A stretch of DNA of 48,702 bases. It comes from a virus. The notes beneath the pieces are model-generated. The model was not told where the DNA came from. It searched no databases and worked only from the letters and a program-made list of their open reading frames with translations. The stretch spans positions 1 to 48,702 of the IMG/VR virus record IMGVR_UViG_3300005613_000099; one strand, 5' to 3'. Below, piece by piece: positions 1 to 48,702 of the stretch (within the stretch, counting starts at the first letter, position 1; every line of letters begins with the position of its first letter). Both the position numbers and the translations under genes were made by a program.

Positions 1-123
1 ATGCCAGCATCTTAGCCAAACGACTGTTACAGAGCCTCACACGCAGCCTATGGACGTATCCATAGTCTACAATGACTACCTTGTGCCCTGCCTGTTCTAA
101 TGGTTCCTTCAGGAAGCTCAGAG
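1..123. repeat. Terminal direct repeat, left copy
   Basis: These 123 bases recur exactly at the right end of the window. Such an exact end overlap is what a circular or circularly permuted genome gives when an assembler opens it; a true short direct terminal repeat is the alternative. A coding sequence (alpha/beta hydrolase) runs smoothly through the join, which favours a continuous molecule. Confidence 0.95.
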
Positions 124-178
124 ACGCTGTCTGAGCATCGTTCTCCCTGAACCCGTGTACTAGGTATATGGTCTTCAT
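1..178 (-). CDS. Alpha/beta hydrolase, N-terminal part (gene crosses the ends)
   Basis: Start ATG is at 176-178. The reading frame leaves the window at base 1 and continues at 48579 down to 48209, giving a 182-residue protein when the terminal overlap is merged. The N-terminus carries an HGF oxyanion-hole-type motif (residues 8-10), and the continuation has the nucleophile elbow GHSNG (residues 70-74). This is a small serine hydrolase of the alpha/beta fold. It follows the endolysin gene, so a role in lysis, such as attacking an envelope ester, is possible but not shown. Confidence 0.85.
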   Translation of the reverse strand, partial: MKTIYLVHGFRENDAQTASLSFLKEPLEQAGHKVVIVDYGYVHRLRVRLCNSRLAKMLA

Positions 179-186
179 AAGTCCTC

Positions 187-594
187 TTAGTAGTCTTCTC
201 GTGGCGCTACAAGCTCGATATGGGGAAGGTCATGGAAGGTTTGATCAATGATGCTATTATCGTTGTCCCAATCAGCTCCTAGCCTGACAACGATTCCCAT
301 CCCCGCAGCAACACCCTTAACAAACCAAGCAAACCTCCTAAACCGCTCAAGATCGTCCCAGTCGATAGGATACGGTGCAGCATCTACAGCCATTGATGGG
401 GTTTTGTTATGCTTACTGTTAGGCCATGAGACCTTAGACCGACCTGTTTCAAATGCTTTGGTCTGATCTTCTTCATCACGATGGCCGCAAAGAATAGTAC
501 AGTCCCATACTTTTACAACTTGGTTCATGACCGTCTGAATATCTTGATGACAAGTCTCAAGCCTTTCTTTCGACGTTTTGGAGAATCTTGGCAT
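187..594 (-). CDS. Endolysin, M15-type peptidase (L-Ala-D-Glu or D-Ala-D-Ala carboxypeptidase-like)
   Basis: The 135-residue protein has the zinc-site pattern of M15 peptidases: His62 in SKHN, Asp71 in AVDAAP, and His125 in DLPHIEL. These enzymes cut peptide bonds in peptidoglycan, so this is the likely lysis enzyme. I chose the ATG at 594 (MPRFSK...), which lies one base after the stop of the preceding gene, rather than a longer start inside that gene. No signal peptide is visible, so it should need a holin to reach the wall. The hydrolase gene follows closely. Confidence 0.85.
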   Translation of the reverse strand: MPRFSKTSKERLETCHQDIQTVMNQVVKVWDCTILCGHRDEEDQTKAFETGRSKVSWPNSKHNKTPSMAVDAAPYPIDWDDLERFRRFAWFVKGVAAGMGIVVRLGADWDNDNSIIDQTFHDLPHIELVAPREDY

Positions 595-595
595 T

Positions 596-3500
596 TTATT
601 GTTGTTCCATAAACAAATGAAAAGGCTTACCAACTACCGGGATATGCTTAGAACCTCTCATAAAATCACCTGTTGCAACTGCTTGACCAACATCATCAAT
701 AACATTATAAGGCGGTATCACAAGGTTTACAAAAGCACTACCAAGTTTTCCGCTAGTTATATCTCCAGCTAAGTAACTAGACAAACCATAGTTCCTGAAT
801 ATATTAGCTATAACAACATCGTCAAAAGCTTCATCGTCCCCACGTAACCACCCTTTCACTTGTGCCACAGATCCATTAGCCAGACCCAGAATAGCTGCAT
901 GACGTAACAAGTTGCTTGTCCCCTCTTTAACCTTCCCTTGCTTGATCAACTCGATAGAGTCTCTGCGTACAATGTCCAACTGTTTGAGGGTAAAGGTTTT
1001 AAGCATATAGAATATACGGCCATTAGGGTTGTTAAGATACCCCGGAGGCATCTCAGACATACTTATAGGCTGTACTTTTGCCAGCTCATGCCATAGCATA
1101 AATTTCAGATTAGAACTTTTACGGCCTAATCTTATATCAGACATAAGCTGTGTAAACTCTTCGGGAGTAAAGGCCTCTCTGTACTTGTCGTGAAGTTTTA
1201 CCCGACCCTCTTTAGTCTTAACCATTTTCTGCATCTTTTTAAAAGAGGCGTTTATAACAACCTCTTTACCAAGCCTGTCTACAGATTTAAAAAGACCATA
1301 TTTCAAAGCTTTTTCTAATATTTTAGATGTAGGCCGTAAGTGCTCTAGTTCTTCTACGAGATTGTCTAGCCCCATCTCTTTCATTGTGAATCTTTTGGCC
1401 CTATTGTTTATTTGTCCTGCCAGTGCCTTAACTGCCGACCCAGTATCGTTCAAATAGACAGCAGCACCTATATCGCCAAGCTGAGTAGCGGCAGATATAG
1501 GATTGCCAAGCAGTGCAGAATAGAGCAAGTCTTTAATACCACCAGAAATCTTATTAGGCGACTTAGACCCCCCTACAAACCTAGCATGAAGAAGAGCAGT
1601 TATGCCTTCAATATCTTCCGGCAATATCTCACCATCATCTAGAAGCTTCCGTGTTAGTCTGCCTATACTAGTATCAATAAGGTTGGTTTCAGCAGAAAGT
1701 ACATCATCCCCTATACGTGGTACTTCGTCCGGTGCCAAGACCCCGTTATCAGTAAAGAATTTACGAGTTTGTACTTGCATCGACATTGTATTTACATAAT
1801 CTGTCAATGTTTTGATAGGATCATCATAGAACTTTACGAGGTCTTCTTCAGATACGCGATCTATTACACGTCCTTTCTGCCCTGCACTTGCCCCCTTGAT
1901 TGTCGGCGCTCCTCGACGAGTTTCAAAGAATTTGTTCATTGCGTTATCAAATTCATCAGGCGTAAAGTGCTTACGTGCCTCCTTTATAGGAATAGTCTTT
2001 TTAAACTGACTCTCTTTCTTGTGAAGCTTAAACTTCTTGTTCAAATGGGAGGCAAGGAAGGTTTGAACTTCTGATACTTGATACCCTTTAGCTTTTATGT
2101 ATTTAGAATAGTCGGATATACGTCTTGGATAATAGCCTTCAATATGGCCTATCTTCATGCCAAGTACCTTAGCCTCTCCATGGACATCATCCAAATAAGA
2201 AAAAAGACTCTTAAGAGAATCTACAAGATCGGTATCTGTACCAGCCATTTCTAACGCACCTTCTCTATTGCGGTTAGCAAGGGCGTGGTGCAGTTTACTG
2301 ACCTTCTCTTTAGGCAATTTCTTGATAGAGTTCTGAAACCTTTCTTTAACATCAAGACCATGTTTTATACGAAGCCCCAGACTCTGATCATGACGCTGCA
2401 CAGAAAATCCCAATCCTTTGTGTTTAAGGGATAATTGTGTAGAGATAGGAGCTAAATAGTAGTCTAGGGTTTTACCTACCGGCTTAATCTTTTCGCTAAG
2501 GAATACAGCAGCCTTATTAGAGACTTCTAAGGAAACATCTTTATCTGGTACTCTCTCTTCTAATGTTTTAGTCGAAATATAATCATGTCTCTTAGCAAGT
2601 TCTTCCCTCAATTTAGGTGTTTTAACAGTTTCATCTATAGCCCTTTGTACAGCCCTCCTAGGGTTAAGCCCTTTATTGGTATATTCTGCTGCTAAGGAAC
2701 CAGCCTCTTCTGTATATTTCTTAACTTGCCTATCGAAGTTAGCTGCACTGACTGCTTTACCTCCTTTTACAATTGCTTTAGCACCCCCTACCAGAATAGG
2801 AGCAGCTACAGCGCCTAAAGTAGCAGCAGCCTGTACTTCCTCTGCATCTACCTCTCCCTTCTTAGCATATTGTTCCGCAGCACTTTGACTAGCAGTCAGG
2901 CTACCACCAAGCAAGGCAGTACCTGTCATACCACCAGCAATCTCAGCAGCTTTAGTAGCCTTTACCCCTGCCCCTAGTACCTTTGCTGTCTGTGCAGTCT
3001 TTGCCGCTACAGCAGCCCATCCAGCAGGTGTTACCATTAGTTCTGGAGTGCCTACAACGCTGTTAAGGAACTCAGCTACAAGACCCCCCGCATCCTTTTC
3101 CCATGCGTCTGCAAGGTCTTTCCATTCAAAACCTCCAGCATCGAACTTCCCCTCTTCATATGCTTTATCTACTCTGGCATATAAATCGCCATAGGCATCC
3201 TGTACACGGCCATATTGCTCTTCTTGTTCTTGTGTCATTGTTCCTGTAGCTGCAAGAGCCTCAAACTTGTCGAGTGTTTCGTTAAGTTGGGCAATAGCTG
3301 GTACAGTATGTATAGTAGCTTTTCTGTTTTCTTTCTTTTGTTTGTCGAAATCCTCAGCAGGTGTAAAATAACTCTTTACAAGGTTAGATATAATACCGTG
3401 CTCTTTAATAGACTCTACAGGATTATCTACACGCTCTGCAAACCCTCTAGGCGCACGGAAGCCCTCCTCTGAAGGAGCGGCCTCTGTGCTGTCTTCCCAT

Positions 3501-3622
3501 GTAGGTATATCCGTAGAACTAGCCGTACTAACCTCCTGAGTAACATCCTCAGCAGGGGTGCTACTCTCCCACGTAGGTATAACCTCTTCTGACTCCTCCC
3601 ATGTAGGCACGGGCTCAGCCAT
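596..3622 (-). CDS. Large internal virion / ejection protein
   Basis: At 1008 residues this is the largest protein of the genome. The first ~60 residues are acidic with a repeated PTWE(E/D/S) motif. Around residues 185-300 there are Ala/Gly-rich hydrophobic stretches, and the C-terminus ends in an IPVVGKP motif typical of very large phage virion proteins. Position between two coiled-coil or Ala-rich virion proteins and the endolysin fits an internal protein ejected with the DNA, as in P22-like and T7-like phages. No peptidase or transglycosylase motif was recognised. Function is inferred from context, length and composition. Confidence 0.6.
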   Translation of the reverse strand: MAEPVPTWEESEEVIPTWESSTPAEDVTQEVSTASSTDIPTWEDSTEAAPSEEGFRAPRGFAERVDNPVESIKEHGIISNLVKSYFTPAEDFDKQKKENRKATIHTVPAIAQLNETLDKFEALAATGTMTQEQEEQYGRVQDAYGDLYARVDKAYEEGKFDAGGFEWKDLADAWEKDAGGLVAEFLNSVVGTPELMVTPAGWAAVAAKTAQTAKVLGAGVKATKAAEIAGGMTGTALLGGSLTASQSAAEQYAKKGEVDAEEVQAAATLGAVAAPILVGGAKAIVKGGKAVSAANFDRQVKKYTEEAGSLAAEYTNKGLNPRRAVQRAIDETVKTPKLREELAKRHDYISTKTLEERVPDKDVSLEVSNKAAVFLSEKIKPVGKTLDYYLAPISTQLSLKHKGLGFSVQRHDQSLGLRIKHGLDVKERFQNSIKKLPKEKVSKLHHALANRNREGALEMAGTDTDLVDSLKSLFSYLDDVHGEAKVLGMKIGHIEGYYPRRISDYSKYIKAKGYQVSEVQTFLASHLNKKFKLHKKESQFKKTIPIKEARKHFTPDEFDNAMNKFFETRRGAPTIKGASAGQKGRVIDRVSEEDLVKFYDDPIKTLTDYVNTMSMQVQTRKFFTDNGVLAPDEVPRIGDDVLSAETNLIDTSIGRLTRKLLDDGEILPEDIEGITALLHARFVGGSKSPNKISGGIKDLLYSALLGNPISAATQLGDIGAAVYLNDTGSAVKALAGQINNRAKRFTMKEMGLDNLVEELEHLRPTSKILEKALKYGLFKSVDRLGKEVVINASFKKMQKMVKTKEGRVKLHDKYREAFTPEEFTQLMSDIRLGRKSSNLKFMLWHELAKVQPISMSEMPPGYLNNPNGRIFYMLKTFTLKQLDIVRRDSIELIKQGKVKEGTSNLLRHAAILGLANGSVAQVKGWLRGDDEAFDDVVIANIFRNYGLSSYLAGDITSGKLGSAFVNLVIPPYNVIDDVGQAVATGDFMRGSKHIPVVGKPFHLFMEQQ

Positions 3623-4698
3623 TATTCAGCCCACCTAAGAAACTTCTTGTTAGCATCAAAGATTGCCTTTCTACCGTTAACATTACGCACTATCTCTTCG
3701 GGTTGTTCTTTGTCAGGTTCTTCTCCTACCTCCCCTTCAAACAACAGCTCTGGTCTTATTTCGGAAGTGCCAAACAATCCAGCAGCAGTCTCGCTTAGCC
3801 ACTTATCCTTATTAGATACAAGTTCACCTATAGCCATATTAGTAGCAGTTGTAAGATCAAGAGTGCGTCCAGCATCTCTAGCCTCAGACATGTGTTTTTG
3901 CGCTCTATTAGCAGTAGCTTCAGCCAGTTTTTTCCTCGGCCCAGCATCTCTGCCGGGTAAATCTCCTAGGGTGGGATGATCTTTTATAAGATCTTCAGCA
4001 AAACCTACCTCGCTGGCATTAGCTTTCCGGGCCATAGTAGCCTTACCCTTTGGTTTGCCTGCGGCCTTAGCGGCTTCTTTTTCTAGTTCCTGTACATGTT
4101 CTATAATATCAGGCTGAGAATTTCTTAGAATACTGATTAACTGAGCCTGTTCTTCAGGAGGTGCAGCTAGAATAGCCTCGATAGTAGCATCCTCTTCAGG
4201 GCCACCAGCGTCTAACAAAGACTGTTTATTGGCAGCAATATAAGCAACAGCATCCTCTGTAGTTGGTTGGGATACAGCACCTAAGACGATATTACCATAT
4301 TCCTTAGCATTAGCTGTCTCGATTTCTCTCTCTTCTTTTGTAGCAGCTTGAGCTATCTCTTGACGTTTACGAGCCAATTCAGTTCGTAGTTTATCTCTTT
4401 CTAAGCCAGCGGTCTCAGCAGCAGCCTTTTCTTGAGCAGCAAGATATTCAGACTGGAGTTTACGAGTCTCTTCAGCCCTTCTAAGTTTACGTATAGGTGC
4501 ACCAGCGGCCTGTTCTTCTAGACCAGCCCTCTCAGACTCAATCTGAAGTCCTCTCAGCTCTTGTTCTTGACCCATACCCTGTAGCCTCATCTCCTCTAAA
4601 CCACGCTGACGGGCTTCCTCAGGGCGTTCTATGAAGCCTTTACGCATGTTTTCATACAACTTCTGTCCAGAAGCTGCAATAAGATCGTTTAGCGCCAT
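3622..4698 (-). CDS. Coiled-coil internal virion protein
   Basis: This 358-residue, highly charged protein is rich in Ala, Glu, Arg and Lys. Residues ~20-130 are predicted by eye to form a long coiled coil. It shares its stop/start bases with the large virion protein downstream and the Ala-rich protein upstream, so the three are translated together. In P22-like phages three ejection proteins lie in this position. I infer an ejection or core protein; there is no recognisable catalytic motif. Confidence 0.5.
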   Translation of the reverse strand: MALNDLIAASGQKLYENMRKGFIERPEEARQRGLEEMRLQGMGQEQELRGLQIESERAGLEEQAAGAPIRKLRRAEETRKLQSEYLAAQEKAAAETAGLERDKLRTELARKRQEIAQAATKEEREIETANAKEYGNIVLGAVSQPTTEDAVAYIAANKQSLLDAGGPEEDATIEAILAAPPEEQAQLISILRNSQPDIIEHVQELEKEAAKAAGKPKGKATMARKANASEVGFAEDLIKDHPTLGDLPGRDAGPRKKLAEATANRAQKHMSEARDAGRTLDLTTATNMAIGELVSNKDKWLSETAAGLFGTSEIRPELLFEGEVGEEPDKEQPEEIVRNVNGRKAIFDANKKFLRWAE

Positions 4699-5582
4699 TA
4701 GTATCTCCCCGGCAAATTGGCTAAGAAACCGCCACCAGTATTCATAGTACCCGTTGGTGTACTGTAAGGGGGTGGGTTAAATGTTCCTCCACCTGCTCCT
4801 GTGAACTGTTGACCAATATCCCTCAAAGCACCACTCCAAGCACCAGCAGAGCCTAGCGTACCAGCAGCCCTAGCTTCTCCAGCACCCACAGCAGCCTGTC
4901 CTTGAGCACCAGCGGCAGCAGCACCCAGTCTTGCCAAATCAGATACCGAAGAACGTCCTATATCAGCAAGACCGCCATAGCCACTCATAGGAGCTGTGTA
5001 CTGACGACCATATGTACCTAAAGAGCGTTCATACTCCTGTTGCTCACGACTCACCTGAGATTGGTAATCCTGCATGGCTCTTTGTCGGGCAGCACCAAAT
5101 TCCTGAGAACCCATCTGTTGACCATATTGAATAAGACCAACAGCCCGTTCACCACTCTGTAATTTACCCAGAGCACCTGCTTGTCGGGATAGGGCACGTT
5201 CACCTTCAGCTAGACGAAACTCATAACCGGGGTCTTTGTACTGTTGGAACTCCTCAGCACCAAACTGGAACGGATCTCGTATGTCTGATTTAATCAGATC
5301 TTCGTAATCTGCCTGAGCACCAAGCATGCGCTCATACTCTGCTAGGCCCCTAGTACCAGCTTCGGTGTAAGGTTTAAATGCTTTTTCTGATTTCTCATAC
5401 TGTTCCTTAGCAGCTCTAGCAGCGGCTTCTTGACCTTTACGACTCTGTTTAGCCGCTTTCTTAGCGGAACTAGAGCCGAATAGACCACTAACTAGTGATC
5501 CACCGACAGATGCAGCAATAGATCCTAAAAAGTAATAGGGCTGGAACCCCCAAGTAAGCTGATGTATAAGTTTGTTGAACAT
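4698..5582 (-). CDS. Probable DNA-transfer (ejection) protein
   Basis: The 294-residue protein has a hydrophobic Gly/Ser/Ala-rich N-terminus (residues ~18-40), then a charged helix and a conserved-looking block: PYTEAGTRGL, DPGYEFRLAEG, and SGERAVGLIQYGQQ. This block is familiar from proteins annotated as phage DNA transfer or internal virion proteins. The C-terminus is Gly-rich and low in complexity. The start has a good ribosome site (AAGGAA) 7 bases upstream. It is the first of three adjacent likely ejection proteins. Confidence 0.55.
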   Translation of the reverse strand: MFNKLIHQLTWGFQPYYFLGSIAASVGGSLVSGLFGSSSAKKAAKQSRKGQEAAARAAKEQYEKSEKAFKPYTEAGTRGLAEYERMLGAQADYEDLIKSDIRDPFQFGAEEFQQYKDPGYEFRLAEGERALSRQAGALGKLQSGERAVGLIQYGQQMGSQEFGAARQRAMQDYQSQVSREQQEYERSLGTYGRQYTAPMSGYGGLADIGRSSVSDLARLGAAAAGAQGQAAVGAGEARAAGTLGSAGAWSGALRDIGQQFTGAGGGTFNPPPYSTPTGTMNTGGGFLANLPGRY

Positions 5583-5584
5583 GT

Positions 5585-5917
5585 TTATTCCTTATCCTCT
5601 AAGTAGCCCGTTATATCTTTAGATATTGTGGGAAAGGTATTTACTTTACTTAGTACATCTGTTAGTACTCTGTTATCACTTTTCATTTCATTCCTAAAGG
5701 ATTCAATAGCACTACCTGTACGAATCTGCTTACCCGTATTCTCAATAATAAGTTTAGGTAAGATAGCCATAGCGCAATAAGATTGATTGATGTCCTTGCC
5801 CGTTTGCGGGTCTTTGCCTGCTATCTCAGTGTACCAAGCGCAACGATGCACTTCCCCGTCTTTAACTTCTTCGCAGACAGACCCTAGAGGGCAAGTAGAT
5901 ATAGTTTTAATAGCCAT
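5585..5917 (-). CDS. Conserved phage protein with Cys cluster
   Basis: A 110-residue protein with four cysteines in the first half (CPLGSVC, CAWY, YCAM), a pattern compatible with a bound metal. Its sequence style is that of small proteins near the tail genes of podoviruses, but I do not know its function. It overlaps the fibre gene upstream by one base (TAATG). Confidence 0.55.
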   Translation of the reverse strand: MAIKTISTCPLGSVCEEVKDGEVHRCAWYTEIAGKDPQTGKDINQSYCAMAILPKLIIENTGKQIRTGSAIESFRNEMKSDNRVLTDVLSKVNTFPTISKDITGYLEDKE

Positions 5918-6729
5918 TAGTCTTTAGTTGCTACGATTACGTTAAGGTATTTAACTTGTAGGTCAATATTGTGAGTATGGCCACCACCCCCTCCTGTAGA
6001 ACTAGTGCCTTCTGTGCCCTGCCCAGCAGTGGGCTGTGATCCGTAATCTGTGCCTATCTGCGTTCCAGCACCATGAGTATGATTATGCGAAGGCATTTCA
6101 GCAATAGTGAGAGTATGGCTATCTGTAGCAGTCCTAGCGAATACTGTACTGAAATCTACGGAACCACCAGTGGAACCACCACTGGCACTAGTTTCTGTAA
6201 CTACCTGAATACCGTGACTTGCATTTGCATCTGAGCCTGTCCATCCTGTAGGGGCGGAGGCTTGGTAGAATACTAAAGCTGTACCAGATGGGAAGTTATC
6301 GACTTTAGCGCCATCACTTGCTAGACCACCACTGAGACTGCCCCCAATTACATTCCAGATAGCGCCTGTTGAATCTGTCTGTAAAGTAATTGATTGATAC
6401 TGGCTTAGAGTTTTAGATGTAGACCCGTCATCAAAAGTATCAGCACCACCACAAGTAACAGTAACTAAACCAGCCCCGATATTCTTAAGGGTTACTTTAA
6501 AATCTGAGATCTGAGAATCATTAGCACCATCGATAGTAGCAATAGCTGTTAAAGTAACTGCCACAGGAGAAGCATTACTATACTCAATAGTTTTTAGTTC
6601 ATCTGTATGATCTATCGTATGAGTAGTACCTGTTTGAGCCTCATTAATACCGTTAAGGGTATTCCAGTTAGTGTCCCCTTGAGATTGCGATAATGATGCA
6701 CCAGCACCTTGTCGTGTAACTAAAGCCAT
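5917..6729 (-). CDS. Tail fibre / collar-like protein
   Basis: The 270-residue protein has an N-terminal attachment-like part (MALVTRQGAGASLS), a beta-rich middle, and a C-terminal receptor-like part. The latter shows the sequence typical of tail-collar and fibre tips: GTALVFYQASAPTGWT near residue 150, then EMPSHNHTHG and GGGGGHTHNI, ending in LNVIVATKD. His-rich H-x-H motifs in such tips can bind metal ions inside the trimer. A receptor-binding or collar fibre is likely. Confidence 0.7.
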   Translation of the reverse strand: MALVTRQGAGASLSQSQGDTNWNTLNGINEAQTGTTHTIDHTDELKTIEYSNASPVAVTLTAIATIDGANDSQISDFKVTLKNIGAGLVTVTCGGADTFDDGSTSKTLSQYQSITLQTDSTGAIWNVIGGSLSGGLASDGAKVDNFPSGTALVFYQASAPTGWTGSDANASHGIQVVTETSASGGSTGGSVDFSTVFARTATDSHTLTIAEMPSHNHTHGAGTQIGTDYGSQPTAGQGTEGTSSTGGGGGHTHNIDLQVKYLNVIVATKD

Positions 6730-7110
6730 TTATTCTCTTCCTATAATGTGCCATGTAGTTCCGTCACAGAATACATGTATTGAATCGTAATTTGCTGCAA
6801 GTGAAACAGAAGCTGAACCATCTATATTATCTGACGATGCTACCGTAACTGCCCCTGCCGCTGTTACACGCTTAATGTAATAATGTTTATCTGCGTTGTG
6901 GTCTGCGTCTGGTAGTGTAATGGTTACATTACTGGTAACGATAATAACGTTTGATTTATCCGCCGTAATTGCAGTAGCGGTAGTACTACCCGACAGATAA
7001 CTATTAAAAGATATGGTATCGTACACCTTAGAAAACCAAGACTTCCATACAGGACTGTTAAATTCTGATACAATGGTTGGAGGAGGGTTTAATCGTTCTT
7101 TATGAGCCAC
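6730..7110 (-). CDS. Small beta-rich virion (fibre) protein
   Basis: This 126-residue protein has an N-terminal segment (PPPTIVSEFNSPVWKSWF) like adaptor segments of fibres. A beta-rich C-terminal part follows, with TITLPDA and the end FCDGTTWHIIGRE, a repeat type seen in phage fibres and also in the 170-residue protein at 12185. It is packed one base after the neck protein gene. Probably a minor fibre or decoration protein. Confidence 0.55.
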   Translation of the reverse strand: MAHKERLNPPPTIVSEFNSPVWKSWFSKVYDTISFNSYLSGSTTATAITADKSNVIIVTSNVTITLPDADHNADKHYYIKRVTAAGAVTVASSDNIDGSASVSLAANYDSIHVFCDGTTWHIIGRE

Positions 7111-8678
7111 TAATAATCTCCAATATTAACGTCTATGTCTAAGTCTTGTAGGTAAAGTTGTTCATCACCAGAGTACGATAACTGATAATTCCGTCTAGTA
7201 AACTTGCCCCCTCTACGGGCTATATCCCTCTTACTTGTATCCAAGGAACGCCCAGTAGTGAAGGTACCCTCTTGCTCAGCACTTGTAGACCATTGCAGGG
7301 TTAATGTCTGGGATGTGGGTGTTTCATCATAAGTTGGTTTAATAGAGTTTTGGAACTTTAACTTATTTATACCACCATCGTACATACCTGTTCTTACTTT
7401 CAAGGCAACATTAGAAGTTACATCTGGAGCAGCAGCAACAAAGTAAGTACTGTCTATATAACCACTTACAAAGTATCCTGTAAAACCTAGAATAGTATCG
7501 ATAGGAACCATATTGTCACCAAGGGTGATTAAATCACCATTAGTTAAAATACCTTCCCCTGCTCTAGCCCTTACAGATTCATTGAAGCCACCAGTACGCT
7601 TAGTCCAAGATACTAACGGAAAGGTTGTATGCCCGTTAATGGTAGTAGACCATACGCCCCATAGTTTTGCAAAAGTATCAAAACTTAGTGTGATTTCAGG
7701 GCTGATAGGCGAGGTAGAAGCAGCTCCCGGAAGATTATAAAGCGTTAGCGTATAGACAAGATGGCCTTGAGCATTAAGTCCCGATCCAACCATCCTGAAA
7801 GACTCTTGTGTAATATTATGATTGATATAAGAGTCTATAGTATCTGTAGATACCTTTGTTACATTGTAGTTCTCTATCTTATATACGCCTAAACTACCAC
7901 TGGGGTCTGACCCTACAAAGTAGATTATATCCCCATTTTCCCATACAGATACACCATCTGCACAGCCAATATTATGAAATATATCCGCACGTCTATTTAA
8001 CGGACTGCCTACAGAGTTGGCTGCATCATAGAAGAATTCAATAGTACGTGTACCAAGAGCAACAACAGACTCTCTATGCCTTCCTAAGTATACACCCTTA
8101 TCATGATTACGCTCGGCAGTAATAAAACCAGCAGCCGGAAAAGTATCAACATCCCCAACAGCACTGTTATAAATTATCCCATCTTCATCCATGAGGAATA
8201 AGTAACCATCTAGAACTGCACCACCTTGGCACAAAGTTGTAGGGAAATTAGTAGGGGAGTGAGAACTGAATACATTGGCCGTAGTTATCTTAAAGGCATT
8301 ATTATTTTCAGCATCAGTAATGATAAGCACTTCACCACCACCAGATACATTTGCTTCGTGAAACTCTACACGCTCAGTACCACTAGAAATAGTCCCTACG
8401 GTTGTACTATAGTCATCCCTGTATACAGTGTCATCCTCTACGAAATAGAGCGTATTGTTGTGTTCCCAATAGTATATACCCCTACCACGATCATTCAGAC
8501 CAGATGCAGATTCGGCATCGCCAAAAACATCAATAGAAGGTCGCTGAGTAACTTCAAGAACATCTCCTAGTTTCTGTATGATGCCGTTAAAAATACCAGA
8601 GGCATATTCTGTTATGCCAGTACCGCTAAAAGCCCTGATTACAAAATCAACAGCAACAGGTATCTTATCAGAAGCCAT
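7110..8678 (-). CDS. Tail nozzle / DNA stabilization protein (P22 gp10-like)
   Basis: A 522-residue beta-rich protein. Repeats of the kind GRHRESVVALGTRTIEFFYDA and RRADIFHNIGCADG are typical of the P22 gp10-like tail hub/nozzle family (packaged DNA stabilization protein). I chose the ATG at 8678 (MASDKIPV), which overlaps the upstream stop by one base as TAATG; a longer reading would lie inside the upstream gene. It follows a gp4-like neck gene, the same order as in P22. Confidence 0.7.
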   Translation of the reverse strand: MASDKIPVAVDFVIRAFSGTGITEYASGIFNGIIQKLGDVLEVTQRPSIDVFGDAESASGLNDRGRGIYYWEHNNTLYFVEDDTVYRDDYSTTVGTISSGTERVEFHEANVSGGGEVLIITDAENNNAFKITTANVFSSHSPTNFPTTLCQGGAVLDGYLFLMDEDGIIYNSAVGDVDTFPAAGFITAERNHDKGVYLGRHRESVVALGTRTIEFFYDAANSVGSPLNRRADIFHNIGCADGVSVWENGDIIYFVGSDPSGSLGVYKIENYNVTKVSTDTIDSYINHNITQESFRMVGSGLNAQGHLVYTLTLYNLPGAASTSPISPEITLSFDTFAKLWGVWSTTINGHTTFPLVSWTKRTGGFNESVRARAGEGILTNGDLITLGDNMVPIDTILGFTGYFVSGYIDSTYFVAAAPDVTSNVALKVRTGMYDGGINKLKFQNSIKPTYDETPTSQTLTLQWSTSAEQEGTFTTGRSLDTSKRDIARRGGKFTRRNYQLSYSGDEQLYLQDLDIDVNIGDY

Positions 8679-9400
8679 TAACGGTATTCCGGTGAGAAGT
8701 AAATAGACGAATCTTCTTGATCCCAAGCCATAACTGTATCCTTTACGACAGTTGCTTCTTGGTGGAGTAATCCACGTTCAAGACGTGGTATACCATACTC
8801 AGGAGCTAGTCTTACGGCAAGTCCGTACTTGATAGCTTCATACCACTCAGACGGAAACTCAAAGTCGTCAGTTGATGTTTCATCCATATCGTCAAAAGGC
8901 TTCTGATAAAGAATCTCAAGGGTATTAGCAGCAGCAAATGAAGCGTTGGGTGAGGGCCATACGTTTAGCACACCGTTATTCAACTGTAAATCATAGTAAT
9001 AATTAACAGGGATACCCTCAGAGTCTTTATCAGATAGTCTCCAATACTCTTCACGACTCATCTTAATTAAAGGCACGTCAGTAACAGTTGCTGTAGTACG
9101 CCTATAAACATCAATAATACGCATAGGACGAGAACCTACAACATCCCCTGATGGACTAGAGATACCAAGGTTATACTGGTATTGACTGGCAACGGGTGTA
9201 AGACTCTTACGACGCACTTGCCATAACTGAAGACCATCTGCCTGCCAAGCCTTGAGCATAATGTTAAGGGCAACACCCGCCTGAGTTATCTCATCATCGG
9301 TAGGATCTTCATCTATAGAGCCTACTCCTATAAGACGTAGAGAAGCTTTGATAAGATCGTTCTTAGTGATGCTGTAATCTGTTGAGGCTGTTAAAGCCAT
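8678..9400 (-). CDS. Neck / tail accessory protein (P22 gp4-like)
   Basis: The 240-residue protein starts with a helical segment carrying KNDLIKASLRLIGVGSID and LNIMLKAWQADGLQLW. This is the signature of the P22 tail accessory factor gp4 and related head-completion proteins, which bind under the portal. It lies immediately upstream of the nozzle gene. It is the first of the neck genes after a 46-base gap with nothing visible beyond AT-rich sequence. Confidence 0.75.
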   Translation of the reverse strand: MALTASTDYSITKNDLIKASLRLIGVGSIDEDPTDDEITQAGVALNIMLKAWQADGLQLWQVRRKSLTPVASQYQYNLGISSPSGDVVGSRPMRIIDVYRRTTATVTDVPLIKMSREEYWRLSDKDSEGIPVNYYYDLQLNNGVLNVWPSPNASFAAANTLEILYQKPFDDMDETSTDDFEFPSEWYEAIKYGLAVRLAPEYGIPRLERGLLHQEATVVKDTVMAWDQEDSSIYFSPEYR

Positions 9401-9446
9401 CGAAAACTCCTACCTAATTAAGTATTACGATTAATCTTTCTTGTAC

Positions 9447-9644
9447 TCATTTATTCCGCTCTTTAATGCGAATAACAGCCCACCACAGCGTGGCAATCAA
9501 TACCAGCATGGACAGCGCTGGATTGATAAAGCCCTCTATGATGATGCCAAGGCTTTGCAATGCAGAAATAACCCCAGCAGGGAATAGCCCGGCGTCCAGT
9601 ACATGCTTGGCAATATCTTTGATGTGATTGGCTTCGTGACTCAT
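9447..9644 (-). CDS. Holin-like membrane protein
   Basis: A 65-residue protein with two hydrophobic stretches (about residues 15-37 and 41-57), a charged, His-rich N-terminus and a Lys/Arg-rich C-terminal end (IRIKERNK). Size, topology and charge match class II holins, which make the pores that release endolysin. It sits far from the endolysin gene but in the same transcript. Base composition here is richer in GC than in most of the genome, matching the neighbouring fibre tip. Confidence 0.65.
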   Translation of the reverse strand: MSHEANHIKDIAKHVLDAGLFPAGVISALQSLGIIIEGFINPALSMLVLIATLWWAVIRIKERNK

Positions 9645-10012
9645 TACAAGCCCCCGAATGCCTGATCGACTTCCGCAAGGGTCGTAATTGCCCCTGAATC
9701 AATATCGGCAATAATAGATTCTGCTGCATCAAGCAGGGTGACAGATGCGAGCACTCTTGGATCAGCCTCCAGCGCGTCGAGATAGCCTGTCTCATCTGCC
9801 GTGAGTGGCTTGCCCTTGCCTCGCTTGCCTTGCAGCAGGCTTGCTTTGGTGCGCCGCAATGAGTCGAGAGGGCTTTTTAGTGCCGCCTCTTTGGCTGCTG
9901 CGAGTTGTTCGGCGTGGGCGATTAAGTCGGCTTGTGTGGGTATAGGGAGCACCACAACAACATCAGGATGCTCAGTGATTTCGCCTGTTTGTGAGTTAAT
10001 TTCTCTACGCAT
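9644..10012 (-). CDS. Probable tail-fibre assembly-type protein
   Basis: The 122-residue protein follows the fibre gene directly, and its stop overlaps the holin start. The N-terminus (REINSQTGEITEHPDVVVV) and the helical C-terminal part resemble the small chaperone-like proteins encoded after fibre genes. There is no catalytic motif. GC-rich codons set it apart from the AT-rich head genes. Function is inferred from position. Confidence 0.4.
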   Translation of the reverse strand: MRREINSQTGEITEHPDVVVVLPIPTQADLIAHAEQLAAAKEAALKSPLDSLRRTKASLLQGKRGKGKPLTADETGYLDALEADPRVLASVTLLDAAESIIADIDSGAITTLAEVDQAFGGL

Positions 10013-10017
10013 GATAA

Positions 10018-11427
10018 TTACTCATATTGGATATTGATTTCACCAGCATCGAAAGTGTCTGTGCCGGAAATGGTAGTTATTCTTACTCGATCTAGTTCTG
10101 CGCTTAAAGACTTAGATCCAGACATGGTCGCTTCGCCAGCAAGATTGGAGAACGCTACCCGCCCCGACGCAACCCAGGAAAAGGATGTGGCGTTTTCTAG
10201 TACTAGTATTATAGATCCATGAAGGATATTTCCCGCCCCTGTTGACCTGATTCCGAACCCAGTTGTGTAGCTAGTGCTATTGGTCGCGCCAGCCAAAGTA
10301 TTTCCCGCCCCCAAGTAACCAGTGGCTTCAATGCCGCCGCTATCGCCTAACTGTATCAATGGGGCGTCAGTGCCAGCGGTTGAAACCCCGACAAAATTGA
10401 TCGTTATCTTCTTTGTACCCGATGGTATTGATGTAAAATCAATAGACGTTCCAGAGGTTGAGGCAACAGGTGTGCCGAGGGTTACCCCGGATGGCGCAAC
10501 AACCGCCTCACCACTGGCTAGATTAATATTAAATATCCGCCAATACGTCCCGTCATAAATGGCATCGAACTCAGCCCCGGCATCCAGCGTGATGCTTGCC
10601 GCTCCTTGCACGATGTAGAGCTTCGAGAAACCAGCAGAGGGGGCCGTGTCGTGATTTAACGGGAGCGCACCATCAGCCTTGAAGTGGCGTGTCTCATTCA
10701 GCACACCGTCTGTCATGCCGTTGATTGCGGTCGTGCCGGTTATGTCGTTGAAGTTGCCGTCAGCGAGGAGAACGAGATCGTTAGCCGAGGCGATGTCTGC
10801 GCCTTTTTTGGTGTAGATTGATTTCTGGAACTCGTTGGTGCCTGTCCACGTATTATTATCGCTTAAAGTAGCGCCAGTCTCCAATGCAGCAATCGCTTGT
10901 TTAACCCGTTCGGGAGACATAGATCGTAGAGCAGTTTCAGTCCCCGCTTCCATCTCCGCTTGTGATGCAGCAACTGTGGGGATGTCGGCATTATAAGCCT
11001 GCACATCCGTACCAATCTCAAGATTAACAGTAGCTTTAAAAGTGGCTTCATCAGCATCATCAATTATAGATGCACCAAAAGCACTAATAGTTGTGTTTGC
11101 TGGTAGAGATAGTGTTTTAAGATCAGCATCTACTTCACTGTCCATCAGGGCACCGGCGGCTGTAACATTAGCTGTATCTGTTACATCTGCAAGTGTCTCT
11201 ATCCCCGCAAGTTTAGTTTGCTCTGCGTCAGAGAACTCATTAGTATCTGAGTTGCTTTCATAAAGAGTCTTAATCTCAGCGGCGGTTTGATCAGCCGTAG
11301 CACCCGTCTCAATAGTCGCAAGCTTAGTTTCGGCAGTATCGAGATCGGTTTCTAAAGTTGTAAAGTTAGCATCTAACTCGGAATGAGTAAGAGGCGTACC
11401 TTTGGTTGTTCGTAAAGTAATTGCCAT
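10018..11427 (-). CDS. Tail fibre protein
   Basis: A 469-residue fibre. The N-terminus (TPLTHSELDANFTTLETDLD) is a common phage fibre start. Residues ~40-120 hold repeats of the type TKLAGIE.LADVTDTANV found in long shafts. The C-terminal ~200 residues are beta-rich and presumably form the receptor-binding tip. The DNA for the N-terminal third (11427 to ~11000) is AT-rich like its neighbours, while the rest is clearly GC-richer. This suggests the tip was exchanged by recombination. Confidence 0.8.
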   Translation of the reverse strand: MAITLRTTKGTPLTHSELDANFTTLETDLDTAETKLATIETGATADQTAAEIKTLYESNSDTNEFSDAEQTKLAGIETLADVTDTANVTAAGALMDSEVDADLKTLSLPANTTISAFGASIIDDADEATFKATVNLEIGTDVQAYNADIPTVAASQAEMEAGTETALRSMSPERVKQAIAALETGATLSDNNTWTGTNEFQKSIYTKKGADIASANDLVLLADGNFNDITGTTAINGMTDGVLNETRHFKADGALPLNHDTAPSAGFSKLYIVQGAASITLDAGAEFDAIYDGTYWRIFNINLASGEAVVAPSGVTLGTPVASTSGTSIDFTSIPSGTKKITINFVGVSTAGTDAPLIQLGDSGGIEATGYLGAGNTLAGATNSTSYTTGFGIRSTGAGNILHGSIILVLENATSFSWVASGRVAFSNLAGEATMSGSKSLSAELDRVRITTISGTDTFDAGEINIQYE

Positions 11428-11723
11428 TAGCCTAATTCCACATAAGTGTCTGGTACATATAACCCCGATCCAAGACCATCCCCACCTTCTTCTGCAACAT
11501 AGCGAGTAAGCGCCTCATCCTGTCCATCATCATCACGAACCCAAGGAACGGTCGTATCTTCTGGGCGTACTCTAAAAAAATCTGATGGGTGACGTACCTC
11601 GTAGTCAGCTTTACAGACGTACAATCCATCCCACCTCTTTCTTAGCTTGGAAGCTTTAAACTTAAAGCCACAAACATCACAAAGAGCGTTCCATGTACCT
11701 TTTATTGCTCTGGTATTTTTCAC
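11427..11723 (-). CDS. Zinc-ribbon phage protein
   Basis: The 98-residue protein has CDVCGFKFKASKLRKRWDG, a further Cys, and EVRHPSDFFR. This is a widespread small phage protein with a predicted zinc knuckle. It usually sits among structural genes of podoviruses and siphoviruses. Exact role unknown. It overlaps the start of the fibre gene by one base. Confidence 0.65.
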   Translation of the reverse strand: MKNTRAIKGTWNALCDVCGFKFKASKLRKRWDGLYVCKADYEVRHPSDFFRVRPEDTTVPWVRDDDGQDEALTRYVAEEGGDGLGSGLYVPDTYVELG

Positions 11724-11726
11724 AGG

Positions 11727-12128
11727 TTATACGTTATTACGCTTAGTTATCTCTAAGGTAATCGTACCATGATCTGCTGCACCAAGACCAGTTGTTGATA
11801 TAAGAATATCACCAGTACGGCCTGCACCTGCATTATTCCTGAATCCGCCAAAGTACCCAATCTGAGGGCCATTAAGATTATACTCATAATCTGGCACATT
11901 AAGAATAGGTACATTAGCTGTAGCATCCCAAATTAAATCTGCCGTGAAACCCGTAAGAGCAGTGTGGATACCATCTATACGTATATCAGTACTAGCTGGT
12001 GTATATGAGGAGGCGTCTATCAATACTGTATTAGTTTCTTCACCTGAGCCATCTCCTTCAATATGTATCTTGACAACAAGTTTTCTGCTGCCATCCACAA
12101 TCGTTTGTCGTGTTATTGAGTTTGCCAT
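11727..12128 (-). CDS. Virion-associated protein
   Basis: A 133-residue beta-rich protein (ITRQTIVDGSRKLVVKIHI at the N-terminus, DYEYNLNGPQIGYFGGFRN in the middle). It resembles conserved virion proteins in environmental podoviruses. It lies after a terminator-like hairpin and before the zinc-ribbon and fibre genes. No enzymatic motif. Confidence 0.55.
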   Translation of the reverse strand: MANSITRQTIVDGSRKLVVKIHIEGDGSGEETNTVLIDASSYTPASTDIRIDGIHTALTGFTADLIWDATANVPILNVPDYEYNLNGPQIGYFGGFRNNAGAGRTGDILISTTGLGAADHGTITLEITKRNNV

Positions 12129-12150
12129 GTTTAGTCCTTAAGTATTCCTT

Positions 12151-12174
12151 AACTAAATAACCCCCCGAAGGGGG
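12151..12174 (-). terminator. Rho-independent terminator
   Basis: Read on the minus strand, GCCCCCTTCGGGGGG forms a 5-bp GC hairpin with a short loop, followed by TTATTTAGTT. It sits between the 170-residue virion protein and the next gene. It probably trims transcription after the abundant capsid products. Confidence 0.75.
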
Positions 12175-12184
12175 CTACATACTA

Positions 12185-12697
12185 TTATGTAACGGTAAAG
12201 GTAATACCACCAGCAGCGCCAGATTGTCCAGTTACAAACCAACTAGTGCCATCGGATACTACTTCCACCCAATCACCAACAATAGCTGTATTTGCTACAA
12301 AGTTGATTTTATCTTCATTAGCTGCAAGAACAAGTGTGGAGTTTACATCTGCCATACCTTCAATAACATTATCACCACCATTGGTAGTAATAATATAAGC
12401 AGTAGTAGGTGCAGTACTCACTACGAACTTGTAGTTAAGGCCAGTTGCAGGAGCTGGTAGGGTGGATGTAAACCCGCCAGCAACGTTGAGGAAGAATGTT
12501 TTACCAGATTCAGCAGCGGTAATTACATTAGTTGCAACTACTGCTTCACCTCGCGTAGATACATCAGCAGCGGCATTAATTTCAGCAGCAGTAGCGGTTA
12601 CCGATGTACCGGCAATTTGAAGACCACCACCACCGTTGGCAGTGCCAATCGATACGTTAGAAAAATGTGTATATTTAGTACTTTCGTTTGCAGCCAT
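12185..12697 (-). CDS. Capsid decoration or head-fibre-like protein
   Basis: A 170-residue, Ala/Thr/Gly-rich, beta-rich protein. Residues ~90-165 (TTNGGDNVIEG, INFVANTAIVGDWVEV, DGTSWFVTGQSG) resemble C-terminal domains of phage head fibres and decoration proteins. It is preceded by a structured leader and followed by a terminator, so it may be expressed at a level of its own. The identification is by resemblance only. Confidence 0.5.
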   Translation of the reverse strand: MAANESTKYTHFSNVSIGTANGGGGLQIAGTSVTATAAEINAAADVSTRGEAVVATNVITAAESGKTFFLNVAGGFTSTLPAPATGLNYKFVVSTAPTTAYIITTNGGDNVIEGMADVNSTLVLAANEDKINFVANTAIVGDWVEVVSDGTSWFVTGQSGAAGGITFTVT

Positions 12698-12709
12698 GAT
12701 ATTTACTCC

Positions 12710-12824
12710 CGAGGGTGGCCCCTCGTCAAGCCTCCGATTTTGGAGGTATATAGGTTAAAAGATTAGGGGCGGACTATGGTGATACTCATTTAAGCGCTAG
12801 GAACCTTAACTCTGCGCCCCCTAA
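12710..12824 (-). promoter_or_regulatory. Structured leader with three hairpins
   Basis: The 139-base gap between the LAGLIDADG gene and the 170-residue virion gene holds three inverted repeats: 12710-12725 (CGAGGG/CCCTCG), 12731-12746 (CCTCC/GGAGG) and a long-range pair 12763-12771 with 12815-12824 (TTAGGGGCG/CGCCCCCTAA). On the minus strand they form the leader of the virion gene. They could be a processing site, an attenuator or the remains of the endonuclease's insertion target. Confidence 0.5.
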
Positions 12825-12836
12825 AAAGTTTATTAG

Positions 12837-13307
12837 TTATGCGACAATTTTATCAGATTGCTTACCCAATTTAGAAGATGTTTTTAACCCTTTTAACAGG
12901 TGATAAAACTCCTCTTGTTTTGTATAATCAATTTCTTCCATATTGCGCCAATGTTTCTTAGTTGTCTCTTGGAACTTAATAGCAGCTTCAGCTTGATCCT
13001 TTTTAACCATCATATATGGTAATATAGCTTTTAATATTCTAACAGCCTTCTTACCATTTACTTGCCATTTGAGGCGATCACTACAATTAGGACGATTATC
13101 GCTATTCTGTCTAATCTTTTCTCCCTCTCCTGTAATTTCCTTACAGGTGGGGGCCATAATTGCATCAGTACTTTCCACAGTCACCCTTAATATGAAATTA
13201 ACAGTTCGTTCTCTATCTTTACGAGCTTGTCGCATAATAAAGATAGATCCCTCACCATCAATAATTCCGGCCAACCATGCAGCTTCTGCTATTGTCATAT
13301 TCTTCAT
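12837..13307 (-). CDS. LAGLIDADG homing endonuclease
   Basis: The 156-residue protein has the diagnostic LAGIIDGEGSI motif near residues 12-22, where the acidic residue binds the catalytic metal. A basic beta-sheet region and a weaker second half follow. These enzymes cut a specific site and spread their own gene. It lies free-standing directly after the major capsid gene, which is itself intact, with a good ribosome site (AGGAGAATGAA) before the ATG. No intron core was recognised around it. Confidence 0.85.
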   Translation of the reverse strand: MKNMTIAEAAWLAGIIDGEGSIFIMRQARKDRERTVNFILRVTVESTDAIMAPTCKEITGEGEKIRQNSDNRPNCSDRLKWQVNGKKAVRILKAILPYMMVKKDQAEAAIKFQETTKKHWRNMEEIDYTKQEEFYHLLKGLKTSSKLGKQSDKIVA

Positions 13308-13358
13308 TTCATTCTCCTACTTCAAATTCGGATTAATTACTCAACAGTTCATTGGTGC

Positions 13359-14261
13359 CTACGCAGGCGATGAACCAAAGATACCTCTCGGGTCAGTCCA
13401 CCCGAAACTATAACGGCCAGTAGCCTTATACTTCAGGTTATCAGTATCAAAATCATTATCGTCCGTAAAGGCATCGGCCTTACGTTCGAAATGTTTCATA
13501 CCGTCAGGACAATTAGTTCGGATGAACCAGTTGTTTGAATCCGTCAAGTAATGATTCATCTTGATACCATCAGGGAAACGACCCGTCAGTACAGCCTTAT
13601 CGTTATCAGCAGTTCCCGGACGCATGGTACTGTTCAGGATGCGGTCTGCTTCAAATTGCAGATCTACTGGGATAACAAGACACTGTGGTTGGATAGCGAT
13701 CTTAAGACCACGATCATTCTCCAACTTACCAATGTCGATAAGAGCCTGCTCAACTGATGCTTCAGACAAGTCAGCAGCAGTTGTCAGACGGTTGCTATAC
13801 GTACCACCAGATACGTTGGCATGAGTCGTAGACAGCATAGTACTGCCATCACCACCAGTATAACCAGCCGTTTCAGCACGGTTATAAACATTAGCAGCCA
13901 CGATTTCCTTGGTCTGACGCATGGAGAAAGCAAGTGCCTGAGCACGCTTCTTGCCAATTACATCGTACAGGTCATCTTCAATCATTTCCTCAGTAATAAC
14001 AAACCCAAGACCATAATTGATATGCTGATAACGGGTAGTGAAACCCTGTGTAGCCGTATCGTAAGCAACAGCACCGCCCTCTGGCTTGACAGCAGCCAAA
14101 CCGAACATGCTAGTACCTACATCTTCCTCGAAGGCTTTACGGGAGGTTTCTGTATCAAACAGGTGTACATATTCTTCCATATGCTTGTCATATGCTTCAC
14201 CGTACCAAGCGTTGACACCAACCTGTAGCGCCTTTGCAAAATTACCACTATTAATAGGCAT
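13359..14261 (-). CDS. Major capsid protein (Mu gpT-like type)
   Basis: A 300-residue protein. NAWYGEAYDKHMEEYV near the N-terminus, the region with TRYQHINYGLGFVITEEMIEDD, and the end RYSFGWTDPRGIFGS are typical of the major capsid family related to the Mu-like head subunit (HK97-type fold). It lies downstream of scaffold and minor head genes. Complete at both ends, so the endonuclease gene after it did not interrupt it. Confidence 0.85.
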   Translation of the reverse strand: MPINSGNFAKALQVGVNAWYGEAYDKHMEEYVHLFDTETSRKAFEEDVGTSMFGLAAVKPEGGAVAYDTATQGFTTRYQHINYGLGFVITEEMIEDDLYDVIGKKRAQALAFSMRQTKEIVAANVYNRAETAGYTGGDGSTMLSTTHANVSGGTYSNRLTTAADLSEASVEQALIDIGKLENDRGLKIAIQPQCLVIPVDLQFEADRILNSTMRPGTADNDKAVLTGRFPDGIKMNHYLTDSNNWFIRTNCPDGMKHFERKADAFTDDNDFDTDNLKYKATGRYSFGWTDPRGIFGSSPA

Positions 14262-14273
14262 TAGTTATTCTCC

Positions 14274-14837
14274 TTAATCAAATGCTGTTTCGGTCTGAGT
14301 TACCTGTACCCAATAACGAGTATTCGTAAGAGTACTATCGTTATCCAAGTAGTCAGGAATCTCTACAACCATAAAGTCAGCGTTAGTGCTGGTGCCTACT
14401 TCCTGAAGCGAACGACCAGTAGTAGCACTACCAGCAGTTGCAACCAAGTCGCAGTTATCACCAACAGCCAGATCCAAGTCTGCATTAGATTGGACTTCAA
14501 AAACCATATCACGAGCCGGTACGTAAAATACTACGTAGTCGGTATGCGTAGATGCAGAGTCATCGTAATATATCTGATTAAGGTTTTCAGGATTAACAAG
14601 TGCAGAGCCGATAGAACCAGTCTGACTGTCTTTCTTACCAAAACCTACTGCAACGCCAAGAATAGCGGCGTCATTTGTTGCTGCAACGGCAGCAAGACCG
14701 GACTCAAGGTTAAGCAAGTCACCAACAAAAATGTCGGCTCCATCAGCTACACCAATAGCACGGACTTGACCCGAAACAGGAGCACCAGAAGTGTGCTTGA
14801 TAGGGGTAAAACCCCTAGGGCGATCTGGATTAGCCAT
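14274..14837 (-). CDS. Head decoration / minor capsid protein
   Basis: The 187-residue protein has an N-terminal RPRGFTPIKHTSGAPVSGQV and a beta-rich body typical of proteins encoded just before the major capsid gene in this phage type. A capsid-associated role is inferred from family resemblance and position. A clear ribosome site precedes the ATG at 14837. Confidence 0.6.
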   Translation of the reverse strand: MANPDRPRGFTPIKHTSGAPVSGQVRAIGVADGADIFVGDLLNLESGLAAVAATNDAAILGVAVGFGKKDSQTGSIGSALVNPENLNQIYYDDSASTHTDYVVFYVPARDMVFEVQSNADLDLAVGDNCDLVATAGSATTGRSLQEVGTSTNADFMVVEIPDYLDNDSTLTNTRYWVQVTQTETAFD

Positions 14838-14891
14838 ATTTATATCTCCAAAATAAATTAAATTCCCTCAATAATGGAGATACTAGGCAAG

Positions 14892-15296
14892 TTATGAAAT
14901 TTTAACGCTACCATAAGTACCATCTTTACCACTATTAAGAGTTCGTTTCATATCAGCCTCATTCTCATCAATAGCACGGTTTGCAGCAGCTCGATCTTCT
15001 TCATAGAATTCTTTTGAAATCCTCATCAGATAAGCAGTTGTACCACCACCAACTCCTTTGGATACCATAGAAGAAATATCTGAAGTACTATCCACAGATT
15101 TATCCCCTACTGCCAGATCTTCTTGTACAAACTCGTAGCCACCTTTTAGGAACAGGTCGATACGTCCTTGAGTATCATTTACCCAACGGTAAACAAATGC
15201 CTCATCTGTGTTTGCGACAGTCATCACATCTCGTCTTCCACTTACTGGGGTACGTACTGGGCGATTACTACCACGACTTTTAGCTCTAGTTGCCAT
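14892..15296 (-). CDS. Conserved head-region protein
   Basis: A 134-residue protein with a basic N-terminus (RAKSRGSNRPVRTPVSGRRD), a block WVNDTQGRIDLFLKGGYEFV and a motif SKGVGGGTTAYLMRISKEFY. I chose ATG 15296, which has an AGAGGAAAG site 8 bases upstream, over a GTG six bases earlier. It lies between scaffold and minor capsid genes and is probably a head component. Function unknown. Confidence 0.6.
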   Translation of the reverse strand: MATRAKSRGSNRPVRTPVSGRRDVMTVANTDEAFVYRWVNDTQGRIDLFLKGGYEFVQEDLAVGDKSVDSTSDISSMVSKGVGGGTTAYLMRISKEFYEEDRAAANRAIDENEADMKRTLNSGKDGTYGSVKIS

Positions 15297-15340
15297 TTTC
15301 ACTTTCCTCTCTTTTAATGTATCTGTCTTTACAGATGGTA

Positions 15341-16171
15341 CTAACCTTCACCATTCATAGCGAAGTATTCTTTAAGGTATTGCTCTTCTGTCATCTTTGT
15401 AGTACGAAGAATAGTTTTCATAACACTACGCGCTTCTGGTGACAAATCTTTTACACTGTGCTTACCTTTCCTAGCCTTTCGCGGTACACCTTTACCGGGT
15501 TCTACTGCTGCTGGCTTCTTTCGGTTTTCGTTCTCGAACTTATCATTAAAGGTACGTTTGATATGTTTTGAAACTGCCTCGTAGACTTCATCACGAGTCT
15601 TCTTAGGATTTTTAGCCCAATAAACTTCCCCGTAAATATCAGCCTCTTCGCGTAGTTCCTTATCGTTTTGATACCAAGAGTTCTCGACTACCCATTGTTC
15701 AAAGTCTTCGTTAGTCTTGTATTCAGCTTTTTCTGCTTTATGTCTTTCTCGCTCTTCAGCAAGCTGTTCGTCAATTTCAATCACCCTTTCATGATCGCCA
15801 TCATCAAGAGCATCTTTCTTTTGGGACTTTAGCTCTTGAATTACTTTCTTGCGTTCATCTGCCCGGATACTATCCTGATACTTAGCAATATTATCAATAT
15901 CACCACGTAACTGTTTATTCTGACGTTTAAGGGAATGAAGATCATCATAGAGTGCTTTTCGATCTACGAACTCTTCTGGACTTAAATTCCTCTTTCCTTC
16001 TACACCATCTGGGTTCCAACCCATCTCGATAGCTTTTTGCTCTATTTCTGAGTACTCTGGAGTCTCATCACCTTCTTGCTCGGCATCTTCAAAGACCTCA
16101 TCTTCGGCAGTATCACTCTCTAACGCTGCTTGTAGGTCTTCTTTAGTTGGCACTTCTGCTTCTTCAGCCAT
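15341..16171 (-). CDS. Scaffolding protein
   Basis: The 276-residue protein is acidic at the N-terminus (residues 1-45), has a coiled-coil centre (residues ~80-150) and a basic C-terminal part (KARKGKHSVK). This is the usual make-up of phage scaffolds, whose basic C-terminal helix binds the coat. It lies between GroES/portal and capsid genes and overlaps the GroES stop by one base. Confidence 0.75.
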   Translation of the reverse strand: MAEEAEVPTKEDLQAALESDTAEDEVFEDAEQEGDETPEYSEIEQKAIEMGWNPDGVEGKRNLSPEEFVDRKALYDDLHSLKRQNKQLRGDIDNIAKYQDSIRADERKKVIQELKSQKKDALDDGDHERVIEIDEQLAEERERHKAEKAEYKTNEDFEQWVVENSWYQNDKELREEADIYGEVYWAKNPKKTRDEVYEAVSKHIKRTFNDKFENENRKKPAAVEPGKGVPRKARKGKHSVKDLSPEARSVMKTILRTTKMTEEQYLKEYFAMNGEG

Positions 16172-16494
16172 TATTTACTCTCCTCTTCATGCACTATTGC
16201 TATAACATCTTCGTCATTGCAAACGATATAATCTTCTTTACCGTCTGTAACTACCTTTCCTGAGTACTTGGCATAGTAGACTTTATCTCCTACCTTAGCC
16301 CAAGGTTGTCCATCATCAAAGGCTTTCCAAGCATTAGGGCCAATACCTTTAATAAAGCCAATAACTGTTGCTGCTCGTTCCCGCTTCCAATCATCACCTA
16401 TATCTAACTTAAACCCTTTCAAAGCCCCGTCATCAATCTCTTCTTCAAAATGTTCAGGCTCAATAAGTACTCTATGTCCTACAACTTCAAGCAT
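16171..16494 (-). CDS. GroES-like co-chaperonin
   Basis: A 107-residue protein with the Cpn10 pattern: MLEVVGHRVLIEPEHFEEE at the N-terminus, ATVIGFIKGIGPNAW in the middle, then VGDKVYYAKYSGKVV and VCNDEDVIAIV at the end. GroES closes the GroEL cage. Phage versions such as T4 gp31 adapt host GroEL for capsid folding. I chose ATG 16494, preceded by AGAGGA with 8 bases spacing, because it puts the conserved start right. The gene lies between portal and scaffold, fitting a role in head assembly. Confidence 0.8.
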   Translation of the reverse strand: MLEVVGHRVLIEPEHFEEEIDDGALKGFKLDIGDDWKRERAATVIGFIKGIGPNAWKAFDDGQPWAKVGDKVYYAKYSGKVVTDGKEDYIVCNDEDVIAIVHEEESK

Positions 16495-16714
16495 CTTTGT
16501 TATCCTCTGATGGATCTTCATACTCAATAGAAAGCAGTTGCTCTAAGCCTTCTAACATTCCTTCACACCGGGCTGCACTGATTGAATCTCCATTCCGTGC
16601 GTACCCTCGCAAAGCGTTCATATAATCAGAACGGTATTCCTCAAGTAGTTCTAGTACATACTCTGTAACAGCATTACTTTTCCATTGCTGGTACTGCTCT
16701 TTGGTTATTTCCAT
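16487..16714 (-). CDS. Small head-region protein
   Basis: A 75-residue helical acidic protein (EYVLELLEEYRSDYMNALRG). It overlaps the portal gene by 41 bases and the GroES-like gene by 8. Ribosome site GAGGAG lies within the portal gene. Similar small helical proteins follow portal genes in related podoviruses; role unknown. Confidence 0.6.
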   Translation of the reverse strand: MEITKEQYQQWKSNAVTEYVLELLEEYRSDYMNALRGYARNGDSISAARCEGMLEGLEQLLSIEYEDPSEDNKDA

Positions 16715-18566
16715 TACTCATCTCCTCTACGGATTGCTTTGCCTCTTCAAAGGCTCTGTTAGCACTGTCTATTGCAGTGAATTCTTTCACATCAGCTACT
16801 TTAGCTTCAATTTCGATCTTAGCCCAAGCACGGTCTGATTCGTCGATTGCTTTCATCCGCTCTAGTTCAAACTGTTCATTGGGCTGTGGTTGTGGCATTT
16901 GCATCAGTTCTTGTATATTTGGCTGGTCTTGTGCTTCCAAGATGCGACCTGTTACTACCTGCGCATTTACCGTACCAAGATTTACCAGTTCAAGCAGTGC
17001 TTGTGCTTTCATGAGTTTCTGAGACTCTGATGCAACATTAGGGTCTGCCTGTGGCTGTACGTTGGTTACATCTTTGCTATAGTCCTGCTGAAATATCTCC
17101 ATAGCACCTTCTTGACCAATATCTAGTACTTGAAAATAAGATTCAGGTGGTAGATAGATACGATTAAGACGGTATAACTTCTTAAATTCTTTCTTTAGGC
17201 TGCGGTGCATACGTTTGTATATTGAACTGAAGACCTTGAGGCCCTGCTCAATAACAGCCATAGTTGTAGTAGCTGGCTGATTCTGTCCCGGATTCTCCCC
17301 AGTAAGGATGTCTGTTACAGACCCAAGCTTATTAGCACTGTCAATCATCATAGAAAGCAAACTAAACAATACTTGACTAGGATCTTTAGTTGGAAGTGGT
17401 ACAATACCTTTACGTAGATCATCTGCTGTTGAATTAACAGTCTTCCACTCCCCAAGTCCAAAGGCTTTCTTACCACCTTTGATTCGTATGCCTTTAGAGA
17501 TAAACCCTGCATTAAGGTTATTAAGCGTACCAGAATCTACCAATTGGTTGATAAGGGTATTGATAGTATTGTTAATAGGGCCAAGCAATGTACCGAAACC
17601 AATATCGTAAAACCCACCATCTGGATTAGGCACAAAAGAGTATTTAGTAAAGTATTCTACAGCAGGGATACGAATAATCGTACCATCTGCCTTCATCTGT
17701 ACATCTTCGTCATCCCACCGAGCAGCAATACGTACAGGTTCTTCAGTTTCCAAGTTTACTGTAACAATGTAAGGCTCTGCATAACCATCATCATCTAGGT
17801 CAAGATAACAATGCTGCTCAAGGAACACATAAGGATTAGAATCATCTGTCGTTGAAGGAGCATTAATACCGCTACGATCATTCTCGCCATCATCAACTGT
17901 TTTTGTAGAAGTCTCTAAATCAGTTTCAATATAAAACTCTGTAGCAACACGTTCATATACATCATTTTCAGACAGTTCTAATACATGTGTCTTACGAGAA
18001 GCTGTCTCTAAGTCCTTTGTCCAGTAGTTTACTACGAAATCTTTGGGGTAGATTAGCTCACTAATGTTGTGGCCGACTGTAGGACTGAAATAAGTTTTCT
18101 TAAATACAGAACCTACGATGGGGAGGATAACACAGAGCTTATCCATGTCTTCTTCCCAGTTTTCCATCTCCTCTAGGACTTGATAAGACATGTGCTTTCC
18201 TACACGGATAGCAGCATTATGCTTCTCACCCGTAGGGTCAAAACCACTTACCTTGGCCTTTACAACTTGTGTACCCGAGATAAGAGCAGGGTACGCTCTA
18301 CTTGAGAACTGAAGTGCAGCAGTAGTAAGGATAGGATACTTTACGTTTGAAGCACCATCCCAAGGAAAACTCTTGTGTTCTACCGTCTGCATAGCTAGAT
18401 TCATACTCTGGTCAAAACGGTCTTCCCACTCTGAACGAGACTTTAGATCTTCTTTGTAGTCTTCTACAACTTTTGTCCCTATCTTCCGAAGAGTATCCTC
18501 GTCAAGCTCCTCCGCAATATTATCGAGAGCTTGTATCTCTTCAAAACTTAGTCCCGTTTCATACAT
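16674..18566 (-). CDS. Portal protein
   Basis: A 630-residue protein. Features seen in P22-like podovirus portals include FPWDGASNVKYPILTTAALQFSSRAYPAL near residues 80-110, IVGSVFKKTYFSPTVGHN, DIGFGTLLGPINNTINTLINQ in the middle, and TGENPGQNQPATTTMAVIEQG. The C-terminal 130 residues are Gln-rich and helical. The portal forms the DNA entry ring and docks the terminase encoded upstream. Confidence 0.85.
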   Translation of the reverse strand: MYETGLSFEEIQALDNIAEELDEDTLRKIGTKVVEDYKEDLKSRSEWEDRFDQSMNLAMQTVEHKSFPWDGASNVKYPILTTAALQFSSRAYPALISGTQVVKAKVSGFDPTGEKHNAAIRVGKHMSYQVLEEMENWEEDMDKLCVILPIVGSVFKKTYFSPTVGHNISELIYPKDFVVNYWTKDLETASRKTHVLELSENDVYERVATEFYIETDLETSTKTVDDGENDRSGINAPSTTDDSNPYVFLEQHCYLDLDDDGYAEPYIVTVNLETEEPVRIAARWDDEDVQMKADGTIIRIPAVEYFTKYSFVPNPDGGFYDIGFGTLLGPINNTINTLINQLVDSGTLNNLNAGFISKGIRIKGGKKAFGLGEWKTVNSTADDLRKGIVPLPTKDPSQVLFSLLSMMIDSANKLGSVTDILTGENPGQNQPATTTMAVIEQGLKVFSSIYKRMHRSLKKEFKKLYRLNRIYLPPESYFQVLDIGQEGAMEIFQQDYSKDVTNVQPQADPNVASESQKLMKAQALLELVNLGTVNAQVVTGRILEAQDQPNIQELMQMPQPQPNEQFELERMKAIDESDRAWAKIEIEAKVADVKEFTAIDSANRAFEEAKQSVEEMSNGNNQRAVPAMEK

Positions 18567-18569
18567 AAA

Positions 18570-20012
18570 TTAATAACCTGTGCTTATACATCTGCCAGAA
18601 AAATCGTAATCATCATCTTCAAATTCTTCGTCCCAATCATCATCAGCCACTTCCTGTTGGGTTTTACCTTCTAAGTATTTATCTAGGGATAACCCAATCC
18701 AAGCTAACGCGTCTACTTGGTCATCATGCTGTGATCGTGGAAACTGTATCATTTCTTGTTCTAAGTCTGCGTACCACGAAGCATCTTTATTAAAGTAGAT
18801 ACCCCCCATACGCATACGAGCCTGTATTGATCTTGCTCGTGTCTGTTTGTCTTTAACAGGAACCAGGGGATTCAGATTAAGAAACACAGACCTCTGGAAC
18901 ATCTCTTTCTTCAGGAAAGCACCAATAGCCTTCTGAATTGCCCCTGCCTCTACTGTAAAGACTTCAGGGCGGTATCTGTGGTGAACACTGAACATCTCTT
19001 CGATAATTTCAAGAGAGTCCCAGCGACCTCTACGGAGGTCTACCACGTACATATTGTTTTCGCTGTCTACACCTACCGTAGCTATGACTGTATAGTCAGC
19101 TCGTTCTTTATCGGAGATAGCAAAATCAACTGCTGAATAATAATAAAGATGTTTATGTTGTAGGTCATCTTCATCATAGCTCTGAAAATCTTCTCGCCTG
19201 AAGTAAGCATTCTCTTCATCAATAGGATAGTTCAAGTACTCTTGTGAGTACCCTTCAGGCATACCCTGTTGGATATAACCCTGTCTGATACGTTGTAGCC
19301 GTTCTTTAGTAAATTTTTCAGGCCAAAGTATCTCGGTGAAGTCCTCATTATGGGCTTTGTACCGCTTAGTAGTCCACGACGTATCGTTTAATAAACGCTC
19401 AAGTAGTGAATCCAGATGTAGAATAGTTCCTACAATACGTACCTTACAGGTATCTGAACCGCACGGTAACAGAGCTTTGTAGAACCAATTACGAAACTTC
19501 TCGCGACGATCACGGTTCATGACCATTTCATCGTTCTCAAGATCATCTCCGACTATCAGATCTGGTCGTCTATTACGCCACTTAAGACCACGAACCTTTT
19601 GCTCTGAACCTTTCGCTACAATACGGAACTGATAACCATCTTCCATAGAGATAACCAGGTTAGTCTCTGCGTCTTTAAGAAATGTCATTTTACCGAACAA
19701 ATCTTGAAGGGCATCATTCTCAGCCAACTCTACCTTAATATCCCCAAGGAACTGAGCAGCCTGCCCTTCTGTATCTGATACGATCAGTATATACTTACTA
19801 GACCTAAACAATGCTTCTGCCAGTACATAACTTAGGGTAGTAGACGTAGATTTTGCGTGACCACGTGGCGCAGCTATTGCTACTCGGTCATCGTCTAGGC
19901 AACACAGCTCCCATAACTCCTCGTGGAACTTTGGTATAGGAGCGGGGTTATCAAACCTAGGAGCTAGTACTGAACCTGTAAATCCCTTAATAAGCTCTGC
20001 TGTTAGTTCCAA
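18570..20012 (-). CDS. terL: Terminase large subunit
   Basis: A 480-residue packaging motor. Walker A is AAPRGHAKST (residues 47-56), Walker B is LIVGDDLEND (152-161). The RNase H-like nuclease starts with AVDFAISDKERADYTVI (~295) and ends with the metal site HDDQVDALAW (~440). The initiator is TTG at 20012, two bases from the small-subunit stop, with GAGAAG as ribosome site; no in-frame ATG lies close. It cuts and pumps DNA into the head through the portal. Confidence 0.9.
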   Translation of the reverse strand: MELTAELIKGFTGSVLAPRFDNPAPIPKFHEELWELCCLDDDRVAIAAPRGHAKSTSTTLSYVLAEALFRSSKYILIVSDTEGQAAQFLGDIKVELAENDALQDLFGKMTFLKDAETNLVISMEDGYQFRIVAKGSEQKVRGLKWRNRRPDLIVGDDLENDEMVMNRDRREKFRNWFYKALLPCGSDTCKVRIVGTILHLDSLLERLLNDTSWTTKRYKAHNEDFTEILWPEKFTKERLQRIRQGYIQQGMPEGYSQEYLNYPIDEENAYFRREDFQSYDEDDLQHKHLYYYSAVDFAISDKERADYTVIATVGVDSENNMYVVDLRRGRWDSLEIIEEMFSVHHRYRPEVFTVEAGAIQKAIGAFLKKEMFQRSVFLNLNPLVPVKDKQTRARSIQARMRMGGIYFNKDASWYADLEQEMIQFPRSQHDDQVDALAWIGLSLDKYLEGKTQQEVADDDWDEEFEDDDYDFSGRCISTGY

Positions 20013-20013
20013 G

Positions 20014-20541
20014 TTACTTCTCTACTACCTTCAAATCAGGAGCACCCTTGGCAATCTTCTCGAATGCCTCTCCAAGTGTTTCTAGCTTATCTGAAACAGA
20101 TGTAGTGGCGTTGATAGTATTAGGCTCACCACGACTCAATGCTCGCTTATCAAAACAAATAGCTGCAATTAATGCTGAATCTTTAGCGGTTACTGGTTTA
20201 TAATCAACTTCAGAACCGTTTTTAAATGGATCACCCTTGATTAAGCGGTTTTGTACGTTGCCTAGTGCCATGTCTATAATTTTAGACAATTTACGATCAA
20301 GTACCTGACCCACCACTGCTCGTGCTGCTTGTATAACCTCTGTAAACCACTCTTCATGTCTCCAGAGTTTTGCTGTAGCTACATTGAGACCAGCAACCTC
20401 TGCTGACTTAGCGTAAGAATTACCGCTGACATAATGTATAAAGAAATCTGCAATCTTTGTAGAGTCGATTTTATTGTGTTTTTTTACATTCTCTATAGTT
20501 TGGACTAATCTACCATAGTCCATTTTATGCTGTGTTGCCAT
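20014..20541 (-). CDS. terS: Terminase small subunit
   Basis: A 175-residue protein with an N-terminal helix-turn-helix region (residues ~25-60: IADFFIHYVSGNSYAKSAEV..LNVATAKLWRHEEW), then an oligomerisation-like helix and an acidic-basic tail. It directly precedes the large subunit. It should recognise the packaging site in phage DNA. Assignment rests on order and the DNA-binding N-terminus. Confidence 0.75.
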   Translation of the reverse strand: MATQHKMDYGRLVQTIENVKKHNKIDSTKIADFFIHYVSGNSYAKSAEVAGLNVATAKLWRHEEWFTEVIQAARAVVGQVLDRKLSKIIDMALGNVQNRLIKGDPFKNGSEVDYKPVTAKDSALIAAICFDKRALSRGEPNTINATTSVSDKLETLGEAFEKIAKGAPDLKVVEK

Positions 20542-21060
20542 CTAATTATACTCCCACATATCAGGCCAATACTTGTTTCCTTTTGAGGAATTTTCTTTCG
20601 GGATAAGTAACTGCATATTTCCTTCCCAGTGAAGTCCACATACTTTTTCAGATATTAGCGGAACCATATGGTCTATATCCATCTGATGATATTTTGCTTC
20701 TGAATAAAAATCTTCAACTATTTCCATATCTACCCATATAGGTATTGCCTGCCTTATAGCAGCTCTTCGTTTAGCTGCGTCTGCTGCTCCCTTCCCTGTA
20801 CGCGCATTATACTCTCTATACCATTTATTGATATAGTCTTTATTATTGTCTGCCCATCTTCTTTTTATAGCATTGCTTTTAGTCCTATTTTGTGCTACCC
20901 ATTTCTTATTGTAAGCTTTAGCTTCTTCTTTATGAGCACTCCTATAAATCTTATCTCTAATCTTTTTACAAGGTTTACATGTATACTTTATTTTTCCCCT
21001 GTCTTTTCTTTTATACCAGCTATCATCTCCACATTTCTTACATTCTCTTCCTAGCTTCAT
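20542..21060 (-). CDS. HNH homing endonuclease with N-terminal zinc finger
   Basis: A 172-residue protein. Residues 1-40 hold a four-cysteine zinc finger (ECKKCG, CKPCKK), followed by a highly basic linker. The HNH core IDHMVPLISEKVCGLHWEGN lies at about residues 130-150. I chose ATG 21060, with a strong GAGGAG site 7 bases upstream. The gene abuts the small terminase gene. It probably cuts a specific site in this region in related phages. Confidence 0.85.
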   Translation of the reverse strand: MKLGRECKKCGDDSWYKRKDRGKIKYTCKPCKKIRDKIYRSAHKEEAKAYNKKWVAQNRTKSNAIKRRWADNNKDYINKWYREYNARTGKGAADAAKRRAAIRQAIPIWVDMEIVEDFYSEAKYHQMDIDHMVPLISEKVCGLHWEGNMQLLIPKENSSKGNKYWPDMWEYN

Positions 21061-21125
21061 AACCAATCTCCTCACAGATTAATTAAAAGAGGTACTAGGG
21101 GTGAGGCCCGTTCCCTCAAAACTCG

Positions 21126-21254
21126 TTACTTCTTCTTCCTATATTTTTTAGCTACAGAAACTGGGGGGCACTTACTCTTAGCCTTGGCTCTGCCTTTCTT
21201 AGTGGAGCACATAGCCATAAACTTCTGTTGTTTTTCAGATTTAGTAGGAGGCAT
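21126..21254 (-). CDS. Small basic phage protein
   Basis: A 42-residue Lys-rich protein (start MPPTKSEKQQKFMAMCSTK; end VAKKYRKKK). It overlaps the end of the HNH gene upstream by 14 bases. Small proteins with KQQKFM and KSKCPP motifs are common in tailed phages; function unknown. It probably belongs to the original gene order that the endonuclease genes have invaded. Confidence 0.6.
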   Translation of the reverse strand: MPPTKSEKQQKFMAMCSTKKGRAKAKSKCPPVSVAKKYRKKK

Positions 21255-21708
21255 ATAGTATTTTCTTTGCTACTGCATGTACTTCTTTATGGCATGGTTC
21301 GCATAATGCTTTACCGTTATTTACTTCTTCTCTAAACTGAGGAAATTCTTTATAAGGAGCGACATGATGGGCATTTAGTTTACCCCCATATTGTTCACAA
21401 ACCTTGCAAGTATAATTATCTTTTTCAAATACTGCTTTACGCCAAGCACCTTCCATTGGTCGTTTAATAACTTTTGATCTGTCTTTAATATATCTAGGAT
21501 TATTTTTTCCAGAAAGAGAATTACTACGCTTTATTTTAGCTTCTGATGTATGAGCAGCTTTCTGCATTTGTTTAAGTAATTCTGGATCTCGGTTTGCTGC
21601 TGTCCACTTTCCTAAACATGAACGAGAACAAAATCGTTTACGCTGTCTATCCCTTTTTGTTTTTAAGATAAGATCTTTATCACAAGTTTCACAGAATTTA
21701 GCCGGCAT
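21241..21708 (-). CDS. HNH homing endonuclease with zinc fingers
   Basis: A 155-residue protein with an N-terminal Cys pair motif (FCETCDKD, CSRSCLGKW), a basic NUMOD-like linker (KRSNSLSGKNNPRYIKDRS), and the HNH core CKVCEQYGGKLNAHHVAPYK ... ALCEPCHKEVH at residues ~98-142. Structural zinc cysteines flank the His-His metal site. It is the third of four HNH genes in a row here. Confidence 0.85.
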   Translation of the reverse strand: MPAKFCETCDKDLILKTKRDRQRKRFCSRSCLGKWTAANRDPELLKQMQKAAHTSEAKIKRSNSLSGKNNPRYIKDRSKVIKRPMEGAWRKAVFEKDNYTCKVCEQYGGKLNAHHVAPYKEFPQFREEVNNGKALCEPCHKEVHAVAKKILYASY

Positions 21709-21968
21709 TATTTCTTACCTGCTTTCTTTGTACGAGCATAAGACCTATTCTTGGTCTTAGTCTGTACCCTGAGATTAGAAGGGTTATTATTCTTTGGATT
21801 TCCGTCCTTATGGTCTACATCCTTACCTGCTACTTTCTTACCAGCCTTCTTGGCCCTGAGTCTAGCCCTGTTACGGGAGGCTCGGTCAGCCTTTTCTCCA
21901 CGAGCATCGCTTGTTTTCTTTTCCTGACGGCACTAATAGTCCCGTTTATAGTTCTTACTTGACGGCAC
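21708..21968 (-). pseudogene. Small HNH endonuclease gene with premature amber codon
   Basis: A GTG start at 21966-21968 follows the stop of the upstream gene directly and has a strong AGGAGGG ribosome site 8 bases before it. The frame reads MPSSKNYKRDY, then TAG (21933-21935), then CRQEKKTSDARGEKADRASR and the HNH core KDVDHKDGNPKNNNPSNLR, ending TRTKKAGKK-like. Phage HNH proteins of this kind are ~85 residues with exactly this layout. The gene is complete except for the in-frame amber at codon 12. TAG ends other genes here, so general recoding is unlikely. Confidence 0.75.
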
Positions 21969-22502
21969 TTAGTCACCCTCCTTTCGCAGACAAAATCTAT
22001 TACCTCTAGCAATATCACTTACTGTTTGGAAGGCTATGTCAAACATCTCTGCGATAGATTCTAACTTTAAGCCTGCTACGTTACGTAAGTTATATACCTC
22101 TTTAACCTGATCTTCTGTTAATTTACTCTTGCGTTTTCTTTTTAAGGTTTTATAAGCATGTTTTTGATTGTTGGAGCAAGTCATCCATTCCAAGTTATTT
22201 TTGTGGTTATTAGTTCTATCGCCATCTTTATGATTAACTTGTGGCAAGTCGTTAGGATTATCTACCCAAAGTAAAGCCACTAAACGATGCAATAACAAAT
22301 GCTCTACCTCTTTATTTCCGTGGTATAGGTCGATATACTCATACCCACCGCCCCTTCCTTTATCGGCATTTCTTATTCTGGTCTTTATCCATTTACCTTT
22401 AAAAGTACGCCTAACTCCGTCTGTTCGTTCTAATGTTCTCTCTGGACGATATACTTGTCCGTCTTGATATACGTGAAAACCTCTATATTCTTTGTACGTC
22501 AT
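21969..22502 (-). CDS. NUMOD4-HNH homing endonuclease
   Basis: A 177-residue protein. The N-terminal YRGFHVYQDGQVYRPER is NUMOD4-like. The HNH core (LVALLWVDNPNDLPQVNHKD, then NNHKNNLEWMTCSNNQKHA) lies at about residues 75-120, and a C-terminal helix-turn-helix (LKLESIAEMFDIAFQTVSDI) recognises DNA. The start at 22502 has GGAGG 5 bases upstream. First of the HNH cluster in transcription order. Confidence 0.85.
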   Translation of the reverse strand: MTYKEYRGFHVYQDGQVYRPERTLERTDGVRRTFKGKWIKTRIRNADKGRGGGYEYIDLYHGNKEVEHLLLHRLVALLWVDNPNDLPQVNHKDGDRTNNHKNNLEWMTCSNNQKHAYKTLKRKRKSKLTEDQVKEVYNLRNVAGLKLESIAEMFDIAFQTVSDIARGNRFCLRKEGD

Positions 22503-22584
22503 ACTTACCTCCAATTAGGTTATTAGGTGGACTAGCTGATGAATTGGCATCAACAGGGGAGCTACCCTTTTCGTCCGAAACTTG

Positions 22585-22740
22585 TTACTTAGCCTTCTTT
22601 TTCTTCTTGATGCCCATTGCCTTTTCTTCAACAGCTCGAATTTGAGCAGCCCTGCCGCGAAGTTTTTTAGCAGCTTCGTGAGCCATACCTGATCCTAGCA
22701 TCTCTGGATTAGGTTTATTTGCTGGATTCTTCTTTTGCAT
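22585..22740 (-). CDS. Small basic phage protein
   Basis: A 51-residue protein with a Lys-rich C-terminus (MGIKKKKKAK end) and a helical middle (GMAHEAAKKLRGRAAQIRAV). Resembles small conserved phage proteins found before terminase genes. Function unknown. Its ATG lies 3 bases downstream of the preceding gene's stop. Confidence 0.6.
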   Translation of the reverse strand: MQKKNPANKPNPEMLGSGMAHEAAKKLRGRAAQIRAVEEKAMGIKKKKKAK

Positions 22741-22742
22741 AA

Positions 22743-22991
22743 CTATTTATCGCTCCTAGATACAATACACCGTTTCATGATGTACATCGGGCAGGACAAT
22801 GAACCATCTTCCCAGATATTAGCACAAAGCACCACCATACGTTTATTCTCGTGTACCAGATACCCAACGTACTTACCTATGTATGGCTTCTTAGCTGTTT
22901 GGATAATATCTTCAAGAGAAGAATCCCCGCTGTCAAAGAAATGATCTGCCCATTCAATCTCTACCAGCGGGTAAGCCATGTTGTGGTTCAT
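22743..22991 (-). CDS. Conserved phage protein, first gene of the leftward arm
   Basis: An 82-residue protein with the pattern MAYPLVEIEWADHFFDSGD ... VGYLVHENKRMVVLCANIW. This kind of V-E-W-x-D-H ... VGYLV protein is conserved in many phages, with no known role. I chose ATG 22991 (GGAA 9 bases upstream); MAYP at 22979 is an alternative. It should be transcribed from the promoters at 23321-23572. Confidence 0.6.
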   Translation of the reverse strand: MNHNMAYPLVEIEWADHFFDSGDSSLEDIIQTAKKPYIGKYVGYLVHENKRMVVLCANIWEDGSLSCPMYIMKRCIVSRSDK

Positions 22992-23202
22992 TCTACATTT
23001 CCGAATAAAGAATAAGGAGGCTCTTTGTTTAGTCTGAGGAGCCAGATGACTCAGATGCGGGCTAGAAATCAATCTGCCCCATATTTAGACGCTGAAAAAA
23101 AGGCACCCTATATTTAAGATCTACACTGACAAAAACAACTACATCTGGTACAGATAGAGTTATTGCCTCTGGGTGGGTTCCGGGTGGGCACCACCGGTAT
23201 AT

Positions 23203-23322
23203 ATATTAGTAATATTCTTAGAAGCCTCTAGGATATTCACTAATTAGAATATATCTAGTAATATTTATATATAAATCTATATAGTGAATACTCTAGAAGC
23301 TTCTTAGTACTTATACTAATAT
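23203..23322. repeat. Large imperfect inverted repeat
   Basis: The left arm 23203-23242 and right arm 23282-23322 are imperfect reverse complements over about 40 bases. Best-matched parts are GAAGCCTCTAGGATATTCAC on the left against GTGAATACTCTAGAAGCTTC on the right. The 39-base centre is almost pure A/T and again holds TAGTAATATTTA. It could extrude as a cruciform, act as an origin structure, or be two facing copies of one promoter/operator element. Confidence 0.75.
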
Positions 23323-23331
23323 TATACCATA
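23321..23331 (-). promoter_or_regulatory. Extended -10 promoter for the leftward arm
   Basis: Read leftward, TATGGTATAAT is an extended -10 element, followed by ATTAGTATAAG, close to the downstream context of the phage's other promoters. A good -35 is not visible, which is common with extended -10 sites. It lies within the right arm of the inverted repeat and would feed the gene starting at 22991. Confidence 0.45.
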
Positions 23332-23352
23332 CTTTTCCTTAAATCGGGACAA

Positions 23353-23511
23353 TTATTTATAGTAAGATTGTAACTTTTTATTAAATCTTAGTTTATTCAA
23401 TGCCCTATAATAAATCTTTTTTATCTGATCTTCAGTAAATATCTCATGATTAGTAGATTCTAGAGTCATCTGAGCAGCTATTTGTTTAAAGGTCATAGAG
23501 GGTTTATTCAT
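23353..23511 (-). CDS. Sigma-region-4-like small DNA-binding protein
   Basis: A 52-residue protein (start MNKPSMTFKQIAAQMTLEST, end RALNKLRFNKKLQSYYK). The pattern TFKQIAAQM ... TEDQIKKIYYRALNKLR is that of the helix-turn-helix of sigma factor region 4.2, which reads the -35 box. Phages often encode such isolated domains as transcription regulators. The ATG has AGGAAG 7 bases upstream and the strongest leftward promoter of the genome lies just before it. A role in switching between early and late transcription is plausible but inferred. Confidence 0.65.
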   Translation of the reverse strand: MNKPSMTFKQIAAQMTLESTNHEIFTEDQIKKIYYRALNKLRFNKKLQSYYK

Positions 23512-23543
23512 ATAAGTAACTTCCTAAGCAAGTCTATAGTAAT

Positions 23544-23572
23544 ATTATATCATAAAAACCTGTAAAAGTCAA
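23544..23572 (-). promoter_or_regulatory. Strong sigma70-type promoter, leftward
   Basis: Read leftward: -35 TTGACT, 17-base spacer ending in TATGA, -10 TATAAT, then ATTACTATAGACTT. It lies 33 bases before the small sigma-like gene. The -10 and downstream context match the plus-strand promoter at 35131-35159 almost base for base. Confidence 0.85.
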
Positions 23573-24084
23573 GAACTTTAAGAACATTCTTACCACTTAG
23601 TCAGGTATATAACCCTACAAGTATCATGGGTATAGGCTCTTTAGAAAATTATAGCAGTAACTGAAGGGGCTAGTCCCCCCTATACTCACCCCCGGCAGCT
23701 TTGGTCTCCCCCTAGGGGTACCCCCACCCCCTAGAATAATTCTAGTAATATCCTTAGCAGTTGTAGGGATACTGTCTATAGTATGTACCTATCAATCCTC
23801 GGCAGTTCATAGGCAAATTCTATTACTCTTTTGTATTCGGGGGTGATTTGTTGGGGGGGTTATCCCCACCTAATATAATCAAGTACATACCTATTAACCA
23901 CACTGTCAGATAATACCTACCATATCCCCGACGATACCGACACATTCCCCGATATATCCTGAAGATATATTATAAGGGTATCTTATCAGCGTCATAGAAT
24001 CTTTTAGTGCAAATAACTGTCGACATCTAGTTAACTATCCCTGATACTGTACCTATATTCACTATAACTTAGAGGTAATTAATT
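23573..24084. other. Control region, right part (no gene seen)
   Basis: About 510 bases without a credible gene on either strand. It holds C-runs and G-runs (GGGGGTGATTTGTTGGGGGGG near 23840-23867), three related GTACCTAT/ACATACCTAT stretches, and another TAGTAATATCCTTAG copy (near 23743) of an element found in the inverted repeat. A replication origin is possible; I see no DnaA boxes or iterons clear enough to claim it. Confidence 0.5.
24031..24059 (+). promoter_or_regulatory. Possible rightward early promoter
   Basis: TTAACT, 17 bases, TATATT, placed 26 bases before the first rightward gene. The match to consensus is moderate; placement is the main argument. Confidence 0.35.
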
Positions 24085-24234
24085 ATGAAAGACTTAATAA
24101 AATCAATCGAGCAATACGGTGTCGTTAATGTTACAGGTGAAGAAAACACAGATGCTGTTAAGGTACTTATTAAACAGGGATATAAGCTTACAACTGGTCA
24201 TGGTATTCACGGCCTTTCTATCCTTACTAAGTAA
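24085..24234 (+). CDS. Small early protein
   Basis: A 49-residue protein (start MKDLIKSIEQYGVVNVTGEE). Ribosome site AGAGGTA 9 bases upstream of the ATG. First gene of the rightward arm. Such first genes often make host-takeover peptides; no motif was recognised. Confidence 0.55.
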   Translation: MKDLIKSIEQYGVVNVTGEENTDAVKVLIKQGYKLTTGHGIHGLSILTK

Positions 24235-24314
24235 TAATCCACGGCCAAGGATGGCTAACACTACGAATAACACAACACGAGAGCCGACAGGCTCGATACT
24301 TGGAGCACATTACA

Positions 24315-24560
24315 ATGAGTAATATACGAGGATTTAAAACACCTATCAATATTACCGGCAAACTGTGTGACCTACAATCTACGGCACATAAACTAGGGTA
24401 TTCACTACATAGTCAATCAGAATGTAAGGCACTGTATGATAATGAAACTATACAAATCACTATGAAATACAAAAAGGGCGATATATGGGCAGAAATATTT
24501 ATTGTTGATTCACCTATAAATGGCCGTAAATGTAGCTTAATAATGGACAGAGATGCTTGA
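24315..24560 (+). CDS. Small early protein
   Basis: An 81-residue protein. The ATG at 24315 has TTGGAGC 8 bases upstream; a TTG at 24300 would add five residues but would use up that site. Mixed alpha/beta sequence (QITMKYKKGDIWAEIFIVD), not recognised. Confidence 0.55.
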   Translation: MSNIRGFKTPINITGKLCDLQSTAHKLGYSLHSQSECKALYDNETIQITMKYKKGDIWAEIFIVDSPINGRKCSLIMDRDA

Positions 24561-24613
24561 CAATAGCTTATTTATCTGAAATACTAAGCTTAACTTAACA
24601 GGAGTGAATGAAT

Positions 24614-24883
24614 ATGAAAATCAAACAGGAACACATTGACCATATCAAACATGCAATAACACAAGACTCTACCGCACCTTGCCTGGCAGAATATACACTA
24701 GACAAAGCGCAATACGGTTATGATGTTAGATGGTCAGGAACTTTCGAACGTACTATAGGCGCGATCGAAGAGCTGTCAGACAATAGATATGAAGCCTATA
24801 ACAATTTAAAGTTTTTAGGGATATACTCTAGCCGTGATGGTGCTATGTGTGCCGTTGTTGCAGACTTTGAGAGGGTAAACTAA
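24614..24883 (+). CDS. Small early protein
   Basis: An 89-residue protein. Of two close ATGs, the second (24614) has GGAG at the better spacing (9 bases against 3). A helical N-terminus (IKQEHIDHIKHAI) is followed by a beta-rich part with YDVRWSGTFERTIGAIEEL. Not recognised. Confidence 0.6.
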   Translation: MKIKQEHIDHIKHAITQDSTAPCLAEYTLDKAQYGYDVRWSGTFERTIGAIEELSDNRYEAYNNLKFLGIYSSRDGAMCAVVADFERVN

Positions 24884-24884
24884 A

Positions 24885-24998
24885 ATGACAAATGATCTTG
24901 ACACCTTAATCGATACGTGGTACAGTGACCAAGAATTAATAGATACGACAGATACTAATGAATCCAGCGAGGACTATGACCATGAAACAGACAGTTAA
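24885..24998 (+). CDS. Small acidic peptide
   Basis: A 37-residue, strongly acidic peptide (MTNDLDTLIDTWYSDQELID at the start). It begins two bases after the previous stop and overlaps the next gene start by 17 bases. Its placement suggests translational coupling; function unknown. Confidence 0.45.
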   Translation: MTNDLDTLIDTWYSDQELIDTTDTNESSEDYDHETDS

Positions 24999-25353
24999 TG
25001 AGCACGATTTTACCGAAGCTTTCCGAAGCATTCGCCCTGATAACTTCAGCTATGATGGCCTGAAAGCCCTGTATACGTGGCTTGAGGACTACGAAGACAA
25101 CACAGGCGAAGAGATGGAACTAGATGTTATTGCCCTATGTTGTGACTTTAGCGAAATGACACTAGACGAAATCTATAATGATTACATCTATTCAGAATCT
25201 TGTGGAAATCAACACATCTATAATGCAGCAGCTTATGAGGATTTGTGCAATATGCCAGACGATGAACAAAGCGAGTACATCCTCGAATGGCTGAATGATC
25301 GTACTATAGTAATCCCTGTAAACGATGAAACCATCATTGTACAGGCTTTTTAA
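24982..25353 (+). CDS. Acidic conserved phage protein
   Basis: A 123-residue protein with very low predicted pI. The pattern FSYDGLKALYTWLEDYEDNT and MELDVIALCCDFSEM is seen in many phage and mobile-element proteins of unknown function. Such acidic early proteins can mimic DNA to block restriction or repression, but this is speculation here. ATG 24982 is chosen because GCGAGGA lies about 9 bases before it. Confidence 0.6.
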   Translation: MKQTVNEHDFTEAFRSIRPDNFSYDGLKALYTWLEDYEDNTGEEMELDVIALCCDFSEMTLDEIYNDYIYSESCGNQHIYNAAAYEDLCNMPDDEQSEYILEWLNDRTIVIPVNDETIIVQAF

Positions 25354-25387
25354 CTGTACATTATTAATGAACAAAGAGGAAAAACCA

Positions 25388-25735
25388 ATGACTGAACAAA
25401 CAAAAAGACAACAAGGCCCGATTCCCCTTTTTACACCGGGGCCGTGGGCGATAGAAGATCATAGTAATGGTTGCCTGTTTGTCACGAACATGCAGGGGGA
25501 TATCTGTGATCTATATTTTGAACAACATTTCCACGATGGAACAGTTATAAGCAGGTTTAACAACGCACCTGCCAATGCCGCACTTATCGCTGCTGCACCG
25601 GAATTGTATGAGGCACTAGAACTAATGCAAAGAGCTTATATAGGGGCTTGGACTAATGATCAAGACGATCTTCGAGATAAAGCGCATGCCCTAGCCGATG
25701 CAGCCCTAACCAAGGCCAGACTGGAGGAAAAATAA
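25388..25735 (+). CDS. Conserved phage protein (TPGPW / NAALIAAAPELYEAL type)
   Basis: A 115-residue protein with the hallmark TPGPWAIEDH near residue 17 and NAALIAAAPELYEALELMQ near residue 65. This is a widespread phage family of unknown role. A strong AGAGGA site precedes ATG 25388. The C-terminal half is helical. Confidence 0.7.
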   Translation: MTEQTKRQQGPIPLFTPGPWAIEDHSNGCLFVTNMQGDICDLYFEQHFHDGTVISRFNNAPANAALIAAAPELYEALELMQRAYIGAWTNDQDDLRDKAHALADAALTKARLEEK

Positions 25736-25736
25736 C

Positions 25737-25946
25737 ATGACCCTTACACCAAATATGATGAGTAATGACGCCTTCCACGCTGTCTGTGCAGCTAAACACA
25801 AAGCCATATGGGGCAGGTATGCCGCTCTTAGGTATTGCCAACGGCGACAAGTACCGCCAAAACTATACCGCCTAGCGTGTCAGCTAGAGGCCGCTAAGAG
25901 TGTAGGCAGTAGCTTGCCTAGTCTATTACGCTCTCAGAGCTTCTAG
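25737..25946 (+). CDS. Small basic protein
   Basis: A 69-residue basic protein (KAIWGRYAALRYCQRRQVPP). GGAGGAAAA lies upstream and the ATG is two bases after the previous stop. Not recognised; the helical basic body may bind nucleic acid. Confidence 0.5.
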   Translation: MTLTPNMMSNDAFHAVCAAKHKAIWGRYAALRYCQRRQVPPKLYRLACQLEAAKSVGSSLPSLLRSQSF

Positions 25947-25966
25947 GAGCTATTATCACAAGCTCT
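25936..25966 (+). terminator. Hairpin at gene end
   Basis: AGAGCTT (25936-25942) pairs perfectly with AAGCTCT (25960-25966) across a 17-base loop, covering the stop codon of the gene before. There is no T-run, so it may be a processing or attenuation site rather than a true terminator. Confidence 0.3.
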
Positions 25967-26057
25967 AGGCAAGGGTACTACTATCACGAGATAATGGCTT
26001 ATAGCGACGCTAGACGCGTCTGAGACAGGCTATCAGAGCTACAAAGAGGTATTTATT

Positions 26058-26642
26058 ATGAAGGCATACTATTTTCAACCAAAAGACGGGAGATTAGCCT
26101 ACGGTGACGGACGAGAGATTAAGCAAGGCATCACCCACACGGTAACTTGTGAACCAAAGTTGTGCAAACAAGGGCTACATGCCTCTGTTCAGCCTTTTGA
26201 TGCGTTACAGTATGCCCAATCGGGTACGTTATGGCTTGTTGAACTATCCGGGGTTATTGTAAAAGGTAGAAATAAGTGCGTAGCCACTGAGCGTACCTAT
26301 ATCAAAGCCGTAGACCTTACAGAGGTTTTATGGAAAATGTCCAGAATGTGTGCACTTGATGTAGTCCATTTATGGGATGCACCTGATGTGGTTGTGCAGT
26401 ATCTTAAAGCAGGTGATGAAACGTTACGGGCCGCTGCTAGGGACGCTGCTTGGGCCGCTGCTAGGGACGCTGCTTGGGCCGCTGCTAGGACCGCTGCTAG
26501 TGCCGCTGCTAGGGCCGCTGCTAGGGCCGCTGCTTGGGCCGCTGCTAGGGACGCTGCTAGGGACGCTGCTTGGGCCGCTGCTGAACTAAAACAACGTGAA
26601 CGATTTTTAAAGTTAGTAAACAAAGCTTTTAAGGAGGTTTAA
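26058..26642 (+). CDS. Phage protein with Ala-Trp-Arg tetrapeptide repeats (DUF7666-like)
   Basis: A 194-residue protein. The N-terminal ~125 residues (QPKDGRLAYGDGREI, CKQGLHASVQPFDALQYAQ, GTLWLVELSG) look like the phage domain named DUF7666. Residues ~125-176 consist of tetrads AARD, AAWA, AART, AASA and AARA and should form a long amphipathic helix or solenoid. A short basic tail follows. Repeat number probably varies between relatives. Function unknown. Confidence 0.65.
   Translation: MKAYYFQPKDGRLAYGDGREIKQGITHTVTCEPKLCKQGLHASVQPFDALQYAQSGTLWLVELSGVIVKGRNKCVATERTYIKAVDLTEVLWKMSRMCALDVVHLWDAPDVVVQYLKAGDETLRAAARDAAWAAARDAAWAAARTAASAAARAAARAAAWAAARDAARDAAWAAAELKQRERFLKLVNKAFKEV
26428..26583 (+). 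repeat. Thirteen tandem 12-base units
   Basis: The unit is GGGCCGCTGCTA / GGGACGCTGCTT with small variants, repeated 13 times in frame in the DUF7666-like gene. All six frames stay mostly open here, which explains the low-complexity shadow frames. Strong GC content contrasts with the surrounding AT-rich genes. Confidence 0.9.
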
Positions 26643-26644
26643 CC

Positions 26645-26929
26645 ATGAACCCACTAGAGAAAGCAAGAGAAGCAGCACGACTGAAAAGAAAGGCGGGTAC
26701 ACTGGAAAGATTAGACCCTATCCAAAAGGCTATACAAAAACCGAAGTCTTTACGCCTAGCTATCAATGCAAAATGCTATGATTGTGAGGGGAGAGATGCA
26801 GACCCGGCAGTAAACTGGAGAATAGGCAACTGTGTTGTTACTGACTGTCCGCTTTATTGTAGCAGACCATATCAGAACCTATACAAGACCCCTACTCCAA
26901 AGTGTTTGATTAAATCTACTGTTGTTTAG
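26645..26929 (+). CDS. Cysteine-cluster phage protein
   Basis: A 94-residue protein. The N-terminus is basic and helical; the core has AINAKCYDCEG, IGNCVVTDCPLY and RPYQN, a conserved four-cysteine arrangement likely to bind zinc. This AI-x-KCYDC family is common in phages. AAGGAGG lies upstream of the ATG. Confidence 0.65.
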   Translation: MNPLEKAREAARLKRKAGTLERLDPIQKAIQKPKSLRLAINAKCYDCEGRDADPAVNWRIGNCVVTDCPLYCSRPYQNLYKTPTPKCLIKSTVV

Positions 26930-26963
26930 TATAGTTAAAAATGATAGAATTGGAGGTAATACT

Positions 26964-27266
26964 ATGAGCTATTCAGACGGGAAGATTGAAGTGGGGATGA
27001 TGGTGGAGATTATAGACGCTCGCGCAAAGGCGGGGCCGGACGCAGGGAAAATCGGATCACATCTTGGCCATGTTGGCAGAGTGCTAAGGCCATGCTCTGT
27101 TTATAAAGATGCGTGGGACATTGAAGGAGCAGAAACAGATTTTGGCGGGAAACTAAAATCATACGCCAGCGCAACCCTCCGCCCCATCCAGCCACCCCAA
27201 GAACTCTCTTCATGGGAAGAAATACAAAAGATAACCAAATGGAACCCGCAGGAGGTGCCAGCATGA
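26964..27266 (+). CDS. Small beta-barrel protein
   Basis: A 100-residue protein starting KIEVGMMVEIIDARA, with HVGRVLRPCS and ATLRPIQPP: an SH3/KOW-like beta-barrel pattern. ATG 26964 follows a GGAGG site. It opens a block of about 2 kb (to 28922) with clearly higher GC than its neighbours and end-to-start overlaps, as if gained as one piece. Confidence 0.55.
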   Translation: MSYSDGKIEVGMMVEIIDARAKAGPDAGKIGSHLGHVGRVLRPCSVYKDAWDIEGAETDFGGKLKSYASATLRPIQPPQELSSWEEIQKITKWNPQEVPA

Positions 27267-27529
27267 AACGATGTGATAAGAAAGAAGATAAGCAGGATGA
27301 ATTTCCAGATGTTATACCGGGAGACACTGTTAGGTTTAATCAGGTTGGCAGTCCTTTCGATGGAAGCGAGCATCTTGTGATCAATGGGCGTCATCTGGGC
27401 AGGCATTATAATCTGTTGGCAAGTCTACATGGCGGGGGAGTGTGGAGCAATGAATCTACATTTGGTTTCTCTGGCAACGGTGAATCGTGGACTAAAATAA
27501 CCTGCTGCTACACCGTGGAGGATGAATGA
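27263..27529 (+). CDS. Small beta-rich protein
   Basis: An 88-residue protein with a charged N-terminus, then DVIPGDTVRFNQVGS, a further SH3/KOW-like start. ATG overlaps the previous stop (ATGA) with GCAGGAGGTG upstream. Not recognised; perhaps related in fold to the preceding protein. Confidence 0.5.
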   Translation: MKRCDKKEDKQDEFPDVIPGDTVRFNQVGSPFDGSEHLVINGRHLGRHYNLLASLHGGGVWSNESTFGFSGNGESWTKITCCYTVEDE

Positions 27530-27735
27530 TGACCATACACATACACCAAACAATGATAAGCAACCACCGCGCAATTCTTGAGCTTGAGGCCAGTTCAGGC
27601 CGTGAGTTCAAAGCAGCAACCGGCACACTTGAGCCTATTCCGGTTACACAGGTTCCGAAACGTAGCGCATTGTCAGAGATTGCGTACAACATCGGGCTGG
27701 ATTATTCAAAGATGCTGAGGGGTGATGAGTTATGA
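27529..27735 (+). CDS. Small hypothetical protein
   Basis: A 68-residue protein. Two ATGs (27526, 27529) follow a GGAGG site; the second has the better spacing. Sequence includes RAILELEASSGREF and ends in a helical ALSEIAYNIGLDYSKML. Not recognised. Confidence 0.45.
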   Translation: MTIHIHQTMISNHRAILELEASSGREFKAATGTLEPIPVTQVPKRSALSEIAYNIGLDYSKMLRGDEL

Positions 27736-28166
27736 ACAAACAAGACGAAATAAACGAATTACGAGCAAGACTAGATGCGCTTGAAGCATCACTTGGCGAG
27801 CCTGAGCAGCAATGGGCAGACGGTACGCCGGGGTGGTTTTGGGATGGGAACATCCGTGAGCGACTGTTCGGTTTCCTTGGGCGGGCGACAATGTTGAGTC
27901 ATAACCCTTATGGCCATTATTCATCACCGGCATTGAAGGGTCAGGCTTATGGATACGCGCACTTCGAACCCCTCACCGAAGCCATCCTACCCGCTATGAT
28001 CAAGCATGACGGGGGTGAGTATCCGGGGGATCTTCACGATACGGTTACTGTTACGTTCAGAGACGGTGCTGAAAATACTAGGAGAGCAAGTAGTTACCGA
28101 TGGGATCACCGAAACGCTAAGTCTGACATCGTAAGCTACCGAATCATCAAGAGGGCAGGCAAATGA
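27732..28166 (+). CDS. Hypothetical protein with N-terminal coiled coil
   Basis: A 144-residue protein; residues 1-22 (QDEINELRARLDALEASLGE) form a short coiled coil, and the rest is aromatic-rich (TPGWFWDGNIRERLFGFLG). ATG overlaps the previous stop. GC-rich codons. Function unknown. Confidence 0.5.
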   Translation: MNKQDEINELRARLDALEASLGEPEQQWADGTPGWFWDGNIRERLFGFLGRATMLSHNPYGHYSSPALKGQAYGYAHFEPLTEAILPAMIKHDGGEYPGDLHDTVTVTFRDGAENTRRASSYRWDHRNAKSDIVSYRIIKRAGK

Positions 28167-28444
28167 TCGGAATAGAACCAGAACTAAACGGCTATGACGC
28201 CGCACAGGTACTAGAAGAACGCGCAGCCGAGGAACGCGCTGATAAAGTCGCGCAGGAAAAGCTGGAAGCCCTGACCGACGAAGGTGCGCTGATTGAGATA
28301 ATGGCAGAAATGGTCCAGCATGTTCAGGCGTTAATCTACATCGGCAGGATGGTCAAGGAAGGCAGGGATGATGACGCCGGAGCCTCGTTTGTTGCCCTGT
28401 TGAAGCATGAACTGGATGCTTACGTCGAGAGTTTGGTTGAATGA
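28163..28444 (+). CDS. Helical acidic hypothetical protein
   Basis: A 93-residue, mostly helical acidic protein (EERAAEERADKVAQEKLEAL, IEIMAEMVQHVQALI). Overlaps both neighbours by four bases (ATGA), so it is translated with them. Not recognised. Confidence 0.5.
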   Translation: MIGIEPELNGYDAAQVLEERAAEERADKVAQEKLEALTDEGALIEIMAEMVQHVQALIYIGRMVKEGRDDDAGASFVALLKHELDAYVESLVE

Positions 28445-28809
28445 GAGAGATTAAATTCAGAGCATGGGACAAAAATCTGCATAAATTTCGTTATCCTGAC
28501 TTATGGGACAATTCCATGCCGTCCAATTGGCGCGACTGGTATGAGCTAATGCAGTTTACAGGCCTGCTCGACAAGAACGGCAAGGAGATATATGAGGGGG
28601 ATATTGTTGAATGTGTAGCTATTGACGGGTACGAAGACGATACTCGAATCACGGACGTGATCCGCAATGTTTCTGGTGAGTGGCAAGCACGGAACCCGCC
28701 TGATATTGATGTTGTATATGAGCATGGCTTGCCTATTACGTGGGGAGGGTGGGAATCAAAAGAAGTCATCGGCAACATATACGAGAACCCAGAGATGATT
28801 AACGCATGA
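28441..28809 (+). CDS. YopX-family protein
   Basis: A 122-residue protein with the full YopX pattern: MREIKFRAWDK at the start, LMQFTGLLDKNGKEIYEGDI in the middle and VIGNIYENPE near the end. YopX proteins are very common in phages of diverse hosts; they bind no known partner and their role is unknown. It lies in the GC-rich block. Confidence 0.85.
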   Translation: MREIKFRAWDKNLHKFRYPDLWDNSMPSNWRDWYELMQFTGLLDKNGKEIYEGDIVECVAIDGYEDDTRITDVIRNVSGEWQARNPPDIDVVYEHGLPITWGGWESKEVIGNIYENPEMINA

Positions 28810-28922
28810 AATACCTATACGGCCTAGTACTACTAACCGCCCTGCTTTTCTCAGCCAGCAGCAAGGCTGATTTTATGGGGCAGGTAGTGTTTGAGCCGAT
28901 GACTGAAATTGAATGTGATTAG
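28806..28922 (+). CDS. Short exported peptide
   Basis: A 38-residue protein; residues 1-22 are a typical signal peptide (KYLYGLVLLTALLFSASSKA) with likely cleavage after SKA. Only ~16 residues would remain outside the inner membrane. ATG overlaps the YopX stop. Possible role at the envelope; unknown. Confidence 0.5.
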   Translation: MKYLYGLVLLTALLFSASSKADFMGQVVFEPMTEIECD

Positions 28923-28932
28923 GGGAAATATA

Positions 28933-29142
28933 ATGAGTGACACATATTATACACACATAGTTCATAAGGGAAAGTCAGAACCTGTAACGATTCCTTACTA
29001 CTATAGTAAGATCAACGGGGCTTTCTATATTGCGTTCAATGAACGTGTAGAGCTACTTGACGGCACTACTGTCACGCTGTCAGATGAGCAGGTAGCTACT
29101 ATCCGGGGTAGGATTGATGATATACTACGGGAGAAGAACTAA
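28933..29142 (+). CDS. Small hypothetical protein
   Basis: A 69-residue beta-rich protein (YTHIVHKGKSEPVTIPYYYS) with a helical C-terminus (EQVATIRGRIDDILRE). ATG 28933 has AGGGGA 7 bases upstream. Composition is back to the AT-rich norm. Not recognised. Confidence 0.5.
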   Translation: MSDTYYTHIVHKGKSEPVTIPYYYSKINGAFYIAFNERVELLDGTTVTLSDEQVATIRGRIDDILREKN

Positions 29143-29318
29143 TGCCCACATGCAAAGCCTGTGACGCTGTTCTAGAACCTTGGGAACAGACCTTCGACAC
29201 TGAAACAAAGCAACATGAAGATACTTGCAAGAAGTGTTTAGGGGCTGGTTTCGATCAAGATGAAGAGGATGTATTGATACTGTTTGAGCCGTTTAGTGAT
29301 ACCACTTATCGGGAATAA
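29142..29318 (+). CDS. Small zinc-ribbon protein
   Basis: A 58-residue protein with two CxxC motifs (TCKACDAVLEPWEQ and TCKKCLGAG) about 27 residues apart, a zinc ribbon like those of small phage DksA/transcription-type proteins, and an acidic tail. ATG overlaps the previous stop (TAATG). Confidence 0.6.
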   Translation: MPTCKACDAVLEPWEQTFDTETKQHEDTCKKCLGAGFDQDEEDVLILFEPFSDTTYRE

Positions 29319-29351
29319 CATACCGTTCATCGGAAAGTTATTGACAGGGTA

Positions 29352-29380
29352 TTTACTTTACACTGAAAAAATGATATAAT
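29352..29380 (+). promoter_or_regulatory. Sigma70-type promoter
   Basis: TTTACT, 17 bases ending in ATGA, TATAAT, then ATTCTTATAG. The -10 context matches the promoters at 23544-23572 and 35131-35159. The following ~90 bases are almost pure A/T up to the ribosome site of the first paralog gene. Confidence 0.7.
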
Positions 29381-29472
29381 ATTCTTATAGTTACTTAAGT
29401 TTATTTATATGTTTATTATTTAGATATATTTATACATATATATCTATTAAATTCTAACCAAGAGGGACTACT

Positions 29473-29766
29473 ATGAGCACTAATCGAGAAGGTTATATTT
29501 ATGAGGCTAAGGAAGGGGATGGTTATGTCAGCGAGGATGGTGTTTATGTTATGGTGGAAGATGACGGAACATATATGCCATACTTCGAGGCTATAAAGGG
29601 GGAGATTTACGGCGGTGTTGCTGTACCGCGCTACATATCTTTAGACAGATTAAACCAAATCTGGCCTAAACCAGTTGAACCAGTGGAAACTATTACTTTG
29701 TTCGGTAAAGAATATAGTAAGACTGAAATTGAACAGGCACTCAAAGACGTTAAAGCAATCAACTAA
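29473..29766 (+). CDS. Tandem paralog 1 (shared C-terminal motif)
   Basis: A 97-residue protein. The N-terminal part is beta-rich and acidic (YVSEDGVYVMVEDDGTYMP). The C-terminus ETITLFGKEYSKTEIEQALK is shared, with substitutions, by the next two genes. The three therefore arose by duplication, with diverged N-terminal domains. It lies behind its own promoter and before the helicase. Function unknown. Confidence 0.6.
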   Translation: MSTNREGYIYEAKEGDGYVSEDGVYVMVEDDGTYMPYFEAIKGEIYGGVAVPRYISLDRLNQIWPKPVEPVETITLFGKEYSKTEIEQALKDVKAIN

Positions 29767-29779
29767 AGGAGAAGATACA

Positions 29780-30103
29780 ATGAATATTAGAGAAGCTTAC
29801 AAAGTAATGGAAGCTAATTGTGATATCAGTGTTGGGGATACCGTCAGGGTGCTGCGTAAGGCAGAGGATAATGAGATGGGATGGTCTAATAGCTGGGTTG
29901 ATGGTATGGATTCCTCGGTAGGAGAAGAGTTTGTAGTTAAGACTAAAGATAGCGGTACGGGTTTTGGACTTGGTGACTACCTATACCCTTTCTTTGTCCT
30001 TGAAAAAGTATCAAGCGCCGAGGTAGAAACTATCGAGCTAATGGGTAAAACCTACAACAAATCGGATATTGAATCAGCACTGTCAAACGTAAAGGAGTTG
30101 TGA
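29780..30103 (+). CDS. Tandem paralog 2
   Basis: A 107-residue protein; ISVGDTVRVLRKAEDNEMGW suggests a small beta-barrel, and the C-terminal ETIELMGKTYNKSDIESAL is the family motif. AAAGGAGAAG precedes ATG 29780. See the neighbouring paralogs. Confidence 0.6.
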   Translation: MNIREAYKVMEANCDISVGDTVRVLRKAEDNEMGWSNSWVDGMDSSVGEEFVVKTKDSGTGFGLGDYLYPFFVLEKVSSAEVETIELMGKTYNKSDIESALSNVKEL

Positions 30104-30105
30104 TT

Positions 30106-30441
30106 ATGGCTACACCATGTGAAAAGAAAGGATACAAGATTGGGCAGGTGTTTAAGGTAGTTGAGGAAAATATGTTTGCTAAGGGTAGTATTATTATTCT
30201 TGACGAAGACGATGGGACTGGCGCTCCTTTCTGGGTGTTGCTAGAGGGGGGTTTTAATAAAAATCAAACTACTCCCGGTAAATATAATATGCCCAGATCT
30301 TGTGAGTCTATTAAATATGTGGCTCGTATATACCCCCCAGAGGAACCGAAGGTAACGAAAACCATTATCCTTATGGGTAAGAGCTATTCCAAGGACGAGA
30401 TTGAAACTGCCCTCAAAGATGTTAAACCTGTTGGAGAGTAA
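30106..30441 (+). CDS. Tandem paralog 3
   Basis: A 111-residue protein; an N-terminal KIGQVFKVVEENMFAKGSI barrel-like part and the C-terminal motif KTIILMGKSYSKDEIETALK. ATG 30106 lies 8 bases after AAGGAG. It ends three bases before the helicase gene, so it is cotranslated with the replication genes. Confidence 0.6.
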   Translation: MATPCEKKGYKIGQVFKVVEENMFAKGSIIILDEDDGTGAPFWVLLEGGFNKNQTTPGKYNMPRSCESIKYVARIYPPEEPKVTKTIILMGKSYSKDEIETALKDVKPVGE

Positions 30442-30444
30442 TCG

Positions 30445-32076
30445 GTGGGTACTATTGTAGGTGACACGGCTTGTCCTAAGTGTAAAGAAGCGGGAAGGGA
30501 CTCCCACGACAATCACCTAATCTTGTTCGATGACAGTGAGTTTGGGTATTGTAATCGATGCGGGTACAGGGGCAAACCTGATGGAACATTGTACGAACCA
30601 ACTACAAGAAACTTAACAAGGGATAACATGACCGAGTTCAATGAAGTTAAAGACTTGCCTATAACAGCCTTAGCAGATAGGGGTATCAGCAAAGAGGTGT
30701 GTGAGTTATACGGTGTCCATACTGAATATGATGTAGCTACTGGTCAACCTGCTGCGTACCTATACCCATTCACTGTAGGTGGGGTTGTCAAGGCATACAA
30801 GAAGAGGATTCTACCCAAGACCTTTGTATCTGTAGGGGAGTCCCTGAAAGGACAACCTGTTGATTTCATTGGTCAGTCTGCCTGTACAGGGGGTAAGAAA
30901 CTGCTTGTTGTTGAGGGGCAGGATGATATGTTAGCAGCATATCAAATGCTCTCCAAGTATAAGCAAGATGTAGTGAGCCTACCTAACGGGGCTAACATCA
31001 AGGCTTTTAGTGACAACAAGAAGTTTCTGGATAAGTATGAGGAGGTAGTGTTTTGCCCAGATAATGATGAGGCAGGGCAGAAGGTAGTTAGGGAATTGAC
31101 TGGACTATACCCCAGTATTAAGCTGGTAGATATATCAGAGAAAGATGCAAACGATATGCTACTTAAAGGTAAGGCTAAGGAGTTTATCAATGCTTTCTTT
31201 AAAGCCAAGAGCCATGTACCAGACTCTCTTATTACCGTTGAAGATGTGTATGATGAAGCCATTGAAATGCCTACATGGGGTCGTAGGTGGCCTTGGTCCT
31301 CGCTAGATAAGTATACCTATGGTCGTCACGACGGACAAGGCATCTATGTAGGGGCTGCTGTTAAGGCAGGTAAGACAGCTTGGAAAGATCAAATGACTGA
31401 GCATATTATTGTGGTAGAGAACTCCAAGGTGTTTACCTGTTCTTTTGAGCAAGCCCCTGCTAATATTGTTAAAGCTGTTGCAGGTAAGATGGCACATAAA
31501 CAGTTTCATAAACCAGATGGCGGGTTCACCCAAGAAGAACTGCGAGAGGCTGTAGAGCATGTGAAGGGTAAACTGCTTATGTTCGATGCTTCTTATTCGG
31601 ATATATCTGTTGGCAACATGTGGGATAGATTAAAGCCAGCCATACGTCATGCTGTTGTTGTTGAGGGTGTACGAGACGTGTTTATCGATCCTATTACCCA
31701 GCTTACGGATGGTATGTCAGCATCCGATACAGAGACAGAGTTGCGAAGGTTTAGCAACGAGATAGCAGGTATGGCAAAAGACCTCGGGTTCTTTTACTAC
31801 TGCTTTTGTCATCTTAAAGCCCCGGTACAGGGAAAGACACACGAAGAGGGGGGTAAGGTTAAGGTAGCACAGTTTCGTGGCAGTCGTGCTATGGCAGAGA
31901 AGACTAAGCTTATGCTGGGTATTGGCAGAGATCAATATGCTGAAGACGAGGTTACACGTAATACCTCGCAACACCATTTGTTGTTGAATAGTGGGTTTGG
32001 CAAGACAGGAACGTTTGATGTATTCTATGACGACGAGACAGGCGATTACTTAGAACCAAGCAGGGAGTTTATGTGA
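30445..32076 (+). CDS. Primase-helicase (T7 gp4-like)
   Basis: A 543-residue bifunctional protein. The zinc-binding part holds Cys10, Cys13, Cys36 and Cys39. The TOPRIM primase domain has VVEGQDD (155-161) and CPDNDEAG (204-211). The RecA-like helicase has Walker A GAAVKAGKT (303-311) and a Walker B-like DVFIDP (~412). It unwinds the fork and primes lagging-strand DNA. The initiator is GTG at 30445, 7 bases after GGAGAG. It overlaps the oxygenase-like gene by one base. Confidence 0.9.
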   Translation: MGTIVGDTACPKCKEAGRDSHDNHLILFDDSEFGYCNRCGYRGKPDGTLYEPTTRNLTRDNMTEFNEVKDLPITALADRGISKEVCELYGVHTEYDVATGQPAAYLYPFTVGGVVKAYKKRILPKTFVSVGESLKGQPVDFIGQSACTGGKKLLVVEGQDDMLAAYQMLSKYKQDVVSLPNGANIKAFSDNKKFLDKYEEVVFCPDNDEAGQKVVRELTGLYPSIKLVDISEKDANDMLLKGKAKEFINAFFKAKSHVPDSLITVEDVYDEAIEMPTWGRRWPWSSLDKYTYGRHDGQGIYVGAAVKAGKTAWKDQMTEHIIVVENSKVFTCSFEQAPANIVKAVAGKMAHKQFHKPDGGFTQEELREAVEHVKGKLLMFDASYSDISVGNMWDRLKPAIRHAVVVEGVRDVFIDPITQLTDGMSASDTETELRRFSNEIAGMAKDLGFFYYCFCHLKAPVQGKTHEEGGKVKVAQFRGSRAMAEKTKLMLGIGRDQYAEDEVTRNTSQHHLLLNSGFGKTGTFDVFYDDETGDYLEPSREFM

Positions 32077-32726
32077 TGAAATTTATACCGAGCTATTCTT
32101 TAAGTAATACTCTCGTGAACACACTGCCCGAACATGAGATTCAGAATGAACCTATGATATTTGGAGGGTCTTGGGATTTTTGTAGGGTGAGTGGAGGAGA
32201 TTTAACTAACTATATTATGGATAGAATTGAGAATGAAGTTTCACATGATATAGAACCACACGCTTATCTTGGGTATCATCCTGTAATCGATACTAAAGTT
32301 GTTCAACTTATGCCGGGAATGTATCCGTGTATTCCGGGGTGGCATTGTGACGGGGTTATAAGAAATGATAAAAGTTCTCAGCCTAGTCTTGATACATTAA
32401 ATGAACCTGTGTACCACTATATAGCATCTATAGCTTCCGAGGATACAGCCAGAACTGAGATAATGAAATCCCGATTAGAGATAGACGTTGACCCTAAAAA
32501 TGTGTGGGGTTCAGTTGATCAATATGTCTCAGAACATTCTACATTTGATTCGTTTGGATTAAGGTCTGGACAGATTGCGAGGTTTAGGCGTTCTACGTTA
32601 CATCGTGGTACACCTGCTGTGGTAAGAACTTGGAGGTTTTTCTTTAGGTTATCTTTCTACCACATGCCTTGTATGAACCAGATACGTAATCAGGTACAAG
32701 TGTACACTACTAATGGGGGTTGGTAG
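32076..32726 (+). CDS. Oxygenase-like protein with HxD...H...R motif
   Basis: A 216-residue protein. IPGWHCDG holds an HxD pair (His90, Asp92), and STLHRGTP supplies a distal His176 followed by arginines 184-191 in a beta-rich WRFFFRLSF stretch. This spacing fits the double-stranded beta-helix of Fe(II)/2-oxoglutarate dioxygenases, which modify nucleobases or proteins. Homologs lie in phage replication modules. The assignment is from motif only; substrate unknown. It starts with an ATG overlapping the helicase stop. Confidence 0.5.
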   Translation: MKFIPSYSLSNTLVNTLPEHEIQNEPMIFGGSWDFCRVSGGDLTNYIMDRIENEVSHDIEPHAYLGYHPVIDTKVVQLMPGMYPCIPGWHCDGVIRNDKSSQPSLDTLNEPVYHYIASIASEDTARTEIMKSRLEIDVDPKNVWGSVDQYVSEHSTFDSFGLRSGQIARFRRSTLHRGTPAVVRTWRFFFRLSFYHMPCMNQIRNQVQVYTTNGGW

Positions 32727-33178
32727 TGTCAATTTACTTTTGCGACATTGAAGCAAATGGACTTTTGGAAGTTGCCACTAAAGTCCATTGCCTAAGCTCT
32801 AAGACCTTAAACGGGGCTGTTAAGACCTATATTGGGGATTATCAGGAGTACTTTGATTCACTGACAGAAAATGATACAATGGTGTGGCATAACTATTATG
32901 GTTATGATTATTCTGTGCTTGAAAAGCTGGGAGCAGTTGTGCCAGATTATGTTCAGACCATAGATACCCTAGCCCTCTCTCGTGAGTGGTGGCCTGATCA
33001 TCCTATAGGTCATGGCTTGGAAGCTTGGGCTAAGAAGTTGGGTACTTATAAGCCCATTATCGAACAGTGGGACGGACTTCCAATCGAAGACTACATAGAA
33101 CGCTGCGAAGAAGACTGCCGGACTACAGAGGCTTTATTCATGTGCTTGTGCGATAAACTGGGAATAGATTATGAGTAA
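32726..33178 (+). CDS. DNA polymerase 3'-5' exonuclease subunit (split polA)
   Basis: A 150-residue DEDD exonuclease: DIEANGL (Asp7, Glu9), HNYYGYD (Asp61) and YIERCEEDC (Asp130). It matches only the proofreading domain of T7-like polymerases. The GTG start overlaps the upstream TAG; a TTG six bases earlier is the alternative. It ends where the polymerase part would begin in T7, and an HNH gene is inserted between them. The two chains probably work as separate or paired subunits. Confidence 0.8.
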   Translation: MSIYFCDIEANGLLEVATKVHCLSSKTLNGAVKTYIGDYQEYFDSLTENDTMVWHNYYGYDYSVLEKLGAVVPDYVQTIDTLALSREWWPDHPIGHGLEAWAKKLGTYKPIIEQWDGLPIEDYIERCEEDCRTTEALFMCLCDKLGIDYE

Positions 33179-33671
33179 ACTGACACAAGAGAGGGTAAAA
33201 GAAGTCTTAAACTACGATGAAGATACGGGTATATTTACTTGGCGTAAAAGGATAGGCGTGCATTGTGTTATAGGAAGGGAGGCTGGATATAAAAGCGATG
33301 GTTATATCCGTATACAGATAGACAAAACAGGGTATTGTGCTCACCGAGTAGCTTGGCTGTATGCTTACGGTAAACTTCCTGACGGACAGATTGACCACAT
33401 CAATCATATCAGGGATGATAATAGACTTTCTAACCTAAGGGATGTATCACAACAAGAGAACCTTAAAAACATTAGGAAAGTGGATAGGAATACTAGCGGA
33501 TACACTGGCGTTACTTGGAATAAACGGGACAAGAGGTGGAACGCATTTATCAGGGCAGATGGTAAACGTATCCACCTAGGAAATTTTAAAGGTAAAATGG
33601 AAGCTGTTAAGGCCAGAGAACTAGGCGAAACTAAGTACAATTACCACCCCAACCACGGTAAACGAATATGA
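33171..33671 (+). CDS. HNH-AP2 homing endonuclease inside the polymerase locus
   Basis: A 166-residue protein. The HNH_3-type core (GQIDHINHIRDDNRLSNLR, residues ~72-90) is followed by an AP2 DNA-binding domain (NTSGYTGVTWNKRDKRWNAF, ~106-125). The start overlaps the exonuclease gene by 8 bases, and the stop overlaps the polymerase start by 4. The insertion therefore fits the two flanking frames tightly and keeps all three translatable. Confidence 0.85.
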   Translation: MSKLTQERVKEVLNYDEDTGIFTWRKRIGVHCVIGREAGYKSDGYIRIQIDKTGYCAHRVAWLYAYGKLPDGQIDHINHIRDDNRLSNLRDVSQQENLKNIRKVDRNTSGYTGVTWNKRDKRWNAFIRADGKRIHLGNFKGKMEAVKARELGETKYNYHPNHGKRI

Positions 33672-35125
33672 TTAACCTACCACCATACATCCAAGCCTCC
33701 CAACAAACCTACAAGCTTATGTGCGAGCAGGAGAGGTATGGTGTCAAGTTCGATATACAAGCGGCCAGAAGGCTTATTAAGTGGATTGATACCCGTATGG
33801 AAGAGATTGAAGACACTATCGAACCAAAGTTACCCAGACGGCCATTGAACCGGACAGAGGAGAAGCTGTATACGCCTCCTAAGATTCAGTTCAAAAAGGA
33901 TGGGACACCTAGTGCAGCTTGTCTTAAGTGGTTTAACGATATTCAAATAGCCAGTGATGGGTCATATATAGGTATAAAACACTACAAACAGTATGCTTTG
34001 CCTTTCCATGAGCCTATTGTTGATAGTCTACCTATGCAACTCAAACACCAAGGGGCTTTGAAGGACTGGTTCTTAGAGCTGGGATGGAAGCCGACTATGT
34101 TCAATTTAAAGAAGGACAGGTCTGGTAAGCCAGTACGCATTGACGGCAAGGTAGTAACTACCTCTCCCAAGTTCCATGAAGGAGGCCGTATCTGTCCTAA
34201 TCTTGAGAAGCTAGGAGACAAGGTTGATCTAATCAAGCCTATCATTGAATGGATGTCTCTACGTAACAGGCGCTCTGTGTTGCTCAATGAGGCCAAGGGG
34301 ACAGGATGGCTTAATAACCCTAGGTTAAAGGTAGATGGTCGCTTAGGAGCCGCCTCAAGCGGTCTAACCAATACCAAACGACAGAAGCACAAGGTTGTAG
34401 CCAATGTCCCAAGGGTAGGTAGTCTGCTGGGAAAGGAGATGCGATCACTGTTCGTAGCCAGTAGTGGGATGGTTCTTGTTGGTTATGATGCCTCGTCGCT
34501 TGAAGCACGGGTAAAAGGCCACTACACTTTCAAATACGATGGTGGTGAATATGCCCGTAAGATTCTTGAAGATGATTATGATGAGCACGTAGAGAACGCA
34601 GAGCTATGGGGGTGTAGTCGCGATGGTGCTAAGTCGCCGGGATATGCGCTGGCCTACAACTGTCAAGCCCCGAAGTTTGCTGAGACTCTTGGCGTACCAT
34701 TAGCACTTGGTAAGAAGCACTATGAAGCTTACTGGGATAAGAACTGGGCATTACGTAAAGCTATTGAAGAGACAGAACAGGAGTTCTCCCACAACTTTGA
34801 CAAGTTTATTACGACTATCGACGGCTCAAAGGTCGTCACTCGCCACAAACATTCGGTGTTTAATGCAAAATGTCAAAGCACAGGCAGTAAAATTATGGAC
34901 ATGGCAAATATATTTATGGACAAGTGGATCAAGGAGAATAATATCCCCGCAAACCGTGTGGTCTTCTACCACGACGAGGCGATTTATGAGTGTCGTTCTA
35001 AAGATGCCGAACGTGTTGCAGAGCTTGGGGTAGAGTCTATTAGAGAGGCTGGTAGGTATTTTAATTTGAATGTTGAACTAGACGCAAAAGCGAAGGTGGG
35101 TAGAAGCTGGGCAGAAGTTCATTAA
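33668..35125 (+). CDS. DNA polymerase, family A, polymerase domain
   Basis: A 485-residue T7-type polymerase without exonuclease domain. Motif A is VGYDASSLEAR (271-281). Motif B has Arg318, Lys322 and Tyr326, the same spacing as T7 Arg518, Lys522 and Tyr526. Motif C is HDE (436-438). Tyr326 corresponds to the tyrosine that allows dideoxynucleotide use. The N-terminus lines up with the T7 sequence right after its exonuclease domain. All catalytic residues seem intact. Confidence 0.85.
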   Translation: MINLPPYIQASQQTYKLMCEQERYGVKFDIQAARRLIKWIDTRMEEIEDTIEPKLPRRPLNRTEEKLYTPPKIQFKKDGTPSAACLKWFNDIQIASDGSYIGIKHYKQYALPFHEPIVDSLPMQLKHQGALKDWFLELGWKPTMFNLKKDRSGKPVRIDGKVVTTSPKFHEGGRICPNLEKLGDKVDLIKPIIEWMSLRNRRSVLLNEAKGTGWLNNPRLKVDGRLGAASSGLTNTKRQKHKVVANVPRVGSLLGKEMRSLFVASSGMVLVGYDASSLEARVKGHYTFKYDGGEYARKILEDDYDEHVENAELWGCSRDGAKSPGYALAYNCQAPKFAETLGVPLALGKKHYEAYWDKNWALRKAIEETEQEFSHNFDKFITTIDGSKVVTRHKHSVFNAKCQSTGSKIMDMANIFMDKWIKENNIPANRVVFYHDEAIYECRSKDAERVAELGVESIREAGRYFNLNVELDAKAKVGRSWAEVH

Positions 35126-35130
35126 ACATC

Positions 35131-35159
35131 TTGCACTTAACCTTCATATATGATATAAT
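35131..35159 (+). promoter_or_regulatory. Strong sigma70-type promoter
   Basis: TTGCAC, 17 bases ending in ATATGA, TATAAT, then ATTACTATAGACTT. It follows the polymerase stop and starts a new transcript for the genes from 35188 on. The -10 region and what follows equal the leftward promoter at 23544. Confidence 0.85.
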
Positions 35160-35187
35160 ATTACTATAGACTTTTGGAGAAACAACC

Positions 35188-35508
35188 ATGAAAAAACTAC
35201 ACGTACAATGTGAAGATTTCGATTATGATGTAGAGACAGCCGGGGATAGATTTACAGGTTCTACTACTACAATGACACGAGGGATTCAAGGCTGGTGCAA
35301 TGATTTTGTAGGAGGGGTAGTTGTACGTATCACAGATACAGGTAACGGTCTTATTGTTACTTTAGGAGATGTTGATAAAGGAATTACACTAGACTACTCC
35401 GAGGCAGACGAGCTTATGATGGCACTGTTGGCACACACTAAGAACACTGAACCCTTTTATAAAGGGTTTACCCTCCAGAGGCGTACAGTGGTTTGTGAGG
35501 TGAAGTGA
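35188..35508 (+). CDS. Hypothetical protein
   Basis: A 106-residue beta-rich protein (GGVVVRITDTGNGLIVTLGD) with a short helix (YSEADELMMALLAHTK). First gene behind the strong promoter. Not recognised. Confidence 0.55.
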   Translation: MKKLHVQCEDFDYDVETAGDRFTGSTTTMTRGIQGWCNDFVGGVVVRITDTGNGLIVTLGDVDKGITLDYSEADELMMALLAHTKNTEPFYKGFTLQRRTVVCEVK

Positions 35509-35596
35509 GTATGACCAAGCATGTTAAATAATCTGGTCGGCTCTATGCGGGTTATGGGGATTCAGTGGTGATTCACTCACATACGGGAGTAAAGGT

Positions 35597-35785
35597 ATGA
35601 ATAAAAACAGAATCGAAAAGGGCGACTTTGTAAGGGTGTTTTTCAATCACAGCAATACGGTTGAGGGTGTAGTCGATTACATACCTGCGGCCACTGGCGA
35701 TAGCTGGATAATTCTTGAGCATCAAGCAGATTGTCCTGTTTATGTTCAGTTATTTGATTACATGATTTTGGTAGAGAAAGCTTAA
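35597..35785 (+). CDS. Small SH3/KOW-like protein
   Basis: A 62-residue protein; IEKGDFVRVFFNHSNTVEGV and IILEHQADCPVYVQLFDYMI fit a small five-strand barrel. GGGAGTAAAGGT precedes the ATG. Not recognised further. The 88 bases before it hold no gene beyond a six-residue frame. Confidence 0.5.
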   Translation: MNKNRIEKGDFVRVFFNHSNTVEGVVDYIPAATGDSWIILEHQADCPVYVQLFDYMILVEKA

Positions 35786-35810
35786 CCCAATAACCGCAGG
35801 AGGTTTAGAG

Positions 35811-36137
35811 ATGAAACCTGAAACACTAAAGAAAATTGCTGAGGCGATGGGGTATGAGGTCAGACCCGTTAAAGGGATGTATGACGAAGAGTTGCCGCCT
35901 TACGTGGTCAAAGTTTATGACAGTCATGCGTGCATCAATGGTCATATTTTTTACCCCACAGAAACCCCGTCCCAGCTGGTCGAGGTCGTTGAGTGGCTGC
36001 TGAAAAGCGGATGGGAGATAGGTGCATCAAGAGGGCGTTATTTTTGTCGCAAAACCATGAATGATGCCTGGGTTAAGTATATTAACAATTCATTTTGTGA
36101 AGTTACTATGCAAGCCGCAGCAAAGGAGGTTGAGTGA
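35811..36137 (+). CDS. Conserved hypothetical protein
   Basis: A 108-residue alpha/beta protein (ETLKKIAEAMGYEV at the start, LVEVVEWLLKSGWEIG in the middle). Such short proteins with MGYEV and hydrophobic helix occur in many phages; function unknown. Slightly GC-richer than the replication genes. Confidence 0.5.
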   Translation: MKPETLKKIAEAMGYEVRPVKGMYDEELPPYVVKVYDSHACINGHIFYPTETPSQLVEVVEWLLKSGWEIGASRGRYFCRKTMNDAWVKYINNSFCEVTMQAAAKEVE

Positions 36138-36343
36138 TGGAATATAGCAAAGAAGATGTTGAAGAACTTGCCGGGACAATTCTCAACAACTGGGAAGACC
36201 ACAGTTCACAGAACAGGTATAAGTGTAATTATTGCGCTGGTTATCCCGGCGCAGAACACCCAACAAAAGAAGTTGATGGATACCCCCATGATTTGGATTG
36301 TCCCGTGCTAATAGCTCAAGACGTGTTAACGGGAGGCAGTTAA
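36137..36343 (+). CDS. Small zinc-binding-like protein
   Basis: A 68-residue protein with KCNYCAGYPG and a distal HDLDCPVL, three cysteines and a histidine that could hold zinc. GGAGG 7 bases before ATG 36137. Not recognised further. Confidence 0.5.
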   Translation: MEYSKEDVEELAGTILNNWEDHSSQNRYKCNYCAGYPGAEHPTKEVDGYPHDLDCPVLIAQDVLTGGS

Positions 36344-36390
36344 CAAATGAACACTGATGAAGCAATTAAATAAGCTGAGGAGGTTGAGTG

Positions 36391-36564
36391 ATGGTACAAG
36401 TGCAAATCACGAAGAACGGCGAAATCACATTTGATACCGAAACTAAAGAATATACGGTATGGAACGAAGTTTACTCGGATAGCGTGTGTATAACCCCAGA
36501 CTTAGAAGCTGCGGAAGCTGCTTTTAAAGAATACTGTGATACTTATTTGCGGGAAGGAGATTGA
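36391..36564 (+). CDS. Small acidic protein
   Basis: A 57-residue protein (start MVQVQITKNGEITFDTETKE). GAGGAGGTTGAG precedes the ATG. A beta hairpin then a helix (LEAAEAAFKEY). Not recognised. Confidence 0.5.
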   Translation: MVQVQITKNGEITFDTETKEYTVWNEVYSDSVCITPDLEAAEAAFKEYCDTYLREGD

Positions 36565-36567
36565 GTG

Positions 36568-36732
36568 ATGGCTGATACCCTATCAACGATTTTATTAGTG
36601 ATGTTTATGCCTGCACTAAATGCCATCAGACAGAGGAGCGATGATGAAATACAAACTAGCGCATATAACGCGAGAATTTACAGTGATAAAGTGTTGGCCG
36701 ACTACAAAGAACAGGAGAAGCATGATGGATGA
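36568..36732 (+). CDS. Small protein with one hydrophobic segment
   Basis: A 54-residue protein; residues 4-20 (TLSTILLVMFMPALNAI) could cross the membrane, the rest is polar. GGAAGGAGA precedes the ATG; the end overlaps the next gene by 11 bases. Role unknown. Confidence 0.4.
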   Translation: MADTLSTILLVMFMPALNAIRQRSDDEIQTSAYNARIYSDKVLADYKEQEKHDG

Positions 36733-37045
36733 AGTGACTCTTTCGGAAGACTGCATGTATTTCTACATAACTTATGGTGACAGCGATGCCGATTGCTATG
36801 CTCAACGCAAACGTCAAGAACTGCCTAGTGAATATCCCTTAGACTCTCATATGCCTGATACGACCATTATCAGGTTATGTGAAGCACTAAAGCAATCCCA
36901 AGCGCGGGAGGATGTTTATATTGAGGCGTTGGAGAAGATTGCTAAACATCGTGGGAATATTAATTACTCACAAGATGATTATATGTATGACCTTTCTGAG
37001 TGCCTAGATATATCCGAGCAATCCCTCAAACAACTGGAGGAATAA
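36722..37045 (+). CDS. Hypothetical protein
   Basis: A 107-residue protein. ATGATG at 36722 follows AGGAGAA at good spacing; an upstream ATG at 36641 would lengthen it and run through the preceding small gene. C-terminal half helical (IEALEKIAKH, CLDISEQSLKQLEE). Not recognised. Confidence 0.5.
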   Translation: MMDEVTLSEDCMYFYITYGDSDADCYAQRKRQELPSEYPLDSHMPDTTIIRLCEALKQSQAREDVYIEALEKIAKHRGNINYSQDDYMYDLSECLDISEQSLKQLEE

Positions 37046-37047
37046 CT

Positions 37048-37227
37048 ATGAGCTACTACGCAGAACTAGACTACGAGCAACGAGAACTTGAGCAAGCTTC
37101 TATGGAGGATGACCCCTCTTACTGGGCATGGTTAGATAATTTAGAAGAAAGGTTTGCAATAGAGACTCAGATGTGGTATACTATTAGTAGTGTTGTATAT
37201 AACGACACAATAGAAAAGGAGAAATAA
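37048..37227 (+). CDS. Small acidic protein
   Basis: A 59-residue, aromatic and acidic protein (YYAELDYEQRELEQASMEDD). GGAGGAATAAC precedes the ATG. Not recognised. Confidence 0.5.
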   Translation: MSYYAELDYEQRELEQASMEDDPSYWAWLDNLEERFAIETQMWYTISSVVYNDTIEKEK

Positions 37228-37228
37228 T

Positions 37229-37432
37229 ATGGCAACAGTAACCATAAATGAATACTTCGAAGGGGCAGATATAGTAGTACCTGTTGTTATTGATTTGGAT
37301 GATCCTGATATGGTCTATCATATAGAAGATTTGGGTATGTGGTTAGACGAGACCAACCTGAACAAACTCATTAAACTTCTCAATAGAGCAAAACGTGTTC
37401 GTAAAACCCGTACAATTAACGAAGGAGATTAA
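37229..37432 (+). CDS. Small hypothetical protein
   Basis: A 67-residue protein with an acidic beta-rich N-terminus (DIVVPVVIDLDDPDMVYHI) and a basic helical end (LNKLIKLLNRAKRVRKTR). AAAGGAG precedes the ATG. It lies directly before the SSB-like gene. Confidence 0.5.
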   Translation: MATVTINEYFEGADIVVPVVIDLDDPDMVYHIEDLGMWLDETNLNKLIKLLNRAKRVRKTRTINEGD

Positions 37433-37433
37433 C

Positions 37434-38021
37434 ATGGCACTTACACGACGAACAGAAGCATCTAGCGGTAACAAGGACTTTGCACCTATCGAGAACCTTG
37501 AGGAACGTGAATATGAAGGTCGATTGGTGTATGTCGCAGACCTTGGTATGCAGCAGCAGGAGTATAAAGGGGAAGTAAAAGACCCTCGTCAACAGATCTC
37601 TCTAGGTGTAGAGATTGTAGGGGAAACTGTTACAGTTGATGATAAGGAAGTCCCTCGTATGTTGTGGACTAAACCTTTTAACATCTTCAGTAACCTTACC
37701 GAGAAGGGTAATGAGTTGAAGTACTACTCTGTGTTTCAACCAGATGCCGTACCTGAGACTATTCCTGATTGGGATGCACAGCTAGGAAAACCTTGTTCAG
37801 TACGAGTAGTGCATCATGTTTCTGGTGATAATGTCTATGACAACATCGGGGCACTGTTGGCTATTCCTGCCAAGTACCAAGACGGTGTACCACCTGCCAC
37901 TATTGACCCGGCTATTGGTGATGCAGATGACCCCAACAACCCCGTAACCAAGAGCCTTTGGGGGTTGCCTAAGTATGTTTATGATAAGCGTATCGGAGCA
38001 GGGGGTAGTGACCCTGTTTAG
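37434..38021 (+). CDS. Probable single-stranded DNA-binding protein
   Basis: A 195-residue, beta-rich protein (YEGRLVYVADLGMQQQEYKG, VEIVGETVTVDDKEVPRMLW, KPFNIFSNLTEKGNELKYYS) with an acidic end region (IGDADDPNNPV). The pattern resembles proteins in podovirus replication modules annotated as OB-fold ssDNA-binding proteins. It would coat single strands for helicase, polymerase and exonuclease. Identification by resemblance; moderate certainty. Confidence 0.55.
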   Translation: MALTRRTEASSGNKDFAPIENLEEREYEGRLVYVADLGMQQQEYKGEVKDPRQQISLGVEIVGETVTVDDKEVPRMLWTKPFNIFSNLTEKGNELKYYSVFQPDAVPETIPDWDAQLGKPCSVRVVHHVSGDNVYDNIGALLAIPAKYQDGVPPATIDPAIGDADDPNNPVTKSLWGLPKYVYDKRIGAGGSDPV

Positions 38022-38116
38022 GTAAGGGTGGCATCTTCGGGTGCTAATCTGTTAACACCTAGCCCAGAGGGTGTTTGCCGAATATTCTGGGCAATTAATT
38101 TAACCAGGAGTTATAT

Positions 38117-38383
38117 ATGAACGAGCCAAGCACATGCATTTCCATTGAGAAAAGTAAGCATTCCGATATGCAAGAAGCCATTGATGGTATGGAGTTTGTT
38201 GTTGCAAAAGCAGCCAGCCTGCTCGGCCGCATCAGCGGGGAAGGTATAGCGGAGTACCCTATGAGCGTTCCGCAAACTGAGCCTTCATTATCCAGTGTAC
38301 TTAACTCTGGGCCATCCGAGATCAGAGATAATTGCTCGAAAATACATGGCTACTTGGATGAGATCGAAGGCACTCTGTTTTAA
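38117..38383 (+). CDS. Hypothetical protein
   Basis: An 88-residue protein with helical ends (MQEAIDGMEFVVAKAASLLG and KIHGYLDEIEG). CAGGAG lies upstream of the ATG. It is the last gene before a terminator. The 95-base gap before it contains an AACACC/GGTGTT hairpin. Confidence 0.5.
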   Translation: MNEPSTCISIEKSKHSDMQEAIDGMEFVVAKAASLLGRISGEGIAEYPMSVPQTEPSLSSVLNSGPSEIRDNCSKIHGYLDEIEGTLF

Positions 38384-38408
38384 AGCAGGGTTTTTTGTTC
38401 ACAGCGCA

Positions 38409-38440
38409 GGCTCTGGCGCAACAAACAGAGCCTTTTGATT
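38409..38440 (+). terminator. Rho-independent terminator
   Basis: GGCTCTG (38409-38415) pairs with CAGAGCC (38426-38432), followed by TTTTGATTT. It would end the transcript that starts at 35131, immediately before the structured RNA region. Confidence 0.75.
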
Positions 38441-38720
38441 TGCACACTAGCGGCGTGGAAAGTAACTGAGTCGCAAAGCGTCACAGTGAGCGCAGACACG
38501 CGACACGAAAACTGAAGCTGAGTGTTGAGGGAACGTTGGAGAGATATTACACCGTACTATTTGGGCCTCTCCTCGCCTTAGTCACGACCTGAATTAACAG
38601 GTGATACCGCCCTAGAACTAATCGGTTGAAAGCTGGGGCTTAGGTGTAAGCAGAACGTGACATAACGGTAAGATAACACCCTGATCCTCTAGCCAGAGTA
38701 GCGACTGGCCTAGTGTGCAA
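38440..38720 (+). ncRNA. Structured RNA domain closed by an 11-bp stem
   Basis: No gene fits here. TTGCACACTAG (38440-38450) is the exact reverse complement of CTAGTGTGCAA (38710-38720), 260 bases apart. Inside are local hairpins: GCGTCA/TGA(G)CGC near 38481, GGAGAG/CTCTCC, ACCTG/CAGGT, GCTTA/TAAGC and GCCAG/CTGGC. Such nested pairing is strong evidence for a folded RNA. It may be the 5' domain of one long RNA continuing to about 39155. Size and context recall GOLLD RNA; I cannot test this against its consensus. Confidence 0.6.
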
Positions 38721-38738
38721 TTCAAAGTAAAGAGTTAT

Positions 38739-38940
38739 GGGCAGGTGGCGGAATTGGTAGACGCGCCTCTTGAGGTGGTAAAGGGCATAACGTGGATAGC
38801 ATGAAGTTTAGATCCGACGGGATTTATTCAAGCTTTGAAAGGCGAGATTGCTGGAAGCGGAAAGCACCTTAACGTGGAAGCGACGAGTGTACATTAATCG
38901 TGAAAGCGCCGCGCTGGTTCGAGTCCAGCCCTGCCCACCA
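38739..38940 (+). tRNA. tRNA-Leu-like RNA with a long insert at the anticodon arm
   Basis: The 5' end has the acceptor strand GGGCAGG, T-G, and a typical Leu D-arm (GCGGAATTGGTAGACGC). The 3' end has a perfect T-arm (GCTGG, TTCGAGT, CCAGC), acceptor strand CCTGCCC, A73 and CCA. In between are about 140 bases instead of an anticodon arm and variable arm. TTGAGGTG (38770-38777), where a GAG anticodon would lie, pairs over 8 bp with CACCTTAA (38865-38872). A variable-arm-like hairpin follows. It is either an interrupted tRNA or a tRNA-like domain of a larger RNA. Confidence 0.65.
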
Positions 38941-38949
38941 TATAGCCTG

Positions 38950-39155
38950 AGCATGCTAGTGTTGTGTTTGGTGTATCAGCAACACAATCCCTGCTCCGTG
39001 TGAGGTTGGTTGCGCGAAACAGCCAACCAAGCATGTTATGAACAATGGCGTGAAGCTGGTGTAAAAAGAGTTGGACAAAAGACGGGGACGCTGGGTTTCT
39101 AACATTCTCGAAAGAGCAGCGTACCACCCTAACCTACCGCCAGTGGATCGCCACC
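38950..39155 (+). ncRNA. Structured RNA module, copy A
   Basis: GCATGCT (38951-38957) pairs with AGCATGT (39030-39036). GGTTGGTTG (39004-39012) pairs with CAGCCAACC (39020-39028). CTGGTG (39056-39061) pairs with CGCCAG (39138-39143), and a short hairpin GTGG/CCAC ends the module. A 20-base stretch (38991-39010) and several loops are identical to copy B at 39828-39999, while paired bases change together. It ends 30 bases before the next gene. Confidence 0.7.
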
Positions 39156-39185
39156 TTACAAAGCAGAATATAGAGAGGAATGAGC

Positions 39186-39389
39186 ATGGAAATAAATAAC
39201 GTAACAGATGTATTAGAAACTAGCGTATTAGTTGGCGAAGAAGACGGGCCTAATTTTATTGATACGACTTTGCTGATGTACCTGATACCATATAAATGCG
39301 GATACGACGATGCGGAAGATGTTATATCTGATGGTAAAACACCGGCGATGAAGAAAGTGAGATTATACATAAGCATTGAAGACGCATAA
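39186..39389 (+). CDS. Small acidic protein
   Basis: A 67-residue protein. ATG 39186 has GAGAGGA 6 bases upstream; ATG 39180 touches that site. Sequence VLETSVLVGEEDGPNFIDTT, then VRLYISIEDA at the end. It is placed directly behind RNA module A. Not recognised. Confidence 0.5.
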   Translation: MEINNVTDVLETSVLVGEEDGPNFIDTTLLMYLIPYKCGYDDAEDVISDGKTPAMKKVRLYISIEDA

Positions 39390-39452
39390 CAAAGAGCTCA
39401 CGGGCGCAGATAATACATCCCACTATACAAAGTAGAAGGAGGTTTCTAAGAT

Positions 39453-39809
39453 ATGAAAATTATCATAGCCGGTTCTAGAAATATTTCTGATGGTTTTGCC
39501 TTATCTAGTGTAATGCGAGAAGCAGGATATATCCTAAAAGAAAATATAGACGAGATAGTTTCTGGTGGTGCTAGAGGGGTTGATAGATTAGGGGAAGTAT
39601 ATGCGAAGGAGCAGGGAATAACTATTAAAAGATTCCCAGCTGATTGGGAGCAGTACGGCAAGGCAGCTGGTTATATACGTAACGCTGAGATGGCTGAGTA
39701 TGCTGACGCCTTGGTTGTATTGTGGGATGGTCAAAGTAAAGGAACATTACACATGATCAATACTGCTGCTAAAAAAGGTATGCCAGTGTTTATTAAGGTT
39801 TTGACATAA
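39453..39809 (+). CDS. SLOG-family protein (YspA/DUF2493-like)
   Basis: A 118-residue Rossmann-like protein. MKIIIAGSRNISDG at the N-terminus and IVSGGARGVDRLGEVYA at residues ~32-48 form the nucleotide-binding site of the SLOG/DprA-like superfamily; ADALVVLWDG and a GT motif complete it. Such proteins are predicted to bind or cleave nucleotide-derived ligands. In phages they are small stand-alone proteins with unproven roles. GAAGGAGG precedes the ATG. It lies between the two RNA modules. Confidence 0.75.
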   Translation: MKIIIAGSRNISDGFALSSVMREAGYILKENIDEIVSGGARGVDRLGEVYAKEQGITIKRFPADWEQYGKAAGYIRNAEMAEYADALVVLWDGQSKGTLHMINTAAKKGMPVFIKVLT

Positions 39810-39827
39810 ATGTTTTGGTAGGAGAGA

Positions 39828-39999
39828 AGCATGCTTAACTGCTCCGTGTGAGGTTGGTGCTAACCAGTGGTAGCGTCCTGAGCCGTGAAAACGCACTAAG
39901 GCGGCGGCCAATCAAGCACGTTATGAATTATGGATGAAGCTGGCTGACCTCAGAATGTCGTGAGAGGTTGAAACTTGTCGCAGCCAGTGGATTCCACCA
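39828..39999 (+). ncRNA. Structured RNA module, copy B
   Basis: AGCATGCTT (39828-39836) pairs with AAGCACGTT (39914-39922, one mismatch). GGTTGG (39852-39857) pairs with CCAATC (39908-39913). CTGGCTG (39940-39946) pairs with CAGCCAG (39981-39987), and a GTGG/CCAC hairpin ends it. The 20-base core at 39839-39858 equals copy A. Copy B has a larger insert (39858-39907) with its own hairpins. Two more hairpins (CCCC/GGGG, ACCC/GGGT) follow before the next gene. Confidence 0.7.
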
Positions 40000-40052
40000 T
40001 ACCCCCCAAAACAGGGGCCGATAAGACCCTTAATGGGTAGCGAGGAGGGAAT

Positions 40053-40202
40053 ATGAGTGAAGATACATCATGGTCATGGGTAGAAACAATAATCCATTTA
40101 TTATTACTCATATCTGATGAGGAAAGAATGAAGGTATTTTCTGCATTTTGCACCCATTGCGGAGATAAAGATCCAGAATGCCCATGTTGGAATGATGAGT
40201 AA
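40053..40202 (+). CDS. Small protein with C-terminal zinc-binding motif
   Basis: A 49-residue protein; a hydrophobic centre (VETIIHLLLLI) and the end FCTHCGDKDPECPCWNDE, a cysteine pattern shared by many short phage proteins. GAGGAGGG precedes the ATG. Placed behind RNA module B as the previous small gene is placed behind module A. Confidence 0.6.
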   Translation: MSEDTSWSWVETIIHLLLLISDEERMKVFSAFCTHCGDKDPECPCWNDE

Positions 40203-40208
40203 TTAACC

Positions 40209-41057
40209 ATGCCACTTAAACGAAGAGAAGCAAAGAAGGTCTACCAGAGTCAAGCAGATCCAAACGGTATAGTGGCTCTTGTTGATCTCGACATAATCCT
40301 TTACCAAGCATCTTGTGTCTGTGACGTAGTTAGTTATTGTTATCCCGGCCATATCCCTATTCACTACAAGAAAGATGCCGTTAACTACTGTCACGCAAAT
40401 GGCCTAGACCCAGACCTATTAGTCAAGGAGGTTACACCTGAGCCAGTTGAGTTCTGTCTACACACCATAAAGATGATGATTCATAACATCATGGACAAGA
40501 CAGGTGCAACTATTATGAGGGGTTTCCTGACAGGTAAGGGCAATTACCGTGAGACTATTGACAGTCGCTATCCTTATAAGGGTAACAGACCTTCTGAGAA
40601 GCCTACACATTTTAATGCGGCTAGGGAGTATTTGATTAAACAGTTTGATGCAGAAGTGGTGGAGGGTTGCGAGGCTGATGATTGGCTTGGAATCTGCCAG
40701 ACAGATAGTACTATTATAGCGTCTTTAGATAAAGATTTAGACCAGATAAAAGGGAAGCATTATAACTGGACAAAAGATATATTATACGAAGTTACTCAAG
40801 AAGATGCAGACCGTTTCTTCTATACTCAACTTCTTACAGGCGACTCCGTAGACAACATCAAGGGCATCAAAGGAGTTGGCCCAAAAACTGCTGAGAAGCT
40901 TCTACAAGATGCCACCACTTGTTTAGATATGTATACAATTTGTCTGAATGAATACGAGAAGGCTGATATGGACTACTATGACCTGCTTGAGAACGCTAAT
41001 CTGCTTTGGATTCAACGAGAAAAGGATGTACTATGGACACCGCCAAAGGATAGCTAA
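40209..41057 (+). CDS. 5'-3' exonuclease (FEN-like, T7 gp6 role)
   Basis: A 282-residue nuclease with a PIN-like fold: VALVDLDIILYQA (Asp in first strand), VVEGCEADDWLG (~150), SLDKDLDQIKG, and the helix-hairpin-helix LLTGDSVDNIKGIKGVGPKT at ~215-235 that grips DNA. It removes RNA primers and degrades host DNA. Directly followed, with shared bases, by endonuclease I, the T7 partner in host DNA breakdown. Confidence 0.85.
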   Translation: MPLKRREAKKVYQSQADPNGIVALVDLDIILYQASCVCDVVSYCYPGHIPIHYKKDAVNYCHANGLDPDLLVKEVTPEPVEFCLHTIKMMIHNIMDKTGATIMRGFLTGKGNYRETIDSRYPYKGNRPSEKPTHFNAAREYLIKQFDAEVVEGCEADDWLGICQTDSTIIASLDKDLDQIKGKHYNWTKDILYEVTQEDADRFFYTQLLTGDSVDNIKGIKGVGPKTAEKLLQDATTCLDMYTICLNEYEKADMDYYDLLENANLLWIQREKDVLWTPPKDS

Positions 41058-41464
41058 TGCCTTACTACCGAAAGAAAAACTCCAAGGGCAAGCCCCCCAA
41101 GCCTTACCGATCATGGCTTGAACATGGGCTAGGTACTGGGGTTTTGAAGGATATGTCTTATGAACCCTACACCATCCCGTATACAGTCGAGACAAGCTAT
41201 AAACCAGATTTTGTCAACCAAGCGAAGCGCATTATCTTCGAAGCAAAAGGCCGGTTTGAATCCTCTACTGAAGCTGCCAAATACATTCATTTTCGTAACA
41301 GCAACCCCGACTGGACAATTATATTTGTGTTTGAACGACCAGACTGCCCGATGCCGCATTCTCGTAGACGAAAAGACGGTTCACGCTATCGTCACAGAGA
41401 TTGGGCTGAGAAGAATAATTTCCTCTGGTGTAGTCCCTCAACAATAAAGGGTGAATGGTTATGA
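41057..41464 (+). CDS. Endonuclease I / Holliday junction resolvase (T7 gp3-like)
   Basis: A 135-residue protein with SWLEHGL (Glu22), SYKPDFV and IIFEAKGRF, the acidic residues and lysine of the T7 endonuclease I active site. It resolves branched DNA before packaging and helps degrade host DNA. Overlaps exonuclease and RtcB genes at both ends. Confidence 0.85.
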   Translation: MPYYRKKNSKGKPPKPYRSWLEHGLGTGVLKDMSYEPYTIPYTVETSYKPDFVNQAKRIIFEAKGRFESSTEAAKYIHFRNSNPDWTIIFVFERPDCPMPHSRRRKDGSRYRHRDWAEKNNFLWCSPSTIKGEWL

Positions 41465-42687
41465 GTAAAGATAAGTTTCTTGTAGATAGCTCTCAACGCT
41501 GGCCTATCAAGCACTGGACACGTGGTGTAGATATGGATGAGAAAGCAATGGATCAGTTGCGTAATGTGGCTTCTATGCCGTTTATCTTTAAGCATGTAGC
41601 CGCTATGCCTGATGCTCATTGGGGGATGGGTGCAACCATTGGATCTGTGGTCGCTACCAAAGGGGCTGTGATTCCCGCAGCGGTTGGTGTTGATCTCGGT
41701 TGCGGCATGATGGCCGTGCAGACATCTCTTACCGCTAATGATCTGCCTGATAATCTTCATGAGATACGTCTGGATATTGAGCAGGCGGTTCCTCATGGGC
41801 GTACAAACAACGGTAAGAAGGGCGACCGAGGCGCATGGGCAGAATTGCCTGCCTCTCATAAGCAGCGTTGGTTAATCCTCAAGGAGCGTTACGACAAGAT
41901 TATCTCCAAACATCCTAAAGCTGAAGGTTACAATACTTGGCAGCATATGGGTACGCTAGGCACAGGTAATCACTTCATTGAAGTATGCCTTGACCAAAAT
42001 GATGCTGTCTGGGTAATGCTTCACTCAGGTTCTCGCGGTGTTGGTAACAAGATTGGTCAGTACTTTATCGAGAAGGCTAAAGAGGAAATGGAACGCTACC
42101 ATATCTTGGATAATCTGCCTGACAAGGATTTATCCTACCTTGTAGAGAATACTGAGTTATATGATGATTATGTTGAAGCTGTTGAGTGGGCTCAGGATTA
42201 TGCTCTTGAGAACCGAAAGGCTATGATGGAGAATAGTTTGGCAGTTCTTCGTAACCACTTACCACCATTTGCTATTACAGAAATGGCTGTCAATTCACAT
42301 CATAATTATATTGCTAAGGAGAACCATTTTGGTAGTAATGTGATCGTGACTCGCAAAGGCGCGGTGAGGGCGCGTAAGAACGATCTAGGCATTATTCCCG
42401 GTTCTATGGGCACGGGTTCATTCATTGTACGTGGTCTTGGAAACGAACAGTCCTTCTGTTCTTGCTCACATGGCGCTGGTCGGGTTATGTCCAGAGGTCA
42501 GGCTAAGAAAGAGATCAGTCTGGAACAACATGCTAAGGCTATGGAGGGTATTGAAGCTCGTTTGGATAAAGATGTCCTTGATGAGAGCCCCGCAGCGTAC
42601 AAGGATATTGGTGCGGTTATGGCTGCTCAGGACGATCTCGTTGAGATTCTTTATCGTTTACGTCAAGTAGTCAACATTAAGGGTTAA
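41461..42687 (+). CDS. rtcB: RtcB RNA ligase
   Basis: A 408-residue RNA ligase joining 2',3'-cyclic phosphate (or 3'-phosphate) to 5'-OH ends with GTP and Mn2+. Metal ligands are in GVDLGCGM (Asp78, Cys81), GTGNHFIEV (Asn170, His171), HSGSRG (His188) and NSHHNY (His281). His337 in CSCSHGAGR is the guanylated residue. All appear intact. ATG 41461 lies 9 bases after AAGGG. A tRNA-Pro gene follows by 8 bases, so repair of tRNAs cut by host anticodon nucleases is a reasonable role. Confidence 0.92.
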   Translation: MSKDKFLVDSSQRWPIKHWTRGVDMDEKAMDQLRNVASMPFIFKHVAAMPDAHWGMGATIGSVVATKGAVIPAAVGVDLGCGMMAVQTSLTANDLPDNLHEIRLDIEQAVPHGRTNNGKKGDRGAWAELPASHKQRWLILKERYDKIISKHPKAEGYNTWQHMGTLGTGNHFIEVCLDQNDAVWVMLHSGSRGVGNKIGQYFIEKAKEEMERYHILDNLPDKDLSYLVENTELYDDYVEAVEWAQDYALENRKAMMENSLAVLRNHLPPFAITEMAVNSHHNYIAKENHFGSNVIVTRKGAVRARKNDLGIIPGSMGTGSFIVRGLGNEQSFCSCSHGAGRVMSRGQAKKEISLEQHAKAMEGIEARLDKDVLDESPAAYKDIGAVMAAQDDLVEILYRLRQVVNIKG

Positions 42688-42695
42688 AAGTTTAT

Positions 42696-42772
42696 CTGTG
42701 CGTAGCTCAGTTTGGTAGAGTTCTCGGTTTGGAACTGAGATGTCGCAGGTTCAAATCCTGCCGCGCAGACCA
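42696..42772 (+). tRNA. tRNA-Pro (anticodon TGG)
   Basis: Complete cloverleaf with encoded CCA: acceptor CTGTGCG/CGCGCAG (one G-U), D-arm GCTC/GAGT, anticodon stem CTCGG/CTGAG with loop TTTGGAA and TGG at 42730-42732, T-arm GCAGG/CCTGC with TTCAAAT, discriminator A. It would read CCA/CCG and other proline codons. Confidence 0.93.
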
Positions 42773-42793
42773 TTTTATAAAGGATGAATGGCT

Positions 42794-43252
42794 ATGAGCA
42801 AGATGGATGTACATTTCTCCAGTGAAAAGATGGATTGGGAGACTCCACAGGACTTCTTTGATGAGTTGGATAAGGAGTTCGATTTCGATGTAGATGTATG
42901 TGCTAATAGTACTAACCGCAAGTGTGAGACATGGTATGGAGAAACACCACTAGGTTTTATAGACGGCCTTAATTCAAACTGGTATAACAAGCGTTACAGC
43001 AGTAATGTTTTCTGGATGAACCCGCCCTATGGCAGAGAAATAGTAAAATGGATGAAGAAAGCATATGAAGAAAGCTTGAGGGGTTGTACCGTGGTTTGCC
43101 TTGTTCCGAGCAGGACAGATACAAAATGGTGGCATGATTATGCTATGAAAGGTGAGATTAGGTTTATCAAGGGAAGGCTTAAGTTTGGAGGGCATAAGAA
43201 CGCCGCTCCTTTCCCAAGCGTAGTTGTAATCTTTAGAAAGGAACAGGTATGA
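42794..43252 (+). CDS. DNA N6-adenine methyltransferase (phage Dam-like)
   Basis: A 152-residue enzyme of the small phage Dam family. WETPQDFFDELDKEF at the start, DVDVCANSTNRKC, the catalytic NPPYG near residue 74, and KGRLKFGG ... NAAPFPSVVVIF at the end. It would methylate adenine in phage DNA, possibly against restriction. ATG 42794 is favoured over 42788 by ribosome-site spacing. Confidence 0.85.
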   Translation: MSKMDVHFSSEKMDWETPQDFFDELDKEFDFDVDVCANSTNRKCETWYGETPLGFIDGLNSNWYNKRYSSNVFWMNPPYGREIVKWMKKAYEESLRGCTVVCLVPSRTDTKWWHDYAMKGEIRFIKGRLKFGGHKNAAPFPSVVVIFRKEQV

Positions 43253-44007
43253 AAATATTATTTTTAGACATCGAAACCCAACCAAATATCTGCTATACTT
43301 GGGGGCTATTTAATCAAAACATAAGCATTAACCAAATTGTATCACCGGGAGCTACGTTGTGCTGGGCGGCTAAGTGGGCTGATAATCCTACTATCCACTT
43401 CTCTTCAGTCAAGCAAGATGGTATGAAGAAAATGCTGACTAAGATGCACAAACTACTTTGTGAAGCTGATGCAGTGGTTCACTATAATGGCACTCGGTTT
43501 GATATGCCCACATTGAACAGAGAGTTTATCAAGTACGAGATGTCTGTACCAGATCCTTATCACCAGATAGACCTGTATAGGACAGTTAAGCAGCGGTTTA
43601 AGTTCGCTAGTAATAAGCTGGATTGGATTTGTCAAGAGCTAGGTCTCGGTAACAAGGTACACCATAAGGGAATGTCTCTTTGGCATGATTGTATGCAGGG
43701 ATGTGATAAGGCTTGGAAGGTTATGGAGCGGTACAACAAACAAGATGTACGCCTTCTTCCTAAGCTCTATAAGAAACTACTACCGTGGATGAAGAACCAT
43801 CCTAACCATGCTCTTTATAACGATACTGCACGTCCTGTATGTCCTAACTGTGGCTCAGTATACGTAGTTAAAAAGGGGATTGAAACAACAGCTACTATGC
43901 AGTATCAACGATATAGGTGTAGTGATTGTGGTACACCTATTCGTGGACGGACTAACATCATGAGTAAAGAAAAGAAGGCTGCGGTACTTGTGCAGTCAAA
44001 GTTATGA
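43249..44007 (+). CDS. DEDD exonuclease with C-terminal zinc ribbon
   Basis: A 252-residue protein. The RNase H-like exonuclease domain has LFLDIETQP (Asp, Glu), VVHYNGTRFDMPTL (Asp) and RYNKQDVRLL (Asp). Residues ~200-235 form a four-Cys zinc ribbon (CPNCGSVYVV ... YRCSDCGTPI). It is a second 3'-5'-type nuclease besides the polymerase subunit. Its start overlaps the methylase stop (ATGA). Confidence 0.75.
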   Translation: MKILFLDIETQPNICYTWGLFNQNISINQIVSPGATLCWAAKWADNPTIHFSSVKQDGMKKMLTKMHKLLCEADAVVHYNGTRFDMPTLNREFIKYEMSVPDPYHQIDLYRTVKQRFKFASNKLDWICQELGLGNKVHHKGMSLWHDCMQGCDKAWKVMERYNKQDVRLLPKLYKKLLPWMKNHPNHALYNDTARPVCPNCGSVYVVKKGIETTATMQYQRYRCSDCGTPIRGRTNIMSKEKKAAVLVQSKL

Positions 44008-44017
44008 GGGATTGATT

Positions 44018-44218
44018 ATGAAAATAATATTTGTTCTTTGGTTTATATGGGCGGATACACCTGTAGAGTTGGGGTGGTATGCCACAAGCACCGCTTGTAT
44101 GGACGCAAGAATGTCTGTTACCAATCACGGGTATAGACCGGCCAGCTCGTACCTGTGTGTTCCTGTGGATAATAGCGGCAATCATTGGAAGAATAAAAAT
44201 AGAGGTATAGGGCGGTGA
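44018..44218 (+). CDS. Small possibly exported protein
   Basis: A 66-residue protein with a short hydrophobic start (KIIFVLWFIWA) that may be a signal sequence, and two later cysteines (TACMDA, YLCVPV) that could form a disulfide outside the cytoplasm. GAGGGATT precedes the ATG. Not recognised. Confidence 0.5.
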   Translation: MKIIFVLWFIWADTPVELGWYATSTACMDARMSVTNHGYRPASSYLCVPVDNSGNHWKNKNRGIGR

Positions 44219-44403
44219 CTCTCACAACCAAAGAAAAAATAGAACTAGTAGCTGCCCGGTACGATCCAGAAGCCATAGCCGATGCCCTTGAGATAGACAG
44301 TATTACCCTGCTTGAGGCGTATAGTCATCTTCTGGAAGAGAACTGGCACAAGTTTGAGGATATAGAAGATGATCTAGATGATTATGGGGGTTCTAATGAC
44401 TAA
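44215..44403 (+). CDS. Small acidic helical protein
   Basis: A 62-residue protein starting with GTG that overlaps the previous stop. Sequence EKIELVAARYDPEAIADALE hints at a small helix-turn-helix, then an acidic tail (DIEDDLDDYGG). Not recognised. Confidence 0.5.
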   Translation: MTLTTKEKIELVAARYDPEAIADALEIDSITLLEAYSHLLEENWHKFEDIEDDLDDYGGSND

Positions 44404-44728
44404 TAACGAAATGCTAAAGGCTACATCTGGCAGAGATACAGATACTGAGGATGAACCCTTATTCAGATCAAATTGGGTTAAGATAAGTGAGTACCCTAAC
44501 AACTTTGTACCGGCAGGTGCTAAGATTATTATAGGCGTAGATGAAGCCTCGCCAGACGGCGACTGTACGGTGAGGGGTTTTTGCAAAGACGGTGTTTTTC
44601 ACATTCAAGAGGTAGGGAATGAGCCTTGGCCCGAAGAACGTATGGATATTGTTGGTCAGAACGGGAATGAAGGTTCTCACTACGAAGAAATTCAATTAGA
44701 TCTTTTTGATGAAGACGAAGGCTGCTAA
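44396..44728 (+). CDS. Hypothetical acidic protein
   Basis: A 110-residue protein; ATG 44396 has GGGGG 5 bases upstream. Beta-rich middle (AKIIIGVDEASPDGDCTVRG), acidic C-terminus (LDLFDEDEGC). Not recognised. Confidence 0.5.
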   Translation: MTNNEMLKATSGRDTDTEDEPLFRSNWVKISEYPNNFVPAGAKIIIGVDEASPDGDCTVRGFCKDGVFHIQEVGNEPWPEERMDIVGQNGNEGSHYEEIQLDLFDEDEGC

Positions 44729-44910
44729 TGTTACTCAGTGAACTGCAATATGAGATTTATAAACGTAAAAGGGATAAAGAACGTAGAAAACCTGAGAAAG
44801 AAGCTCGTTCACGAGGGGCCGTAGCTTTCAATGGAGGTGTATGGGATAGTCTTCCCTTTTGGGCTAAATGGAAGTTTATGTTCTTAAAGAAAGATGTAGA
44901 GGAAGAATAA
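44728..44910 (+). CDS. Small basic protein
   Basis: A 60-residue protein, highly charged (YKRKRDKERRKPEKEARSRG) with an aromatic end (LPFWAKWKFMFLKK). Start overlaps previous stop (TAATG). Possibly nucleic-acid or membrane binding; unknown. Confidence 0.5.
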   Translation: MLLSELQYEIYKRKRDKERRKPEKEARSRGAVAFNGGVWDSLPFWAKWKFMFLKKDVEEE

Positions 44911-45107
44911 TGCCAACATACACCTACGCCTGTACCGAATGTAGCCACACCTTTGATATAAAACAACGTATAACTGATGACTCTTTGGAGGTATGTCCTG
45001 AGTGCAGTCATGTAGCTCTTAAGCGGGTTATTACTGCCAATCCTTTTATCCTTAAGGGCGATGGATGGGAGTCCTATCAGAAAAGCGGGAGGTACCATCA
45101 GAAATGA
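44910..45107 (+). CDS. FmdB-type zinc-ribbon protein
   Basis: A 65-residue protein with the FmdB pattern: PTYTYACTECSHTFDIKQ, then VCPECSHVALKRVI and GDGWESYQKSGRY. Two CxxC pairs hold zinc. The family is thought to act in regulation, but its role in phages is unknown. TAATG overlap with the gene before. Confidence 0.8.
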   Translation: MPTYTYACTECSHTFDIKQRITDDSLEVCPECSHVALKRVITANPFILKGDGWESYQKSGRYHQK

Positions 45108-45331
45108 GCGATGCCAAAGTTGTAAAGCTATATACACGAGAAGCCGCTAAAGATCCTGATGCCGTCCTAGAGCAAGCTATTGGTCAGTATAGTGATGTAC
45201 TTATACTGGGCTGGGACAAAGAGGGCTTCCTAGACCCCAGAGCCACCTTAGGCTTAAAATCAAAAGACCTGCTCTGGTTGATGGAGATATTTAAGTTCAA
45301 CCTGTTGTCAGGAATGTATGAGGATCAATAA
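45104..45331 (+). CDS. Conserved small protein
   Basis: A 75-residue protein (KDPDAVLEQAIGQYSDVLIL, KSKDLLWLMEIFKFNLLSGM). Proteins of this style occur in marine phages near nucleotide genes; function unknown. ATG overlaps the FmdB stop. Confidence 0.5.
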   Translation: MSDAKVVKLYTREAAKDPDAVLEQAIGQYSDVLILGWDKEGFLDPRATLGLKSKDLLWLMEIFKFNLLSGMYEDQ

Positions 45332-45346
45332 CAGTAAGGAAAATTT

Positions 45347-47278
45347 ATGAATGATTACCAAAAGTATATTCACAAATCGCGCTATGCTCGCTGGAGTAAT
45401 GTACTAGGACGAAGGGAGACTTGGGAGGAGACTGTTGGCAGGTATATAAAGTTCTTTTATCTAAGAAATAAAGATACAATGTTGTCATCAGTAGATGACT
45501 GGGAGGGATTACGACAAGCTATTACTAACCTAGAAGTAATGCCCTCAATGCGGTGTTTAATGACTGCGGGAGAAGCCCTAGACCGTGATAATGTGGCAGG
45601 GTATAACTGTGCGTATGTAGCTGTGGACAGTCCACGAGCCTTTGATGAGGCCATGTATGTACTTATGTGTGGTACTGGTGTAGGGTTTAGCGTTGAGCGT
45701 CAGTATGTGCAAAAATTGCCCGAAGTAGCTGAGGAGTTTCATGAAACAGACACAATCATCACTGTTGCAGATAGCAAAATCGGTTGGGCTAAATCTTACC
45801 GAGAATTCGTATCACTTCTGTTTAGTGGGCAAATCCCAAAATGGGATGTATCTAAGGTTCGGCCAGCAGGGGCTAAACTTAAGACCTTTGGAGGACGAGC
45901 TTCGGGCCCGGAGCCGCTGGTAGACCTATTTGAATTCTCTATAGAGGTGTTTAAAAATGCAGCAGGGAGAAAGCTTACTAGCATCGAGTGTCATGACCTC
46001 ATGTGTAAGGTCGCTGATATTGTCGTAGTTGGTGGCGTTCGGAGGTCTGCTCTTATTAGTCTTAGTAATCTTACAGACGAGCGGATGCGGGTAGCTAAAT
46101 CAGGGCAGTGGTGGGATTCTAACCCCCAACGAGCCTTAGCTAATAACTCTGTCTGTTATACTGAGAAGCCAGATATGGGTATCTTTATGAAGGAGTGGGA
46201 GGCGCTGTATGAAAGCAAATCAGGAGAGCGAGGAATATTCAGCCGAGAAGCAAGCCAGCGAGTTGCGGAGAGAAATGGCAGACGCGATAGCGGGTATGAT
46301 TTTGGAACAAATCCATGTTCGGAAATTATTCTCAGGTCAAAGCAGTTCTGTAACCTCACAGAAGTCGTTGTACGAAGCGGTGATTCCTTTGAAGATCTCA
46401 AGCGAAAAGTACGTCTTGCTACTATCCTTGGAACTCTTCAATCAACCCTTACTGACTTCCGATACCTGAGCAAAGCATGGCAGAATAACACTGAAGAAGA
46501 ACGGCTGTTAGGTGTGAGCCTTACTGGTATTATGGACCACCCTGTATTAAGTGGATCTGAACGGTGGATTGATTCTACTTTAACAGGTAAAGCTAAGGAT
46601 ATAATCTCTTTAGAAACAGTATTACAACAACTCAAGGAGGTGGCAGTTGAAACGAACAAAGAATGGGCTGATAAGCTTGGTATTCCTCAATCTACTGCAA
46701 TTACTTGTGTTAAGCCTAGCGGTACAGTATCACAATTGGTTGATTCTGCCTCTGGTATTCATCCTCGTTACTCTGAGTATTACATTAGGACTGTACGTAC
46801 GGATAAGAAAGACCCGTTATACTCTTTCCTAGCAGAACAAGGAGTGCCTGTAGAGGATGCCATCGGCAAGGAAGACTCAACAGCTATTTTTAGCTTCCCT
46901 ATGAAAGCCCCTGAAGGCTCTGTTATGCGGGATGATAGGTCAGCGCTCGAGCAGTTAGAGTTGTGGAAGGTGTACGCAGAGCATTATACAGAACACAAAC
47001 CTTCGATTACAGTCTATGTTAAAGAGGATGAATGGTTAGATACTGGTGCGTGGGTTTATAAGAATTTCGACATTTGTAGCGGTGTTTCTTTTCTGCCCCA
47101 TAGTGACCACACATATAAGCAAGCTCCTTATCAGGAGATAAATGAAGAAACTTATAATAGTATGGTCAAAGATATGCCTGAGATTGATTGGGATGCGTTG
47201 TCAGACTTCGAGAAGGAAGACATGACAACAGGGAGTCAAGAATATGCATGTGTTGGGGGGGCTTGTGAAATCGTATGA
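45347..47278 (+). CDS. nrdJ: Ribonucleoside-triphosphate reductase, adenosylcobalamin-dependent (class II)
   Basis: A 643-residue monomeric-type class II reductase that makes deoxynucleotides using vitamin B12. By alignment with the Lactobacillus enzyme, Cys88 and Cys335 are the redox pair, Cys324 in NPCSEI is the radical cysteine, Glu326 the acid, and Cys635/Cys640 in CVGGAC the C-terminal reducing pair. All are present. It is shorter than the ~740-residue bacterial enzyme, as in other phages. B12 must come from the host, and reduction from host thioredoxin. Confidence 0.9.
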   Translation: MNDYQKYIHKSRYARWSNVLGRRETWEETVGRYIKFFYLRNKDTMLSSVDDWEGLRQAITNLEVMPSMRCLMTAGEALDRDNVAGYNCAYVAVDSPRAFDEAMYVLMCGTGVGFSVERQYVQKLPEVAEEFHETDTIITVADSKIGWAKSYREFVSLLFSGQIPKWDVSKVRPAGAKLKTFGGRASGPEPLVDLFEFSIEVFKNAAGRKLTSIECHDLMCKVADIVVVGGVRRSALISLSNLTDERMRVAKSGQWWDSNPQRALANNSVCYTEKPDMGIFMKEWEALYESKSGERGIFSREASQRVAERNGRRDSGYDFGTNPCSEIILRSKQFCNLTEVVVRSGDSFEDLKRKVRLATILGTLQSTLTDFRYLSKAWQNNTEEERLLGVSLTGIMDHPVLSGSERWIDSTLTGKAKDIISLETVLQQLKEVAVETNKEWADKLGIPQSTAITCVKPSGTVSQLVDSASGIHPRYSEYYIRTVRTDKKDPLYSFLAEQGVPVEDAIGKEDSTAIFSFPMKAPEGSVMRDDRSALEQLELWKVYAEHYTEHKPSITVYVKEDEWLDTGAWVYKNFDICSGVSFLPHSDHTYKQAPYQEINEETYNSMVKDMPEIDWDALSDFEKEDMTTGSQEYACVGGACEIV

Positions 47279-47328
47279 GCTGAACTTAAATTCCCACCGA
47301 TTAACTTGTGGACTATAGGAGAAAGATT

Positions 47329-47583
47329 ATGGAAGAAGAAACAGAAGAAGAAACATACGAATTATTCTCAGTAAGCGATCTGCACGATTATTCTGTAGAG
47401 ACATCTAAATATATTTATGAAGGAAAGGGAAAGACTGCTACACACATTAGGACAGATAAACAAGTATGTTGCCCACCAGTATTTAAACGGGAAACTACTC
47501 AAGTATCAGCTTCTAGGCTGCGATTAAAAGATACTTCTAAATATAGCCCTCAAGGGGACGAACAAAAGTGGAGAGTCAAATGA
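47329..47583 (+). CDS. Small hypothetical protein
   Basis: An 84-residue protein with an acidic N-terminus (EEETEEETYELFSVSDLHDY) and a basic C-terminus. TAGGAGAAAG precedes ATG 47329. Not recognised. Confidence 0.5.
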   Translation: MEEETEEETYELFSVSDLHDYSVETSKYIYEGKGKTATHIRTDKQVCCPPVFKRETTQVSASRLRLKDTSKYSPQGDEQKWRVK

Positions 47584-47696
47584 ACGGTAAGAAAGCAAAA
47601 CTACTAAGGCAACTGGCTAAACTAGCCGCTCCTCTTGAGTGGAAGATAGCTTATAAGCTGTTTAAGAAGCGGTATAAAAAGGAAGGAGAAGTGTGA
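47580..47696 (+). CDS. Short basic peptide
   Basis: A 38-residue Lys-rich helical peptide (KKAKLLRQLAKLAAPLEWK). ATG overlaps the previous stop, and its own stop overlaps the next start. Amphipathic; may bind membranes or nucleic acid. Confidence 0.45.
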   Translation: MNGKKAKLLRQLAKLAAPLEWKIAYKLFKKRYKKEGEV

Positions 47697-47983
47697 TGGC
47701 ATGGTTTAAATCGAAGAAAGAACCTGAAGAACCCACGGTTAGAGTTAGAACGGGTAGACAAATAAGAGATTATGGTTGGGGTGGCGCTTATACAGTAGAC
47801 GAGGAGGTTGAGCTTACACTAGTAGAGGCTGTTAAACGTATTATCGAACATCTTGATCTTCAGCTAGTGTATGAACCTGCACAGCCCTCTAAAGACGCTG
47901 TTAAAGGTAAGCTATACAAACCCGAAGTGGTTAAGGAAGTAAAGAAGAAACGTGTAGCTAAGAAAGCAAAGAAGAAACGCTAA
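47696..47983 (+). CDS. Hypothetical protein with Lys-rich tail
   Basis: A 95-residue protein, last of the rightward arm. Helical middle (LVEAVKRIIEHLDLQLVYEP) and a strongly basic tail (KKKRVAKKAKKKR). AAGGAGAAG precedes the ATG. It ends at the point where the leftward lipoprotein gene ends, so the two arms converge here without a clear terminator. Confidence 0.5.
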   Translation: MAWFKSKKEPEEPTVRVRTGRQIRDYGWGGAYTVDEEVELTLVEAVKRIIEHLDLQLVYEPAQPSKDAVKGKLYKPEVVKEVKKKRVAKKAKKKR

Positions 47984-48221
47984 GCAGAGTTACACTGAAC
48001 ACCCTTAATAACAAGTGTCTGTCCCTTGCTGTTTGTAATCTTCCTTAAGACCCTGTTAGCATCGGCAATTTCTTTTACGCACTGATATATATAACAAGGT
48101 CTTTGGGAGCCTGTATAGTAACTTCATTGTCCTTAACTGTTACTACATCAACAGTAATGACAGACACGCCAATACAGCCACTCAACAATAACGTAGACAG
48201 AAACATAGCTAGTCCTCGCAT
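47980..48221 (-). pseudogene. Lipoprotein gene (possible spanin) with a frameshift
   Basis: The ATG at 48221 starts a typical lipoprotein signal peptide (RGLAMFLSTLLLSGCIG) with lipobox LLSGC. The frame ends at 48075 after 48 residues. Removing two bases in the AT repeat at about 48082-48091 joins it to a second frame (QCVKEIADANRVLRKITNSK ... VQCNSA) ending at 47980, total 79 residues. It follows the endolysin and hydrolase genes, where outer-membrane spanins are found. Frameshift, sequencing error or natural slippage cannot be told apart here. Confidence 0.55.
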
Positions 48222-48702
48222 AGAAGTTTCACAAGAGGGACGAAATAACTGGGGTACTCGGAGAAATCTGAGTGCCCCATTTCTTTGCCTGTAATATGTT
48301 CTTCATCGAAGTCGATAACACGGCTATCTGGCCCTTCGTACCCAACAGCCCCCATATTGCCCCAGCTGCTGAAAGGTATCCACCTAGCCACTGTTGTAGC
48401 TTTGTCATTAGCACTATAGAATACACTGATATTTTCTAGGTGTTCAGAGAACTCTGAGTCGCTGTCCAGAGCAGGGTTGAACAGGATTATATCTTTGAAA
48501 GCTCCCAAATCAGCCGCCTGCCTAATAATATCACACCCATTAGAGTGCCCTATGGCAATGGCCTCCGACTCTGAGATAGATGCCAGCATCTTAGCCAAAC
48601 GACTGTTACAGAGCCTCACACGCAGCCTATGGACGTATCCATAGTCTACAATGACTACCTTGTGCCCTGCCTGTTCTAATGGTTCCTTCAGGAAGCTCAG
48701 AG
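48209..48702 (-). CDS. Alpha/beta hydrolase, C-terminal part (gene crosses the ends)
   Basis: Continues the hydrolase begun at 178; bases 48580-48702 repeat 1-123. It carries the nucleophile elbow GHSNG, strand DIILFNPALDSDSE (a likely acid) and a late His in GKEMGHSDFSEYP, giving a full Ser-Asp-His triad. Its end overlaps the lipoprotein gene start by 13 bases. Confidence 0.85.
   Translation of the reverse strand, partial: LSFLKEPLEQAGHKVVIVDYGYVHRLRVRLCNSRLAKMLASISESEAIAIGHSNGCDIIRQAADLGAFKDIILFNPALDSDSEFSEHLENISVFYSANDKATTVARWIPFSSWGNMGAVGYEGPDSRVIDFDEEHITGKEMGHSDFSEYPSYFVPLVKLLCED
48580..48702. repeat. Terminal direct repeat, right copy
   Basis: Exact copy of bases 1-123. The overlap marks the point where a circular assembly was opened within the hydrolase gene; it is not placed near the terminase genes. 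Confidence 0.95.

Follow-up and report, generated by a model that had tools for sequence, protein, structure and literature searches.

A putative anticodon-less tRNA-Leu-like RNA within a chain of candidate structured RNA modules in a phage genome

The tRNA fold can act as a casing or an end cap, as in the tRNA-like structures at the ends of plant-virus RNA genomes and in tRNA scaffolds, which are engineered and artificial. In tmRNA (RF00023), the tRNA-like domain is a shell of acceptor and T-arm that closes a long non-tRNA insert and has no anticodon arm. Phages also carry GOLLD and ROOL RNAs, which often occur close to tRNA islands; the GOLLD linker itself may contain tRNAs (PMC12286853). 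Theta ribozymes are another phage-borne group, small HDV-like structured RNAs tied to tRNA genes and found within 5 nt of tRNA 3′ ends (PMC10879173). The locus described here shares features with each of these systems. Like GOLLD and ROOL (PMC12286853), it is phage-borne non-coding RNA near tRNA-like genes, but it has no covariance-model match to either family and appears to consist of separate modules rather than one RNA. Its tRNA-like module resembles the tmRNA domain in its shell, its long insert and its missing anticodon arm, but keeps a full Leu-type D-arm. As in plant-virus structures and engineered scaffolds, the tRNA fold may serve as a casing, although here the kind to which it belongs occurs as a discrete gene in dsDNA phages.

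The gene-free region and its modules

The window, 48,702 bases long, spans an entire viral record and has genes for terminase, portal, primase/helicase, polymerase and RtcB among other phage genes. As predicted, it contains a gene-free stretch between a terminator and a small gene: there is no plus-strand open reading frame (ORF) of at least 60 aa between 38383, where an 88-aa ORF ends, and 39180, where a 69-aa ORF starts, and a terminator-like site lies at 38372-38391. The sole ORF wholly inside this region is 77 aa long, on the minus strand and without a Pfam match, the neighbouring genes are mostly on the plus strand, and nothing resembling a sigma-70 promoter was found between 38383 and 39180. 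The only blast matches of the region to known phages and plasmids came from a SLOG-like gene at 39453 and have no bearing on the RNA. Further downstream, the RtcB RNA ligase gene (41455-42687), closest to those of Mesorhizobium, Erythrobacter and Sphingobium phages, is followed after 8 nt by tRNA-Pro(UGG), the only canonical tRNA gene of the window (span of the pair, 41455-42772).

The original prediction was a GOLLD relative or a new large RNA family at 38440-39155. Since phage GOLLD and ROOL often lie near tRNA islands and GOLLD linkers can contain tRNAs, this analogy was reasonable, though membership fails. GOLLD, ROOL and HEARO are single RNAs of about 570-800 nt that form RNA-only multimers. 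We found no match to any of them at the gathering score when the whole window was searched with all 4227 families of Rfam 15 (cmscan), nor at E<=10 across 38300-40100, where matches were at chance level only; membership of the three families is thus not supported by the covariance models. The only feature of the whole window above an Rfam cut-off was tRNA-Pro (42696). The idea of a new large RNA family survives in part: uncatalogued structured RNA is present, but as at least three modules (Table 1) rather than one giant RNA. We read them as separate because M2 has its own 5′ end and an encoded CCA 3′ end, and because M3 recurs elsewhere without M1 or M2. The region thus appears to be an island of separate structured RNAs.

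Table 1. Modules of the gene-free region and their parts, in window positions
Feature	Positions	Strand	Basis
M1, candidate RNA domain of about 293 nt closed by a long-range stem	38434-38726	+	Stem and fold z-score
M1 closing stem, 5′ arm	38434-38450	+	17 nt, 94% complementary
M1 closing stem, 3′ arm	38710-38726	+	17 nt, 94% complementary
M2, putative anticodon-less tRNA-Leu-like RNA, shell plus insert, 202 nt	38739-38940	+	Acceptor, D-arm, T-arm, A73, CCA
M2 acceptor stem, 5′ strand GGGCAGG	38739-38745	+	7/7 pairs with 38930-38936
M2 D-arm, tRNA-Leu type, GCG GAATTGGTAGA CGC	38748-38764	+	3/3 D-stem pairs
M2 insert, 148 nt, where anticodon and variable arms would lie	38765-38912	+	No anticodon arm at tested splits
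M2 T-arm, GCTGG TTCGAGT CCAGC	38913-38929	+	5/5 T-stem pairs
M2 acceptor 3′ strand, discriminator A, encoded CCA	38930-38940	+	Sequence
M3, conserved two-domain RNA motif, first copy	38991-39155	+	Similarity to second copy
M3′, second copy, outside the predicted interval	39839-39998	+	Similarity to M3

Conceivably, the whole of 38440-39155 could nevertheless form a single giant structured RNA, about 720 nt in length and similar to GOLLD in kind rather than by family, in which the tRNA-like unit would be an internal domain. The modules lie on one strand, 12 nt (M1-M2) and 50 nt (M2-M3) apart, with no promoter-like site between them; GOLLD linkers sometimes contain tRNAs (PMC12286853), and in another contig (L389:3837-4570) a ROOL RNA ends 6 nt before an interrupted tRNA-Leu. 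However, M3 recurs alone, both in the window and in the viral contig L087, M2 has mature-type ends of its own, no large-RNA family of Rfam matches, and the whole region folds near chance, only slightly better than its own shuffles (z = -1.25). We therefore consider a single giant RNA very unlikely. The many local hairpins that had been predicted likewise do not exceed chance for the stretch as a whole, but two sub-modules do better, M1 (z = -3.0 on the plus strand) and M3 (z = -2.1), with boundaries for these z-scores chosen by the analyst.

Returning to the separate modules, the predicted 11-bp stem that closes M1 (38440-38450 with 38710-38720) is present and extends to 17 nt with one mismatch. 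Taken alone it is marginal, as an exact inverted repeat of at least 11 bp occurs in 7 of 200 dinucleotide shuffles and the score of the extended stem is reached in 28 of 300 shuffles. The fold z-score on the minus strand is -1.8, and no homolog of M1 was found in annotated phages. From closing stem and fold energy only, we regard M1 with weak to moderate confidence as a further candidate RNA domain.

The tRNA-Leu-like module M2 and its relatives in other phages

From 38739 to 38940, M2 reads GGGCAGG-TG-GCG-GAATTGGTAGA-CGC, 148 nt, GCTGG-TTCGAGT-CCAGC-CCTGCCC-A-CCA, so that every pair of the acceptor, D- and T-stems is intact and U8, A14, G18G19, the T-loop, A73 and CCA can all be read directly. 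The T-arm consensus occurs on either strand of the contig only in M2 and tRNA-Pro, which makes the predicted tRNA-like unit stronger than had been claimed, and GAATTGGTAGAC of the D-arm is present in a single copy on the plus strand of the window. M2 has in common with tRNA-Leu, such as tRNA-Leu(GAG), the D-arm, T-arm, A73 and some letters of the anticodon loop, but it is 202 nt long rather than about 86 and lacks the variable arm as well as an anticodon arm, continuous or intron-split. In its acceptor, its D- and T-arms and its CCA, M2 is like a tRNA. ARAGORN reported no canonical or intron-bearing tRNA in M2, intron options included, and no tmRNA; the only tmRNA signal (cmscan, E<=10) was a weak T-arm fragment of 10.6 bits. 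Folding of the insert is not better than that of its shuffles (z = +0.3), with no homolog and no covariation found. A tmRNA-like GACGGGATTT in the insert was judged a chance occurrence because it belongs to a simple hairpin. M2 and the M3 core are complementary over 9 nt, which by a hand estimate is no more than chance would give and was not considered further. A blast link to Pseudomonas phage Y6 was set aside, the match being an ordinary tRNA-Leu(GAG) beside tRNA-Met, within a stretch of bacterial appearance.

Two pattern scans of IMG/VR for a tRNA-Leu D-arm and a T-arm 85-154 nt apart yielded at least 240 stretches. At least 95 other contigs carry a shell with a 7/7 acceptor and no canonical tRNA; the set was found with one exact D-arm, and its Leu specificity is partly search bias. 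By inspection and ARAGORN, M2 has the features of the proposed class (Leu D-arm, T-arm, 7/7 acceptor, no canonical tRNA). There are at least 82 different inserts including that of M2 (at least 81 besides it), 51-149 nt long and nearly all mutually unrelated, and their mean fold z-score is about -1.0 among the listed shells, M2 included. The acceptor of the shell covaries, as between contigs L387 and L447, and one insert family occurs within two different acceptors (L409, L460). Several of 21 shells examined occupy the gap between two protein genes. The 85-114 pattern, for shorter inserts, gave 0 hits in 295 genomes drawn from the class of a Chryseobacterium (G159), the genome behind shell contig L210, and a high-identity comparison of nine Leu shells with annotated phages found none.

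As to known RNAs, Rfam treats some of the shells as tRNAs carrying long insertions, and no description of anticodon-less Leu shells in phages was found in the open-licence literature, which is weak evidence of novelty. The kind of shell to which M2 belongs, present in many phages, is absent from Rfam, though such shells were already visible as odd tRNAs. tmRNA occurs beside shells in some phages: in one contig (L436:2666-3198) the shell begins at the base directly after a tmRNA, and 5 of 50 shell records contained a tmRNA above the cut-off, compared with none of 50 controls, which were unmatched for length and tRNA content. Other neighbours include a permuted-tmRNA match 11 nt after a shell (L305:860-1210) and a type II hammerhead about 220 nt before one (L409:9217-9650). 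In three inserts (L240, shell at 5747 on the reverse strand; L316, 5552; L344, 7397), a second degenerate tRNA-like unit was noted by eye, with D-arm-like and T-arm-like stretches, as if a tRNA were nested in a tRNA.

Interpretation of M2

Phages also encode tRNAs that are interrupted within the anticodon arm, between positions 28 and 29, and these provide a comparison for the shells. Searching for the common D-arm CAGTTGGTAGAGC followed by a gap of 60-89 nt yielded 121 matches, 83 of them with a 7/7 acceptor and no canonical tRNA. Of 71 distinct inserts, 20 left a perfect anticodon arm when excised at 28/29, where shuffles averaged 0.17 and never exceeded 2; excision at 29/30 restored the arm for 12 inserts. 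The inserts share recurrent motifs, GTTACTT in 11 and ACAGCAA in 13, whereas shuffled 7-mers reach at most 5. These motifs adjoin the anticodon hairpin in two recurrent insert families, and the inserts are about 45-65 nt long (L485-L602, for example L570, L556, L537, L485 and L547). One such interrupted tRNA is also found in named jumbo phages, mostly annotated as tRNA-Lys, including Cronobacter phage GAP32 (L604:1501-1627). M2 shares with them an insert and an intact acceptor, D-arm and T-arm. In the Leu set, by contrast, excision of the insert did not restore an anticodon arm above chance, an intact internal anticodon arm was not found above chance either, and M2 gave a perfect anticodon arm at no split tested. 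The contrast is strong, although the two sets differ in D-arm and gap length and are not perfectly matched, and three members of the Leu set are exceptions in which an interrupted anticodon arm is restored (L386, L389, L479). Since M2 shows no such restoration and the Leu set no excess of it, we group M2 with the anticodon-less shells rather than with the interrupted tRNAs. Excision tests judged by ARAGORN were uninformative, as shuffled inserts were accepted as readily.

These results bear on the possibility that M2 is an ordinary tRNA-Leu gene with a removable intron, perhaps sealed by the RtcB of the phage to give a working tRNA. Phage tRNAs interrupted at 28/29 do exist, the window encodes RtcB, and M2 retains TTGAGGTGGTA, which resembles the anticodon loop and 3′ stem of tRNA-Leu(GAG). 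However, besides the missing anticodon arm and the failure of ARAGORN with intron options, RtcB was found in 0 of 22 records (21 shell-bearing and that of L087) and in just 3 of 50 records with interrupted tRNAs (controls, 0 of 50), these records often being fragments; RtcB-dependent splicing of shells was rejected on these counts. With no restored anticodon arm, and with almost all comparable records lacking RtcB, we do not favour an interrupted tRNA that RtcB seals and consider it unlikely. More improbable still, in our assessment, is that M2 is a decaying tRNA-Leu(GAG) gene with an insertion from which no useful RNA is made. Loop-like letters that persist beside a broken anticodon stem, and an insert that folds no better than chance, would fit decay, but decay is not expected to spare the acceptor, T-stem, D-stem, A73 and CCA all together, and the same outcome is seen in the other shell-bearing contigs with unrelated inserts.

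We propose instead, at about even chances, that M2 is a phage-encoded anticodon-less tRNA-Leu-like RNA, in which the shell would confer tRNA processing, stability and possibly leucylation on a variable payload. Because acceptor and elbow are intact, the transcript would be cut by host RNase P and matured at its 3′ end like a tRNA. Leucyl-tRNA synthetase in bacteria is not known to require the anticodon, and M2 may for that reason be charged by this enzyme. The tRNA shell would then be a natural scaffold that stabilises, and perhaps leucylates, the payload RNA, and the insert may have a regulatory or decoy role. A broader proposal, which we hold tentatively and with somewhat less than even confidence, is that anticodon-less tRNA-Leu-like RNAs form a large, so far unrecognised class encoded by phages, with shells possibly charged with leucine independently of the anticodon and with hypervariable payloads, of which the locus in the window is a member set in a chain with the new modules M1 and M3.

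Should M2 and its relatives prove to be expressed and processed, the tRNA fold would serve phages as a general casing in which diverse non-coding RNAs are carried, a natural counterpart of the laboratory tRNA scaffold. Given that ARAGORN misses the shells and Rfam scores some as long-insert tRNAs, counts of phage tRNAs and RNA searches would need correction. Leucylated RNAs that are unable to decode would be a new route to affect host translation, and the contrast between tRNAs interrupted at 28/29 and anticodon-less Leu shells is directly testable.

The two-domain motif M3

The predicted folded 3′ module was recovered as M3, ending at 39155 as foreseen; its second copy, M3′, had been missed. 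The two copies share 20 identical nucleotides and a further 38 nt at 84%. When one part of the M3 core was used as a scan pattern, a single viral contig was found, L087, which also holds the remaining parts of the core, outside the pattern, and proteins of its 14.6-kb stretch gave no match to those of the window at E<1e-3. No further copies were found, the pattern scans giving L087 only and the model R1 finding only the record of L087 among 50; the score of M3 itself with this model (E = 2.3e-16) is by construction. The proposed helices are CGUG/CAYG, GGUUGG/CCAAYC, UGG(C)R/Y(G)CCA and GCUGGY/GCCAGU; the internal loops are invariant, and the loop domains vary in length and sequence. Across the three sequences, 98.4% of cells pair, compared with 20-54% when the alignment is slid. 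Covariation amounts to one double change and one matched indel, a level reached by 179 of 500 shuffles, and significance is unattainable because there are only three sequences. From these sequence comparisons, we read M3 as an independent new RNA motif shared between apparently unrelated phages. Theta ribozymes are likewise small structured phage RNAs tied to tRNA genes (PMC10879173), but M3 starts 51 nt after M2 and has no Rfam ribozyme match.

All three copies lie 24-84 nt upstream of the start of a small ORF, and this spacing, together with a conserved core and variable peripheral loops, would suit a cis-acting, riboswitch-like leader that controls the small gene after each copy, as opposed to an RNA that is free or mobile. 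Such spacing carries little weight, however, because 3′ neighbours in phages are almost always close, and the three downstream proteins differ by inspection and share no family; we therefore regard a leader as rather unlikely, though less so than the alternatives considered for M2. One feature of the L087 copy of M3 (4367-4659) was noted by eye: a T-arm-like GGGTTCAAATCC lies in its P3 loop, which gives the motif the look of having a tRNA-like unit nested inside.

Follow-up and report, generated by a model that had tools for sequence, protein, structure and literature searches.

Two intergenic modules, here termed A and B, in the 48,702-nt stretch of viral DNA analysed (the window; IMG/VR record IMGVR_UViG_3300005613_000099) very probably belong, together with a third copy (C) on a different phage contig, to a real, small and new RNA family with three known copies, the core structure of which is well supported. 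The initial annotation had proposed a structured RNA module present twice, with compensatory changes in its stems, and this proposal is supported here and strengthened by the copy in another phage. The common core of A, B and C consists of a hairpin (h1/h2), a linker UUAUGAAnnA and a second hairpin (h3/h4), to which variable peripheral loops are added (Table 1).

Judged by their sequences, A and B are true relatives beyond reasonable doubt, since they share an exact 20-mer, further blocks in a fixed order and an alignment score above that of all 200 shuffles. The 20-base core (CTGCTCCGTGTGAGGTTGGT), annotated as identical at 38991-39010 and 39839-39858, is indeed exact in both copies; it occurs exactly twice in the window (0 expected in shuffles), and a third match is absent from the window even at up to 3 mismatches. 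The second shared block, GCCAAYCAAGCAYGTTATGAAnnATGG, is 85% identical over 27 nt between A and B, and the third, GCCAGTGGAT, lies at 39139-39148 in A and 39983-39992 in B; the three blocks follow one another in identical order, and the local A/B alignment reaches a score of 55, where the shuffles peak at 34-35. The loop words singled out previously are also present in both modules, TTATGAA at 39036-39042 (A) and 39921-39927 (B) and TGAAGCTGG at 39051-39059 (A) and 39935-39943 (B), but they are not terminal loops: TTATGAA is the linker and TGAAG one side of an internal loop. The extents first assigned, 38950-39155 for A and 39828-39999 for B, proved too wide, conservation being confined to about 38991-39155 and 39838-39998; positions 38950-38985 of A have no clear counterpart in B.

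Support for the structure comes from comparison, since single-sequence folding is unexceptional (z -1.9 for A, -0.25 for B). When the variable loops were removed by hand, the aligned cores of A, B and C spanned 104 columns at 85% mean identity (n=3), and RNAalifold, without a supplied structure, returned two hairpins on this trimmed core. In the consensus, h1 (CGUGU/GCAYG), a GA/AA internal loop and h2 (GGUUGG/CCAAYC) make up the first hairpin; in the second, h3 reads UGGA/UCCA in B and C and UGGCG/CGCCA in A, h4 reads CUGGY/RCCAG, and the internal loop UGAAG/UGGAU is invariant in all three copies, a symmetric loop that would be compatible with a run of purine-purine pairs. Paired cells number 60 of 61 (98.4%), compared with 26-47% after shifting the partners by 1-3 columns, and the consensus energy, a value favoured by the hand trimming of loops, is -31.3 vs -16.0 +/- 3.1 (z -5.0), with 0 of 2000 class-preserving column shuffles as low.

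The joint changes noted earlier between CTGGTG/CGCCAG in A and CTGGCTG/CAGCCAG in B are real. Position 5 of h4 differs on one side between A and B (U-G vs C-G), position 6 differs on both (G-C vs U-A), and the B stem is one pair longer; h3 holds the second two-sided change, with G-C plus an extra C-G pair in A and A-U in B and C. True covariation is modest, amounting to one two-sided core pair and the outer end of h4, and with three sequences the covariation shuffle control is not significant (166/500). The one-sided changes that preserve pairing, three of three, give G-U on the + strand and A-C mismatches on the - strand, which identifies the + strand as the folded one and makes a DNA cruciform less likely. 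The stems persist in the homologous phage. A protein-frame origin is ruled out by 1-nt indels inside conserved blocks, including the most conserved stretch (GGCGTGAAG vs GGATGAAG), and by the lack of a shared frame. The linker also holds AUG AAY NAU GG..., a possible minute reading frame with no ribosome-binding site, which would encode MNNGVKLV in A (39036-39065), MNYG in B (39921-39938) and MNNG in C.

Table 1. Coordinates in the window of the modules, their core elements and neighbouring genes. R1 is the covariance model built from A and B, so that its scores for A and B are scores on its own training sequences.
Feature	Position	Strand	Evidence or remark
Module A, conserved core and two variable loops	38991..39155	+	R1 81.1 bits, 2e-18
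A, conserved unpaired 5' segment CUGCUC	38991..38996	+	alignment
A, hairpin 1	38997..39035	+	RNAalifold, pair counts
A, h1 (CGTGT/GCATG), then 2x2 internal loop GA/AA	38997-39001 / 39031-39035
A, h2 (GGTTGG/CCAACC)	39004-39009 / 39023-39028
A, linker TTATGAACAA	39036..39045	+	core alignment
A, hairpin 2, variable apical region ~76 nt	39046..39153	+	RNAalifold, pair counts
A, h3 (TGGCG/CGCCA)	39046-39050 / 39149-39153
A, hairpin 2 internal loop (TGAAG/TGGAT)	39051-39055 / 39144-39148
A, h4 (CTGGTG/CGCCAG)	39056-39061 / 39138-39143
Small gene after A (67 aa from 39186, 69 aa from 39180)	39186..39389	+	no PHROG/Pfam match
118-aa gene between A and B	39453..39809	+	PHROG 289 'GTP-binding domain'
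Module B, conserved core and two variable loops	39838..39998	+	R1 86.9 bits, 6e-20
B, hairpin 1, variable apical region ~50 nt	39845..39920	+	RNAalifold, pair counts
B, h1 (CGTGT/GCACG), loop GA/AA	39845-39849 / 39916-39920
B, h2 (GGTTGG/CCAATC)	39852-39857 / 39908-39913
B, linker TTATGAATTA	39921..39930	+	core alignment
B, hairpin 2	39931..39996	+	RNAalifold, pair counts
B, h3 (TGGA/TCCA)	39931-39934 / 39993-39996
B, hairpin 2 internal loop (TGAAG/TGGAT)	39935-39939 / 39988-39992
B, h4 (CTGGCTG/CAGCCAG)	39940-39946 / 39981-39987
49-aa gene after B, four clustered cysteines (CTHC...CPC)	40053..40202	+	no family match
RtcB-type RNA ligase	41455-42687		PHROG 1075, 1e-144
tRNA-Pro(tgg), just after the RtcB gene	42696-42772

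Copy C (IMG/VR 3300009537_000938; L054:4366-4660) was retrieved through an IMG/VR pattern scan with the middle block alone, independently of the 5' and 3' blocks, and carries the 5' block 112 nt upstream of the middle block and CCAGTGGATTCCACC 166 nt downstream. A stricter IMG/VR pattern again gave L054 as its sole true case, and a 16-mer from the 5' block retrieved L054 along with three chance matches. Across the 6.4 million bases fetched, with both strands counted, all three blocks are found only in A, B and C, the last counted also within its overlapping locus L357. The model R1 detects C only in pieces because the loops of C are far longer than those of R1. No further module was found in the phage records searched or in one pattern scan of species genomes of bacteria and archaea (~85,000); the covariance model matched nothing in 369 genomes of one class, 398 genomes of one phylum gave a single chance-level match to an 18-mer, and among the matches listed in the last viral scan none qualifies as a module. 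Rare copies additional to A, B and C may exist.

Several candidates were rejected: L169-L171, L159-L167 and 18 pattern matches in genome contigs lack the other blocks, L123 is a coding stretch with a common start-codon region, and a match 5' of the RtcB gene in L158 (GCTCCGTGTGGGGTTTG, 2 mismatches) was a post hoc pick for which the other two blocks are absent and 4-10 of 200 shuffles are equally good. In that phage, ~280 nt of noncoding sequence directly 5' of tRNA-Asn and RtcB (L158:5520-5798) has AGAGTAGCGACT as a hairpin loop, in common with the end of window positions 38434-38726, and also carries a near match to the 5' block of the modules.

B aligns better with C (score 93) than with A (55), although the phage that carries C is mostly unrelated: all it shares with the window is one endolysin-type protein (64%) and a handful of weak YopX and accessory matches. 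Movement of copies between phages is thus probable, the alternative being strong constraint on the core. The C contig begins with a bacterial EF-Tu fragment (L356:52-966) and may therefore be a prophage edge or an assembly join.

A, B and C belong to a previously unlisted RNA family, missing from Rfam. With Rfam 15, the window has a single feature that reaches a threshold, the tRNA-Pro at 42696; A and B have no meaningful match at E up to 10, and C has none at E up to 3; the tRNA, tmRNA, ribozyme, GOLLD and ROOL models do not match the modules, and ARAGORN calls no tRNA or tmRNA over them. A resemblance between AAGCAUGUUA and the tmRNA word AAGCAUGUAGU, with AUCCGACGGGAUUU in the neighbouring tRNA-like gene, is treated as chance, the modules having neither a tmRNA model match nor an ARAGORN call. 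The apical part of C contains a tRNA-like T arm (GGTTCAAATCC) that was not found in A or B and matches no tRNA model; HDV-like, hammerhead and group I readings, made by eye, miss required elements.

Among characterized systems, the nearest analogue in logic is put of phage HK022, where two related copies (putL and putR), each ~70 nt with two stem-loops, are cis-encoded in transcribed regions downstream of early promoters and bind the beta' zinc-binding domain of RNA polymerase (PMC9378689). A and B are likewise two similar copies in one phage with two predicted stem-loops each; unlike put, the cores of A, B and C are ~85 nt long and carry roughly 80-210 nt of peripheral loops, and A and B are not near a visible promoter. 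A search with R1, filters off, of positions 24000-40000 of an HK022 record that lacks put annotation, the region expected to hold put, stayed at chance level (best 8.4 bits, E 2.4). Because the searched stretch shows no sequence relation and put-like action is hypothetical, we do not file the modules as put elements. The SAS and ESAS elements of cluster K mycobacteriophages are repeated and intergenic, upstream of unrelated genes, SAS being a 13-bp word directly at the start codon to which ESAS adds 17-bp inverted repeats (PMC3203893); the modules are also repeated, intergenic and placed before unrelated phage genes, and SAS/ESAS are partly inverted repeats, but the modules comprise two different hairpins, set back ~30-85 nt from the start codon, and number only two. 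Structured phage RNAs of the GOLLD and ROOL families often lie near tRNA genes (PMC12286853). A similarly adjoins a tRNA-like gene, whereas B and C have no detected tRNA alongside, and, unlike A and B, GOLLD members are often > 800 nt and both families have Rfam models.

All three copies are intergenic and share the strand of the gene that follows; A and B belong to the replication half, on the + strand, with a 208-aa gene on one side and a 5'-3' exonuclease gene (40209) on the other. B starts ~29 nt past the stop codon of the preceding gene and a promoter scan found no sigma-70-like promoter directly upstream of A or B, so both probably lie inside an operon message. The position of each module before a small gene, as annotated, is true but weak evidence in a dense phage operon. 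For the first of these genes, the annotated start at 39186 has the better ribosome-binding-site spacing, but an earlier in-frame ATG exists at 39180. The product of 39453-39809 is SLOG/DUF2493-like by inspection, the gene downstream of C (72 aa) has no family match, and the genes following A, B and C appear by eye to be mutually unrelated.

About 50 nt before A ends a class II tRNA-like gene (38739-38942) with a GGGCAGG...CCTGCCC acceptor, D arm, T arm and encoded CCA. It is missed by ARAGORN and Rfam and has an insert of ~110-125 nt, which could be an intron or a giant variable arm, or the gene could be a tRNA-derived RNA; script-excised versions were mostly called tRNA-Ser(tga) or tRNA-Leu(gag). 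An untranslated block of ~290 nt (38434-38726), with no Rfam match, is closed by a 17-nt inverted repeat at 94%, and its inner repeats (38547/38643 and 38581/38651) would cross in pseudoknot-like fashion. Elsewhere in the window, a family A DNA polymerase (32720-35125) is in two parts with an HNH-like frame (33171-33671) between them, several further HNH-like frames are recognized by inspection at 12837-22514, and ~1 kb between the transcription halves (23016-24084) has few reading frames on the expected strands and may hold divergent promoters.

With homology, core structure, strand and a second-phage copy established, and with no sign of gene specificity, we tentatively favour, at a little under even chances, the view that the modules are a cis-acting element on the transcript, put-like in logic. 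A and B would be made within a polycistronic + strand transcript, in which the two neighbouring hairpins have purine-rich internal loops and are accompanied by conserved unpaired stretches, UUAUGAAnnA between them and CUGCUC in front. Conserved bases in these stretches and in the internal loops would be contacted by a factor that different hosts or phages have in common, for which RNA polymerase, the ribosome, a host RNA-binding protein or a ligand are candidates, and binding would act in cis, most likely on transcription read-through or mRNA fate and not on one particular gene. Factor binding is suggested by the inclusion of unpaired and internal-loop bases among the conserved ones, as in factor-binding RNAs, and a general effect over a gene-specific switch by downstream genes without family matches or visible kinship. 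Four observations count against a cis-acting element: a TTTTTT run (L054:4661-4666) directly follows C, which also has a weak promoter-like match on its upstream side, features that would equally suit a free-standing terminated RNA; A follows closely on the tRNA-like gene, which would suit a processed cluster; start accessibility is unchanged in C and only slightly changed in A and B; and put lies downstream of early promoters (PMC9378689), none of which is visible here.

The main rival is a processed small RNA, which we regard as possible if on balance unlikely: A and B would be separate small RNAs, processed from the operon transcript or made alone, that act in trans as decoy or partner of a protein or RNA of the host or the phage. 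The packing of A behind the tRNA-like gene and the inverted-repeat block resembles a stable-RNA cluster, C ends in a T6 run, large differences in peripheral-loop size are tolerated, and the downstream genes are unrelated, all in keeping with such RNAs; yet neither a promoter nor a terminator was detected on the + strand at A or B, and beyond the core the copies show no common signal for 5' or 3' processing.

It is improbable that the modules are recombination exchange points for small gene cassettes, with an RNA fold that is secondary or inherited from a mobile element. A and B do form direct repeats flanking a two-gene cassette (39180-39809), and B and C are close in phages that are mostly unrelated, but A/B identity is limited to short blocks of ~20-27 nt, and conservation tracks structure, with + strand G-U changes that fit RNA and would be needless for recombination sites. 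Just as improbable is a gene-specific leader that would control the following small gene as a riboswitch or translational operator. In A, the conserved UGCUC has a predicted pairing (p about 0.97) with GAGCA (39182-39186) that would cover the start codons AUGAGCAUG of the gene downstream, but this pairing is not seen in B or C, and translation control by hiding the start site, displayed by A alone, was rejected. The three downstream proteins are unrelated, and a gene-specific translational switch is further weakened by the predicted accessibility of the start region, which barely depends on the module (with/without module, 0.60/0.64 for A, 0.48/0.64 for B and 0.38/0.38 for C), a result that suggests a more general role, either for an element that acts on the message or its polymerase or for a free RNA. 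Least probable, and very unlikely, are self-cleaving or catalytic RNAs that cut the transcript and whose ends the phage RtcB-type ligase could join: the compact core, conserved unpaired bases and variable peripheral loops are ribozyme-like and the ligase is encoded 1.5 kb downstream, but no Rfam ribozyme matches even at E 10, the module was found in none of 33 viral loci with a related RtcB (49-79% identical), no RtcB stood out among the proteins shared with the C phage, and no pseudoknot is evident in the core.

The modules might constitute a new compact class of phage RNA that has passed between unrelated phages and contacts the transcription or translation machinery of the host directly, a reading that we consider distinctly unlikely; the contact would be made through the conserved internal loops, and the element would be a protein-free antiterminator or similar, present twice in one operon. 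Few phage RNA elements are known to work with no protein dedicated to them, and studies of such elements have revealed host mechanisms. The compact, strongly conserved core described here, common to mostly unrelated phages and outside Rfam, is a small and testable object.
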